Source: Ceratodon purpureus
Lineage: Eukaryota > Streptophyta > Bryopsida > Pseudoditrichales > Ditrichaceae
Assembly: GCA_014871385.1 (NCBI GenBank)
Contig: CM026426.1
Location: 49,897,263-49,961,262, forward strand
DNA: 64,000 nucleotides
Direction of reading: 5' to 3'
The position numbers and the translations under genes were made by a program. Positions 1 to 64,000 of the stretch are shown one piece after another (position 1 is the stretch's first letter; the number at the start of each line of letters is the position of its first letter). A model generated the notes under the pieces. The model worked only from the letters and a program-made list of their open reading frames with translations, was not told the DNA's origin and did not search any database.

Positions 1-1950
1 TTCAAATCTGACGTGTATCACATCATAAGAATATGATGGCAGGTGTTAGTCTGCTCAACCAGACCACCACTGACTCCATATCAGGGCATGGCTCGAAGGT
101 GTGTTGCAAACATATTTACATACAATGTTGCAAACACAGTTACAATGCCCTACATACTGAAAATGTTATAAACAAGATATTCACAGTTTAGGATCATACC
201 TCCGAATATGGGAGTCAAAAAGGTATCAACTTCCTCTTGACTCCATGGAAGCGTACGGGGTCTCTCAATGCTCCAGGTACACCGCCATTGTCCAGCCACT
301 GTTGTCTTTGTTCAGCAAACTCCAAGACCTCTGCCCCAGACACTCTTAAAGCCGCAGGGCGCATCTCTTCTTGACCACGGAAGTCCCTCGAGTTGCTCCA
401 CATAAGATGATTACAGGACAAGTGTCTACAAGCCTGGTCAACGTATACGTTTTTTTTGAGGTAGTGAGATCTCCTAGAGATAGTGTTAGGGCCGCAAACA
501 GGACAGCCGCGGTACCCCTTAGTAACGCATCCGGCAACTATACCGTGTGCAGGGAAGTCATGAATGCAGAAAATAACCATAAGTCGCATCTAAAAGTAAC
601 TCTCATTACGGAAACGTGCAGCATCGTCAATCATAATACCCTCGCGCCAGAGCGTCTCAAGCTCTTCGACCAGTGGCTCAATTAGAATGTCGAAATCGTC
701 ACCAGATGGAGCCTTTGGACCTGGAATTTTGAGCGAGAGGATGATGTAGTAACGCTTAGTGGTCATCTACGGGGGAAGGTTGTAATTCATCAAGGTCACT
801 GGCCAGGTAGAATATACGCTTCGATTTTCTGAGAATGGGTTCATCCCATTGGTTGCTAACGCCAAAAAGAGTCTCCTTGGGTCGCTGCAAAAATTGGGTT
901 CCATTCTGCGAATATCTACCATGTGCTTGGATTGAGAGACGTGCCTCACTAATCCATCGTCTTGTCTTTGTTTAGCAATCCACGTCATAGTCGCTGCCAT
1001 CAATCAACTCCTGAACATTTGTCTGATCCTGTCTGTCAGAGGAAAATGTCGCAGGACTTTCATGGGAATCCATGAGCTGCCATGTCTCCTCCGCCTAGGT
1101 GACCCATAACCTAGACATATTACACTCTCTGAGTACACCCCACGGTATAGAATACAGTTGTTAATACAGAATCGACTTGAACTCCAATCCAAGTTTCTAG
1201 AGCATTTGTGACGCGGCATACTCTAAATCCGGAAGCGTGTTTGGCTGTGGCAAAAGCATCCTATGCACCAAGGCAAACGCTTGGTCGGTCTGCACGTTTG
1301 TGGCGTTATTGCTGCGGTGATGGTTGAACATGGGAATTGTGGCTTCCAAACTAGACAGGGGTGAACCCTTGTACAGGGGCACTCGCCCTACCTCTAGCAA
1401 CCTCTCGCATTCGGCGGCTGTCTGCTCGTGCATCGCATTTGAGTTGCCCCACTGAGGTCCTCTTCTTCACCTAGGTCGTCCCATTGAACATCTGTTTCTT
1501 CACCTGGATTGCCCCATTAAAGGTCGTCTTCTTCCGTCCCGTTGTATACTGGACCCTCTTCGCCGTCCCGGAAGCTGTCGTCGACATCATCCGTTTGAGC
1601 CCTGTCCCTAGACTGAGTCTGATTTGCCGCTGCATCCCGAATGTCATCCTATAATCCAAACGTGTGGCGCAAAACCTCTACAATATCGACCGCGGCGGCG
1701 TCGAAATCTTCTGCTTCAGGTGTTTGACCTGAAGCTCCTTCGAAGGCGGGGGTGACCCTGGCTGAACTCCTAGAATACGCTGCCGAGGATGACGAGTCTA
1801 AGGAGGAGGCTTCGACTTTGACTGAGTCACTTGGTGGGCGCCTAAGCAGCTTATACTCAAATAGTGCCACCAGCTTCGACAGCGCTTTCTACTCTTTCAC
1901 GACAAGAGAGACTGCTATCGATGGAGGATTCTCTGAATGCTCTAGATAGG
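1..1950 (-). pseudogene. CACTA (En/Spm) TNP2-type transposase, decayed, runs off the left edge
   Basis: The minus strand reads as a TNP2-family (Transposase_21) protein, the DNA-cleaving transposase of CACTA elements. In order from the N-terminus: an acidic/serine-rich start (1870-1649), a segment with PLYKGSPLSSLEATIPMFN and NTLPDLEYAAS (1433-1197), NNCILYRG and KVLRHFPLTDRIRQMF (1219-1004), MTWIAKQRQDDGLVRH and ATNGMNPFSE (1003-767), LSLKIPGPKAPSGDDFD (about 740-690), then HDFPAHG and CPVCGPNT (589-215). From 1219 to 215 the frame is continuous apart from TGA near 1004 (after FRS), TAG at about 767 (after NLPP, where the family has Trp) and TAG at about 590 (where Gln is expected). Frame changes lie near 1200-1430 and 1650. 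The C-terminus is outside the window. The family is clear; function is lost. Confidence 0.82.
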
Positions 1951-2813
1951 GAGATTAGAGATGGCGGGAAGAAGTGAGCGTAGGCTCAGTGGGCCTTGCC
2001 CTTTTATAAATAGGTGAATGTAGATAGAGAAGATGCTATAAACTCTCCAGATTCCAACGCTAACGACCAAAGACGCTGAGCTAAACTGTGTAAATGAGCA
2101 TCGCTTAATTGAAGAAGTAATCTGAATTAGTTGCAGTGAGCACTTGTTTGATGAGTGAGTGGAGATACCCTGTATGTGAGTGATATCCGTTTGAGGTTGT
2201 GCTTACCTCGTTCCAGATCTGTAGACATAATGTGTATGTATTATGAAACTGAAGTGACATTTAAAAGAATAAAAATTCTATGTCATGATATACTCATTTG
2301 GAATTATTAACTTTAAAAATTTTATGAATCGTTTGAATTGTCATCCATTTAAATCTTCAAACATTTAAAGTTTGTATCATATATTAAAAAGGGTAATTGT
2401 GGACATTTCATTACAATTGATGAATTGACTTCATACCAAGCGGAGATTAAATTTCATTGGTTGAACTTTAAAATCATACAATTAGAGTTCAAAAAATACA
2501 TTTAAAATAAATGATTTCTATTATTAAAATTAAATTCCTTAATTTCCTTTGAAACATGAAGATTACTCTACAAACAAAGTTATTCTACCCTTTCCAAAGA
2601 ATGCTTTAAAATAACAGGTACATAAGTTTTATTTTTTAAATAATTTCTAGTATTTAAAATTGTTTCATTTGATTTTTTTTGCATTCTTCTTGTTCCTTAC
2701 TTTTTTATAAACTAATGAAATTTTTTAATTATTAAATTTTTGTAAACATTTACTTTTCATTTTTACGTAATTACACATAAAAAAATTTAATAATCAAAAT
2801 GTTATAGAAGGAT

Positions 2814-3077
2814 CAGGGTTGTCATAACGGACATGGGCAAAATTTCTGGACACGGACGGACGGACGGACCGGTTGGTCCGCGATGAAAATTGAACATATT
2901 CTATGAATATTCCTAATTTTTTCTCAAATATGCTTGAATATGCTTGAATATGCTCAAATATGCTCAAATATGTTCGAATATGCTCAAATATTCTCTTATG
3001 GACCGGACATGACCCCTAACGGACGGACGAGCGGACTGGACGGTCTTTTGGACGAGGAGGTCCTATGATCAACCATG
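2814..3077. mobile_element. Non-autonomous hAT MITE (264 bp) with perfect 8-bp TSD
   Basis: It begins CAGGGTTGTCATA and ends in the near inverted copy TATGATCAACCATG. The 8-bp flanks are identical: AGAAGGAT at 2806-2813 and 3078-3085. Eight bases is the hAT target-site duplication length. Subterminal GGACGG words lie at both ends. The middle (about 2915-3000) is a run of imperfect 10-bp repeats of an AATATGCTCA type. It encodes nothing. The left terminal 13 bases equal those of the 12.8-kb hAT element at 5597, so that family is the likely source of its transposase. Confidence 0.88.
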
Positions 3078-4742
3078 AGAAGGATTACTGAGGGAAGTAT
3101 AACTAACGTAGAAAACCAAAAATTTAAAACGATGATTATAGAACACCGTGATTAAATAAATGAATTAAAAAAAGGATAAATTCACTTGCAAATATGTGAA
3201 TATCCGCATTGGATTATAATTGATGTTATACATCATGATATAAAGTTTCTATCATAGCGCTACCCCTTTTGCAATCAAATTTGTTTGTTCCTTTTACCTT
3301 TTTCTTGTGTTATATAGTAATTTCTAGTTGAATTTCTAAAATTTGAATTATTGCCAAAGCACTTTCTCGAGATGCAGAAAGAATTCAGGTTTCACTTTGT
3401 TTAGTACTTCACCCACCATGTTACTCTACCAATTTCCAAAATTGATCTAAAATCATACAAAATACTACATTTTTTTTGTTTTAAATAATTTCTAAAACTT
3501 GAAAACTCTTTCTTTTGAAATTTTTCACATTGTTGCTGTTCCTTGAATATTATTAAAACATGAAATTTCTTTATTTTTATAATCTGGTAGACATTTTATT
3601 TTTAAGTACCTATGCAGTTATATTTTAAAAAGAAATGCTAAACTATATCTTATTAATTTCTAATCAATATTAATCTGTAAAGTTTAACGTAAGCACGTGT
3701 TGTCCTAAATGCTGAAATAGTAAATGAAATTTCACTCTCCGTTATTCTAAAGGCGTAGAGAGCAGCATACAAAAAACTCCTTAATTATTAATTTTTATGT
3801 GAATATTCTATTATTTAAAATCAAAGTTAGCTTGATAGTAATTGTCTGTTGAATTTTCTTAGGTCAACAATAAGGGGATCTCTCTTTTCTTGCATGTCAG
3901 GTGACCTTTGTCCTTGGTATGTTAATCTCCATTAATTAACATGACGTGTAGTAAGTACTATAGTTTGGTTTATGTTTATTATTCAAAACAATTGTTTCGA
4001 AGAGAGATATAAGTCACGCTCCTTGAACTATAGAGAGTCAAGGCATGTAACGATCCTGCGGGAGCGCAAGATGTACCCTTGTTGTATCTTCTTCTTCATG
4101 AACACTTGAAAATATACGTACCTTGTGTTTGAGCAGAAACTATATGTGTAAAGGAGTTGAATGAATTCAAAAATATGCGGAACCTACTTCAAACTTCGAT
4201 GATCCTTTACAGCAAGTAAAACGAACTTGCAGTTGTAAAATACTATAGGAAATAACATACCACGGAAATTTGGAAAGTCTAAAGGCATTGCTAATGCGTA
4301 TCAGTACTTGTGAAATAACTGGATAATGCTTTTTCAAAAATAATTTAATATTTATCCTAAGTAAATTTTAAATTTTAAATAGTAAACTTCATTTATTAAT
4401 GAATATTAAACAATTTACTTTAGTATTTAATTTATTTTACATTAAAAGAAGGTTATTTTCTAATAATATTCTATATTCACTTCCCACTTCGATACTTGAT
4501 TGTAATTAGATTTGTAATAAAATTTGTTTTTTATCAACAGATATGTATTAATAGTGGTTTACTAAAATTAAAGATATAAACTCTTCAAATGATAAATGAT
4601 GATGTATAAAAAATAGGTATTGAATACGTTTTATATGCAATAAAGGATTCTTACGGATGAAATGGGCATTAATCAATGGAAAAATTCGCTAACTTAGGCA
4701 TACGTATTGAGCAATTGTCCTTAAATCTATATTCCTGCAAGT

Positions 4743-4858
4743 CCATAATACAATATGGAAAAGCACCTTCATACATTAATAAGTACAAGGATGTTTTGCA
4801 AGACCATAATACAATATGGAAAAGCACCTTCATACATTAATAAGTACAAGGATGTTTT
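4743..4858. repeat. Two-copy tandem repeat, period 61 bp
   Basis: About 55 bp beginning ccataatacaatatggaa occurs at 4743-4797 and again at 4804-4858 with no differences that I can see, separated by a 6-bp linker. It looks like a simple local duplication in non-coding DNA. Confidence 0.9.
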
Positions 4859-5596
4859 TTAAGATATTAGAGTGAACTATCTATGAATTGCAAACTGGAG
4901 TTAGAGTAATAAAAAGCAATATAGTCCGCGGTAAAACTATATAAAGAACAAAGATGCAAAGACTTTAAATGGACATGAAGAATTAATTTTGAAAACAATT
5001 CTTCCTTATTATATTACAAAAGTAAACAATCATGAAAACCCATGACTTGTTCAAAATCTCACCTTGAAACCATGAAATTTGGACGTTCATATGAACTACC
5101 TAAAATCAGATAATTGAAATGTTTTGAAGTTAATAGTTTTTAATTGGTTTAGCACATACTATAACAAGGTCTTATGCTTTCAACGATTAGAATTCTAATG
5201 GAGGCTTCCAGTGACATCCGTAATCTTTTAAAGACTACATTTTTGCCACATGAAAGGACTGTAAGGTAACACTATGACAGTGATCAATCCAGCTTATACA
5301 TTGCCGGCACTCCATTTTGCAAAATTTAGCCTCATAGAACGATAATTTTTTAGATTTAATGCATGTTTTACCAAATATTGTATGTATTCAAAAAACTGAT
5401 TTTTATTTTATTTTAACAGTACTAAAAATGAACGGGATGAAAATAAATAGTGTATTATAAAAGAAGAGTTGGATCAACATAGCAAATGTAGTTCCAAAAT
5501 ATGTTTGCATACTATGTTAGCTAATGGTGTGAACCCACAAAACTAGCTTATTTAATAGACAAAAAGAAAACATTAAATAAAACTTAAGTAAGTGAT

Positions 5597-5609
5597 CAGG
5601 GTTGTCATA
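5597..5609 (+). repeat. Left TIR of the large hAT element
   Basis: CAGGGTTGTCATA. The same 13 bases begin the MITE at 2814. The preceding 8 bases (5589-5596) are the left target-site duplication. Confidence 0.85.
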
Positions 5610-5739
5610 ATAGACGGACGGGCCATAAAATTGTCATGTAGTCACGTGACGGACGTGACAAACGATTATCGGACGGACGCTTATCGGACGGGCAAAATTA
5701 CTGTCTTCACAGTTTTACTACTGTTTACCATGGATGGCG

Positions 5740-6012
5740 TCCGTCGTCTCTCTCGCGCGCGCGCAGTGATCGCGCCCGATTACCCTCGCCTGATAAGGGT
5801 CGCCCGCGCCCGTCGTTTGTCTCACGCGCGTGCGCAGTGATCGCGCCCGATTACCCTCGCCCGATCAGCGTCGCCCGCGCCCATCCTCTGTCTCGCGCGC
5901 GCGCAATGATCGCGCCCGATTACCCTTGCCCGATCAGGGTCGCCCGCGCCCGTAGCATACGATCAAACCGCTCACGCCCGTACCAGCCAGCGCGCGCCCA
6001 ACCTGCACGCGC
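5740..6012 (+). promoter_or_regulatory. GC-rich CGCGCCCG array upstream of the coiled-coil gene
   Basis: Three imperfect tandem copies of a roughly 70-bp unit (near 5752, 5827 and 5893) contain ATCGCGCCCGATTACCC and CGCCCGCGCCCG words. GC content jumps against the AT-rich flanks. The array ends about 20 bp before a TATA box. ORFs called through it are low-complexity Arg/Ala/Pro strings and are not genes. A promoter or enhancer role is inferred from its repeated placement before the element's genes. Confidence 0.6.
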
Positions 6013-6033
6013 CGACACTGTCGCCCATGTGAG

Positions 6034-6040
6034 TATAAAA
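6034..6040 (+). promoter_or_regulatory. TATA box of the coiled-coil gene
   Basis: TATAAAA immediately after the GC array. The 90 bp downstream share CTTCAA, GGGTAGCTG, TTGCT and GGTGGG blocks, in order, with the region after the TATA box at 7006. The two promoters and leaders therefore look like duplicates. Confidence 0.65.
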
Positions 6041-6161
6041 TGCCACCCCCCTCCACTGATTGGCATCCCTCCGACTTTGTGCATTTTCCCTTCAACAGCC
6101 CAAGGGTAGCTGATTGCTAAGTATTACGGTGGGTTTCACAACAATCGTTGTACCGTCCAAC

Positions 6162-6566
6162 ATGAATTCCAACGCATGCAATTGCCAACAAATCAAGTCA
6201 CACATGAGTTTAACGAATGGTGCCACCCCACCGGGCACTGCACAGCGAACGGACTCAATTATTTGGTCAATGCTGGAGCGACTTCGGAAACTGATCGAGT
6301 TGTTCAAGGATTGGATCTCTCGCCGTGACAAATTGGTGGCCTACGCTCAGAATGGACGCCCTCTGCCTCCAACCACTGAAGAGTAGTTGGCAACCCAAGC
6401 AACTCTCGAAGAACTTGATTGTGAGATTGGCGATCTCATCAAAGAACTGAAGAAGGAGATGGCAATACTTTGTGTCCCCAATATTGTCTCTAGTGCTCAA
6501 ACAAACCATTTCGAGACGCACTTGAAAGACCTAAAGGACCGGTACCTAGAGTGCATGGCACTGTAA
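6162..6566 (+). pseudogene. Small coiled-coil protein, one in-frame TAG
   Basis: The first ATG of the frame, 122 bp after the TATA box, is at 6162. About 134 codons run to a TAA at 6564-6566, broken by a single TAG at 6384-6386 (after PPTTEE, where CAG is the simplest precursor). Charged heptad-like segments sit on both sides, with short motifs such as MLERLRKLIELFKDW before the stop and DCEIGDLIKELKKEM after it, so one protein seems to have spanned the stop. I recognise no domain. AATAAA at 6601-6606 would serve as the polyadenylation signal, giving a compact TATA-ORF-poly(A) unit of under 600 bp. It is the first gene of the hAT element. Function unknown; a partner of the transposase or kinase is possible but only a guess. 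Confidence 0.55.
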
Positions 6567-6600
6567 TTGACATTGCAATGAAGTGATAAAATTTCAAATA

Positions 6601-6606
6601 AATAAA
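6601..6606 (+). terminator. Poly(A) signal of the coiled-coil gene
   Basis: AATAAA 35 bp after the stop codon, within an AAATAAATAAAG run and followed by a T-rich stretch. Confidence 0.5.
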
Positions 6607-6679
6607 GTATTTTTTTTAACCCTGAATTTGCAAGTACTCTTTGGTTTACTCTGATTTTTAACAATGTTCTAGTTTGAGG

Positions 6680-7000
6680 TGGCGCCCGTTATTGGGAACG
6701 CGCGCGCTCGTCCTGGACCAATGCTTCGGCTCGTCCATCTAGTGATCGCGCCCGTGCAATTTGGATCGCGCCCGATCAATATCTGCGCGCCCGCGACGAC
6801 GTCCGCGCGCGCATGATGAAGTCCGGGTCGATACCCGCGCGCGCGCGGTAAAACCTGCTCGCGCCCGTCATATACCCGCCATGGGAACTGCTTGCGCCCG
6901 TTGATACCCGCGCGGGCGCGGAGGTATATACGGCCGAAACGCCGCCTTCGGTGCCCGCGCGCGCCCGTAGCAGGATGCTCGCGCCCGTTCTCTGGCGCCC
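6680..7000 (+). promoter_or_regulatory. GC-rich CGCGCCCG array upstream of the RING gene
   Basis: Dense CGCGCCCG, GCGCGCGC and GCTCGCGCCCGT words, ending a few bases before the TATA box at 7006. It has the same composition and word set as the arrays at 5740-6012, 10106-11105, 11440-11760 and 17975-18300. Frames through it are not credible coding sequence. Confidence 0.6.
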
Positions 7001-7005
7001 GTGAC

Positions 7006-7012
7006 TATAAAA
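7006..7012 (+). promoter_or_regulatory. TATA box of the RING gene
   Basis: TATAAAA followed by a leader homologous to that of the coiled-coil gene (shared GGGTAGCTG, TTGCT and GGTGGG blocks). The shared GGTGGGT may be a splice donor of a leader intron ending at the CAG just before the start at 7287; this is unproven. Confidence 0.6.
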
Positions 7013-7286
7013 GGGCGATCCGCCCCCTCATTTCGCACTCCCCTCCTTTGAGCACCTCGCCTTCAAGAGCCTCCGGGTAGCTGTTTGCTCGGTACTCAGG
7101 TGGGTCCCACCACTTTCACACTTGTTATCGCTTATATTCTTCAGAAGTCTATGATGGTTGTGTGGTACATTTGAGAATATTGTAAATGTTTATAATTTGT
7201 AAATATGGTTGAGGTTTTGGGGTAGTCGTAGGCTTTTAATTTTGCACTTTTGGAAGACTTCAAAGAACGATCTACCTTGAGCAGAT

Positions 7287-9706
7287 ATGGAACAGCAACG
7301 ACCGACTCTGCCCACGAGGGCAAAACAGAGGAAAAAGCAAAAGGATGCAGGACGGATCAGGCATGGAAACCTCCAACATAAGAGGGTTCACGTCTTAATG
7401 AATCCTGCAAAGTTGGCATTCAGAGGATGGGAAGCCGCACCGCAACCATGGAGTCTAGCAACGTGTGAGGAATTCATTGAATGGTGCCACATTGGATAGT
7501 TTTTCCCCTTGCATCGCCATAAACAAAATTGTACTTCAAACAAGGCAAACATGAAATGGTGCAAGAACCGTAAGCTTGGGAGGCGGTGTTTGGAGGTGTA
7601 CCAGGTTCTATACGGACAACCGATCAACGAGAGAAACGAGGTTCCGTTCTTTATCTGTAGAATGGTGTATGCCGAGGTAATGCTTCATTGGTAGGTGGAT
7701 TGGAGGACCATACGGTTGACTCCTAGCGTCGAGCAGCGTCCACGAGAGATGGTGATACCTACAGGGGTCCTAACATTTCTAGATCATGACTGGGCATACT
7801 TGGATGATCCCGAGGATCATGCGCCTGTTGATTAGAGTGACTTAGAAGCGGATAATGATTCTGATGGTACGGTAGACCGTCCCCCTCAGTCACAAACAAG
7901 AGCAGCGACTAATGCTAAAATCACACGGTTAAAAAAGAAGGATCCAGAGCTAGCTCCGTGTTTGTCGACAAGGAATCATGCACCGCCTGCAAATCCTACT
8001 GGGGTGGGTATTGCTCATCACGCTCCTCTAGCAATCTTTCGGGGCCCAAGAAAGGTTGATGTAGCTCCTCCTATATTGATTCCACAGAATGCAGGCCCGA
8101 GCAATGTTGATGTAGCTCCTCCTGTATTGAATCCACATATTGCAGGCCCGAGCAATGTAATGGAAGATGATGACGATGGGTTTGCAATTGAGTTGGAGGC
8201 TACATTAGCCGCTGTTGATGCCCAAGGCCAGCAAGGCGACGCATTGCGTAACAAGGTGGAAGAGAAAAATGCGATAATTTTTGAGATGGAGAAGACAATC
8301 CAAAACTTGTATGACGAAGCTGATAGGATGAATGAGATTATCCGAAAGCAGAATGAAGAGATTTCGCAACTTAAATCTGCGAGGACTCCGATTAACGTAC
8401 CCAAGGTGAGCCAGGCTCCAATCCTTGGTAGCCCAGGAATAAACGAGGAAGACGTGAATGCCATCATCGAATCGGCCACACATGGTCTCGTGGAAGATAC
8501 CACGGTCCGAGTTCTCCGTAAGCCAATCATCCCATTCGCATCATCAAGTCAATAGATGCACCTCCCCTAGATTTCAACAGTTAGACGAATTGCAAGCTAC
8601 CAACGGGATGCTCAGAAAGTATCTGATCGAGATGAGCAGACAGTACTACCAATGGAAGATTGCATGCATCATGAACGTCGACCGTTTCAGACAGATGCAC
8701 GATGAGTTCAAGAGGATTGACCGCGACTACCTCAAGCTTAACACCAAGAGGGATTTCGGACTTACCACGTGGGCAGATCCAGATGAAATGTTCCTTGACG
8801 GCATATCGATGATTGGTAAGGAAATACATTGGACGTAGTTGGAGTGAGAGTACAAGACCGCCAAATCTACTAATGAGAAGATCCCTGAGAATAGTAATAT
8901 ACAGCCAAGATTGCTCTGACCCAATCCACAGAAGTATGTGTTGGATAAAACCAAGTGTCCTGTTTGTTGCAATCCATTTGGGCCAGAGGGGGGCTGGTCA
9001 TTGGGATCCTGTCAGTGCATGTATCATCTACAATGCTTGATTTCCCATGCCATGATACGTCGGTGGTGTGGAGTATGTAAAGCCCCCTTACACAAGCGTT
9101 TTTTTGAGCAGTTCAACTTAGCAACCTGGATGCCACCGCATTGGTAGCAAAATAAGGAAAATACTCCTGGATTTCCGGACAAGTGGGGTGAGGACTTGAT
9201 TTGTAAGGATCTGCCACCAACTCATCAAGGGCGGGACAGACGACGAACTCGAGGGAAGGAGGAATCTCTTCTACCAAGTGCTACAAGGATACTGGGATGT
9301 TCAAACCAATACATTCCAGTACGGCGCCCATCCTCTTGGATTTAGGTGGAATTCCAAAGGGAAGCTGGTTGCAGATCAGCACAAGGAGTTGCACGAAATG
9401 AACGACGAGGAACTCCAGATTGCTAATGACTTACAAGCCGCGGAATCTGAATGGGATATATTGTTCAAGGCTCGAGTCGTGGATTTCCTTTGCGCGCAAC
9501 ATACTCCGAAGACCGTAACAGTGCTCCGTCGAATGCACGACGGCAACTTCATGGAAGCAGTGCTTGGAGGAGATGGCATAGCAAAGAGAAGCCGTTCTGC
9601 GAAGTGGAAACTCATCGCTAGCGATGGGGCAGAAAGTAGTGCAGCGGGGAGCTCTCGTGCACAACACAATGAAGGTGGATCAAGTTCCTCTGCACCGGGC
9701 ATGTGA
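7287..9706 (+). pseudogene. TE-borne RING-finger protein with coiled coil, several TAG stops
   Basis: The ATG at 7287 opens one frame that runs to 8555 broken only by TAG (7497, 7692, 7833, 8553). It then shifts by one base and runs to 9147 with a TAG at 8836, two TGA at about 8845-8920 and a TAG at 9145. It shifts again to the frame ending at TGA 9706. Segments in order: a Trp-rich N-terminal domain (WEAAPQPWSLATCEEFIEW), an acidic linker, a coiled coil (about 8230-8380), a second helical segment (8570-8830), and a cysteine/histidine-rich RING-like finger at 8955-9100 (CPVC, then CQCMYHLQC, then CGVC), followed by PDKWGED and GYWDVQTNTFQYG. RING fingers usually recruit ubiquitin-conjugating enzymes. 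The finger plus downstream block resembles a family I associate with bryophyte and charophyte repeat proteins, from memory. Ligase activity is inferred only from the finger. Confidence 0.68.
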
Positions 9707-10105
9707 CGTCGTGGAGATCCATGAGTGAAGACCACGTTTTGTAAAAAGATATCGGAATACAAATACATGTAGAAGGCATAGGGAATTATATAGGTTAAGG
9801 ATTACATTCACATGTATAATATTTGTTAAACTCAAACAATGGATGTTAATTTCTTCCTGGAATCATTGTCGTGGTTCCCAAGTCGCTTTTATTCTCCCTG
9901 CATTGGTCTCCCGTTTTTTGATTGCCAAACATGTTGTCCATTCTGTCCGTTGTCTCTTCTCCTTCCATCGTATGATAAGTGTATAAAAAACTCTAGTGCA
10001 CACCAAATTGTATTGCCTGGTAAGTGGATTTGAGTCATGGTAAGAAAATTTAATTTATGGTAAGTGTATTTAAGGTATGGACTGAATTTTATGTAACGTG
10101 GATTT
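9707..10105. other. Spacer inside the hAT element
   Basis: AT-rich stretch after the RING gene. I see no gene; short frames here lack support. Confidence 0.5.
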
Positions 10106-11105
10106 GAAGCGTGAACCCGCCCGCATGCACGCGCGCGTTTGCTCGCGCCCGTAGTGTGCGTGCCCGCGCGCGCGCACACCTGTCCCCGGCAAGAGTGAAC
10201 ATAGGAACGTGCCCATACGCGCGCGCGCGAACTGCTCGCGTCCGTCGAACCAACAGCGCGTGCACGGATACCGAATCGTGGAACTTTGACAATGTCTCCC
10301 GCGTTGTGCTCGCGCCGGATGTTGCACGCGCCCAACTACTTGCGCCCGTCATTGCACGCGCGCGAGCACTGCAACCGTATCATGCAACTAATCTCTCCCC
10401 TCGAACTCCTTCTTTCCATTTGCACGCGCCCGTACGCGCTCGCGCCCGTCAGTGCTCGCGCCCGTTTTGCACGCGCCCGAGCACTCCAACAAGATCACTG
10501 CAATAATTTTTTTCAATTCTACCACTCCCCCATCCTATCCCCTTGTTTTTATTTAATACTCCTACACTCTTTAATTTGTTTTTTTTTTTCCCTTCTTAGA
10601 ACACTATGCTTTCATTTAATTCCTTCTCTCATTTCGTCCGTTCACTTTTCTAATTCCACCACTACCCCATCCTATCCCCTTGTTTTTATTCAATACTCCT
10701 ACACTCTTTGCTTTGTTCTTTTTCTTTCGTGGTTAACATTATTTTATAATTTGAATGCGTATTCGATTTATTTTTTCTTTTTTACTTTTAGTTCTACCAA
10801 TCTTCCATACTAATGAATTATATTTCATTGTAGTCCATTCTCTCCCTTGACTTTTTCTAATTTTATTTTTTTTGTACTTCCGCTTTTTAACTTCATTGCG
10901 CGCGCCCGTTCGATCGCGCCAGTCCGTCCGCGCATCGAGGCGCCCGCGCGATAACTTCCGCGGTCGCCCCATTGGACCTGCCCACGCGCGCGCAGCCGCC
11001 CACGCGCAATCGCAAGCCCGCCCAACTGCTCGCGCCCTACTCGCGCCCAACCGTTTGCGCCCAATTGCTCTCGCGCGACTGCTCGCGCCTGTCTTCAACT
11101 ACGCC
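10106..11105 (+). promoter_or_regulatory. GC-rich arrays flanking a pyrimidine-rich spacer, upstream of the transposase gene
   Basis: Two blocks of the TGCTCGCGCCCGT/GCACGCGCCCG word (10110-10500 and 10890-11100) surround a T/C-rich spacer. Within the spacer about 45 bp (ccccatcctatccccttg onward) occurs at about 10527 and 10665. Frames through the arrays give Ala/Arg-rich strings on both strands and are compositional artefacts. They probably form part of the upstream control region of the transposase gene. Confidence 0.55.
10527..10712. repeat. Direct repeat in the pyrimidine-rich spacer
   Basis: Blocks beginning ccccatcctatccccttg near 10527 and 10665 are nearly identical over about 45 bp, with a period near 138. 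Confidence 0.75.
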
Positions 11106-11439
11106 GCGTGCGTGCGTGCTCCTGGTTTTGACTGGATTAACGTGGTAACTAGTAAAACTTATCCCATAGTATTAGTTAACTCTGCCCGAGGTTAACTTTA
11201 AAGGAATTACCTTCCACTAAGAGGGCAGACACAGAAAGAGTTAGATGACAACGTGCTCCAGTTAGACATGTGTGAATGGGGTGGGTAGTCCTCTGGCTTC
11301 TCTCATGTGTCTCAATCTGAAATCTTAATAGGGTTCCTCTTATTTTCTGTAGATGTTCACGTGTTTGTAGTTCACACACTTTATTTTTTTATAATTTTAT
11401 TCATTTTTCCCTCTCATTGTTATTTCTTATCAGTGAATT

Positions 11440-11771
11440 GAGCGCGCCAAATGGATCTCGTTGATTGCTCGCGCTCGCTCGTGCGGGCCCGCAGTCGACC
11501 GCCACTGCGCGCCCGCGCCTGCATTCGCCCGTCACTGTCCGCCGGCGCCCGCCCGCTTCGTCCCGTCTACGCTTGCACGCGCTACGCATCGCGAACGCGC
11601 GCAACCGTCCTCCAGCGCTCACGCCCGCATGCGCCCGCCGCCGCCTGTCTTCCTTCGGGCGTGCGATCCGCCACGCGGTCTGCAATCGCGCGCACACACG
11701 TGCGCCCGCCCGTTTGCTTTGCATCGCGTTCTTTCGGACAGTACTCGTCCGGTCGAGGGCGGCAATATAAA
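11440..11771 (+). promoter_or_regulatory. GC-rich array plus TATA-like box before the transposase gene
   Basis: A GC-rich stretch of CGCCCG words ends at about 11760. TATAAA follows at 11766-11771, then a pyrimidine-rich leader. This repeats the array-then-TATA layout seen before the other genes of the element, although the leader itself is not clearly homologous to those at 6034 and 7006. Confidence 0.55.
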
Positions 11772-12018
11772 CTGCCCCCTTGATTTGACATCCACCTTAC
11801 CTCCTTGCGTGTTTCATATCCTGGGTCTCCTTTAGGACTCCTTGCTTGAAACTGTTAGCTTGGGGAGACACTTGGTTTGGGTGGGGGGAATGTAAAAATT
11901 CTTCTCTCCATAAATCAATTTGTCAAGCATTTTTCAAATACACGAAGTGATATCAGATAATAATCTGTTGGTACTACTGGTCCTATTAGTCCAGAGACTT
12001 CCCTAATCATTCACTATA

Positions 12019-15000
12019 GATCCGGTTGAAGCGGTTGAACCGGTTGAAGTGGTTGCTCCGGCTAGAGCCATTCCGAGACTCGATACGAGAGAGTGGGCAC
12101 CATGGTTTACGGTCAAGCTCAAGGAAGGGTCACTGTCAATTAAGGAAGCCTAATGTGTGTATTGCAGGACGAAGCTTTCGTACGTGAAGTCTAGGTGCCT
12201 TCAACATTATGGTTGGGACCAGCCTAATCTCTCGAGGGTTTGCCAAAAGGCACCTACCGTAGTGAAGAGGAAGTTTCAGTTTTGCGCTGGAAAGATTCCT
12301 GGCCCTTTGACACAGGAGGAGATGGATGCTATGAGGCCAACATTCCCCGCGTCAGTTCAACGTCCGTGTTCTAGTGCTTCCACACACGGCACTCTGTACG
12401 GTGGATCAGAACCCTTGTACAATGATACCAAAGAGGACCGAAATGTCTCCAGTGCTGCACCTAATAGGGCCGGTTCGAATACCACTAGAAGCTTGCGGCA
12501 ACTGGACATGAGTGAAGCACTCCAGATCTCCAAGCGAAAGGAGCTGGACATGTTGTGGGCATCCTTCTTTTACAAAGCCAACGTCGCTTCAACGTGGCCA
12601 AGCACCCAACACTTATAAAGGCGGTGAGCACAACGTTGGCTGCCGAATTTGACAATAATCCCCCTTCCTATAACACGATGCAAACAACGCACATCAAGGA
12701 AAAAAAGAAGCAAATCAAGGCAAAGATTGATGAACGTACCAAAACGTCGACCGAGTTATACGGGGCTACCATTTGCTCTGATGGTTGGAATAATGTAAAT
12801 CACCGACCGTTGATGAATGTCATGCTAGTATGTCCCAATGGCGATGTATTTCTTGGGACTGTTGATATAACTGGCAAGAAGAAGTCAATGGGATACATTG
12901 CATGACAGATGAAGAAGTATATTCGAGAAATTGGCCCTCAGAATGTTGTACAGATTTGTACGAACAATGCAAGCAACATGCTTGGCGCCATGGATAATAT
13001 CCTAGAGGAGTATCCTCACATGTACAAGCAAGGACGTTGTGTCCATATTCTAGATCTTCTTATCGAGGACTGGGGCAAGGAACGCTTTGTGAAGGATTTG
13101 GTCGCCAAAGCTAAACACGTGTGTCATTACATTCGGAGAAATAATGTTCCTATGGCCCTTTTCCGCAAATTTGAACCCAAGTTGTCCTTGGTGGTTCCGG
13201 CTGAAATCGGATTCACTTGTAACTATCTGATGATAGAGCTCCTTATGGACATTAAATTTTCTTTGGAGCAAGTGGTTATGGCACCGGAGTGGTTCGAGTA
13301 TGTCAACGCTCTATTCAACCAAACCGAGGGGGTGCGTAATCATTCACGCCCAAGCCTAGTGTGTCAAACAATCTGTGATGATGGATTCTGGCATCGGTGT
13401 GACAACTTCAAGCACCTGGTGAAACCAGCCCTGGTAGCTCTCAGAACGTTCGATGGAAACCAGCCGGCAATGGGCAAGGCATGGGTTACAATGAGCAACC
13501 TTAAGGATCACGTGTACAGTCTCCGAGGAGACCCTTGCTTTTTCCCACCGGACATGGCAACAAGGCTGGAGAGGCGATTCGACCGTAGATGGGACATGAT
13601 GCACACCGATCTTCATTATGCCGCGGCGCTCTTGAACCCTTGGACCAAAAAACACCGCGGCTTACAAGCCATAGGAGAAGCGAAGGCGGCTCTCAATCGG
13701 GTGTTTCGTCAGGTGGGTGGGCAAATGGGAATTCCATTTGCCGAACTCGTGGCAGAGATTACCCAGTTTGACGAGGAACGAGGCCCTTACAGCCCCGAAG
13801 TTACCATCTATATTGCAGCAGCAAATCTGGAACCCCATCAATGGTGGCAAAGGATTGGGGGGGGGGGGGCTTGGAAATTATTGCGAAGCGCATTTTATCT
13901 CAGGTCTGCTCCGCCTCATCGTGTGAACGGAATTGGAGCATGTATTTGTTTGTCCACAACAAGTTACGCAACCGCCTGGGGGTGGAGAAGTCTGAGGCCT
14001 TGGTCTACATTTATGTGAACAGCAGACTCCTCTGTGAACGCCCAAAGCCCAACCCCCTCAGATGGTACAAGAACAATGCATGGTCAAAGGAGTCAGACCC
14101 GGAGAGAGATCCAAGCGAAGAGGACGGAGATGACGACGATCATTACATACCGGATGACCACGCAGACGGCGAGGATGATGATGTCTGGGGACATGATCAC
14201 GATGACGTTAACATGAATGGGCCCAACGACGGTAATGGCAACGGGGGTGATGACGCTAACCGCAACAATCCTCGTGAGCGCAACAACCACGATGATAACG
14301 GTGATGTGTACGACTTCAACAATGAACGAGAATATAACCAAGGAAACCCAGACATGAACATCTACGGAGACGAATACCCACACTCCCGGTTTTCGATGAA
14401 GCGGCTAATGCAGAAGGAAGAGACGCACGTGACGAAGGAGATGCTATTCCAGTCCATATCAATCCCGATAACAATGACGGGGTTGCGGATGATTCCTCCA
14501 GCGAGGACGATCTTGGCAACGATAACCATGCTGGCGATGATGACGAGGACAATGATGAAGGGGGTGATGGAAGTGATGGACGGGGTGGAGATGGACCTCA
14601 TTGGACCGGTCTCGTTAGTGGGGACGGCAACTGGAGAATAGGTTCGGCACAAAGAGACTCAAGCTTGCTTCAAGAGATTCTTCCTGCTCAGGATAGAAGG
14701 ACCCTTCACGCAATCCCCGCACGGACTATGCCTTCATCGCAATCCACTGATATGGGGGGTAACGAAGCAGATACAATTGTGGATGGACCACGGGTTCAAT
14801 GGGCGCAAAAATAGCTAGACTCCTCAGATCATCTGCAGCGGCGAGGCCTTCACTCAATCGAGCTGGTGGTAGTCCACGTGGTGCCTCCATTGTCAACCAA
14901 GACGCCGTGGCGCCAGCTATAGACGACGCGATACAGAGTGTGGCCCTGCGTGGTGCAAAGAAGTCTACAGACAGGGTTGTTAGGAAACCACCATCACAAG

Positions 15001-15446
15001 AACCTCGTGGAGGAACACGAAAGACAAGCAAAAGAACCGGACCTGATCCCCATCCATTCTATAGAGGGTACACTGAAGGTGGGCCATCTTCTGGAAGTGG
15101 GGTTTTTCGCACACGCATAAATAGTGAGGATGGCATCACAGCCATCGGTAATGGAGGAAAGGAGAGGCCTATGAAGCGCCTAGTAAGTGCCTGAGATGGC
15201 GATACGGGGGACATTTCCATCCAAGTGCGCAATATTACATCGGAGGTGGAAGGAGAGGTACGAGCTCCAGTGGTCGGTGATCCTGAGGATGAAGGTGACG
15301 ACGATCACTCAGAGGAAGAAGACCCGGATTGCGATGAGGCGCCAAATGACAGGGATGTGATAATCCGGCACGAATTGGGGCCGACTTTGGCTCGGAAAAG
15401 ACAATCTTCACGCAAGAAAAAGCCCCGCAAGACAAGGAGAGAGTAG
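12019..15446 (+). pseudogene. hAT transposase (BED-like finger, DUF659, hAT C-terminal dimerisation), decayed
   Basis: This is the element's transposase. It starts after a possible splice acceptor near 12019. A BED-like N-terminus has EWAPWF and CVYC...C (12090-12240), with a TAA at 12151. After a frameshift near 12590 comes the DUF659 core: ATICSDGW (first catalytic Asp), then LMNVMLV and GDVFLGTVDITG, a TGA at 12903 (CGA expected), and ICTNNASNM, where the usual second Asp is Asn. The frame continues to 14018 and changes at a run of G at 13857-13868. The hAT-C block follows (ERNWSMYLFVHNKLRNRL, about 13930-13985), then an Asp/Asn-rich tail and a basic end finishing at TAG 15446 (frameshifts near 14390 and 14800, TGA near 15192). 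The long acidic tail is unusual for the family. The family call is strong; this copy is not functional. Confidence 0.85.
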
Positions 15447-15775
15447 ACTGTGGTCTCTTTTTTAGCGCATGAAGTAGCAGTAAATCTAACCATAATATCT
15501 ACCGGCTAAAACCCCAAAAAAAATACTATGTTATTCTTAATGTTTTTTTTTTTTTTTTTTTGGTAGTACCTCTTATTACGTAGACATATACTGTTACTTA
15601 GAGACAACCTAGTTCATTATCGCACACTCGAAGGAATTGTATGGTTGTGCTCTGTATTATTTTTTGAGCGCTAAATGCGGTTAATATATTTCCATTGAGT
15701 CATTGACCACTGATTTCTTTTTGTATTCTGTTCAATATATGAGTATTACGTAGTCGAACCAGTATGTAACGCTGC
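15447..15775. other. Spacer between transposase and kinase genes
   Basis: AT-rich with a T run at about 15542-15562. I see no gene here. Confidence 0.5.
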
Positions 15776-16048
15776 ATATCCGGGCGCGTGCACGGGGACG
15801 GGCGCGTGAAGCGAGCAGGCGCTTACAGATAACCAGCGCGTGCAGGGTTATGGGCGCGAGCACGCGGGCACGGGCGCCTGCAGCGACGTCGGGCGCGGGG
15901 TGACGGGCGCGCATGCGGGCACGGGCGCGGGCAGTCTCCCCGGGCGCGTGCGAACGCGACGGACGGGCACGTGTGGAGTCCGTGTTCGGGTGCGTGTGGA
16001 GGCCTTGTACGCGCTTAAGGCGCGATCATCCTAGGGGAGCATAAAAGG
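15776..16048 (-). promoter_or_regulatory. Inverted GC-rich array plus TATA-like box of the kinase gene
   Basis: The same word is present in reverse orientation here (ACGGGCGCG repeats, 15780-15990), unlike the other arrays. CATAAAAGG at 16040-16048 is a plausible TATA box for the kinase gene downstream, which reads on plus. The orientation change suggests the array works in either direction or was inverted. Confidence 0.55.
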
Positions 16049-16220
16049 CTCCCCTTAACCTTTATTTTCTACTTTTCAAAGTCTCCTCTTCTAAGTGGCT
16101 CCTTGTCCTAGCTCGTGACTCCACGTGCTCTGCTTGGAACTGCAGGAAGCGCGAGCAATCAGATTGGGTGGGGAGGAACTTTTGTTTTTTTTTTTTAGTG
16201 TCCAATTTATTATTCCAACT

Positions 16221-17795
16221 ATGTCGCTCTCTCGTGGATCCGGGAAACGTCTCGCGTACTTAGATCTTGATGCTCCTGTAGATGAGGTGGTGGAAACCTC
16301 CACAACACCATGTCATACAAGCTCGAATCCGTCATCGAGCTCCTCGGGAAAGAAGAACCGGAAACGGGCAAGTGAGAAGGACCCAGACTACCCATCTCCT
16401 CGGTACCAGGATTTCGTTAGAGAGCTAGCATTGGAGTGGTACGGATGTCGTAAACGGGAGGCGATTACCCGTACATATGTTGACAAGGGAGAGTCAAGAA
16501 TTTAGGCATTAAAGGAGTAGTAGGAAGAGTATTTGTGGAAGAAGCTGCAGAGTTCCGAGAGATATAATGATTGTATTAATTACTATCATTTCCCTAAGTG
16601 GATGGAGCAATAAATAATAACAAACACTACAACATTGTGCATGTCTTTGAGTGTGTCAACAAGAAGCTGACGGAGGGCTACTCGCAGGCCCAGAAGGAGG
16701 AGATAGTGAAGCTTAAATATGTCCAAGATTCGCGCACGAGATTCTCGAGTAATAGGACGAGGGTGAGGCCATGGCTTGAAGCTGGACTGAAAAGCGAAAT
16801 GGATAAATACTTGTGGGGAGCAGTGGTCTCGGTCCCGAGGAACGTCAAGTTGGTTCGGCTGTCAGGCATAAGGGAAGGCGGATATGGTAAAGTCCGAAAA
16901 TTACGTATTGTTGGCATGGAAACCATACCTGAGACTTGTGTCTTTGCGGGGAAGATGTCCAAGGCTACTGTCAAGACCCAGAAGCGGTACGAGACATCAA
17001 TAGAAGCCATGGTTTGCAGGATTGACCATCTCGACGTTATTAAGTTTTTTGCGGTCAATGACTGGACGATGGAAGCCTACACGCTTTGGTGGAATGGGGA
17101 TTGCCTTCAGAATTTTCTGAACAGGTATTATTTAAATATCTCGGAGGGTACTCAGAACCATAACATCCAGAAGCAGACAGATCAGCCCATGGAAACACGT
17201 GACCGTGTTAAGGCCTTCCGCACCCATAGGGCCAAGCTAGCTTGGGCAGAGATCTGTATTATGGACCGGGTCCATAAGGGGTATTTGCAGCATAATGACA
17301 TCTCCCCGGGAAATGTCTTGCTTCACTTCCTAGAGGATAAAGTGAGCAAAGTTTACATTGGAGTATACGATTGGGGCATGACAAGTCGCACTTGCGAGAC
17401 AACTCCTTTAAGGTACGGTTATCCAACTGCAGCGGAGCGTACGGCTGCCTTCAAGGAACGTGGTACTTTTGTCGCTCTGGAGTTGTGGTACACTTATGGT
17501 AAGCCAAATTTGGAGACCTCATTGGAAACTCTAAGGAGGAGACATCTATATACGCAGGCTGCTGATGCGTACTCGGTTGGAGTGGTAGCAAATTACAAAT
17601 ATGATTTGGAAGGACGAGGACGACTTCGACCTTTTCAAGGATGCAGCGGGGAAGGTTAGATTTGCAGTGGTGTTGAAGGAGCTCACAAATCCCGATCCCA
17701 AGAACCGCTCCACCTTGCAGTTGGCCCACGCTACTCTAACATCCCCTCCCTACAATTTCCAGATCTCAGAGTGTTGTTATCGCAAACATATTTAG
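16221..17795 (+). pseudogene. Atypical protein kinase carried by the hAT element, two frameshifts
   Basis: ATG at 16221 opens a Ser-rich leader. Stops in this first part are TAG (16503), TAG TAG (about 16518-16523) and TAA (about 16611), all where Gln codons would fit. After a frameshift near 16600 the kinase domain follows: glycine loop IREGGYGKVRK, a VAIK-like FAGKMSK, a catalytic loop HNDISPGNVLL in place of HRDxxxxN, a metal-binding DWG (GVYDWGM) in place of DFG, and ADAYSVGVV. A second frameshift near 17595 leads to the C-lobe end (ELTNPDPKNRSTLQLA), closing at TAG 17795. The key Lys, Asp, Asn and Asp are all present, so the ancestor could have been active. It lies inside the hAT ends, 0.6 kb from the right TIR. 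Its target is unknown. Confidence 0.78.
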
Positions 17796-17974
17796 AAGTA
17801 CGCAAGTAGTGACAACAATATGATATTCCCAGTTCTCCATAAGAGGGGACATTCTTTGTAAGTGGTTTACTGCCACAATTGTGCAATACTTTTCAATAAA
17901 CATTGCACTTTCCAATTGCCCTCTCCTGAAATACATGCCCTCTCTTGTGATGTTGCCCGAGGTCGCTCTTTCCC

Positions 17975-18300
17975 TACTAACCTGCAGCGTTTGCGCCCGA
18001 CCGCCGGCGCCCGATGCAGCGCACTTGCCCGAACGCACGCGCCCAATCTAGGCTCGCGCCAACATGACCGCGCCCAATAACTTTGGTCGCGACCGTCAAC
18101 TGGATCGCGCCCGCCGCGACGCTCGCGCCCGTTTGCACGCGCACGCTTGCGGCCGAAACGACGCAAGCGCCCTCGCTCTCCCGCACTCTTCCACGCGCCC
18201 GTGACATCGCGTTCCCGCGAATGCTCGCGCCCGTCGTGCACTCGCCCACATGCACTCGCCCGTAATCGCGCTCGCGCCCGCACTAATTCAGCGCTAGGTA
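17975..18300 (+). promoter_or_regulatory. GC-rich array near the right end of the hAT element
   Basis: Repeated CTCGCGCCCGT/CACGCGCCCG words as in the other arrays, lying between the kinase gene and the right TIR with no gene downstream inside the element. It may be a subterminal recognition region or the remnant of another promoter. Confidence 0.5.
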
Positions 18301-18411
18301 ACTTCGTTTTACCCTTACCGTGAGTCATCTGGTCAACGCCCTTATGTGAAGGACACGGGGGTGTGTCTTGTGACCATGACGGACTAACGGACTAACGGAC
18401 GGTCGGTCTAG

Positions 18412-18424
18412 TATGACAACCATG
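18412..18424 (-). repeat. Right TIR of the large hAT element
   Basis: TATGACAACCATG, the inverted copy of the left end with one mismatch. The next 8 bases (18425-18432) repeat the left flank at 7 of 8 positions. Confidence 0.85.
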
Positions 18425-18432
18425 CAAGTGAT

Positions 18433-19157
18433 GTCATAAATGCAAATGTAGAATGTGATATTTAGAAGACTAGTTTAATTTTTTTTAAATATTATAAAAG
18501 ATATGAAATAGTTTATTTTAAGTTATATTAATAGTAATTGTATTTTTTTAAATTTTTAAATTATTATTTATTGAATTAATGTTTTTAAATATCAAATTTA
18601 CAATGTAATATTTTGATTTTTGAATTGATATTTTTTAATAATTTGTTCAATTTAATTTTAGTATCCATCAATATTCAATTTAATCTGCACATTTTCCCAT
18701 TCATATATATGAATTATTAAGAATAAATATAAAATTAATTAGTAACCTTGCACTGTCCAGTTCAGGTTTTCAATATTTACTCATTTTTATATTTCATTAT
18801 CTCATTAATTTTTGCTTTCATTGCATATTTTTATTTTTCAGGCCTCCAATTGCATTCCTTTAAATTAGTTCTTTTCTCGCCTGATTGATCTCAATTCCTT
18901 TTTTTTTTTTTTTTGGTTATTATCTGTTTTTTTAAAAGGTTGAAAGTCTAATCACTATTATTCATTAGCATGTATTTATTGTTTTCACACACTATATTAA
19001 TTTCTTAAAATGATTTTTTATTTTTATTTTTTTCATTTTTTATTTATTTTATTCTGAAGTTTCTACCATACTGTATTGGTTTTCATGCCATATCCTTTAT
19101 ATTCTAGTTCGAGGTCCTAGGAAGGAAAAAAAATGCAACATGTAGCTTATTCTAGCA
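18433..19157. other. AT-rich non-coding DNA
   Basis: Very AT-rich, with T runs near 18900-18915. I see no gene here. Confidence 0.6.
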
Positions 19158-20482
19158 ATTCTAGAAGCACACATTACACAAAAGCTCAAACCCAATAGAG
19201 TTGATAAAGTCTGTCAAAGTTATCTGGAAGTGGAAGTTCATTTGCCAAAATGATCTCAGAGGTCCTCGAAGATGAAGTGGAGTTGAATTTCCGAGATGAG
19301 GGTTTGTAAACTGTGGATGTCCATACACTCGCCATGGATGGAACACATCTACTATGACTCCTAGTACTCTAACACTCCTTTTGAGCAAGTGAACTGTTTT
19401 GGCATACCGGCCGGGTGCATCCTAGAGGGCACGGCTGTTAAAATGGAGGTAATCAGTTTCGTCTTCCATATTTTTCCAATATGCATCCTCGTTGTTTTCT
19501 GAGTCAGAGTAAGGCTCAGAGTCCGTTGACAGCTCCGTAGCTCTGTTTATCTCCTCAAGAACACGGTCTCGGTGTTGGGTATGAGCAAGCAGCCCCAATG
19601 TCCACTCCCTCTGCATGTCTACGTACTCTCTCCACTCCTATGATACGCACCGTAGCGTTGCACAGACATAGAAATTCTCGAGGTGACATTTTGAAGGAAA
19701 GAGCAATGGCCAAATGACTTTGGATACCACGTCTAGAGGCAAGGGAAGTAGTGGCATCAACTCCGAAACATATGCGTGTCCAGTGCAATGATCTTTAGGT
19801 AAAGGGACTCCTGCATCTCGTAACGCCAAAACCTCATTGTGCTCGCGCACAAACTCTAGGAAGTCCAAAACAGCTTCATGTCCATTGCCCAAAAGCCAGT
19901 CCTCCGTTTCTCCCTCACATGAGTGCCCATCTATGGCCATGTTGGCTGTGAAATCCTTCAACGAAGTGGTGAAAATTGCTTCTATGAGAACCCTCCAACC
20001 CGTCTGTATGGTCGCCATAAAAACAACTCGACTCCTACTACTTGAACGTAAATGCCAGAAGAGACTATGGTTACAGCTGCCGGACCGTAAACCAGGAAAG
20101 GCTCTCAGCAAAAGATACAATTATCGGAACACCGTTGGGAAGCAATTCCTTTAAGAACGACAGACCACCGCGGAGTTGCGGTGCGGATAAAACCGGAACG
20201 TCAGAGGGGACTCAGATTGAATACTGAGCACATAGAACTGATGCCGAGGCTTACATGGAGGATTGACGGTTGTTCCCGCGACTTCGTAGGGCTTCCATGT
20301 CCTGCATGCATGTCCTCTGCGCTTGCCGAGTGTGAACATGGACCACAAGTCCAATGTGGTAGGTATGAGGCATTCCATCGAGAGTAGGCTATTGTTTTGA
20401 TCTCCCCAAAGTTTTGAATATTGAAGTGCAGTTGTTCTGCCATCAGTGGGAAAGACTGAGACTTAACCGCAGCGTAGGACAA
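19158..20482 (-). pseudogene. Possible F-box-like protein, frame kept but with four TAR stops
   Basis: From 20378 to 19161 the minus strand stays in one frame for about 400 codons, broken only by TAA (near 20152 and 20118), TAG (near 19638) and TAG (near 19422). Each is one C-to-T step from a Gln codon. The middle contains LPLDVVSKVIWPLL and, 20 residues on, LRCVSQEWREYVD (read with Gln at the TAG), which has the spacing and residues of an F-box. An acidic stretch (TDSEPYSDSENNEDAY) follows. Another frame extends the upstream part to 20482. F-box proteins are substrate adaptors of SCF ubiquitin ligases; this assignment is tentative. It lies divergent from the CACTA-type gene at 20868. Confidence 0.4.
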
Positions 20483-20867
20483 CTCCCGACGTGGCGTAGT
20501 GCTCGTTAACCAGCATCACTCACCGTGTATGTGATAGTGGTGATGGGCCTCTTATCATCATTGTCAAACGTATATCGAAGGAGGCGCCGCACGGAGCTGA
20601 CTCACAGGCCAAAGAACAGAGCAACACACTGCTTCCCTCATGCGTATGTGTACTCTCTGGGGAGTCCAATTCGGTAAGGCGGAATTGATAGAGCATGGTT
20701 TAGACATTGTACTTGGGATGAATTTGTTGTTTAATTTCACTTGCACGAAGGTTGACTCTAGAGCATATGCAAGTGAGATGTCTTCAAGGGCATTTGTTTT
20801 TTCCGTAACACATTAAAAACAAATACTGACGGAACATATGGACTTACGTGGTTAGCGCTTGCAAAAC

Positions 20868-22085
20868 ATGGACGTTGCCAGCTTCATTGGTAGTCTTCAG
20901 GCCCATCTCCTCGCATCCTCATCGCAACACGCTTCTGGGTCAAGTACGCAGCATGCCTCTTCAGAAGTTCAGCCTATAGAAACATTCGGGTTGGACTCGA
21001 CCTAGGCTTCAACGGCCTCCATACTGGCTCATCCAACGGTCCAACAGGCGATGAAGGCGTCCGTGGCTGTGCAGACTGGAGCTCCCCCAGTACGCCTTGT
21101 AGGAGCTGCACGGAATTACGCCCAAGCTCCGGAGACTGCACTCAATGTTGGTGTTTCCTCGCACTCCACAATGAACGACAGTATTCCCGACGTACCTGTA
21201 TCGGCGGCCAATCGATCTACCTCGCAGGCGTCAATCCCTAACCAAGCGCTATACAAACAGAATGCGGAGTACGAAGGAGCGGGAGTCCACGAGGCCGGTA
21301 TAAGGCATGGTACTCAGAGAGAGACCCTAGTCCCTAGACGTAACATCACGTCGGCTTATGCTAGTACATCTGCAACGGGCGTTTACCGGAACTCTCTGAT
21401 GTCAGAGGGACGTACCGGGACCTTGCCAGTGAGTCTCTCCCCTTCAATCATATCTTCCCCGCCGATTGCCTTCACAAGTTCAGGTCTGGAAGGGAGCCAG
21501 AATAATCGCCGCAATTTCATGCGGAGACAGAGGAATGAATATGCTAGGAGTCAGAACGGGCGAAACAGACCAGATATAAAAGTACACATCCCCACGGACG
21601 CCCAAGGGAATGTGACGGCGCTGAAGAGTGTCCTCAACCGGACCATAAGGGATATCGCAAGAAGAGTGTTGGACGTGAGCATCAAGGAGTTCAACCAGCA
21701 CCCTCCCATGGCATTCCACCTAATCGAGCACGACGTACACAGTAAGTTCACATTTGATCCCCCTCTGCGAGACGGCTATATCAAGTCATACATGCAAGAT
21801 GCTCTGAGCTGGTCGCGATACCAGTGGCTAAAACACTGGATTAATAAGAAGGAGAGACATCCGCAGTGCCCAGAGAAACAATACCCCGCGCTTGTAGCAC
21901 AGTGGTCGTCGGAACCAGGTATGAGGGAAAGCAAAAGAATGACATTAGCGAGGGAGCAAAGACGTAGGGGGCCGACCGTTGGGATGGGCCCCCAACAGTC
22001 CGTAGCGGAAAGCAATATAATGGACTTCGGAGTTGGTGCCCAGCAGGAAATAAACACGCGATGCTATACAAAATGTGCTCAATAA
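20868..22085 (+). pseudogene. CACTA second-gene (Transposase_24/TNPA-like) protein, one TAG
   Basis: ATG at 20868 gives about 405 codons to TAA 22085, with one TAG near 21003 (CAG likely). A Ser/Gln-rich leader of about 170 residues precedes a conserved part with PDIKVHIPTDAQGNVTA, FTFDPPLRDGYIKSYM, SRYQWLKHW, YPALVAQWSSE and SKRMTLAREQRRRG. This W..L...W.S...S..M...R pattern is that of the plant transposase family often found as the second protein of CACTA elements (PF03004-like). The frame probably continues by splicing into the coiled-coil exons after 22.3 kb. It could belong to the same CACTA element as the TNP2 remnant at the left edge, separated by the hAT insertion, but I cannot show this. 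Confidence 0.55.
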
Positions 22086-22306
22086 CTAGCAGTTTCTCTT
22101 TCTTAGTATGTAGTCTGCATGCACGGTTGATATGCTCAAATTTTACAGTGTCGTTGACATGCTGTTTAAGCGTCTCTTTTTTCACTTTAGATGGTCAACC
22201 CTTGCATGGTAGCGATTGTCTTGATGTTCAACGCTAACGTTATATCACGCACTTGTCATACATCGGTTTTCTCTTGTGAGAGCAACCTCATGAAGATAAC
22301 CTTATA

Positions 22307-23881
22307 ATGCGGGAGGTGTACCGGGGCATTGAGGGTGCTTCACCGTCAGGATCATCTCACGATGATAACAGCTCCGACCATATGTTAACACCGATGTCTT
22401 CGGTTCTGCCAGAGAGGATGGGGACCCCACCCACATCGTTGCAAAGCAATGGGAGTGATCCACGTAACACCGGAAGAGGACTAGAGGACTAGAGGACTTG
22501 GTAGCGTCACTGCAGAGTGAATTGGCGGACACAGTGGAGGATCTGGAGTACACGAAGGGTAAGGTTGCTGCTCTACAGGCTGAGATTGAAACAACTCGAA
22601 AGTCCGTGACGAGCAAAGGGGAGGAGGCAAATTCAATCAAACAACAGGTAGAGTTTGTAACGAAGGCTGTGCAAAAATTCTCAATGGGTGGTGGCACTCC
22701 AGGACGCATAGAAACAGGACATGGACCATTCAAGCCTCTTATGAGGCATGCTACAGCACCTCCTGCAAAGACTGTGACAACGTCCGTTGATCTCTTGGAG
22801 GGTAGTGGAAGTGGAGCGGACATAGTCAGTTTGATAAGTGGAGACACACTTAACGTCATCTTGGAGACGAAGTCAAGGTATCGCCATCACCACCGGTCGA
22901 TCTTCAAGACGTTGCTGATCCCAACCATGCCTGTGGAGATGCCCACGCTTTGGACTGTACTCCTGTGCATACAACAGGGGGAGTGGGGATAGAGGAATGT
23001 AATGTCGAGAACGCCCAAATAGAAGGTAGGTATTTTGTGGATTTCTACCAAATTATGAGTGAGAGCTTTGTCGACCTAAACCCTTAGCGTACACGTGGGA
23101 CTCGCCTGTACCAGAATTGCTGATTTTGCCTCCTTAGCAGTGGCAGAGATGCTCGCGACAACGACGGTTTTTGGACGTCCGAGAAGCGGCCACACAAAAA
23201 GATTGAAACAGCTACGGATCGACACAGACATCTCCGAAGACTCTATGATGGTGATGGGCAAGTCATTGGAAGCTAAACAGGCGGCAAAGGATCTAAAGGA
23301 TAAGATGTCAAGGCAGAAGCGCAAACCAAAGCGCCTTGGAGAGACCGATGCAACACAAAACTTGGCTCCGAGAACGGGACATGTACTTTCTTCGACCACA
23401 TGTCTTTTTAAATGCAGCGTGAACAATCTCCATGTTTTACATGTTTACAATACTGTGCATCTCCGATGGATTCACGGCATGCAGAGGGCGTAAATAAACG
23501 CTGTAACGACCTAAGACCTGACCAGAGTCGCCCTTGTTGAACGTGGTGCTAGAAAACATGTAAGTGGCATCACCTGTGCAGGATCCGATCAGGGTCCACA
23601 AAGATGTGTGGATATTGCATCCGGAACATCATGGCACTGCCGTGGCGAGAGGAAGAGCAGGGACACACTACAAGGTCCAGAAGTCAAAACAACCGCGAGA
23701 TAGGCCATGCAACGTGGGGGTGCAGTGGGTGCTTGTGCAGGACGTCTTCGTTCCTAGAGTCGTGCGAATGTATGCTGCGAAACAAGGGCACTTACGAGCC
23801 ATGGAGGATGCACTTGAATCTTCTTCCGCAGAAGCAATGTGGGTGATGTGGAACACCGATTACCTTTTAAAAATTGTGTAG
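22307..23881 (+). pseudogene. Downstream exons of the CACTA-type gene: coiled coil and C-terminal beta domain
   Basis: A Ser/Pro-rich piece (22307-22492) leads into a coiled coil (22498-22690, LVASLQSELADTVEDLEYTK). The two are in different frames across a short ggactagaggactagaggac duplication. A basic segment follows (23200-23340, with MSRQKRKPKRLGE). The last piece, 23564-23881, has WILHPEHHGTAVARGRAG and MWVMWNTDYLL, which I match to the small C-terminal domain common in plant CACTA second proteins. Splice borders between the pieces were not resolved. Product and function beyond that are not clear. Confidence 0.4.
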
Positions 23882-25028
23882 TGTCTCCCTGTGCATGCGG
23901 TAGTTGCTAGAATGTTCTCAATGTACCGCACAGATCGGAGTGTAGAGAAGCTTTTCTAAGATGTCACCTGGTAGCCAGACGTTCATGCAGCATAGAGGCG
24001 ACATTGGTGCCGCCATATCACTGTTAAAGTCCCCGAAGAGTCATGAAGATGGAAGACTCCTCTGGAGCAGACAAAGATGTGCATTGTTAAATAATCGACG
24101 TCCTCGATATGCAGTAGTCCGGTATTGGAATAAACATTCTCTCCAGTATTCTATTTTCTATCACTGCGACACCGTGCAGTCCATGATTCCAAACACAACT
24201 TGTCAATCCAAATGTCATCTCGAATGTTATATTCACACGCCTCCCTTTTACAGTTTTCTCGGTTCGATGCTAGACGTGATGACCATTAGCTACAATATCC
24301 CATATATTATGCAAAGAGGATATGCTTCACTGGGACGGATATATCGCACCCTAACCGACACCCGCATCGACAGCATACGTGGACGATCACAAAATACCTT
24401 AATCTGATGGTGTACAAACTCGAATATAAAGCACCCGATGTTGTCCACATGTATGGTCGTACTAAAAATGATTGGACAGAGGAGAAGTGTTCAATCCGAC
24501 GGCCACCTCGGGAAACATCGAACGGCCACAATTTGATACATCCGACGGACCCAAGCATTCACATCCAATAAATGAGATCTCTCACTACAAAGAAAACCCC
24601 TTGCCATCAAGAAGAAAACAAGTGAAAGGTGTTGGGATCAAGAGCAGTCCTCGAATTCGGGTTCATGGTAATCTTACCAAGAGAAAGGGGGTTTCTATCA
24701 AGTGAAACATCTTGTGACCATCAAGAGGGTATGTAGCAGCACCATGGGAGGATGACGTGGAAGTCTGATGTGGCAAAACTAGAGGTCTTGAACGATTTCG
24801 TAGATTTCAGTCGCTGGAATTTTACACAGGATGTGTACATGATGAAGCCATGTCCGCACTATGGAAATATCGTTCAGAAATATGCACTAGTAGATTTGCA
24901 GCAGTCGGAATCTAGTTTTGTGTTAAGAAAAATTAACATGTTTCCCTGTTTTCCGATCTAGGGTTTAGTTAGCCGTGCACTTGTTTCTGATCTAGGATTA
25001 CGTTCCGAAAGACTACAAGAGAAGAAAG
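23882..25028. other. Mostly non-coding; weak frames only
   Basis: A 148-codon plus frame (23961-24407) shows no recognisable motif. About 24500-24590 contains ATCCGACGGACCCAAGCAT, similar to a stretch near 41715-41745, so a dispersed repeat may lie here. The 5' exons of the formamidase gene should be in or left of this region but I could not place them. Confidence 0.4.
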
Positions 25029-25767
25029 AAATTAAATTCCCGGGCCTAAATCACCCTGGGCTTATCGGCATTGCCCCATCCCATGAGCTTCTCAACATCT
25101 GGAACGAGGGTAAGAAGGGGCTTGTAGACAAGAGAGTGGATGCTCTCACTTTGGACAAGCACTTGTACACTTGCCCTCTTGCTCTTCTTCCCAACTCTAC
25201 GGAAGCTCTTTTCGGGAAGGTAAAGTCTTAACCCTTGATATCATGTGTTAGGATCTGCTGTAATGCATAGCTTCAGATGTAAATTGCTTGTAGCAGCGAT
25301 CTGCATTTCAAGGTTTGCTCAGATTCTGGTCTGGATATGGCGGCGATATGTTACGCCGTAAAGAAGGGAAGCAAGGATTGGGAGAGAATCGCAACGGAAG
25401 CATGCCGAACCAATCCCGGGCAAGAGAACGGAGGCAATTGCGACATCAAGAATCTGAGCAGGGGTTGCATGGTATACTTCCCTGTTTTCATTGAAGGAGC
25501 CAACCTTTCCATGGATGATATGCATTTCTCTAAGGGTGATGGCGAGGTCTCCTTCTGTGGTGCCATTGAGATGAGCGGGTTCCTAAAGCTCAAGTATGGC
25601 GCCTTCTCTCCACACCTAAACTTGTTCTGAATTTTCTCTTTGAATCTCTTACCATTATGAGATCAGGTTGAGAATGTGAGCTGATCCAATGACTAGTGTG
25701 TATGTGAATCAGGTGCTCGATCATGCGCAGAGTAATGGAGCAGTGCTTTATTCCCATGGGCCTAGGC
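25029..25767 (+). pseudogene. Formamidase/acetamidase gene, 5' part (three exons), cut by the MULE
   Basis: Formamidase hydrolyses formamide to formate and ammonia. Exon at about 25029-25219: KFPGLNHPGLIG and APSHELLNIWNEG, then donor AAG|GTAAAG. Exon at about 25323-25593: WERIATEACRTNPGQENGG, NCDIKNLSRG and SFCGAIEMSGF, the family's signature block. Third exon from 25713: CSIMRRVMEQCFIPMG, in phase with the previous one, broken at 25767. The rest of this exon (NGNPIFEIGP) resumes at 40242, after the 14.5-kb MULE. No stop or frameshift appears in these three exons, so the gene was probably intact when the MULE entered. N-terminal exons were not found in the window. Confidence 0.85.
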
Positions 25768-25900
25768 GGGGAAAGTTCGTATGTGAGCGAAGAGCGGAGA
25801 GCACAGAATGGAGAGCACAGAATTGACAATTACCCAAATTTTCAAAAGCAAAGTAGACCCTATAACCGTGGAAAATTACTAAAATAAGGCATGAGTTTGT
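25768..25900 (+). repeat. Left terminal inverted repeat of the MULE
   Basis: It starts GGGGAAAGTTCGTATGTGAG. The shared inner words GAGAGCACAGAATGG and ATAACCGTGGA occur in inverted orientation near the right end. Confidence 0.7.
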
Positions 25901-26329
25901 TACTTTTTTTTAGGAAAAGAGTATATTACCGTGGAATTCAGGGTTATCGCTGGTAATAATTTCTTACGTTTGTTTATTGAGGTACAAATTAGGGCTGATG
26001 TCATGATGACGTCATGCATTAAATCCTTTAGATTTTGTCCCTTATTGGATCTAGATACGAGTATTCTAGCATGATGTTCTTAGATAATATAGAGAATTCT
26101 AGGAATAAGAAAACTCGAAACAAACAAAAAGAAATGGTCTTAAAAGTTCATGGAATATTTCAGAGTTCGTGTACAATAATGGAGTAGCTGAAACCAAGAT
26201 GTATACCAAGTCAGACTGCTTGTCTTGGTCGAAGAATTCTCCGTCTTTAGATAAGACCATTCCTACCTTAAGTGTCAAGCAACAATCTATATAAACCTTA
26301 GCAGACGTCCTTGAAGTTGTATTAGCTCA

Positions 26330-26893
26330 ATGATTTCTGTAGAACTTAAGCGTGTACTTGCTAGGGAGTTGTCTGAAGGTATGGGAGATTCATTTGAGGT
26401 CGTTGCTTCTGAAACGATTTTACAGGATTTGCTTAAGCGGATGGCGAATGGGCCTAACCCCTGGGATCATATAGATAGTAGTGCAACGCAGGGTTGGACT
26501 CCTCTGACTGTAATCACGTTTGAAGACGTCGAGAGCGCTCGTGCTCTGTCGAAGAGGTGGAAGCTTGAGATTGTCAGCAGTCCTGAAGACGCATGCCTTC
26601 GGCTAGCGAGGTGGGATTACTTTTCGTACGAGGGTCGCCATTGGAGTCCGAAGGACAAATACGAAGTTAATCGGTTCAACATCAACTAGAGTGTTTTTAT
26701 GAGTTCGTGGAAACTTGCAAATCCAGTTTACAACGAGAGGTTAGAGACAACGTTTCTTGGAGAACTTAGTTGCGTTGAGTTAGATCAGTTGAGGACATTG
26801 CTATTGGCCAATGGGAATCAGGTCTTGGATGTGCCGGAAGGAGAGAAAATTTCTCCAAGAGATGGTATCTGGATCTCTCCCAAGAATAGGTAA
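26330..26893 (+). pseudogene. Small MULE-borne gene of unknown function, one TAG
   Basis: ATG at 26330 and a single frame to TAA 26893 (about 187 codons), broken only by TAG 26687-26689. A possible TATA (CTATATAAAC) lies 40 bp upstream near 26288. The protein is of mixed composition with no signal or membrane segment; short blocks such as WDYFSYEGRHW and GDGIWISPKNR-like endings (DGIWISPKNR) are visible. I recognise no domain. It sits between the left TIR and the 3' end of the methyltransferase-like gene, convergent to it. It may be an accessory protein of the element, like the second proteins of other MULEs. Confidence 0.5.
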
Positions 26894-27175
26894 CATGGCT
26901 ATGGACATGGGTGAGAGTTTGAATGATTAAGAAATAAATTACAGCGCAATATAAATTATGAGCATTTCTTTTGTAACATTTCATTCTTCATGTTATATTT
27001 TGAGCATTATAGTTGTGACATTTCATCCTTTACATACACGGAGACCAATTGGAAATGAGAATCATAACTACTTTAGGGTGTTTGGAGTAGAGTAGACGAA
27101 AGATTATGCAATCAATTCCAATTAAATCGAATCAGATCAGATGAAAACAATGAAAGACTGAAGCCTCCTTAAAAC

Positions 27176-30100
27176 TCAGAACATGCTACAATTGCTACTT
27201 CCACTCTCAGAACTAGATGACTCTGAATCTCCTTCTACAGCCTCTGCATCAACGAATAGAAGGGCCTTGGGATCAAAAGTAGTTGGCCGACTAGGAACAT
27301 ATGTAAGGGCTCCAGATTGAAACGCCTGTGCTAAGCCCTCTGCGTAGTACGGGAGTATAAAAGGCTGAATTGGGCTGGAATGAAGACGCCACGATAGAGT
27401 GGACAGCGCTCTTGGCCCACGTAGCGGTGTTGCCGAAACTACTCTGCAATGGAGAAGCGATTGTAGTTAGATCGAGTACGTAGAGCTGCAAAGAGAAGCA
27501 ATGCTTGGATAATTTGAATAAAGAATAGAAGACTTACACCACTTATCAGGTCTTGCTCTCTGTGGAGGCGCTTCGTCTGTTGCTGCAGACCTAGGATGTT
27601 TAGGAGGGCAGATAGCGGATGGTCTAGCCATGTACGGTTTGAGAATGGCGTTGAATATGGCTTCGTCATCCTCAAAAGCTAGAATGTGATGACCAATAGC
27701 TTGGCAAGCTTGATGGAGGCCCCTGAAACTCGGGGAGTAACAAAGAAATGAGGAATCGTGGAAAAAATGAGAGGAATAATTCAACAGAGATATGTATGAA
27801 TAGTTACCTGTCCCTGCATTCCAGTCGAGGACTATGTCGCCGGGCTTAGAAAGCTCTCCAATTATGCTCTGCATCATCTCATGGGTTTTATCCCTTGGTC
27901 CTCTCCACGGAACGTCCCCATTCATTTGTTGCGACTCCGCATCGGTCCAGTTGAAAATGGCATCACTCTCCGTAATGTTGAGGACCCCATGTATCAACTG
28001 GGATTTCTTCGTCTGGAAGGAGAAATTATTGCCACTACGAACGTAGACGCGAATCCAGAACCGCATAGTCTGCAGTCAAGCAAAAGTAGTGAGTAAAATT
28101 AAGTGGAAGGGTTATCAATAAGTAAAGAGAAGGAAATGTTTAGGGAAAATTACCAAGTTCTCGGGGTTCGTAGGAGAAGTCAGGCCGAGTACATTGACGC
28201 CCCACCAGTCCTTGAAAAGCACGAAGTCATTACCCTTAGCTTCTTCCTTGATATCCTTAGCCAGCTTCTGATCACTGTTGTAGATGAGGCAGAGGGCACC
28301 ATCTTTCTGCAGGTATTGATCTGCAAAATGGAAGATGTCGTACACATAATCCTTGTAGCGAGAGTTCCAAGGCGGAATACTCGTGGGGGGATTGGAAACG
28401 GAAGGGACGGGAAGATTCTCAGGGATGTCGGCAATGATCAAGTCGACTCCCAGATGGTCCTCTTGTTTGCATCTGTCCGGAACTCTGTTTTGGCGGCCTG
28501 CTCCAAACTTGAGGAAACAAGAAAGCAGAGTTAGAAACTATAAAACGAGTAGAGGTGGATGTATCCAAGAAATGTCAAAATATCGGAACATACCTTGCGA
28601 ATGAAGTCTTGAGTCTTGATCCAATCTGGGTCGACGCCACCTTTTCTCTCCAGTCTCTTATTTCGCCGCAACATGGAATCCACAGATGAGTTGAAGACAG
28701 AAACATGTCTGGAAATCGAAGCTCCAGCCGAAGAAGTTGTTTGAGGATATAGTTTGGCCTTCCTTTGCTCAATGAGACTTCGTGTGATCGCAGAAGCACT
28801 AATGGATGAAGGCGCATTCGCTGTGGTTGACATTGGCATTGGGATGTCTATAGTTGGAGAAGCGTTGGGTGTCTCCTTCCCTGGTGAGGAAGACTCAGCC
28901 CCAGTATCTTGTGAGGTCTGGGACTTCGAACCCAGAGTTCGCGGTCGCCGAGCTCTCCCTCTCTTTGGTTGAGGTGCAGATGATTGGCTCTGATGTTCTT
29001 TGTCATCTTCAGAAGCTTCATTGGAGTCTTCAACGACCGACGCTCGAATATCAAGTAATGATTTGACATCGGCCTTAGAATCAACTGTAAAACCACGGAG
29101 GCAATCTAGATACCAACATCCTGCCTCCAAGTGGGGAGCTTTGTACCTCTTCAATTGCTGAGGAGAGTAGATACACTGGTCCGAGCCTCTCTGGATCCAT
29201 GAAATAAAGTACTTCGGGAGTTGTTGGACAGTGATGGCGCCTTTTGGAAGAAGCTCTATCTTGAAGTACCTAGTGTGGGCTAATTTTGAATGACTTAGTA
29301 TGTGGGAGAGAGGAACGGCAGGATTTGAAATGCACTTATGTTTGAGTAAAGAATCATACCGGTAAGTGACTCGCTTGACAACATCTTCCGTTCCAAGGAA
29401 TTTCGTGAAAATAGTCTTCTTATCAAAAGTCTTCTTAGCCTTGGATCCAAGGAATGCCAGGAATGCTCTGTCCCAAAGGAGAGTATGCCAACTCTCCACG
29501 TAATCGCCTGGTCGCTGAACATCAGGGGAGGCATTCCAATTGATGTCCAGCTCCTTAGCCTTACACATGTCCTCGAACTCTTGGATGACCCCTTCTTCCA
29601 ACTACAAGAGACAGTCAGCAGAATTAGACTACGACAATTAAAGTGGTAGAATGACAACGACATTTTCAGTTCTGGAAATAAGGGAGCATACCCCTGCCCA
29701 TAATGAAGCCCTGTTTAGCCAACGGTCGAGGTCAGCTTCCTTGAACTCCGGTGGTGGGAACCTATAAGATTGCCTTGAAGTCGGAGAGGAGTTCCACCAC
29801 CTCAACCAACGAGCTTTGTACTAGGGTTCCACTGCCGCCGGCACAATCTTCTGCAGCTTGTCCAATGTCATCTCAGGTTTGTTGACATCGCTGAAGTGGC
29901 GGTTAATCTGCAATTAGAACTGAACAGTTAGCATTATGTAATTAGAAGTACATAGGAGATGGGAACAAATCAGCTTAAGAAGAAGTGATTAAGGATACAC
30001 CTCAGCAAGGAAGTCGTCACCAATTTTGGGATTCGCAATAGCCAAGTACTTGGTGATGTCCTTCTTCTTGACAGCATCGATAAAGTTGTTTGATGCAGTC

Positions 30101-33100
30101 GTCATTGCATCCCAAACTCCAGATCCAGATTGATCATGTTTTGGCGTGTTCTCCATGTATGCTCTAGCTCCCTGATCCGAGGCGACGACAATCTCCCTCT
30201 GTACAACGAGAATGTGTTAAATTCAATGTACAAACTACTTGAAATGCATTAGTTAAAGTAAGGATCAGAACGAATGTAGCAGCTGAGTCATGGAATAAAT
30301 TCTTACTCGGTATAGGAAAGCAATGAAAACCTTCGTTGTCAAAGTGAACCATCGGTCCTTTGCGTGTTTGTTCTGCACACAGATTTCAAACTCTTCTGGG
30401 CTTAGGAGATCTTTGAATTCTTCTAACTTCATGACACCGAAAGAGCGGATGCGGAATAACTTCGCTGGAAGATTACTCTTCACATGGTCATTCTCAGTAG
30501 ACCTGTGGACAAAAGAAACTGTTTAGAAAACACTTCATAATAGAAGGATGACCCGAAATCAAATTTGAGAAATTGTACAACCAAAATTCTTACTAGTTGA
30601 TGTCGTGCATGGCATAGAGAAGATTGCCCACTTGGCCGCGGGGGTCCAAAATGATGCAATGCACGGAGATGTGCCAAGCTGGGTCGTCGGCATGATGCTT
30701 GTTGATGTGTCGTAACCGAGCTGAAAGGCGATGGTTACCTTCCCATACAAAAAACATTTTGCCACTGAAGTGATTGAGGTCATCGTCTCCTTCGAGGTCG
30801 GCTTCGAAGGCTTCGTTAGCTCTGCGCCAGCATAGACTCCACTTTGCCTTCACTTCCTCCGTGACATCCATTGACATCTCTTTAGTGTTGAACATGGAAA
30901 TGTACATCACGCGGTCCCTATCTCTGTAACCCTTCACGAACTCCCTCTCCAGATGTTGCACGCCCATTTCGCCAACCGGTCTCACTTTTGCCATTGCGAC
31001 CATTTTACACAATGGGACAAGCAGGCGAGACTTCCTCAAGGGCTGAATACGAACGCCATTGATGACGTTGATCGAGTCAACTTTATGCTGTGTTCGATGA
31101 AGCAATTCTCCTTGTATAGCGTCTTTCAAATCCAAAGGCTTTGATGATGATGGCAACACGTCCTCTGTTTGAGTAAACTCAAGTACCTGCCATCAGCCAT
31201 AGAAAAGAACAATCAAACTCAACAATGCAGATACTTAATAATGGAATTTACCAGTCACTTAGAGATTTTCTCATAAATGAAAGAGTAGGAAAAAAACATC
31301 TCAAATTTCATCTATGGCACCAAGCATCAAGGCTGTGCCACTCTACAAGGAGCCCTTCCATAGTACCGTCTAGCCTCTCTACTATTCCAATGATGGCGCC
31401 TCCTCCAGAACCGCCTGGTTTGACGGCAAGCGCTGGGCAGTATTGCCGGAAGGGCAAACACTACATGGGCTGGCCTCCTCAACACCAAAGGTGAAGCTGG
31501 AGGATTTGGCGAAGACGGCGGTGTACCAAGACGTGGCCAGGTGGGCATGTACACCAGAGAGGTGGGCTCATAAACAGGCGACGTAGGCATGTACTGGGGT
31601 GACTGGACGTCGAAAGGTCCAGTATCTACACCTAAAGGAATGGCTAAATCACAGGTACAAAGACGCTCATCCTCTGGGTCTGACAGGTCTGAAAGGTTGA
31701 TCACAGAGATTGGAGCATTGACAGACATGTCGAGAGCATCAGAGTCTACCTAGAAGTACAAGGCATTTGAGGAAGTTAGAGTTTTCAAATCATTTGAAAG
31801 AACTATCAAATGCTCAACTTGAATTATTTAGGATAATAAGAACATGTGTATCCAAAAAATGAAAACATCAGTAACTATACCTCAGTCTCCTCAGGTCCCT
31901 TGCTTTAACTCTCGGTCTCCATGTTCTGCTGCGAAGTATCCTGTAATTCATAAAAAATGCACTAATGTCAATTAATAAAAACATTCTCTCCCCTACTGAT
32001 CGGTTCTCATGTATAGAGAAAATCCATGCACGGAAGATTATACATTTTCACACCTTAATACAAACAGAACAACCTCTGCTAAGTAGAATAAACAAAAGAA
32101 ACAAAATGCATTCAAAATATAACTTAATTCAGAGATAGGTAATAATATGAGAGGGATAGGGAGAGGGAGCGGCACAGGGGTAGGGAGAAGGACAGGGACA
32201 GGGAGAGTGAGGGAGAGAGGGAGGGGCAGAGACAGGGAGAGTGAGGGCAAAAGAGAGAAGCAGGGACAGGGAGAGTAAGAGAGAGATAGAGGAGCAGAGA
32301 CAGGGAGTGACCGCGAGAGAGAGGGACAGGGAGTGGGAGCGGGACAGGGAGAAATACAGGGGGAGGGAACGGCACAAGGAAAGGGAGACGGAGAGGGACT
32401 GGGAGAGAGACGAGAGGGGACAAGGAGAGTGAGGGAGAGATAGAGAAGCAAGGACAGGGAGTGAACGAGAAGGAGAGGCAAATAAACAGGGAGAGAGAAA
32501 ATTAAACGATTAAAAAATCATTGAAACAAAATTAAAAAAATTAGAAGGGTCGATCGAATTGAATTTTTTTTTTTAAAAAAATACCATATTGCCTTATCGG
32601 AGGCTTACGCCTCCTCGGCTCAGATAATGAAGAGGGGATTTTTTGCCTTAGCAACTCCCTGCCCAGCCTGCATCTCTCCAAGCCTCAGCAGAGGCCGGGG
32701 ATAAAGCCTCCGCGGCACTGGTGTCTGCTCCGAAAGCAGACACCAGGCCGGTTTGATCCAATTGACTTTTAAAAAAAAAAATACCATATTGCCTCATCGG
32801 AGGCTTACGCCTCCTTGGCTCAAATAATGAAGAGGGGATTGTTTGCCTTAGCAGCTCCCTGCCCAGCCTGCATCTCTCCAAGCCTCAAGCAGAGGCCGGT
32901 GGAAAAGCCTCCGAGGCTCTCATAAGTGACCAAGACTCCGTTTCCCCCTACTCCGCATCAACCCCAAATTCCCAACAAGCCCCATCACTCCCGTCAATCC
33001 GAATTCCCGACAACAAACCCAAACACGCAATTCGCCCCAACACACCCGAGTACCATTAAGTCCCAATCCCCAACATTCGAGTCTAAATCCTCAATACCCA

Positions 33101-34289
33101 ACACAATCCCCAACACCCAACACAATCCCCAAGCCAAGCTGCGAATCTCCAAGCTCGTATAAACCTCATCAAACCGAAAGTTGAAGTACCCATCAAGCCC
33201 ATGAAATCGAAAGCTCACCAAACCCATCAAACCGAAAGCTCAAGCACAAGCAGCGAAATCCCTCAACAATCTACCGACATTCTCCCTTCAAGCTCCCAAC
33301 AACCTCCCAACAACTCGTTATAGCTCTCCTACCTCGTCGTCGTCATCGTCGAGCAGGTCCTCGAGCTCGCCGTCGACCTGGTCCCCGTGCTGGACTTCGA
33401 GCTGGTCCGCGAGCTCACCTTCTCCATCGACGGCACCGACCTGCGCTCCAGGGGCTATCTGCACATCATCCTCTTGGCCACGGCCTCCCACATTCTCCTC
33501 TCTCTGCGCAGCCATAGCTCTCCCTCCTTCTCCTGCGTCTAAGATTCCTTGCCTTGCTCGCCTCGCTTCTACTCGAAGATGCTCTAGTTCAATGCACTCT
33601 CCAACAGTAGAGAGCCTTGGTTGATCCCCGACCCCTCTCATCCACTTGGTGCTTTGTATAAAAATAGCTTACATTTGAATCCATGATTCACCTGTGTCAA
33701 GTGTCGTAGCCCCTCTCATTGAGACTTAGAGCGAACCTCACACTCTTCAATCAAACTATTCAATGAATAACGTTTCACAAATATAGTCTATTATACATAA
33801 AATTCACAATAGCGTGGTTCTAGACGGATTAGAAATATTTACCTTATCGGAGTTTAAATACAGATCTGATTGAGAATCAGGCTCCCCTGTCAAAAACTCA
33901 TTGAATGTAATCGAAGGTTGCGGAGACTCTACTTTTTGACTACAATTAAAGACTAATTCTTCCGTCATGGCCTCATCTGCACCACCACTTAAGAATACCT
34001 CCTGTTCCTGCTCGTGATTCTAGACGACTGTGTTCTCTAAAAACTCTTCCTTCTCCTCTACTATGGAGTCCAGAATGAGTTTACGAAGGCTAGAGAACTT
34101 CAAAGCTACAGGCAGACCTCCTCCTCTTCTTTTCACGGGTGCACTCAAATGGTCACCTTTAAAATTTACCTTCTTACGTGATGCTCTCCTCTTTCTGGCT
34201 CTTCTATTCGTAAAATCAGTGCGGCCAGGTTTCCTTCTCCGTTTAGGAGTAACATAAGTGGAGGGAGATGGCCCTCCACTCTGCTTCAT
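27176..34289 (-). CDS. Multi-exon protein with ParB-like domain and beta-class methyltransferase-like domain, carried by the MULE
   Basis: Exons I can place on minus: 34289-33843, 31940-31881, 31749-(end unclear), 31186-30594, 30502-30307, 30198-30001, 29907-29692, 29601-28594, 28507-28154, 28063-27808, 27722-27538 and 27443-27176 (TGA), with GT..AG borders. A basic N-terminus leads to a ParB-like region (exons 31186-30307): AKVRPVGEMGVQHLEREF, then VWEGNHRLSA and VHCIILDPRGQ. A Ser-rich linker follows (28.7-29.1 kb). The last exons carry LIIADIPENLP (motif IV position), FKDWWGVNVLGL, SKPGDIVLDWNAGTG (motif I) and ILAFEDDEA (motif II), in the IV-before-I order of beta-class N4/N6 methyltransferases. 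The DPPY catalytic tetrad is DIPE here. TAG occurs at 34020, 29821 and across the 30594/30502 junction, TAA in exon 2, and the 27808/27722 junction is off by one base. Target and activity are unknown. Confidence 0.62.
32150..32915. repeat. Purine-rich simple repeat and 200-bp-spaced direct repeat in an intron
   Basis: About 32150-32500 is a GGGACAGGGAGAGTGAG-type purine run; the Ser/Leu/Pro frames read on its other strand are artefacts. About 130 bp starting ATACCATATTGCC at 32581 recurs at 32781 with few changes, each copy containing an inverted GGAGGCTTACGCCTCC word. Both lie in the large second intron of the methyltransferase-like gene. Confidence 0.8.
33318..33641 (-). other. Isolated acidic frame in the large intron
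   Basis: A 107-codon frame, Glu/Asp/Gly/Val rich and ending DDDDDEVGEL, lies between exons 1 and 2 of the methyltransferase-like gene and is more GC-rich than its surroundings. It may be an unplaced exon or a small insertion. I recognise nothing in it. Confidence 0.3.
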
Positions 34290-34828
34290 GTGTCTAACCA
34301 CAGGAGTGACTCTCTAGCAAAAAGACTCTCTGTAGAACTGCCTCTTAGCTTAAATACCTATAACGTGCAACTATTTTGATAAACCCTAAGTTGATATATA
34401 TATTTTAAACCGCTTACATATTTACTACCTTCTTCACATTAAGATTACCAATAACCTCTCTATAATTGAAGTTAGGTTTAAAATATCAACCTTTAATTAT
34501 AAAGAAAAATCTAAGCATACTATATATTAAAAGATTTGAATCAAGCACTTCAATGCATGCTCCTTTTTATATTCATTGTTTTAAATGTAGATTTAAAATG
34601 ACGGCTTATAATCTTATAATACATCATAACAAATAGAATTTGCTCCATGAATCAAATTACTAAAGGAGAGTGATATAAATCTTACCTTGTAAACTTAGAC
34701 CTGCAAAAAGTTGCACTCTAATTAGTTAGCGCCGTCTCTCTTAAATCATACATTCGTTACGTAACAGAATGAATCATTACCTAGTCGTCCACATGGACAT
34801 TCCAACTTGAATAAAATGATCAACAGCG
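34290..34828. promoter_or_regulatory. Divergent promoter region of the MULE
   Basis: About 540 bp of AT-rich DNA separate the starts of the minus-strand methyltransferase-like gene and the plus-strand transposase. Both genes must be controlled from here. I could not pick single TATA boxes with confidence. Confidence 0.5.
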
Positions 34829-37800
34829 ATGCATCGTTCCTCTCACTTTGCTTTCGCGTACACTCACTCTTCTCCACTTTCCGCTAGTACGATTGAGTTG
34901 CCTGCGAACATGGGGATGGTCTGTCTGTATGCCCAAGGCATGGAAATCCCTCTTAGGTTTCGCGTAGATGACGATGGTCTAGCTACGGTGTCATCTCTTC
35001 GCCTGAGTCTCAGATTCCATTTCCGTGAGGATACCATCAGTATAGAGGAGGAGATCTTTGATGACGTTACTGCCGAGGTTACCTACACCCTCGGGCAACT
35101 TTCCATGAGAGATGAGAACAACATGTTGCAGTGGAGACTTTTCCCTGGATCCTATAGAGTCTATGGTCTTACTGATTCTCTGATGGCTGCATTCACTGAG
35201 ATCCTCACCCCCCGTCGCTCTTCTACTTGCACAATTCAGACTCCCTTACCTCGTGATGTCAAGGTCAAAGTCGAGCCTGGTATCGAGACTTCAGATGTAG
35301 AGAAACCTCCTCCGAGCGTCATATCTCTCTCTTCTGATGACGAAGTCAGTCCCGTGAAGTTGGTGCCTAAGGTCCACGCTAATGCTCCTCCTTCCAATGT
35401 CTCTCCTCCATTGTCCCAAGTCACAGTTAGCATTGTTCTCCATCTTAAAGAGATTGCTAAGACGCGTGGGTCAAAAAACATTTTGAAGAAGATAGACTAT
35501 TCCACTATTAGACACGAGAGAGTTGAGTACTTGCCTGCGAAGTTTGATGGTCCGGTTCTTTTTGAGTTGCCCCTAGCTGCTGGAGGATCCTCTAAGCTCG
35601 CCGCCAAGTTAATGCAGGGAATGGACAAACGATACGACGGACACTTGTGGACCAAGACCATCACAACAAACATCAAAAACGACTTTGGACTGTCTTTTCG
35701 AAGTTCCACCTGTGTCGGATGGCTGCGCTGCAGCAACAAAGAGTGTGAGTTCCTGAAGCCTGTTCCGAAGATCTTCGAGGTTAACGAGACCGAGTTTGAA
35801 GGGTGTACCCTCCAAGCTTTTCTTAAGGATCGGCCTCGTCCATCTGATTCCACGCTAGTGTGCAAGGTATGTAAAGAACCTCCATCATGTGTAGCTACAT
35901 GCGAGAACAAGATTTATTACGTAGTGGGCAAAGCAAAACAGACTAGAGCTTGTATTCACATAAGAACACATGATCATTAAGTGAAAGTTGGAGACTACAG
36001 AGACTCTAAAGCAGAGATTAGTAGCTTAATAGAAGAGCAGGTAGAGATGAACAACAAAGCAATGAAGAGCGCCGTTGTCTTGGAGGCGAGCAAACTCCTC
36101 ATCAGGAGCTACCTGCTACAGCCCGAGGATGCACCACCGAGGAAGCTGACAATGGAGGAGCTCATTCTTGTTCTTGATCGATGCAAAGACATGGCATCAC
36201 CAAACATCCGCAACAAAGTCGCTACCTTCAAAAGATACAGTAGATACGGAATCATGGACAGTATCACCAAGCTCCGTGGAAACAGTCTCTGGGCGTACGT
36301 CCAGGAGAATACGTTTCCTGGTCAGGGAGCTATGCGTGACAAAGTCTTCGTCTTCAAGATGTCGGAGGTCGGGCCGGGAAGTGGTGTCGACTTGGTCAGC
36401 CGAATGCAAGCTGGTGGAGATTTGGAGATCGCATGGATCATGTTCGACCATATAAAACGCGTCAAAGATTGGTCGACGATGGCGTGCCATGTGTACGACG
36501 CCCCCTATTGCCGCGTGATGACAATCGCGAGTTGCGACATGCAGTCCGAGGACACGGAGGCCCGGCTCGTCTTCTAGAAAAACTTGAACCTGGTTATGGA
36601 GAAAAATGGCGTTGCAGCGCCAAACTTCAAGGGGTTCATGGCGGATAACGCACAGGCAAATTGGAATGAAGTGCAAATCCTATACGGCAATGGCAACAAA
36701 GAGAGCCAATGGAGGACCGTGAGAGGTCGTGCTTGTTCCACTGGACACAGAACATGGTGGCGTATACGCAGAAGCACTTCCCCAAAGAACTCTGGGAACA
36801 GCACAAGAAGATGTGTACTCATTACAAGAATGCGACCAGCATCGCAGAGGCGGAAACTCTATACCACGCGTTGCGAGCATGGTGGGCATCCACCAGGGTC
36901 GTTCGCGAGAGCGGACTCATCACATTGGATTAGTGGCTGTCATTCCGGCACCACCGCTTCCGCCAGTGGGGGGGATTCATGACCACGGTATGATTTGTGC
37001 ACTCTGTTTTGCTGTTTTTGATACTAGTTTCCTAGCCCTAACCTACAAAACTCTAATCAGTGAATCTAACGGCACCTACTGTCTAAAGTGCAGAAATTCA
37101 CGGATGAAGAACTTACAGAGATGCCGACCTGTAACCTCGCCGAAATAGTTCATAACAAGTGGCTTCAAGCTTCAGGAAACAACAGGAACGACCTCTACGT
37201 TGCTACCGTGGACGATTTTGTTCAGGCTTTTCTACAAGTTGTCCACTACTACCAGTTCCTCAATAGTGACGTCGGCGGAACAGGACCATCGAAGAAGGAA
37301 CTGAGGCTCCGGATGGCGGAACGCAACGCGAAGAAATGGAGAAATCCTACACTGCTCGAAGACCCCATGCTCGATATGCCAGACGCGGATGAATTCTGCA
37401 CCCGTCAGCCTATCATGCCAAGAGCGGAAGTGTTTGGTTCACAGAAGCAAAAAGCCGACGTCCCCATCGGAGCTGGAAAGGAGTCTCATCGCCCGGACAA
37501 GACAAACTTTTCACGCCCAAGAGGCCCAAGACGTGACGTCAGGGCTCGCCCTATGCAGATGCCTGTCATTGTGGAAGACGACTCCGAACACGACCCCGAG
37601 GTAGAAGGTACCCAATCTCCTGCCTAGGTAGTTGATTCCCCTTTACCTTCACCTGTGAACAAGGGCGGCATTGCCAGGTCAACGCGGTTGAAGAAACTAA
37701 GGTCGACGTGAAGGAGTGGCACATTTTGAGACTTCACAAACTTTCTACGAAGTGCTGCTGGGCCCAAAGAGTTGAAACGAAAAAGAAGTGCACTGAGAGA

Positions 37801-38586
37801 ATTGTCAGGGGGCCCCATTGCACAGCTGCACCGACCTACACTGGGCTTTGCACTAACTACTGCAGGAACACAGTCGAGAAGACAGAGTTCTTCTTCTGCT
37901 CCGATGATATTGAGCGCTGCGTGAAAGGCTCTAAGCGGAAGTGGGTAGCACACTACTCAAAGGACCAGGAATTCCCCTCCATTCCAGAGGTGTGGCCAGT
38001 GAAACTTGGTACTAACCTAAAACTCACTGAGATTCTTGCCCTCGAAGCAGCGGGCTTTCAACTTCCGCCGAAGAAACCGGTCTCCCCAAGACGCCTGTTC
38101 TCTTCTGCCCCGCCCCCTGCAAATCTCAGCTCGGTGCCAGTCCCTGCAGACGCTGGCCGCTAACCAGTCAAGAGAGACGGCAAGATGGTGAAGCGCACTG
38201 CCACTCGTCCCAATCCGGCGCAACGACTCTCCATAGGCTCCTCCGAGTCTCTCAAAGCGCGCCTCCGTTCCGTCACCATGATACCTGAGCCGGGCCACGG
38301 TTGCATCATTGGGCTGGACTCGGACGTCGCTCCATAGATCACACGGTAGCAGATTACCATCAGTTCTTACCCTGGTTGCACTTGCCCAGCATTCAAGAAG
38401 ACGATGACTACGTTCCGTGGCAAGACTCAGTTCACATATTGTAAGCACCTTTACTACATATTCTTGAAGGTCTGCAACCGTGATCCCGAAGCCGAGCTTT
38501 TCATCCATGCGCCTACCTTCAGCTTCAACGAGGTCAAGCTACTCTTAGAGAGTGGAATCTTGCGTCACTCCTTGGCGAAGAAGTAG
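34829..38586 (+). pseudogene. Mutator-like transposase with SWIM zinc finger
   Basis: ATG at 34829. A beta-rich N-terminal part and a Ser/Pro linker lead to a MULE DNA-binding-like block (GHLWTKTITTNIKNDFGL, CIHIRTHDH). TAA at 35978 interrupts the frame, which then continues to 36577 (TAG where Trp is expected in RLVF_KNL). The DDE catalytic core shows IMFDHIK and FMADNAQANWNE; after a frameshift near 36700, CLFHWTQNMVAY and RAWWAS, with TAG 36931 (Gln). An intron is likely at about 36990-37087. The next exon has NLAEIVHNKWLQASG, carrying the third acidic residue. After 37627 (TAG) and a frame change, a Cys-rich segment follows, then after TAA 38161, TAG 38336 and TAG 38348 the SWIM finger GCTCPAF...YCKHLYYIF (CxC..CxH), ending at TAG 38586. 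SWIM fingers are typical of MuDR-type transposases. Strong family call; broken copy. Confidence 0.85.
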
Positions 38587-38837
38587 GTAGCCCTCCTACT
38601 TTAGAACTGCCATTTCCACAATGGCCATTTGTCACGGAGTGAATGATTTTAGTAATATACCATGTACTAAGTCCGCAACACGAAAGCTATATTGACTTTT
38701 TCATTATAAAGGCTTTGTCGTTCTCATTGATTGCATTCTATTTCAATACATTCTATCTTGAACAAGTGCACTATGTACCTCGTATCCCCTGACATGTACC
38801 CTTTCTTACAGCAAACATATACTTGTTATTAGATGTC

Positions 38838-39290
38838 TCACTCTTCGAACCTAACACGTTTAGGGTTGCCCACTACTCTATCAGCAGGACTGCCAGCCTC
38901 TGACTGTACTACAAGACAAACTACATTCGCGTTCACTTTCGTTCCCACACTTGGCAATTGTCCTTGGTATGAATGTTTCAGCAATGGCCCACCTCTCCGC
39001 CTCTGATTCACTAATTCCCTGGAATAGGTTCCCCTTGGGATCTTTCCAACCTTGGAGTATGCATGAGGTTGCAAAGGCACATCTGCGTCCCCCTCCAGCA
39101 CTATGATATAATCCAAATTTTCTGAACGTGGAGGGTCAGCTCTTACATCCGGTTGTACGTCAACATCCGTTGTCAAAGGACGCCCTTGGCTGTTGGCCAT
39201 CACCTCTTCTTCGTCCTCCACCTCAATATATGGTTGAAATGGACAAACATCGTCAGCAAGCGAAACAACAATATCTCTGACGTCTTCCAT
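38838..39290 (-). CDS. Small MULE-borne gene, unknown function
   Basis: A 150-codon frame from ATG 39290 to 38838, ending NPKRVRFEE, with no internal stop. Early residues are acidic (YIEVEDEEEVM); the later half is basic (REL VNQRRRGG region). No domain recognised and no membrane segment. It lies between the 3' end of the transposase and the right TIR, transcribed towards the transposase. Confidence 0.42.
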   Translation of the reverse strand: MEDVRDIVVSLADDVCPFQPYIEVEDEEEVMANSQGRPLTTDVDVQPDVRADPPRSENLDYIIVLEGDADVPLQPHAYSKVGKIPRGTYSRELVNQRRRGGPLLKHSYQGQLPSVGTKVNANVVCLVVQSEAGSPADRVVGNPKRVRFEE

Positions 39291-39490
39291 AGCCGCTGTC
39301 CCGCACTACGGAAAAGAGCTTCACAAAACACCAACACAAAAGAGGAAGAGACATTCCATAATCTTATCTTAAATATCCCTGAAGAATATGCTTGGCGGCC
39401 TTGAAAATCGGCTTTTCATTTATTTAAAAGTTGTCATCCTCCTAAAGTGAATGGAAAAGGATGAGGGTTGAGCAGAAGTCATTTAGCATT

Positions 39491-39491
39491 T

Positions 39492-39538
<47 letters not shown>

Positions 39539-39605
39539 ATAAAAGAAAAAAAAAAAAAAAAAAAAAAACATTTATAAAAAATGAAATTAAAAAAAAAAAA
39601 ATGAA
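39491..39605. repeat. Poly(A) tracts
   Basis: Long runs of A (about 39500-39536 and 39545-39568, then shorter ones) near the right end of the MULE, followed by 200 bp of A-rich DNA. They could be low-complexity DNA or the tail of a small retroelement; no body was recognised. Confidence 0.8.
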
Positions 39606-40049
39606 GAAAAGCAAAAATAAATGTTAAAGTTGAAAATAATATGAAGGAGATTAAGAAAATGAAAGAGAAAATTAAATGAAAGAGAATTATATGAAAGGAC
39701 TCTTTTGACCCCTTTAACAAGATAGATAGAATAAAGGAAGTTAATAAAAAATACAAGACAATTATAAAAAATAAAAAAAATAAAGAAAATTGAAAGGCAT
39801 GTAGACTATGGCGGATGAATTCTAGCAATGTTAAGAAAATGTTACGATATTAAATGTTACTTGATCCTTGTTCAGAGCTTCAATACCAATACATTTTAAG
39901 TAGTAATTTGCATATAAATGTGAGGGGATAAGGGGAATTAATGTATGCCTGAACTAGTTAGAAGGAGCTAGAGCATAGGAATTGGTGCATGTCAAAAAAT
40001 TAATCACCAAGAAAAGAGAAAACGAACTACAAATTCATTGAAAATACTG

Positions 40050-40232
40050 TAATTAGTCCACGGTTATAAGGTCAATTAAATTGCTAAAATAAGTAACTTT
40101 CCAAAAATATATGGAGAATATTCTTCTAATTTTAAATTATGTTTTTAGTATTAAAAAGTGCTATTTTTAGGTTCCGTCCCCCATTCTGTGCTCTCCGCTC
40201 TCCGCTCTCCGCTCACGTACAAGCTACGTCCA
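40050..40232 (-). repeat. Right terminal inverted repeat of the MULE
   Basis: Read inward from 40232: TGGACGTAGCTTGTACGTGA, then two extra GCGGAGA steps, then GAGAGCACAGAATGG. The GCGGAGA unit is present in more copies than at the left end. Confidence 0.7.
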
Positions 40233-40500
40233 GGCCTAGGCAAGCTCAATGGGAACCCCATCTTCGAGATCGGCCCCGCTTCTCCGAGTGGTTGGTGTTT
40301 GATGGCATCGAGATCGGCCCCGCTTCGTCGAGTGGTTGGTGTTTGATGGCATCGAGATGGGCCCCCTGGAGCCACGCTTCTCCGAGTGGTTGTTGTTTAC
40401 CTTCTCCTCCTTTGTTGCCCATGTGAGGGTCGCATTTCTGGCATTGTGGATGTGCCCAATACTTGTGCGACTCTTGCAATTCGTGTTTCCATCTTTGACC
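40233..40500 (+). pseudogene. Formamidase gene, 3' part, with a triplicated 44-bp block and an internal deletion
   Basis: After the right 9-bp duplication the frame resumes exactly where the left half stopped: GLGKLNGNPIFEIGP. Then a 44-bp exon segment occurs three times (listed separately), breaking the frame. The third copy runs into FSEWLL. The sequence then jumps to VYLLLLCCPCEGRISG and IVDVPNTCATLAI (about 40394-40490), which in the family lies some 30-40 residues further on. So the gene suffered both a local triplication and a deletion, presumably after it was inactivated by the MULE. Confidence 0.8.
40266..40395 (+). repeat. Three tandem copies of a 44-bp formamidase exon segment
   Basis: Copies start at 40266, 40310 and 40354 with GAGATCGGCCCC (GAGATGGGCCCC in the third). 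Copies 1 and 2 lack the TGGAGCCAC found in copy 3, which alone keeps the family reading EPRFSEW. A 44-bp unit shifts the frame at each copy. Confidence 0.88.
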
Positions 40501-42955
40501 ATGTATGCTTTGAATATCTGATACTTGAATAGATTTGATGTTTTATTCTTTTGGGTACTAAGGACTCAGACTTTGAATTAAGCAGTTTAGATATGCATGA
40601 AGAGTCGATGCAGCATTGAAATGATGGACTGACGGGGTTACTGATTTGAATTTGTTCTGCTGCTTAAGTAAATGGTTTTGAATGACATTGTTGCCCACAC
40701 AACACAGGCCCTTATGAGAATGACGACCTCAAGTGCTAAAGTATTCCGAATCAAGGACTCGTGCGTTCTCCATGACATCGGCAAGCTTTATAAGAGCAAC
40801 TTTTTGAAAAGTAATGCGACTACTCTCTAAGCGGTGTTCTTTTGCGTTTGTCGTCTCAGTTTGGTTAGATTCTTGGTTGCTCGGCTCTTGATGCATCACA
40901 TTTCTTTTTTCAGGTCTGGAAAACCATATATGTTATGGTAATCTGGTCACTCGAACGGATCAATTCATTTCTTTATCTATAATAAAATTCTATTTTTGGC
41001 ACATGAACTAATTCTGACGTATGTTCTGCATATTATGACGTCATTAAATAACAATGCATGACTTCATATTCCCCACTCTCAGTACGACACGTGTACGGCC
41101 ACAGGAAGGTCTGAATTTCTAATTTGAACGATGCAGAAAATACGTTTGATGATTTAATTTTTTGAAAAACAATCTTTGAACCAACGTGTGACGCCACGTG
41201 CAGACTGAATACAGGATGCTCTCACCAACCCTCATTAAGAAGTAGAGGACACCTGTAGCGTTGTACTGGATTTGATGTTAGTAGATTTCGAACTATGATA
41301 TGTCGCTCCCAAGAATCCCAACTGGTAGATCTAATAAGAGTGGAAACTTCAATTTCTTAGATCCGTCGAATCTACACTCCGAGAGGGCCCACGCCCCATC
41401 AGAGTCCCCGTCAAGAAGGACGCGATGACCTGGATGCCCCCATGGCGTCCTCGTTAGCAGTCGAGACGATGACATGGAATCCGTTGTGGCAGTGCAAACC
41501 CAATCAAGAGATATGTGTCCAGAATGTCCGCCAACAAGATGTCCGAATCAAGAGGACTTAAGAAGAGAAGTCTGTTAGATTTCTCTTCCTCAGACGTGTG
41601 TTTTCCTTGTAGTGTCTTAAATCGGACGGCTAGTAACACTAATTACCTATGTCTGTACCGCAAGTGAAATAGTTCAATCTGATGTCAGCTACGGAATACA
41701 TCGGACGGCGGAAAATGGATACATCGAACGGACCAAATCATCCATATTTGATGGACGAGAGGATCCACATCGGACGGCCAGCAGCAGACGTCTTGGGTAA
41801 CTCTCGGGCAGGGTCCGAAAACGGTATCTACCGTGCGGGCAGGACTGGTAAGGTAAGTGGGAGTGGTGAGTTACTCGCGAGGATCATACAGGGATGTAAC
41901 CGAGAACCACGTCGAAGTCCGTTGTCTCACCCGAGGATAAATAAGCGCGTGGTCCCATTTCAGAGACCCTCCATCTAGCTCGAGAGGTCCCCATCCAGCG
42001 CTTCCAGAGTGAAAATGTTACCTAGAGAATGACCACGTTTCCTGTAGTGCTCGATTTCAATTCTATGAGTATTCCCATCTTCTTTATATAAGCACAATTA
42101 GTCATACTATAGAAAACGTCCCCGTCCTATCAACGCACCCTTCGAAGGTCCACATGCCGAGCAGGCAAAGGAAGCAAGTACACACGTTGGTCTACTTTAC
42201 GCAATGGACACACGAGGTAGGTGCCTCCAAGAAATCTGCATACAAGTCCTTCGAAGAACCAGCTCTAACGATGGACGTTGACTAAACTGTTTTCCTTGTG
42301 TATACTAAACATCCGACATTCTATCCGTGAACAATTTTCCTTCCTTGTTAATTGCATAAGAAATTCCGTATTTTGGAAACTATTCAATATGAGAAAGTCG
42401 CCTTGTAAATTTTCCAAGACATTCATGAGCTGAAATACCATCCCATTTCTAATTAAATTAATGCTAGTATGCATTTATAGAAGATATTTTACACTTGTAA
42501 GAATTGATAACTAGATTGTGAGATTTGAATGTTACAATCCTACTTTTTTTTAATGAATATTTCTTTATATTATTTATTTATATTTAATAGGATGTAAGAT
42601 TTGTTTCTACTGTTTAAACATCTCCTCAAAATTATCAGAAGGAATGTTAATGAATATAGTTCAAGTACTTATTATGTTCTTCAAATTCTTTTATTGAAAG
42701 GAACTTTTCCAAAATTTGCCTCTACAATTCTGCTTGGTTTTTTTAATTTGGACTTTCTTCAGACTTATCACCATTTTCCTGTCATCATATTAATCTTCTG
42801 ATGTTTTCAAATTATTTAAAACAATTCAAGTCAAAGTCAAGAACTCCCTTTTAATTTTTTTCATTTATTTTTCCAATTGTAGGAGCTTCATTTGTAAAGT
42901 TTCATTCATGTAACGTAATAGCCCATAACAGATCTCCTTGAATTCACTATTTGTT
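40501..42955. other. Non-coding; no supported gene
   Basis: AT-rich with short weak frames. Near 40708-40830 an open stretch (MRMTTSSAKVFRIKDSC) follows an ACAG and could be an exon of something I do not recognise. About 41690-41780 resembles 24500-24590 (ACATCGAACGGACCAAATCAT against ACATCCGACGGACCCAAGCAT), probably a dispersed repeat. Confidence 0.45.
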
Positions 42956-42969
42956 TAACCACACCCAAT

Positions 42970-43257
42970 CCTAACCACACCCAATCCTCCATAGCTGTAC
43001 AAACTCCAAGGGGAGAGAGAGAGAGTGAGAGCCGCCAAGGCCTCACTCCTCACTACCCCCCCCCCCCCAAACCCTAGCTGTCACCCTCCAATCTGTCCAT
43101 TTTTCATCCAAGTCAATTTTTCATCCGACTGTCAAAACTTCATCCAAAACGCAGTAAATAGTGACTGGACAGTAACTAACTGTTGCACTGCTCCTGGCAG
43201 TTTACTGTTCCTGCTCCTAATTTACTCCTCCTCAGTGAAAGGCAAAAATCCCTTTAA
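42970..43257 (-). repeat. 3' LTR of the gypsy element, truncated
   Basis: About 290 bp matching the right half of the 607-bp LTR. The outer part is missing, and the inner border reads CCCTTTAATATT instead of CCCTTTAACA. Short indels (CTCCTCA near 43227) separate the two copies, so the insertion is not recent. Confidence 0.8.
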
Positions 43258-43389
43258 TATTATCCCCATATTAGTTTGCATGTGCCCTGAGATGCTCCGG
43301 CTTTTATGTAGTTAGCCACAAATAAAAAAGGAAATAAAAATTTAAAAGGAGTCTATTATTGGTCCTACCCTTACTCTCTAATCTAAATC

Positions 43390-46300
43390 CTAGCCACTAG
43401 CTGGTGTAGTCCTGGTGGCTGGCGCAGTGACTCCTCCTGGGGGCAAGTCAGACCCTGCAGATCCAGTTCGTAGTCCTGGTCCTCATCCTCCCTCTGCTGA
43501 AGTACCCACGTTGCTCCGGTCTCCGCTTAGTGGTGATACTGGTCTGGGTCCCCTTTCCGGCAATGAAGAGGCCGCTACTGGTCCCCCAACCTGCTCAAGG
43601 GAGGCTACGAGTTCCTCCACGGTACAATTGACCGCCTCCAGCTCGAGGCGAGAAATTCTATCCGTCCCCTCGGCCTGAACCTGTTCCGCATCGGACCACT
43701 ACCCAAATGAAGGGAATGCATCAAGGGGAGAGCACAATAAAGTGGACCACAAAGTGCAAAATGTGACCACTAACAAGTGAATATGAAGTGTGCTGTTTTT
43801 GAAGGCTCAAAGCTGATTTTGAGGATTTTGGTGTAGTTTTTGAGCATTTTAGTCACTTTCTAAGGTGTCATAAGGTATCTTACACACACCTTCATAAAAA
43901 GAACATCCTGAATTGAAACTAAATTTGACCACTTGTTCTAAATCATGAAAATGAACTTTTCCAAAATCTTGATTTCTTCATTTGGGGCCCTCTTTTGTCT
44001 TTAGGTGATGTTTTTTTCAATTTAAAAAACAATGTTCGGTTAAAAGAAAGTGACAAAAAGTATCGCGGAAAAGACCATCTTAAAAAGCATCCTTGCGATA
44101 CTTTTTGAACCCTAAATCAATCAATGAGTATATGAATTGACTATTTTAGAATACCTTTTAAACATACGGAGGACCCCACGAAATTAAAAGTGATTTCGGA
44201 CAAAACCCTAAACCATTTTGTTCACTTTTCCAAATGAGTCCATTCACTTTGCTTGAGTTCGACGTCCCCGTTTTCCATTGTGAACTCAATGTCCTCTCTC
44301 GCAACTTTGGGAAGTTGAAGAAGATCAAGTCTACTTTCCATATCCCAAACTCAATCTTGCATCGACATAACATAGATTCCACTTTCCCTAGTGTTTACAG
44401 AAGGGGCTGACATTGGTGAAAAGATAAGCACTTTTTTGGTTCACTTTATTGTGCTTCCCCCCATCAGCAAATCGCACCAGATATCTGTTATGTCGCTCCT
44501 GGTCCTCGGTATAGGCTCTGAGCTCTTCACAGACCTGCTTCTTTGTGGTAGACAGTAGGTGTCGTGATAGACACTTGATGGCTAGGGTGGCGCTGGTCTC
44601 CATAACCTCCAGTTGGCGACGAAGTTGTTGATTTTCCAGCGCCAACCTGTCATAATCTTGTAGTCGCGCGTTCGTCTGCAATTACAGATCCAATCTTTAC
44701 CTTCGCCTTTCTTCTACCTGCCCTCCGTGAGCTGCCCATCTCATCCGCTCCTTTTGTTGCTCCTCCGTGAACTCTGTGAGTTTGCGTTGAGTCTTGGCCC
44801 ACGTAGCCTTCAATGCGTCCAACTCCTGTCCCGCTACCTGTAACTCTGTCGTCGTTGCCCTGTTCCTCTCCTCCAGCTCCTGGTTGTGTCTGACGAGGTC
44901 CTTGTAGTTCGGCCTCTGCTCCCACTGCCGAGAGTGTAAATTCTTCTATCTCCCCGTTTCCTCCACCTAGTGCCGCATGTGGTCCATCAGCTGCTCCAAC
45001 CCTGTAGTCACTTCGGATTTCTCTACACCTGCTGCCGAGAATTCGCCTCCAAGGTTCCTCGGGGGTAGAGTTTCCGCCCCTTGAGTTTTCCCACCAGTCT
45101 GCCTCTGGTTGTCCTGGGTCAACTAAAGCCCCTGGTCGCCCTGTGATCCTGCCTCTGGGAGTTCATGTTGGAGATCCTCACCTCCAGTCTGAGACATTCT
45201 CATTGTGAGTAACGTCCTCGAGGCTTCCACTGGTGTCTCACCTATAGCTCGGTCCTGCTTTCTTTTTGGCCTGCCCCGCTTAGCTACCGGTGTCTTCCGG
45301 GGATCAGAAGTGATGGCGCCTCGTTCCACCTCTTCTGCCTCCCTGGGATCGAGAGACCCCGTTATACTGTCCCTGTACTTAGGTTTATGCTCTTGCCGTC
45401 GCAACCGCTTGAAAGTCACCCCTCGGCCAGGTTGGGTAGATGGTGATGACGAGTCCTGCCTCTTCCTCTTTTTCTTGTTGTTCTTCTTTCCTGAAGAAGA
45501 CGAAGATTGGTATTCTGCTCCCTTCGTCTGGTCTGGTCTTCCCCTGGTCAGCCGTCTTGGTCTGGTCCCCTTTGATCCTTCTCCGCTAATCAGGTCTGGT
45601 GGTAAGTCCCCCTTTAGTCTTGCGGATGTCAAGTCGGGCGGGATCTCACTACCGTCATCCACCTCCTCAGACTCCTGGTTTGGCTCTGGGTCAATGTACT
45701 CCTCGTGGTCAGAGTACAAGTTCTTCAACAAGGCGTCTATAAGCTCTGCTCCCTTGATCTCGCGGGTTGGGCTGGTATGGACTCGAATGAACATACGCCG
45801 AAGGGTGGATAAAATCAATGGAACTCAGTTGTGATCGCCCTTCTTCTCGGCCTGGTACATATTCTCGAGCAGCTCGTTGCTGGCGTAGTGGGACTTCTTC
45901 TTGACGCACATGATTTCCACTAGTGCCTTGATCCTGTCCTGGTACACCTCTTCAAACCCGTTGATTCTGGTCCCATCTGAAGTGTGATCTGCGCGGGTTA
46001 GTCCGAACATCCTCATGTACCTCGGGTTGAGCTCCCCACTGGCCTCCGGAATGGCTGCACTCCCTGTTCCCCTCAATCCAGAGAGCTTGCTGGATAGTCC
46101 AAGCAGTGATCTCAATCGGTATCCCTCTGACAGTTGCTCGTATCGGCGTAGTATAGTCCGTCTTCTCTCCCTTAATGTACTGAAATCCCTCCACAAAGTC
46201 CATGACCAATTCTGCCCTTGGCACTGGCCAGGAATATTTGTAAAAAACCCCTAGGCTCACCTTTTCTACCCATACGTCATCCTTTAAATCCTTCCATCCC

Positions 46301-47420
46301 TTCTAATGCTCCAATTGCATAAATGAAAGCTTGATGATCTTGCTCCGCATTCTGGCTATGGTGACTTTCTTTGGGGCTCGGGCCAGTACATCTGTCTGCT
46401 TCCGTCTGATCCCTGTACCGGCTCTTTTCAATTCTCTCTCCCCTTCAAGTCTCTTTGCCTAGTCCCCCTCTGAAACTTCTTGAGTCGGTTGGGGTGGTGC
46501 TCCTTCCTCGCCCGGTACTTCTATCTATTCCATATTCCCCACTGTCCCTGACTTTGCCATATATTCGTGCAACGTTCTCTTCCCTGTTCTTTTGATCTGC
46601 TATGCTGCCTCCCCTGCGTTTGCTTGTCCTGCTGGTCCACTTGCTGCCATTTCCCTTCTTCTAAGTTCTACTTCTGCTGCTTTTTCTACTTCTCCCTCTA
46701 TTGTTTTCTTTGAAACCCAGTCCCAAAAAGTCAACAGTGGCCCTTGATCTCCATTCCCCTCTCCAGCTCTCTCTGTCTTCACCCTAGCTTCTACTAATTT
46801 TTTCTTGTTTTTTTGCTCTCGGTTGCTAAATAATCTCCCTTGCTTCAATCTATCCCTGTCCGATCTGAACTCCTCCCAATCCCCTTTGTATCCTAGCTGA
46901 AAAGATTTCCAAAACTCTAGGGCAAATTCTGATACCTGAGTGGGCTGTCTTGCTTGGCTTCAATGCTGCTGTTACAGTCCACCTTGATGCCCTTGTCTGG
47001 TGCCTTCTAGGGTTTCGCCTTCTCCTCCGTTCCTATCTGTACTGCTGAAGCGTTGTCCCTGCTCCTCGTCGAGTTGTTTCCACCATTCCTCTTCAATCGA
47101 TCGCCTCTGGTCTTCCTCAATCAGCTGTTTCTCTTCTTCAGCTTGCTATTGCTGCTCTTCTTGGCTTGGCTGCTGTCTCGCCTCAAAGCTTTGCTGTGCT
47201 TCATGGATTACTTGCTGCTCCTCCGTCAAGCACCACCGCGGCTCTTCTTGGGTTAGCTGTTGCCTTCCGAAGTTTCGCCACTCCCTTTCTTCCGTCAGCT
47301 GCTGCCCTTCGCCAAAGCGCCGCCGCTGCTCCTCCTCTTGAGTCAACTGCTGCCGTTTGCCAAAGCGCCGCCGCTGCTGCTCCTAGCTTCCGCGATCCTG
47401 GTTTCTTCTGATGGTGTGTC
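43390..47420 (-). pseudogene. Extra 3' ORF of the gypsy element: Gln/Glu-rich, globular and coiled-coil protein
   Basis: Between integrase and the 3' LTR, same strand as pol. In order: a Gln/Glu-rich coiled coil (about 47350-47000), a conserved-looking globular block in 46260-45952 (SLGVFYKYSWPVPRAELVMD, RATVRGIPIEITAW) and 46196-45825, a charged Ser/Lys/Arg-rich stretch with basic KKNNKKKRKRQ (45818-45123), then a long coiled coil (45000-44400, NYKDLVRHNQELEERNRA, QLRRQLEVMETSA) continuing after the TIR insertion in 43718-43390. Stops are mainly TAG/TAA. The PxxRAxVxG.P.xI block resembles the plant-transposon domain found in some Tat/Athila-type extra ORFs. Function unknown; a structural or accessory role is possible. 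Confidence 0.58.
43724..44461. mobile_element. Non-autonomous TIR element (738 bp) inside the gypsy extra ORF
   Basis: The ends are inverted repeats: AGGGGAGAGCACAATAAAGT at 43724 against GGGGGAAGCACAATAAAGTG read inward from 44461, extending through GACC/AACC. The 5-mer CATCA flanks it (43719-43723 and 44462-44466). Removing the element and one CATCA restores the gypsy extra ORF in frame across the site (RFAD to WSDAEQ with one TAG between), which proves it is an insertion. No ORF inside matches a transposase. Superfamily not assigned; 5 bp is not the hAT (8) or Mutator (9) length. Confidence 0.82.
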
Positions 47421-47929
47421 TGGACGCCTAGCTGCTGTTGCTCTACTCACTCTGCTTTGTCGTTTTCTCTTGCTCTCCACTGTCCTCTCCTTGCGTAATA
47501 TCCTTCGGCCTTGGCTCCTAACTCGTTGCTCTCCCTTACTTCTTCATCCCTCCATAAGTCAATGCTGGCCCTGTTTTCCTGGCAGCTCCAAATTGTGAGG
47601 TTTGCACCTCTATTTTGCTGAGCTGTCGTAACCCTAAACGCCCAATCCTTTCTGGAAAATTCATCCAGTTTGGATGAAAATTTATTCGTCTTCCATCCCT
47701 ATCTTTGGCGGATCGATGACCCTTCTTTGTCAGATGAATGTTGTCCTTCTTCTCTTTGAATGGGTCGCAATGCTAATTGTCCCGTCCTTTTCTCCTCCAT
47801 TACTGCTTCTACTACCCCACATCCAATCACTACTAATTCTTCCCTTTCTTTATTTTTTTCTTTTCTTTGATTTTTTCATTTCCTTTATTTTTTTCAATCA
47901 CCTCCTTCATGTCTCCTTCCCCTGACAGC

Positions 47930-48069
47930 TGTCCTTCCTCTTGCTCATTTTTGAATTTCTTTTGATTTTTAATTTCCCTCTCACCGTTTTCCTTGCCCCT
48001 CTACTGGTTTACCGCTTCACTGCCCCCTTTTTCACAGCATTTTTCACCCTCTATCCTTGTGTTTTCTAA
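47930..48069. other. Short spacer between pol and the extra ORF
   Basis: No gene seen. About 47420-47930, left of it, is T/C-rich on plus and may hold the unplaced start of the extra ORF. Confidence 0.4.
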
Positions 48070-49544
48070 TCATGACTGGACACTATCCCCCTTTTGCTCG
48101 TTGACCAGTCCTCTGGTCAAATGTCTTGGTGTCCTGGTTTCCACTACTTCCTTCTCATAAAATCTATATGGTTTTAATTTATTAATGTTAACCAAGACGG
48201 GGTCTAATTCGAATTTTTTACCTGGACCAATAGAGCAGTATTGTTGGGGAGCTTGTACTGGACCCTATAAGGTCCAAACCACCAACTTTTGAATTTCCCC
48301 ACATGCTCCTTGTGGCCCTTGGGATACCAGAGCACATAATCTCCCACTTGAAAATACTTTCGCTTATAGTGTTGCTGGCTCCAAAGTGCCCTGTTCCACT
48401 GCTTGGCCCCTACTGCTTCCTAGGCCTCTAGTCTTGAAGTGTCCATCTGCTCCAAGTCTGCAATCCTTGCTGCCAACACCCTGGTTGGTGTATAATCTAT
48501 CTCCGAGTTGGTCTTCCTGGTCGATACTATGTACTCTGTTGGCATTAACGAATGTAAGCCATAGACCAGTTGAAATGGTGTGTAACCTGTAGTAACCTTG
48601 TAGGCAGTCTTGTAGGAGAGCAGTACAGTATGAAGATGCTCATCCCAATCTGTTCTCCTATCATTGACTAGCTTGCTCAATAGGTGACCAATCACCTTGT
48701 TTGTTGATTCAGCCTGGCCATTACCCTGGGGGTAATAGGTTGTTGATGTACGATGCTGGAGCAGAAAATGCTCCACCAGGTGTTCTATAGCCTCATTTAT
48801 AAAATGAGAACCCTGGTCACTTACAAGTGTGAAAGTACACTCGTATCTTGATAGGATCTGCTCATACAGAGACTTAGCAGTAACTGCTGCTGAATTGGTT
48901 TTGAGCGCCCTTGCCTCCACCCACTTGGTAGCATAATCTGTAGTCACCAGTATGTACCTGTTCCCTGTTGTGGATGCTGTTGGTTTAATGAGCCCGATAA
49001 AGTCCAATCCCCATTTCATAAATGGTTCTGCTGGCATACTGGCCACTAATATAGCTAAACCAGTATTTGCCATGCCCCCTACGCGCTGGCATCTGTCACA
49101 CGCCTTGCAGTATTCTAAAACATCCCGATGTATCGCTGGCCACCAGTATCCGGCGTCCAGTATCTACCTGCTGGTGATATCTTGCGAAAAATGACCACCT
49201 GCTACTCCGTTGTGCATCTCCTTCATCACGACCTATGCCTGCACTGGGTCCAGTACCCTCCTGACCACCAGATCATGTCCTCGCTTGTGCAGAATTCCCT
49301 GGACCATTGTATAGGGCAGTGATTTCATAATCAGCTTTCTCTGCTCCTCCTTGGAAAAGTCCTGTCGTACAACACCAGATTTCAGGTAAGAAAGTACATC
49401 CTCTAACCATTCTGGTTTAACATAAAACAAACTTGCATCCTTGGTCTGGTCCTCAACACTAGTTGCTGGTTCTTCATTGGGCAGTCTTGACATTGCATTT
49501 GCCACTCCATGATTTTTTCCAGGCTTGTACACTACTGTAAAATC
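48070..49544 (-). pseudogene. Integrase with H2C2 finger and GPY-like tail
   Basis: TVVYKPGKNHGVANAMSRLP (49532 on) is the RNase H/integrase linker. An H2C2 finger follows near 49210-49090 (EMHNGVAGGHF...YCKACDRCQ, with TAG between). The catalytic triad lies in 49073-48420: GLDFIGLI (Asp), LVSDQGSHF (Asp) and NGQAESTNK (Glu). TAG at 48420 (EA_EAVG, Gln), then FQVGDYVLWYPKG and WWFGPYRVQ, the GPY/F-like module, ending near TGA 48070. A stop also occurs near 48210. It inserts element DNA into the genome. Confidence 0.85.
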
Positions 49545-50978
49545 CTACTCTTGAAACAGTAGTAGCCATCTTGCTATCCTTCCTGACACCTGCGGCTTAT
49601 TGACCACATACACCAGTGCCATATGGTCAACATAGAAAGCAAATTTATTGCCCATCAAATAATGCCTATACTTGTTCAGAGCATAAACCATTCCTAAGGC
49701 CTCCCTTTCAGTAGTACTATAATTCCTCTCAGCAGAATTCAGCAGTCTACTGGCATAAGAAATGGGCTGGTCACACTTCCCTGTTGGATTCTGGGCCAGC
49801 ATCACTCCTACTGCTATATTCGAAGCATCTGTATGCACATGGAACTCCAGGTCCCATCTCGGTGCAATGAGAATTGGCGCATTCTGGTACTGCTCCTTGA
49901 TTTTCTTCCATGCCTGTTCACACTGGTCTGACCAGATAAACTCCTCGGCCTTCCTCATGAGCCTGGTGATTGGCTCCATGATATGTGCATACGACTTAAT
50001 GTAGCACATGTTAAACTGGGCAAATCCATTAAAAACCTGTACATCACCTGGCTTTTCTGGTCTAGGCATATTCTCCACTGCTTCAATTTTCTTAGGATCA
50101 AGAAATTTCCCTTCCTTAGAAACAATGTGGCCCAGTATAATACCAGAGAAGACCAGGAGTAAACATTTCTCAGGATTTAGACTTATCCCATACTCCCGGC
50201 ATTTCTCAAAACACTTCCTCAGCTTGACCAGATGACTAATAATGTCACTGTACACACTGAAATCATCTAAAAACCATTTCATAAAATCACCAATGAAATC
50301 ACGAAAGGCTTGGTTTACTGCCCTCTGGTATGTTGGAGGTGCATTTTTCAGCCCAAAAGGCATGACTATCCACACAAATGGGCCCCAGTCCGTTACAAAA
50401 GCAGTCTTGTGCTGGTCCATTGGTGCTATTAGAATCTGGTGGTACCCGGAGTACCTATCCAGAAACGAATACATCTCATAAACTGCCACAGAATCCAACA
50501 CTTCCTCAGTAAATGGCAATGGATACGGGTCCTTTTTAGTGGCAGCATTCAATTTACGAAAGTCAATACAAATTCTCAACTTCCCATTCTTCTTAGGAAC
50601 AATGACAATAGGGGATAACTAGGTAGCATCCTCTATTAGTGTAATGAATCCGGACTGAAGCAGTTTATCCAAGTTCTGCTTCACAATACTGGCATAATTT
50701 GGATTCATGCGATATCTGGCCTGATGGGAGGGTGGGATATCCTTCTCCAACTCAATCCTGTGCTGTGCAATTGAGGGTGGGATACCCTTCAGGTCCTTAT
50801 ATGTCCAGGCAAATACATCCTTGAACTCCCTGAACAGAGTCTCTGCTTCAATAGCCTGTTCTGGACTAATGGCTGCATTAATCTTCAGATACTGGGGCTC
50901 CTCCTCTGTTCCAAGGTTAATTTTTCTAAACTGCTCCGACACTGGTAAGGTCCAGGATGCAATCTTCAGTTTCTTCAC
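49545..50978 (-). pseudogene. Reverse transcriptase and RNase H
   Basis: RT: ISPEQAIEAETLFREFKDVFAW linker ends, RYRMNPNYASIVKQNLDKLL, then TAG at 50619 in EDAT_LSPIVIVPKKNG (Trp expected), CIDFRKLN, the catalytic MKWFLDDFSVYS (FLDD) and PFGLKNAPPTYQRA. RNase H: FHVHTDASNIAVGVMLAQ, NYSTTEREAL and KYRHYL. Frame 50579-49545 is otherwise open for 344 codons. After it, TAG at about 49545 (QE_DFTVVYKPG) leads to the linker and integrase. RT copies the RNA into DNA; RNase H removes the template. Confidence 0.88.
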
Positions 50979-51116
50979 TTTCTCCCGGGCTCGTGTCTCA
51001 TCTACCTCAATGTCGCCCTCCTCAAAGTTGTAAAAATGGTCTGGGTAGGGTCGCTCTGAGCCCCCCTCTTGTTCCTGGTCCTGGTCCTGGTTCTTTGCCG
51101 GGCTCTTTATGTCGTC

Positions 51117-52395
51117 CTACTCCTTGCTGCTGTCCTGGTCCTTTTTCTCCTCCATTCGAGGCAGAGTGACCGTTGCAACGGCCTGTAAGTCTTGTTCACT
51201 AGCTAACCACAAGGCTTCCTCCTCATCTGTCAGTCCTTCAATAAAATTATAGCAGACTTCAGGTAATTTAGGCCTGGGCCCCTTCCTCTGACTGACTGAG
51301 ATCGTTTTTACAGTACCATTACCTCTTATAGTGACCAGTTTATTACCCCAATCGTGATTTACCTTAGCATCAATCAACCATGGCCTGCCTAGCAGCATAC
51401 TATAGGCTCTATTAACTTCATTATTTTTAAGGTTAGGAATACCATGGATGTGAATTTTCACATTACGAATCATTCCCACCGGGTCAACGATTGTCTAGTC
51501 CGCCATCCTTAGTCTGTGGGTCCTTGAGGCCCAGTCTTTTACGCCCCTCCTCAATTATCAGGTTCACACCTGATCCTCCATCCAATAGGACATTCTCCAG
51601 AGTCCCATTGCCTACCTGCACATTTAATATCGGCAGTTCTCTGTCAACATCAATGGCCAGAGTGCCTATTAAATCAGTCTTACCTGGTCGACTGGTTGTT
51701 GGCTTCTTGCTTGGTGTTGGCTCTGGCTGAGTGGGCTGGTCTGCTACCATTTTTGGGAACACATGGGCCTTCACATATTTTGTCAAATTAGGGGCCATCT
51801 TCAGCAGCTGTCCTAGTGAGACTGTAATGGGACTGTCAAGTATTTTTCTTCCAACTACAGTTGCATAATATTGCTCCTGGTTGTTCTCTGTACAGGTCTC
51901 CCCTTCTGCGCCCAATTCCTGCTCTATGGTCTTGGAGCTGTGGGCTAGTGTATCCGAGTCTGGGAATCCTGCCCACTCATTATCTAGTACATTGCCATCT
52001 CCTTCCTTCTGTGATGTATTTAAAGTCTCCTTGAGTTTCTGTGCTTCTGCCTTCTCATGCTCCTCCTGAAGCTGAATTTCCTTCAAGGTTTCCAGCATAA
52101 ACTTTCTGATTTTTTCTTGCTCCTGCCAGTCCTCCTTCGTTTTGGCCTTTCTTGGTTCCGGTTCCCTTGATTCATCCTGGATAGGTAACAGTCCTGTTCT
52201 CAACCGCTGGGCTCTGGTCATGGTAGCTACCCCCACTGACTCTTTAGGTTGCTGTATTAGCTCAATCTCCACATTGCTTACATGGTGATCCTGTTCTTGT
52301 TGGTCTTCTCTTGGTCTTCCAAAAATTGATCCCATTGTGCCTTCTAAGGGCCGTTCCAGCTTCTGTGGTCTGCTCCTCCACACAAAAAGCAACAC
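51117..52395 (-). pseudogene. Pol N-terminal part: aspartic protease region
   Basis: The frame 52395-51484 has a Lys/Glu-rich linker, then AIDVDRELPILNVQVGNG and VLLDGGSGVNLI, the protease motif with DGGS where DTGS/DSGA is usual, and RKRLGL. One inserted or lost base near 51505 shifts the frame to LRMAD, a TAG (51495-51497, CAG expected), TIVDPVGMIRNVKIHIHG and LGRPWLIDA (51479-51117). It releases Gag and Pol proteins in the active element; here it is broken. Confidence 0.75.
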
Positions 52396-54880
52396 GGCGG
52401 TTGATCGCCAAAACTCCTCTGTTGACTACTGCCGGCCCTGGGTTCGGTGGTCCCTGGTACCCTTGGCTGTAATTGTAAGTTCCTGCAGGTTTAGAAGCAG
52501 ATACTTCATTGACACAAACAGGTTCTTCTCCTTCCTTCTTTGCACCCCCCCTCTGGTTGGCTGGGTTGTACCAACAGCTGGCATCGTCATCGCCCAGCTT
52601 CTTACAGATACCACAGGCTTTCCTTGGAGTTTCCTGGCCTGGTTGCTTCCTGGTCACTGTGGCTGCCTTATTGCTGGTCTCCACTTTCTTCACCTCGACC
52701 TTAGTGGGTTTACCACTAGAGTCAGTGCAGTTCTCCTCGCATCTCAAGGCTGCATCCACTAACTCTGTCAAGCTCTTGACTGGTGCCACACTGGTAGTAA
52801 TCTTGATATACTCTAGCAGTCTTGCTCGAAAATTAGTGATTTTGAACCCTTCCCTTGGATCAGGTTGTAGACATTTGATTAATGTCATAAACCGATCATA
52901 GTAATCTTGTACCTTCTCTCTGTCCCCTTGTTTGAAGGACTTCAATTCCTTGTATACTGCCTCCATTGTGGTCTGGTCTCTGTACCTTCTCGTGAAAGCA
53001 GCGTTAACATCCTCCCATGAGCAGTAGACATGGTTCTCCAGAAAATTCTCGTACCATGCACCAACCTTGTCCAGCAGAGTGGTACCCATCAGGTTGATTA
53101 TCACCTGCTCATCTGTTTCTCCGTTGTGCCATAGGGTCCTCTCGAACTGCCGTATGTGAGCATCTGGATTCGTCTCTTCCTTGTACTTGGAGTAGGTCAG
53201 CGGCTTCCTTTGGGCCACAAGGACTGGTCCTGTCACTAGTAGTACTCTGGGTCTAGCAGCTGGTGAATAGGCTAATGGACCATGCCTCACTGGATAACTG
53301 CTGTCAACTGTATCCCGTGGTACTCCTATTCTTGCAGGTGGCCTAGTATCATACGGCATCCCTCTCATTATCTCCGCTGGCCTTCTGTATCCTGTTCCTG
53401 TATCAGGAACTCCTGCTCCGGCTTCAGCTCCTCCACTTGGCCGGTATGCAATTTTGTTAACTTCTAGTCTGTACTCATCACCTGTGAGGTGATCCACATA
53501 GGTAGACTGTACCCCTCCTCCTCCTATTGGGCTCACCCGAGTCCTCGAGGTTGAGAATTGGTCTGTCCCCGGCCTTCCTGGTACAGCAGATGTAGTGTAG
53601 GATGCTCCCATCAAATCTGCTTCCCTCAGCTGACCTCGTCTGTCCCCCTGGACCATTGAATGGTCATATGCTCCCACGGATCCGCCCTTGGTTTGGCCTG
53701 GAGCTTCTGGCTCTCTTCCCTTAGTATCTCTTGCCATTTGTAAAGGGTCGCCTGCCGGTTAGCTTCTTTCATCTCTTCCTCCTTTTTCTTCTAGTCCTCC
53801 AATCTCTGTGCCTCTTGTAATAAACGCAGAGCCTCTTGCCTTAGCAAGTCCTGCTGCATCGCTTCTTTTCTTTCAGTTGCCTGCTTCATTTCCTCCCTCC
53901 TTTTAGCCTCCTGCCAGGTTCTAAGGGCCTCCTGTCTCTGCTTCTCCTGGTCCTGCTCTTCGAGTCTCTTTGTTTCTTGCCATAGCTTCATGGCTTCCTT
54001 CAGTTCAATCTCCTCCCGATTCTTTTCTTCCCAAGCCTCCATTGTCTCTCTAAACCTAGCTCCCTGTCCTAGCTCCTCCATCTGTCTCCTGTACAGGTCT
54101 TCCGTTGCCTGGTGGTTTTTTCCTTCTCTCTCTGCTTGTCTCCTAGCTTGCTGTCGAGCCTTTAACTCCTCCAGCTGTCTTCTGTCCTCTTCATCTTCCT
54201 CCAGCTCCATTCCTTGGAACTGCTCTTGTGCAAAATGTACCATTGGTCTCCTTGGTTTCACCTCTACTGGCTTACCCGTTTTGTACATCTCTGACAGTGC
54301 TGTTGCTCTTGTCTGGACTCTGTCCCCAGTGTTAACCTCTTCCAATTTCTTTTTCAGCGTCTCCAATGTCTCCACCAAATCACCTGGTGTTTTCTCCCCT
54401 GGTTTTGGTGTGTCTCGTCTGCTGCCTCCTTTCTTTTCCTCCTCCTGGTAATGGTCATATGCTGATGCCATTCTGGTCTGGGGGTTCCAACAATGCTGTG
54501 TGTCTCCTTCACCTGGCCTTAGGAATTCCCTCCTGCTGGTCCTGGGTGATAGTGGATGTCCCTCATACTTCCGAATTTCTTCCTCATCCTCCTACCAATT
54601 CCTGAAGCTTGGGCCACGTTCTCCTCTTGCTGACCCTGTCCTCCTGCTTACTCCAAGTATTGTCTCCCGGCTCGAATTTTCTCCTACCAGGTCCATGTCA
54701 ATGAGGTCCCTGGTTCTCCCTTTAGCTATGCTTTCTTCTAAACTCAATGGTTTGTCCTCCCATTGGTTTTCCTACTTCTGCTGCTGCTCTTTGCTCTCTG
54801 AGTTCGTACCTTGCCAACTGTTCTGCTGCTTGTCCTCTGGCTATCTCCTCCTTGTCCCACCCTGGGTATTCTCTATCCAT
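52262..54880 (-). pseudogene. Gag: coiled-coil N-terminus, capsid domain, zinc knuckle
   Basis: A likely start is ATG 54880 (MDREYPGWDKEE). A long Glu/Gln/Arg-rich coiled coil (54471-53791, e.g. RRQLEELKARQQARRQ) continues past a TAG at 53791. A frameshift near 53700 leads into the capsid (retrotrans_gag) region in 53737-52262: PDAHIRQFERTLWH, WEDVNAAFTRRYRDQTTM and VQDYYDRFMTLIKCL. A CX2C-type knuckle CGICKKLGDDDASCW follows with Asp at the usual His. Gag forms the particle that packages the RNA. The heavy coiled-coil extension is longer than in most plant gypsy Gags. Confidence 0.8.
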
Positions 54881-55964
54881 TGCAGTACAGTTTGCTGCTC
54901 TTCCCTTAGTACTCTCTAGTCAGGTGCTCTTCTGGTTTGGCTGGTGCTTCCAGTATCTGAGTCTGCTCCTTCAAAACTCTTGGATAGGTGCTGTCGGTTC
55001 CTTGTCCTCAGCCCTCCTCTGGTCCGTTGGATGCTAGTCTTCCTGTTTCCTGGTTCCTGTCCAGTCCATCCCTTTTTCAGCCTTCCACTTTGGTTCCTTT
55101 GGGACCTGTCAGTATTTACTGTCCTACTGTAGATAGTTTTTGCCCTTAGTTTCGCAAGTTCTAGCATAGTCTCAGTTTTTCAAGCTTCCATACATTACGG
55201 TTTTGCAAGCTTCTAACCACAGGTTGTCTCCTGGTTTTCTACTGTCTATTCATTTTTGTTTTAACTTTATAATTTTATTTTTTTTCATTCTTCATTTTTT
55301 CTTTAAGTTACTTAACGTTTTTCTTAACTCATTTTTACAGTTCGTTTTCAAAGGGCAGTTTTTACTCTTCTTAACTCAACTGTAGATAGTTATTTGCCCT
55401 TAGCCCTCAGTTTCCACTGTTACCTTTTACTGCCCGACTGTTTTTACTGACTAGTAACTTTTCAACTTTTTACTGCTACTTTTTACTGGTCGTCATTCAC
55501 GCAACCTACTGTTCCTTTCCTGACTCTCTGAATTCAACAGTGGTTTGAAACATACCTGAATTCCTGCAACTATCCGCCCTCTGCTTTAGTGCTGTCCTCA
55601 GCTCCTGTGCCGTTGACTGCTTGGCATTGGCTCCTCTCCCACTAGATTCTGGAACCTGAGACCCTCCGGTTTCGAATTGTCCTTCGGCTGCAGCATCTGT
55701 GGTCCTCATGTGACGTTGACTGCTCGGACATTGGCTCCTCCTCACTGGATTCTGGAACCTGATCCCCTCACCCTTGAGCTGTACTCCTGCTGCAGCATCT
55801 CTGATACTTCTGTTAGCGTAATCTTGTGAGTGGAATCCTGTGACTGTAATCCTATGACTGTAACTCTGTGACTGTAACCCTCTGCCTTGGCCATTTTCTA
55901 CCTGTTCCAGAACTGTCCTGGACTGTATAGGTTCGCAGCAACAGCCACCCGGTTTGTACTTAAT
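54881..55964 (-). other. Gypsy leader between PBS and gag
   Basis: About 1.1 kb upstream of the Gag start. A 83-codon frame (55167-54916) is basic and Ser/Arg-rich and could be a further N-terminal part of Gag. No other gene seen; likely leader and packaging region. Confidence 0.45.
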
Positions 55965-55976
55965 GCATGGTCGCCA
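55965..55976 (-). other. Primer-binding site
   Basis: On minus, TGGCGACCATGC begins one base after the LTR end. It starts with TGG, as needed to pair with the CCA end of a tRNA. The tRNA was not identified. Confidence 0.6.
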
Positions 55977-55977
55977 A

Positions 55978-56584
55978 TGTTAAAGGGTGATTTAGCTCAT
56001 CTTTTGAAAGCTAAGTTACTGTCCAAGAGAAAATGAAAACCCTCAAAAATTTCTAGTACCCACCTAGTACCTACCCCTCCTTACTAATCTGCTCCTAGAT
56101 CATACCAGTATACTGCAACTCCTGCCCCTTGCTACTGCTATTAAAGCAACAACCCGACAAACCCACACACATTTCCCATAAACCCTAACATTAAATGCTC
56201 ATAACTCAATCTGCTCAAAAGAGTCCTTGTTTCCTCATTAATGGCTGCCTCATACAATCAGTGCCGCCCTATCAATCCTGTTCCTGCTATCATCACTACT
56301 CCTAACCACACCCAATCCTCCATAGCTGTACAAACTCCAAGGGGAGAGAGAGAGAGTGAGAGCCGCCAAGGCCTCACTCCTCACTACCCCCCCCCCCCCC
56401 AAACCCTAGCTGTCACCCTCCAATCTGTCCATTTTTCATCCAAGTCAATTTTTCATCCGACTGTCAAAACTTCATCCAAAACGCAGTAAATAGTGACTGG
56501 ACAGTAACTAACTGTTGCACTGCTCCTGGCAGTTTACTGTTCCTGCTCCTAATTTACTGTGTAAGGCAAAAAATCCCTTTAACA
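55978..56584 (-). repeat. 5' LTR of the gypsy element (607 bp)
   Basis: Bounded by TGTTAAAGGG and its inverted copy CCCTTTAACA. Its 3'-coordinate half (56301-56580) matches 42970-43257 almost base for base, including the GAGAGAGAGAGTGAGAGCC run and a long C run. Confidence 0.85.
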
Positions 56585-59437
56585 ACACAAAATCTTTTTA
56601 AGTTCTCATTGAAATGGTCTTCATTTGGGCAAAGCATTAAAACATGTAATGCCCTCCACACCTAATCCTTGTCCTCATTAGGTACCTTGGGTAACAAGTT
56701 CTCACTCCATGCCTTCATAACATGGAAGTGACACAAGAGAACTTGTCTACGAACTTGTGTTTTGGTACCCTCTTCATGAGTCCAACAATGAACATCATTA
56801 CTCACAATTCTTTGAATAGCATTCAAAGATGGCTTGTGCTTGTCAATGATGATTGCGGAGGATCTAACCTCTCCTAAAGATCCAAACACATGGGATAATG
56901 CTATTTCTAGCAAGACCCTAATGTCCCTCTTTAACATCATTGCTACAAAGCATGTATAAAACCGGAATGCCAATTTCATCTTGCTTTGGTACAATTCCGG
57001 CATAAAGAGGCATAATCGTATTGGTTTGTTTTGAATGTAGAATCCAAGGCCGAAGAACTAATACCTGAAAATTGTAGAGCCAATTTTTGCATGAAATCAT
57101 CTTGTATAACTACCGCAAATGGTCTTTTCTTGAGGTCTTCATCCTTGGGTGCATACGTGTGATAGTACAAAATCTTCCCTTGAGCTTGTAAATTGATAAT
57201 CTCCATTTGTGCCGCATCCCAATCGTCTTTCCGAAGTGCATCTACACACATCCAATCAAAAATTTGAATAAAAATTAAATCATAAACATGAAGAAATAAA
57301 AATAAAATGAAAACATAAACATGAAGAATTGAAGTACAATTTAAATACACAATGCATTTCATAACTTTGCATATAAAATGAAATATATAAAAATAATTCA
57401 ATACCGTTGATTCTTAAAGAATATGCAAGGATTTGCACTTCTTTTTTTATGACAAAAAATCTATATGTAGCACTTTTAACCTCCGGTACACTTTGTTTTA
57501 ATTTCTCTTGAGCTTGAACCGACGTTGCTTCAATGGCCCTTGGAGAAAGCACGAACTTCAAGTTCTCCATAATCCATGCAATAACATAAGGATGCACCGG
57601 TAGGAAGAAAAGGTCAGAATTGGAACCCGGAGTATGACCACTATGTTTGCTATGAATATAGATTGTAGCTTGAAGCTTACTATTAGGCAAGGTGCTTGAG
57701 GACTTTGATTTATTGGGCTCTTCAACCTTCATTTGGAATTCAAAACTACATAATCTAGAGGTTCTATTCCTTCTAGAGCCCTTCTCAACCATAGGCTTCA
57801 CATCAACCGTTCTCCTATGAGGACGGTTTTTGTTGTTTCTACACTGACAACGGTACAAAGTCACGGTTTTGCTTTTCTCTACACGGCATTTCAAATGCCT
57901 TCTTCGCACAGAGTACTTTGTGCAAAGTGCATCTATAGTTGCACTTAAGTTCTCCAATGGAACCTTCACTACTTCATCCCACAATTTGTTCTCTTAGCAT
58001 ACATCACAAGAGTTCATACAATTTTGTATGAATGAGGTTTGAATTCCATCCGCATAGCTATCCGTACTCCATTGAGTACGAATGGCATTTGTTGTCATGG
58101 TCATTGACAAATGTTTTCCATTATTGTCAATGTGTCCTCCATGCATAATGGAACACCATGACTCTATTGGCAGAATTTGTGTACTCTTTGTATCATTCAA
58201 AGGGATAAAACAAATCCACTCAAAAGTTCTACAACTTTTAATCTTCCTTAAAGCTTTTACCACCTCTGAATTGTTTGAGATTCCACATTTTTTTGTGTGG
58301 ATGTTATTAGCTACAAGCGTGGACAGCAGGGACAGTCTAGGGCGGTGGAACTGGTAGTTACAGCAAAGAGTAGTCGCAGTTAGCAAGTATAAACAGGGTA
58401 GTCAGGGTAGCATCGACACTCTTCATTTTCTCCTGGTTAGAGTCGAGTCTTGGTTACCGAACAGTAGTTCTCTCTTGTATCTGCATGAGCCTCGATACTC
58501 ATGCCAACCCTTGGGATACTTGGATAATGCATTCTCTCCTTTGCTACTCTGTGTGTTTGCCTGCTATTCTGTGTGTCCTCTTTTCTCTTGCTTGCCTGAT
58601 CCTGAAGTTCTATTACTCTGTTGCATCCCTCTAAGTACCGGTAGCTGTTCCTTGGGTTCTCAGACAACTTCTGCCCTTTCTCACTACTCGCTCTTGGATT
58701 CCCTGGTTTCCTTCGATAGCATAGACAACATGGTGCTTCGGCCGTAGTCCCAAACCCTTGGTGTCCCACGGCTGTTTCGCCTCTAAGGTTCAGGGGCCCC
58801 CTGGACTACTCTAACGGTCTCAGAGTCATAACCCTCGGAATTCCTCGACCTATGACCGTGGTCTGACTAGCCCCTATCTCTGCCTGTCCTGTTACGACTC
58901 TTCCATGTTCTCACTGCTCCCCACCTCAGACAACTCCATGATATAACTTAGGCTAACAGTGGAAGGCTTCTGAAGGTTGGAGAGGGGACAAAAGAAAGGA
59001 TTTGCCCCATGAATTTGTTGATATGAGGGAACATATCATTCTTTTATGCAATCAATAATGAATGCAAGATATTAGAGATTGAAGTGCACATACTTGAATA
59101 ATGTTTCAACAGTAATGTCTTCAAAAATTGATGAAGGCGTTGGACTTCCAATGTTGACATGCTCGATACCCTCCTTTAACTCCTCCTCCCAAGGCTCCAA
59201 AATCTCCTCACCAATATCCTCATCATCCTCATCCAACTCTTCATTTGATGACAAGAAATAAGTTTCTTGAAACCCTAAATTTTTAATGTCTACACCTTGA
59301 AGAAATTCTTCCACCCCCACCATCTCACTTAAATTGTCTTCAAAGTGGGAGGAATAGAAATTACCATTGTCCATGTTGTCTCCATCTTCTTCCATTTCTC
59401 TTGCCAATGCTTGACACAAAATGTATCCTAAAACCAT
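56585..59437 (-). pseudogene. FAR1-like MULE transposase, interrupted by the gypsy element and a solo LTR
   Basis: Exon 1 from ATG 59437 to about 59093 (acidic, ends before GTATGT). A solo LTR (58302-58958) lies just upstream of the next exon. Frame 58300-57405: FAR1-type N-terminal region (KSCRTFEWICFIP, TLYRCQCRNN), with TAA at about 57985-57990 (CDVC_ENKLWDE, CAA expected). After an intron (57404-57242): PFAVVIQDDFMQKLALQFSG, ALDSTFKTNQY, then one lost base, PLYAGIVPKQDEIGIPV and MLCSNDVKEGH, another shift, LEIALSHVFGSLGEV, AIIIDKHKPSLNAI and VLLCHFHVMKAW. Asp in LDSTF, Asp in IIIDKH and the CxxH/FH block are the MULE core. After TAG at 56662 the frame runs straight into the gypsy LTR at 56584, so the C-terminus was cut off by that insertion. 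Confidence 0.78.
58302..58958. mobile_element. Solo LTR (657 bp) with perfect 5-bp TSD
   Basis: It begins TGTTATTAGC and ends GGCTAACA, inverted TGTTA..TAACA termini, and is flanked on both sides by GTGGA (58297-58301 and 58959-58963). There is no coding domain inside. This is what remains after recombination between the two LTRs of a retrotransposon. It does not match the LTR of the neighbouring gypsy element. Confidence 0.85.
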
Positions 59438-60199
59438 ACTCTAAACCATTTAACATACAATATTCAAATGAAAATATGCTAAATTCTTTATTATTACAAC
59501 CTTGATAATCTTGAATTACAAAGCAATAAACACAAACTTATGTAGAGTTATAACAAAGGAGATGCATTACACATTTGAATGAAGAATAAAAGTACAATTC
59601 AGTCAAATTTTGATAAGTGTTAACAGTTGGGAGCATACTTTTTGTTAACACTTAGGGAATAGTAACACTTGACACTTATTGAGGGCGATGTCGATGATTT
59701 GTAACACTTATAAAAAATAGTACTTGATGTATTAAAAATGAAAATACATAAGATATATAGAAAAAATGAAATGTAATTATATATACTTTAACAATATATA
59801 TTCTATTAATGAATTTCACAACACAAATAACTTGTAATAATTTATTCTATAGCCTTCACTCCCTTTTTGTATACTTTCCACCTTGCCTACTTGCTTTTAT
59901 TTTTAAGTTTATAAACTGAAAAAATACACTTATGTTTTACTTTAGGAACTTAAAATATATGATGTTTTACTTTATGATCTTAAAAATACATGTACCAATC
60001 AATTTGTTTCCAAAATAGAAACTAGAAACTACTGCTTGACCTCAAAGTTATCTCCCTCCAAACTATGATTCTTACAGAAGTCATTTTCAGAAAGTTATCA
60101 CTTATTGAGGTAAAATTAACAAAGTTGGGAGCACAACATTACATAACACTTAACACATATCACTAATAAAAACAAATTTATACGACTAATCAATATCTG
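59438..60199. other. AT-rich non-coding DNA
   Basis: No reading frame of interest; presumably the upstream region of the FAR1-like gene. Confidence 0.55.
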
Positions 60200-60792
60200 G
60201 TGCCTTTTAGTTTAGTGGTGAAAATCTTTGAAGATGGGAAAATTATCCAAGTATTGAATATGGGTCGGTTGAGGCAATGCAGTGTGCAAGGTGAAGTGAG
60301 GGGTAGTCATTATTCGCTTGATGCTCCAAACAATAACAAAGGTGGCTCGAGAAAGGACAGTCACTCTGTGAGGATGGTTATTCCATGCAAATGGTTATTC
60401 CATGCTCTGCCACATCAGCATTCATTCGTTGAACCCAGCTCTGCACCAAAGAGCACTCACCAAAATTCATCAGCGGAAAATCTTGTGATTGCCTGCTTAC
60501 CAAGAGCCAATTGAAAAAAAATCACGAGGAATTTTTCCTGTCAAACAATTGCTCTTCAAGTTCAGCCATAGTAAGTTCCAGCACTTGGTCAATTCAACCC
60601 GAGCCCGAGCCCTCCCTCCGGCCCGAGCCCGAGCGGCAGGAGCCTGAGCCCGACCAAGGCGGTGACGAGGACCTGGGCGTTGACGGGGAGCGCTTCAACC
60701 CCGCTCTGGAGCGTGACCAGGGCAACCACGGGGCTGGGCACTTGGGGGAGGCCGGGCAGAGAGGGAGGTGGGCAGATCCGCGTTTCTCCTAA
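60200..60792 (+). other. Two uncertain frames, one Pro/Glu-rich
   Basis: Frame 60200-60514 (104 codons) has no motif. Frame 60511-60792 contains an EPEPEPSLRPEPERQEPEP repeat and is GC-rich compared with its surroundings, which could mean a real exon or a captured fragment. Neither is recognised. Confidence 0.25.
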
Positions 60793-62178
<1,386 letters not shown>

Positions 62179-62396
62179 ACATTTAAGTAAATCCGGACTT
62201 AAAGGGAAAAACCGGACCTCGAGTACACTTTTTGCATGATTATAAGACCGTGGGATCACACCATGATGTCGTGGGCAGTATCACAAAAATGCACTATATA
62301 CTGGTTTTCAGCCGAAGTTCAAACAATGTTGTACAAATTGAGCTTAATATATATTTATTGAAGGGTATGTTTGTTTACAGACGATGGAGTCGGATC

Positions 62397-63134
62397 CTAA
62401 GATCCACCATCACTACGTAGCACTCTTTCAATGTCCCACCTCTCAATCAGTCTACGCTTAAACTTTCTATCCTTCTGATTTCTACGCAGGTACTCCTTTA
62501 CGGAGGCGGAATACTTTAGCGGCAGAATGAATGGAAGCAACGCTGTTGCTACGTCAGGAATTACGTTTGCTGCATTGGGTAACGTCATTTCACCACTCCA
62601 CGGAGTTGGAAAGTAGCACGCCAGGTCTCCATTGAAAACATGCCTCATTGGCTGGTCATCAACCATCAAAATTTTGTCTCGACGACAGAAGTGCTTCGTC
62701 TTCTCGTCCATTACGAGTCTCGATAGCTCCTTGTCACAAAAAGGATACAAATGTGGCCTGGAACACTTGTTTCATCTATAACAGAAGAGCAACCTCAATC
62801 TAATCTCATCGGGTAGGAGATATCGAATAACCTTACTTAGTCTTGCAGGGGCCATGGAGGACCATATTCCAACTTCGAAGTAGTTGAGAAGTATCCTAAA
62901 GAATTCCAGAAGACTGGGACGAGCCATAATGTTCCCCGGATTGAAGCGACGGAGGGTGCACTTGATATATTGCTCAAAACAAAGCAATCCGTTAACAGAT
63001 AGCACTATAACCTTCTTCGAAACGTCTCGTTGCTGTGGACATAAAGCACCGCCAGATATTATAACCAACATAATGGATCGTAGGATCCTACGATTCCGAA
63101 ATAAAAACAATGATCGCAAAAGCATGGAAACCAT
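62397..63134 (-). pseudogene. HAD/FCP1-like (NIF-type) phosphatase-related protein, degenerate first motif
   Basis: One frame from about 63134 to TAA-type end at 62397, broken only by TGA near 62770 (after LLFCYR). KKVIVLSVNGLLCFEQ corresponds to HAD motif I; plant relatives have LDxNGLL, here the nucleophile Asp is Ser. Then ARPSLLEFFRILLNYFEVG and VGIWSSMAPARL (motif II region), LRLLFCYR, FCDKELSRL, DKILMVDDQPMRHVFNG (motif III) and PFILPLKYSASVKEYLRRN. These proteins resemble CTD phosphatases. With motif I lost, activity is unlikely. It may be a decayed member of a repeated family, since a second copy lies to the right. Confidence 0.7.
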
Positions 63135-63179
63135 AATCGACGCCCTAATTTATCCATGAGCATCGCTAGATCCTACGAT

Positions 63180-63700
63180 GTGGATAATTAGATTCATCCA
63201 TATCCGGAAGGTCCCTAATTCACGTCTAGACCATAGCTCTTATGCATCACTCTGCCTGACCGCGGAACTACTGTAAAATTGGGGGCTATAACACAGCCCT
63301 CCTCAATGTGCGTGGTCTAATCCTACAATCATATTACAATTTGCACTCTCCTCGTAGTGAACAAAATACTGTTCACACAACCTGTGGATAGAATGTTGTT
63401 ACACCTGAATTCAAAAAGTTGAAGTATATCCTACAAGTTTATGTAGATAAGAAATTTTACAAAGTGTGCAACTCAATACAAATATTGAAGTAGCTAGTGA
63501 ATCGCTCACAGTTCAGTGCTTCAAAAACTGAAGCCCACCTTGTTCTTCGGTATTTACTCTTCACTACGAGAACTATATCTTCATTACTACGTGCGTCCTT
63601 GAAAGGAATGAAACAAAACTTTACAAAGTATACACGACGCCCCTAACACTAAATTTGTGGGGTGATTATCCAAGATGATGACTGTCCTATTGACAACCAG
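63180..63700. other. Spacer between the two HAD-like genes
   Basis: About 500 bp with no supported gene. It may hold introns or the start of the downstream copy. Confidence 0.45.
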
Positions 63701-63714
63701 CCAGAATTACCTTA

Positions 63715-64000
63715 GCTAGTTTAGAATTGAAGTCTTTCCTACAGTCCTTGAATCCGGGCTCTGGGTAATTCTTACGGACACATCTCTGGACAGTCTGGCC
63801 AAATTCGAACATACATTCGAGCCAAGGAAGCAGAGTGGACATGAGGAACTTGTCCCCAGGCAACCCCGTCCACGTAATGGGATAGATTGCGTCATGGTAA
63901 TCGTTGAGAAGATTCTTGTTCTAGCTGTCGTCAATGAGCAATGTTCGGCTTAGGTCAACATGCTCAACCTTATCCTAGACCACCTAAAGGTCCTTAAGCA
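63715..64000 (-). pseudogene. Second HAD/FCP1-like copy, C-terminal part, runs off the right edge
   Basis: On minus from 64000: VEHVDLSRTLLIDDS, a TAG, NKNLLNDYHDAIYPITWTG, then LMSTLLPWLECMFEFGQTV and VRKNYPEPGF. This is motif III and the C-terminal block of the same plant HAD/NIF family as the gene at 62397, and closer to the family consensus (LLIDDS). TAG codons occur near 63915, 63975 and 63984. The rest lies beyond the window. Confidence 0.68.

Follow-up and report, generated by a model that had tools for sequence, protein, structure and literature searches.

The autonomous MULE MuDR of maize carries a second gene, mudrB, for which we know of no similarity to ParB or methyltransferase domains. 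ParB proteins bind DNA in a nucleotide-dependent manner. In bacteria and phages a ParB/Srx-like domain and a DNA methylase occur in one protein, as in Bce_0392 of Bacillus cereus and the DNA methylase of Mycobacterium phage Vincenzo (PMC5512222, available in part; BFVD match). The accessible part of the same paper ascribes non-specific nicking to the ParB domain of the B. cereus ParB-methylase, and NTPase/DNase activity to other ParB-like domains.

The VANDAL MULEs of Arabidopsis also encode an accessory protein that binds DNA, VANC, described in the excerpts at hand as directing hypomethylation of related elements. DIRS elements, with an adenine methyltransferase, and the DNMT retrotransposons of Symbiodinium and Klebsormidium encode a DNA-methyltransferase fold, and the DNMT retrotransposon families tested are under purifying selection; a ParB-like domain is not mentioned in the portion of this source available to us (PMC5890265).

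Here we describe a MULE-like DNA transposon of the moss Ceratodon purpureus that, like MuDR, has a second gene. It lies in the window, the whole 64,000-nucleotide stretch of DNA analysed. Unlike the ParB-methylases, the moss protein is eukaryotic, encoded by a spliced gene and about 1000 residues long with a long middle region and a linker; it is also borne by a DNA transposon and reads DIPE at motif IV. Whereas the DIRS and DNMT elements are retrotransposons, this is a DNA transposon with a probable beta-class fold and an altered motif IV. VANC of VANDAL is the nearest working precedent in the literature available in part. A literature search, which covered titles and the starts of abstracts and excluded bioRxiv and most subscription journals, found no ParB-methyltransferase transposon, and the words 'ParB' and 'methyltransferase' are absent from the main text of the MULE survey PMC6446971 and the gene-capture review PMC13317346.

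Results

A MULE-like element with short inverted termini

The boundaries of the element were placed where homology between independent copies ends. On the right, homology with a copy on contig C13 (L032) ends at 40231; on the left, homology with a copy on contig C2 (L033) ends at 25768.

25768 to 40232, no strand assigned: whole MULE-like element, about 14.5 kb
25768 to 25823, plus strand: terminal inverted repeat, methyltransferase side, pairing with 40183 to 40232
40183 to 40232, minus strand: terminal inverted repeat, transposase side, pairing with 25768 to 25823
25759 to 25767, plus strand: target-site duplication GGCCTAGGC, first copy, an exact 9-bp match to 40233 to 40241
40233 to 40241, plus strand: target-site duplication GGCCTAGGC, second copy, an exact 9-bp match to 25759 to 25767
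34829 to 38587, plus strand: transposase gene of two long exons, placed from open reading frames and sequence, ends approximate, broken in the window copy

The inverted termini (25760-25823 against 40241-40183) agree at 76% over 66 nt. Near-identical terminal letters between unrelated flanks were found in the C2 copy and in six copies of subfamilies B, C and D. Because GGCCTAGGC is nearly palindromic its duplication is ambiguous on its own; however, the C2 copy is flanked by a different duplication of 9-10 bp, ATGATTAAG(A), which counters this ambiguity. In the accessible part of PMC6446971, MULE target-site duplications span 8-11 bp, and terminal inverted repeats of hundreds of bp are common while some families have short ones (for example 20-38 or 34 bp). 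The duplications found here, 9 bp in the window and 9-10 bp at the C2 copy, fall within that range, and the inverted repeats are present and short, at about 50-65 nt.

The transposase gene and the second gene are arranged head to head. In sister copies the open frames of the transposase are about 745 aa and 497 aa, and by eye the window or sister copies contain the blocks DATY, DNAQANWNAV, CLFHW and a SWIM-like CTCPAF...CKHLYYI. Neither transposase exon matched the Pfam MULE transposase (PF10551) or a SWIM profile, and for this reason we name the element MULE-like only. The DNAQANWNA/CLFH block fell opposite MULE blocks in two of four profile comparisons (hhalign, MULE-matching loci), without significance. 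An earlier note on this DNA had proposed that the gene is borne by a MULE; it does lie inside a MULE-like element, 25768-40232, with termini, a 9-bp duplication and a transposase.

A spliced gene that is dead in the window copy

The second gene runs on the minus strand from an ATG at 34289 to its end at 27176. We placed eleven exons with support from the C2 copy, namely the first exon and ten exons from 31186 to 27176. These ten have GT donors, AG acceptors and one continuing frame, save for in-frame TAGs and a frameshift.

33843 to 34289, minus strand: first exon, basic N-terminus, one in-frame TAG here; open in both other copies read (C2 and C13)
30594 to 31186, minus strand: ParB/Srx-like exon with the VWEGNHR box, from sequence, alignment and predicted fold
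30307 to 30502, minus strand: middle exon, from sequence and other copies
30001 to 30198, minus strand: middle exon, from sequence and other copies
29692 to 29907, minus strand: middle exon with one in-frame TAG here, from sequence and other copies
29360 to 29601, minus strand: middle exon, from sequence and other copies
28594 to 29269, minus strand: exon with a low-complexity linker, probably disordered (judged by eye), from sequence and the C2 copy
28154 to 28507, minus strand: probable methyltransferase-fold exon, motif IV DIPENLPVP, from sequence and relatives
27808 to 28069, minus strand: probable methyltransferase-fold exon, motif I DWNAGTG at its end, from sequence and relatives
27540 to 27722, minus strand: probable methyltransferase-fold exon after motif I (ILAFEDDEA), frameshifted here, from sequence and the C2 copy
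27176 to 27443, minus strand: last exon, acidic C-terminus, from sequence and the C2 copy

The gene at 27176-34289 is genuine; it is spliced and present in many copies. The motifs picked out by the earlier note are all present on the minus strand: VWEGNHRLSA (31186-30594), LIIADIPENLP (28507-28154), KPGDIVLDWNAGTG (28069-27808) and ILAFEDDEA (27722-27540). Its description of a spliced gene of at least 12 exons opposite the transposase was right about splicing and strand; the exons placed with support number eleven, and the state of this copy had been missed. The window copy is dead, since it contains three in-frame TAGs (at 34022-34020, across the junction 30594/30502 and within 29907-29692) and one frameshift, after 27722. 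The C2 copy has the same exons, most of them open; its linker exon contains two stops, and at one donor AT replaces GT. Other copies are mostly open at the parts read, 25 of 29 being stop-free over five exons; openness was judged by parts, and an end-to-end open copy was not confirmed among those read. An open reading frame at 31749-31327 may also belong to the gene, and the stretch 33840-31750 differs between copies.

Copies are abundant and linked to the transposase

We searched the genome of 362.5 Mb in 151 contigs, in which the window lies on a 110.5-Mb contig and 12 more contigs are about 16-29 Mb. The ParB exon has at least 150 matches (the best 150 of 1878 first-look candidates scored); 124 of the 150 listed are stop-free, and stop-free copies were found on all 13 large contigs. 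The transposase piece also has at least 150 matches (the best 150 of 1974 candidates). At least 29 of the 150 listed ParB exons, window included, lie within 15 kb of one of the 150 listed transposases, and 27 of these 29 pairs are head to head. When positions were shuffled 1000 times the mean number linked was 1.9 and the maximum 7, against the 29 observed. A transposase also adjoins both the C13 and C2 copies, neither of which is among the 29, so the listed counts understate linkage. Paralogues are thus seen beside the same transposase, as the earlier note had anticipated.

The methyltransferase exons were surveyed in 20 loci fetched at the predicted place and in the C2 copy. We found them in 20 of these 21 loci (absent from L046), and ParB, middle and methyltransferase exons stand at matching spacing in 20 of the 21. 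Over the stretch fetched, the C13 copy showed nothing homologous to the methyltransferase end of the window's copy; with it included the figure is 20 of 22.

Purifying selection and discordant halves

Copies of the gene other than that in the window are under purifying selection. Over five exons in the 30 best-scoring copies (window included; one copy, L028, interrupted) mean dN was 0.042 and mean dS 0.150, a ratio of 0.28, and introns diverged by 13.5% among the same copies. The motif-IV exon is less constrained within subfamilies A and B (ratio 0.63); deeper comparisons gave 0.26-0.50.

When subfamily A is compared with B, synonymous divergence is close to saturation in the ParB exon (dN 0.18, dS about 2) and at or close to saturation in the middle exons. 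In the motif-IV and motif-I exons it is similar to that seen within A, with dS 0.083 and 0.178 against 0.084 and 0.143. In copy D the ParB/middle part resembles that of B (dS 0.18-0.40), whereas the motif-IV exon is divergent (dS 0.67). The two copies labelled C are alike in the motif-IV exon (dS 0.11) and far apart in the ParB exon (dS 2.25). The simplest reading is that ParB/middle and methyltransferase halves have apparently been exchanged between elements or subfamilies. The idea that divergence of the ParB part tracks the element termini was unsupported at the one end compared.

A predicted ParB/sulfiredoxin-like fold

An exon-sized database search returned 43 relatives of the ParB exon, the worst at E 8.6e-30. 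The GNHR box is invariant in 32 of 32 aligned sequences and at least 90% conserved in 44 rows including fragments. AlphaFold gave a model with pLDDT 79 from a 44-sequence alignment, and an unusable one (pLDDT 34) from the exon without alignment. The former aligns to ParB, Noc, KorB, PadC, SbnI, free serine kinase and sulfiredoxin and to almost nothing else, at middling scores (best Z 8.3); against BFVD its fifth-ranked match (E 0.015) is a phage protein named DNA methylase. The model supports a ParB/sulfiredoxin-like fold for exon 31186-30594 and with it the ParB-like reading of the earlier note, though a sequence-profile match is lacking: none of 32 members matched a Pfam ParB-type profile at E 10 or better (HMMER filters on).

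The conserved Arg of the G-x-x-R box of the ParB/sulfiredoxin superfamily is present. Sulfiredoxin proper has a catalytic Cys in a G-C-H-R box; here the box reads GNHR and this Cys is absent. The ParB alignment yielded 0 confirmed loci from 19 and 22 pattern matches in viral and prokaryote contigs, and a search with the whole protein, a long query for which only proteins of similar length were considered, returned nothing at E 10 or better.

A methyltransferase-like end with a fixed DIPE

The C-terminal exons match Pfam N6_N4_Mtase (PF01555) above its curated cut-off of 26.7 bits. The window protein read across the frameshift scored 31.7 bits (E 1.9e-7) and the C2 copy, without joined frames, 39.2 bits (E 9.7e-10), the latter aligning best on the motif-I side. 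The window domain also matches DNA methyltransferases of PHROG (E 4e-9), and the C2 domain has PDB relatives such as DpnA, CcrM and RsrI (E 0.001-0.005). DIPENLPVP lies opposite DPPYNISV in a second DpnA alignment stretch that is insignificant alone (-0.4 bits). Profiles A2 (the motif-IV exon) and A5 (without the post-motif-I part in three of its five rows) found no methyltransferase in PDB, although the single C2 sequence did, and a Pfam scan gave no match in three of five proteins (P0048, P0051 and P0060, with intron readings still included). In the beta class of amino-methyltransferases motif IV stands ahead of motif I. The same order, DIPE before DWNAGTG, is seen here, as had been proposed. 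Taken from sequence, these matches support a beta-class amino-methyltransferase fold for the last exons.

The catalytic tetrad of N6_N4_Mtase enzymes is of the (D/N/S)PP(Y/F/W) type. The family instead has DIPE throughout, and for this reason the protein is not classed here among active DNA methyltransferases. All 21 sequences read from the C. purpureus genome, window included, carry DIPENLPVP without change, and none retains DPPY. Among the 18 relatives that a database search with the methyltransferase exons returned, 14 include the motif-IV exon, and each of the 14 has DIPE. Motif I is looser, and three of eight rows read FEWNASTG, LDCKAATG and MDWQCGVG. The DIPE loop is kept more strictly than the cofactor motif, which suggests that this half reads or holds DNA instead of carrying out standard catalysis.

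A genome search with PF01555 gave at least 32 matches (the best 150 of 773 candidates scored). The four of these examined form a sister family in which one reads DQPY and three DQPF. The three loci that were followed upstream all contain a ParB-like exon (with WDGNHR) and middle exons related to those of the transposon family. One of the three ParB-like exons matches DndB at E 0.02, below the cut-off. Transposase queries found nothing in three 10-kb stretches of this family, so it may consist of host genes or belong to another element. The earlier caution that a DIPE protein may bind rather than methylate is strengthened by the fixation of DIPE beside a sister family with DQPY/DQPF.

Discussion

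We take as established the gene, the element, their linkage, the predicted ParB-like fold, the methyltransferase profile match, purifying selection and the fixation of DIPE. The reading that we tentatively favour, stopping just short of calling it probable, is that the element encodes an accessory protein that binds DNA, whose methyltransferase fold is altered and probably not catalytic, and which aids transposition or resistance to silencing. The MULE-like transposon would have its own second gene, set head to head with the transposase gene, for a protein laid out as a basic tail, a ParB/sulfiredoxin-like domain, a middle region, a flexible linker and a beta-class methyltransferase fold whose motif IV has apparently changed from xPPx to DIPE. 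Such a protein may bind the element's own DNA. Its ParB part would serve as a DNA-binding module or clamp dependent on nucleotides, and its methyltransferase fold would read DNA or bases and methylate no longer or only unusually. It could then help the element to transpose or to resist silencing, much as VANC does for VANDAL MULEs; the position of the gene is equally compatible with both.

A bolder form, possible but rather doubtful, is a transposon-run ParB-methyltransferase system in which a nucleotide-driven clamp would load a reader or unorthodox methyltransferase on the element's own DNA, marking or unmarking it against silencing. Specificities would change by swaps of the ParB/middle part while the methyltransferase half and termini stay.

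We consider it unlikely that the protein is an active N4-cytosine or N6-adenine methyltransferase with an unorthodox motif IV, marking its own DNA against silencing or regulating transposition. The PF01555 match above cut-off, the retained D and second P of motif IV with much of motif I, purifying selection and the sister family with related ParB-like/middle exons, whose DQPY/DQPF is nearer DPPY, are all consistent with activity, as are two retrotransposon precedents, DIRS with its adenine methyltransferase and the families that carry a DNMT (PMC5890265, in the part available). However, the fourth residue of motif IV is Glu in 35 of 35 sequences read, and motif I varies in distant members.

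Less likely still, the protein may belong to the transposition machinery, its ParB-like domain nicking or holding DNA in excision and target capture. The nicking and NTPase/DNase activities of ParB-like domains (PMC5512222, available portion), the head-to-head arrangement and the strong constraint on the ParB exon between subfamilies suggest such a role, but it is putative, and a transposase with DDE-like blocks, as seen by eye, should need no nickase. MULEs are prone to acquire host gene fragments (PMC6446971, accessible part), but a host gene captured by chance as a Pack-MULE passenger is very improbable given the matching spacing of the exons in 20 of 21 sampled loci, purifying selection and stop-free ParB exons on all 13 large contigs. 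Chance resemblance to both domains is hardly credible: the ParB part has no profile match, but PF01555 reaches E 9.7e-10, the fold matches of the ParB model are uniform and GNHR is invariant in 32 of 32 aligned.

This would be a moss DNA transposon, with at least 150 copies, that makes use of a protein with a ParB-like domain and a beta-class methyltransferase fold. In a conserved gene of this abundant cut-and-paste element, two folds familiar mainly from bacteria and phages appear to be joined. How transposons fight silencing can be learned from elements whose proteins modify DNA or sense its modification, and such proteins can turn into host epigenetic tools. The transposon family with DIPE and the family of related architecture with DQPY/DQPF offer a natural comparison in one genome.

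The 5' region of the element gene

Upstream in the ParB-methyltransferase-like gene, we found an open reading frame and a pair of repeats.

31749-31327, minus strand: open reading frame with QYMPTSPVYEPTSLVYMPT, candidate exon of the gene
32575-32920: two direct repeats of ~146 nt, 92% alike, in the 5' intron region

The corresponding frame is open in the sister element copy on contig C2, where the counterpart of QYMPTSPVYEPTSLVYMPT is QYMPTSPVYEPTSPVYMPTSP. We take both sequences to be similar to the heptads of the RNA polymerase II tail. Other copies of the element carry further repeats in the 5' intron region, beyond the two in the window.

Neighboring features in the window

43725-44461: short segment whose ends form an inverted pair (GGGGAGAGCACAATAAAG side)
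48420-53758, minus strand: Ty3/gypsy retrotransposon-like frames (integrase, reverse transcriptase and gag), recognized by eye

The inverted ends of 43725-44461 share the word GGAGAGCACA with the termini of the MULE-like element; with one mismatch allowed, the frequency of this word in the window is not above chance. This stretch is possibly a non-autonomous element.

A sister gene family

Genes with ParB-like, middle and methyltransferase exons related to those of the element gene were observed in the genome stretches L084-L087 and L088-L090.

L084-L087: sister-family loci at C8:9595672, C12:14530065, C3:17622469 and C3:19997627

At the loci sampled, motif IV reads DQPY or DQPF, whereas in the element gene it reads DIPE. 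In the three upstream stretches read, the transposase of the MULE-like element was not found adjoining the sister-family genes. When three ParB-like exons of the sister family were scanned, one (L089:4048-5028, minus strand) gave a weak match to Pfam DndB, below the cut-off (E 0.02).

Distribution of decayed copies

Contig C6 of the same genome (G000; 110.5 Mb) holds 71 of the 150 ParB exons among the matches listed. Among these 150, 22 of the 26 stop-containing exons lie on C6 (Fisher p 2.5e-5). Decayed copies thus concentrate on C6, the presumed sex chromosome.
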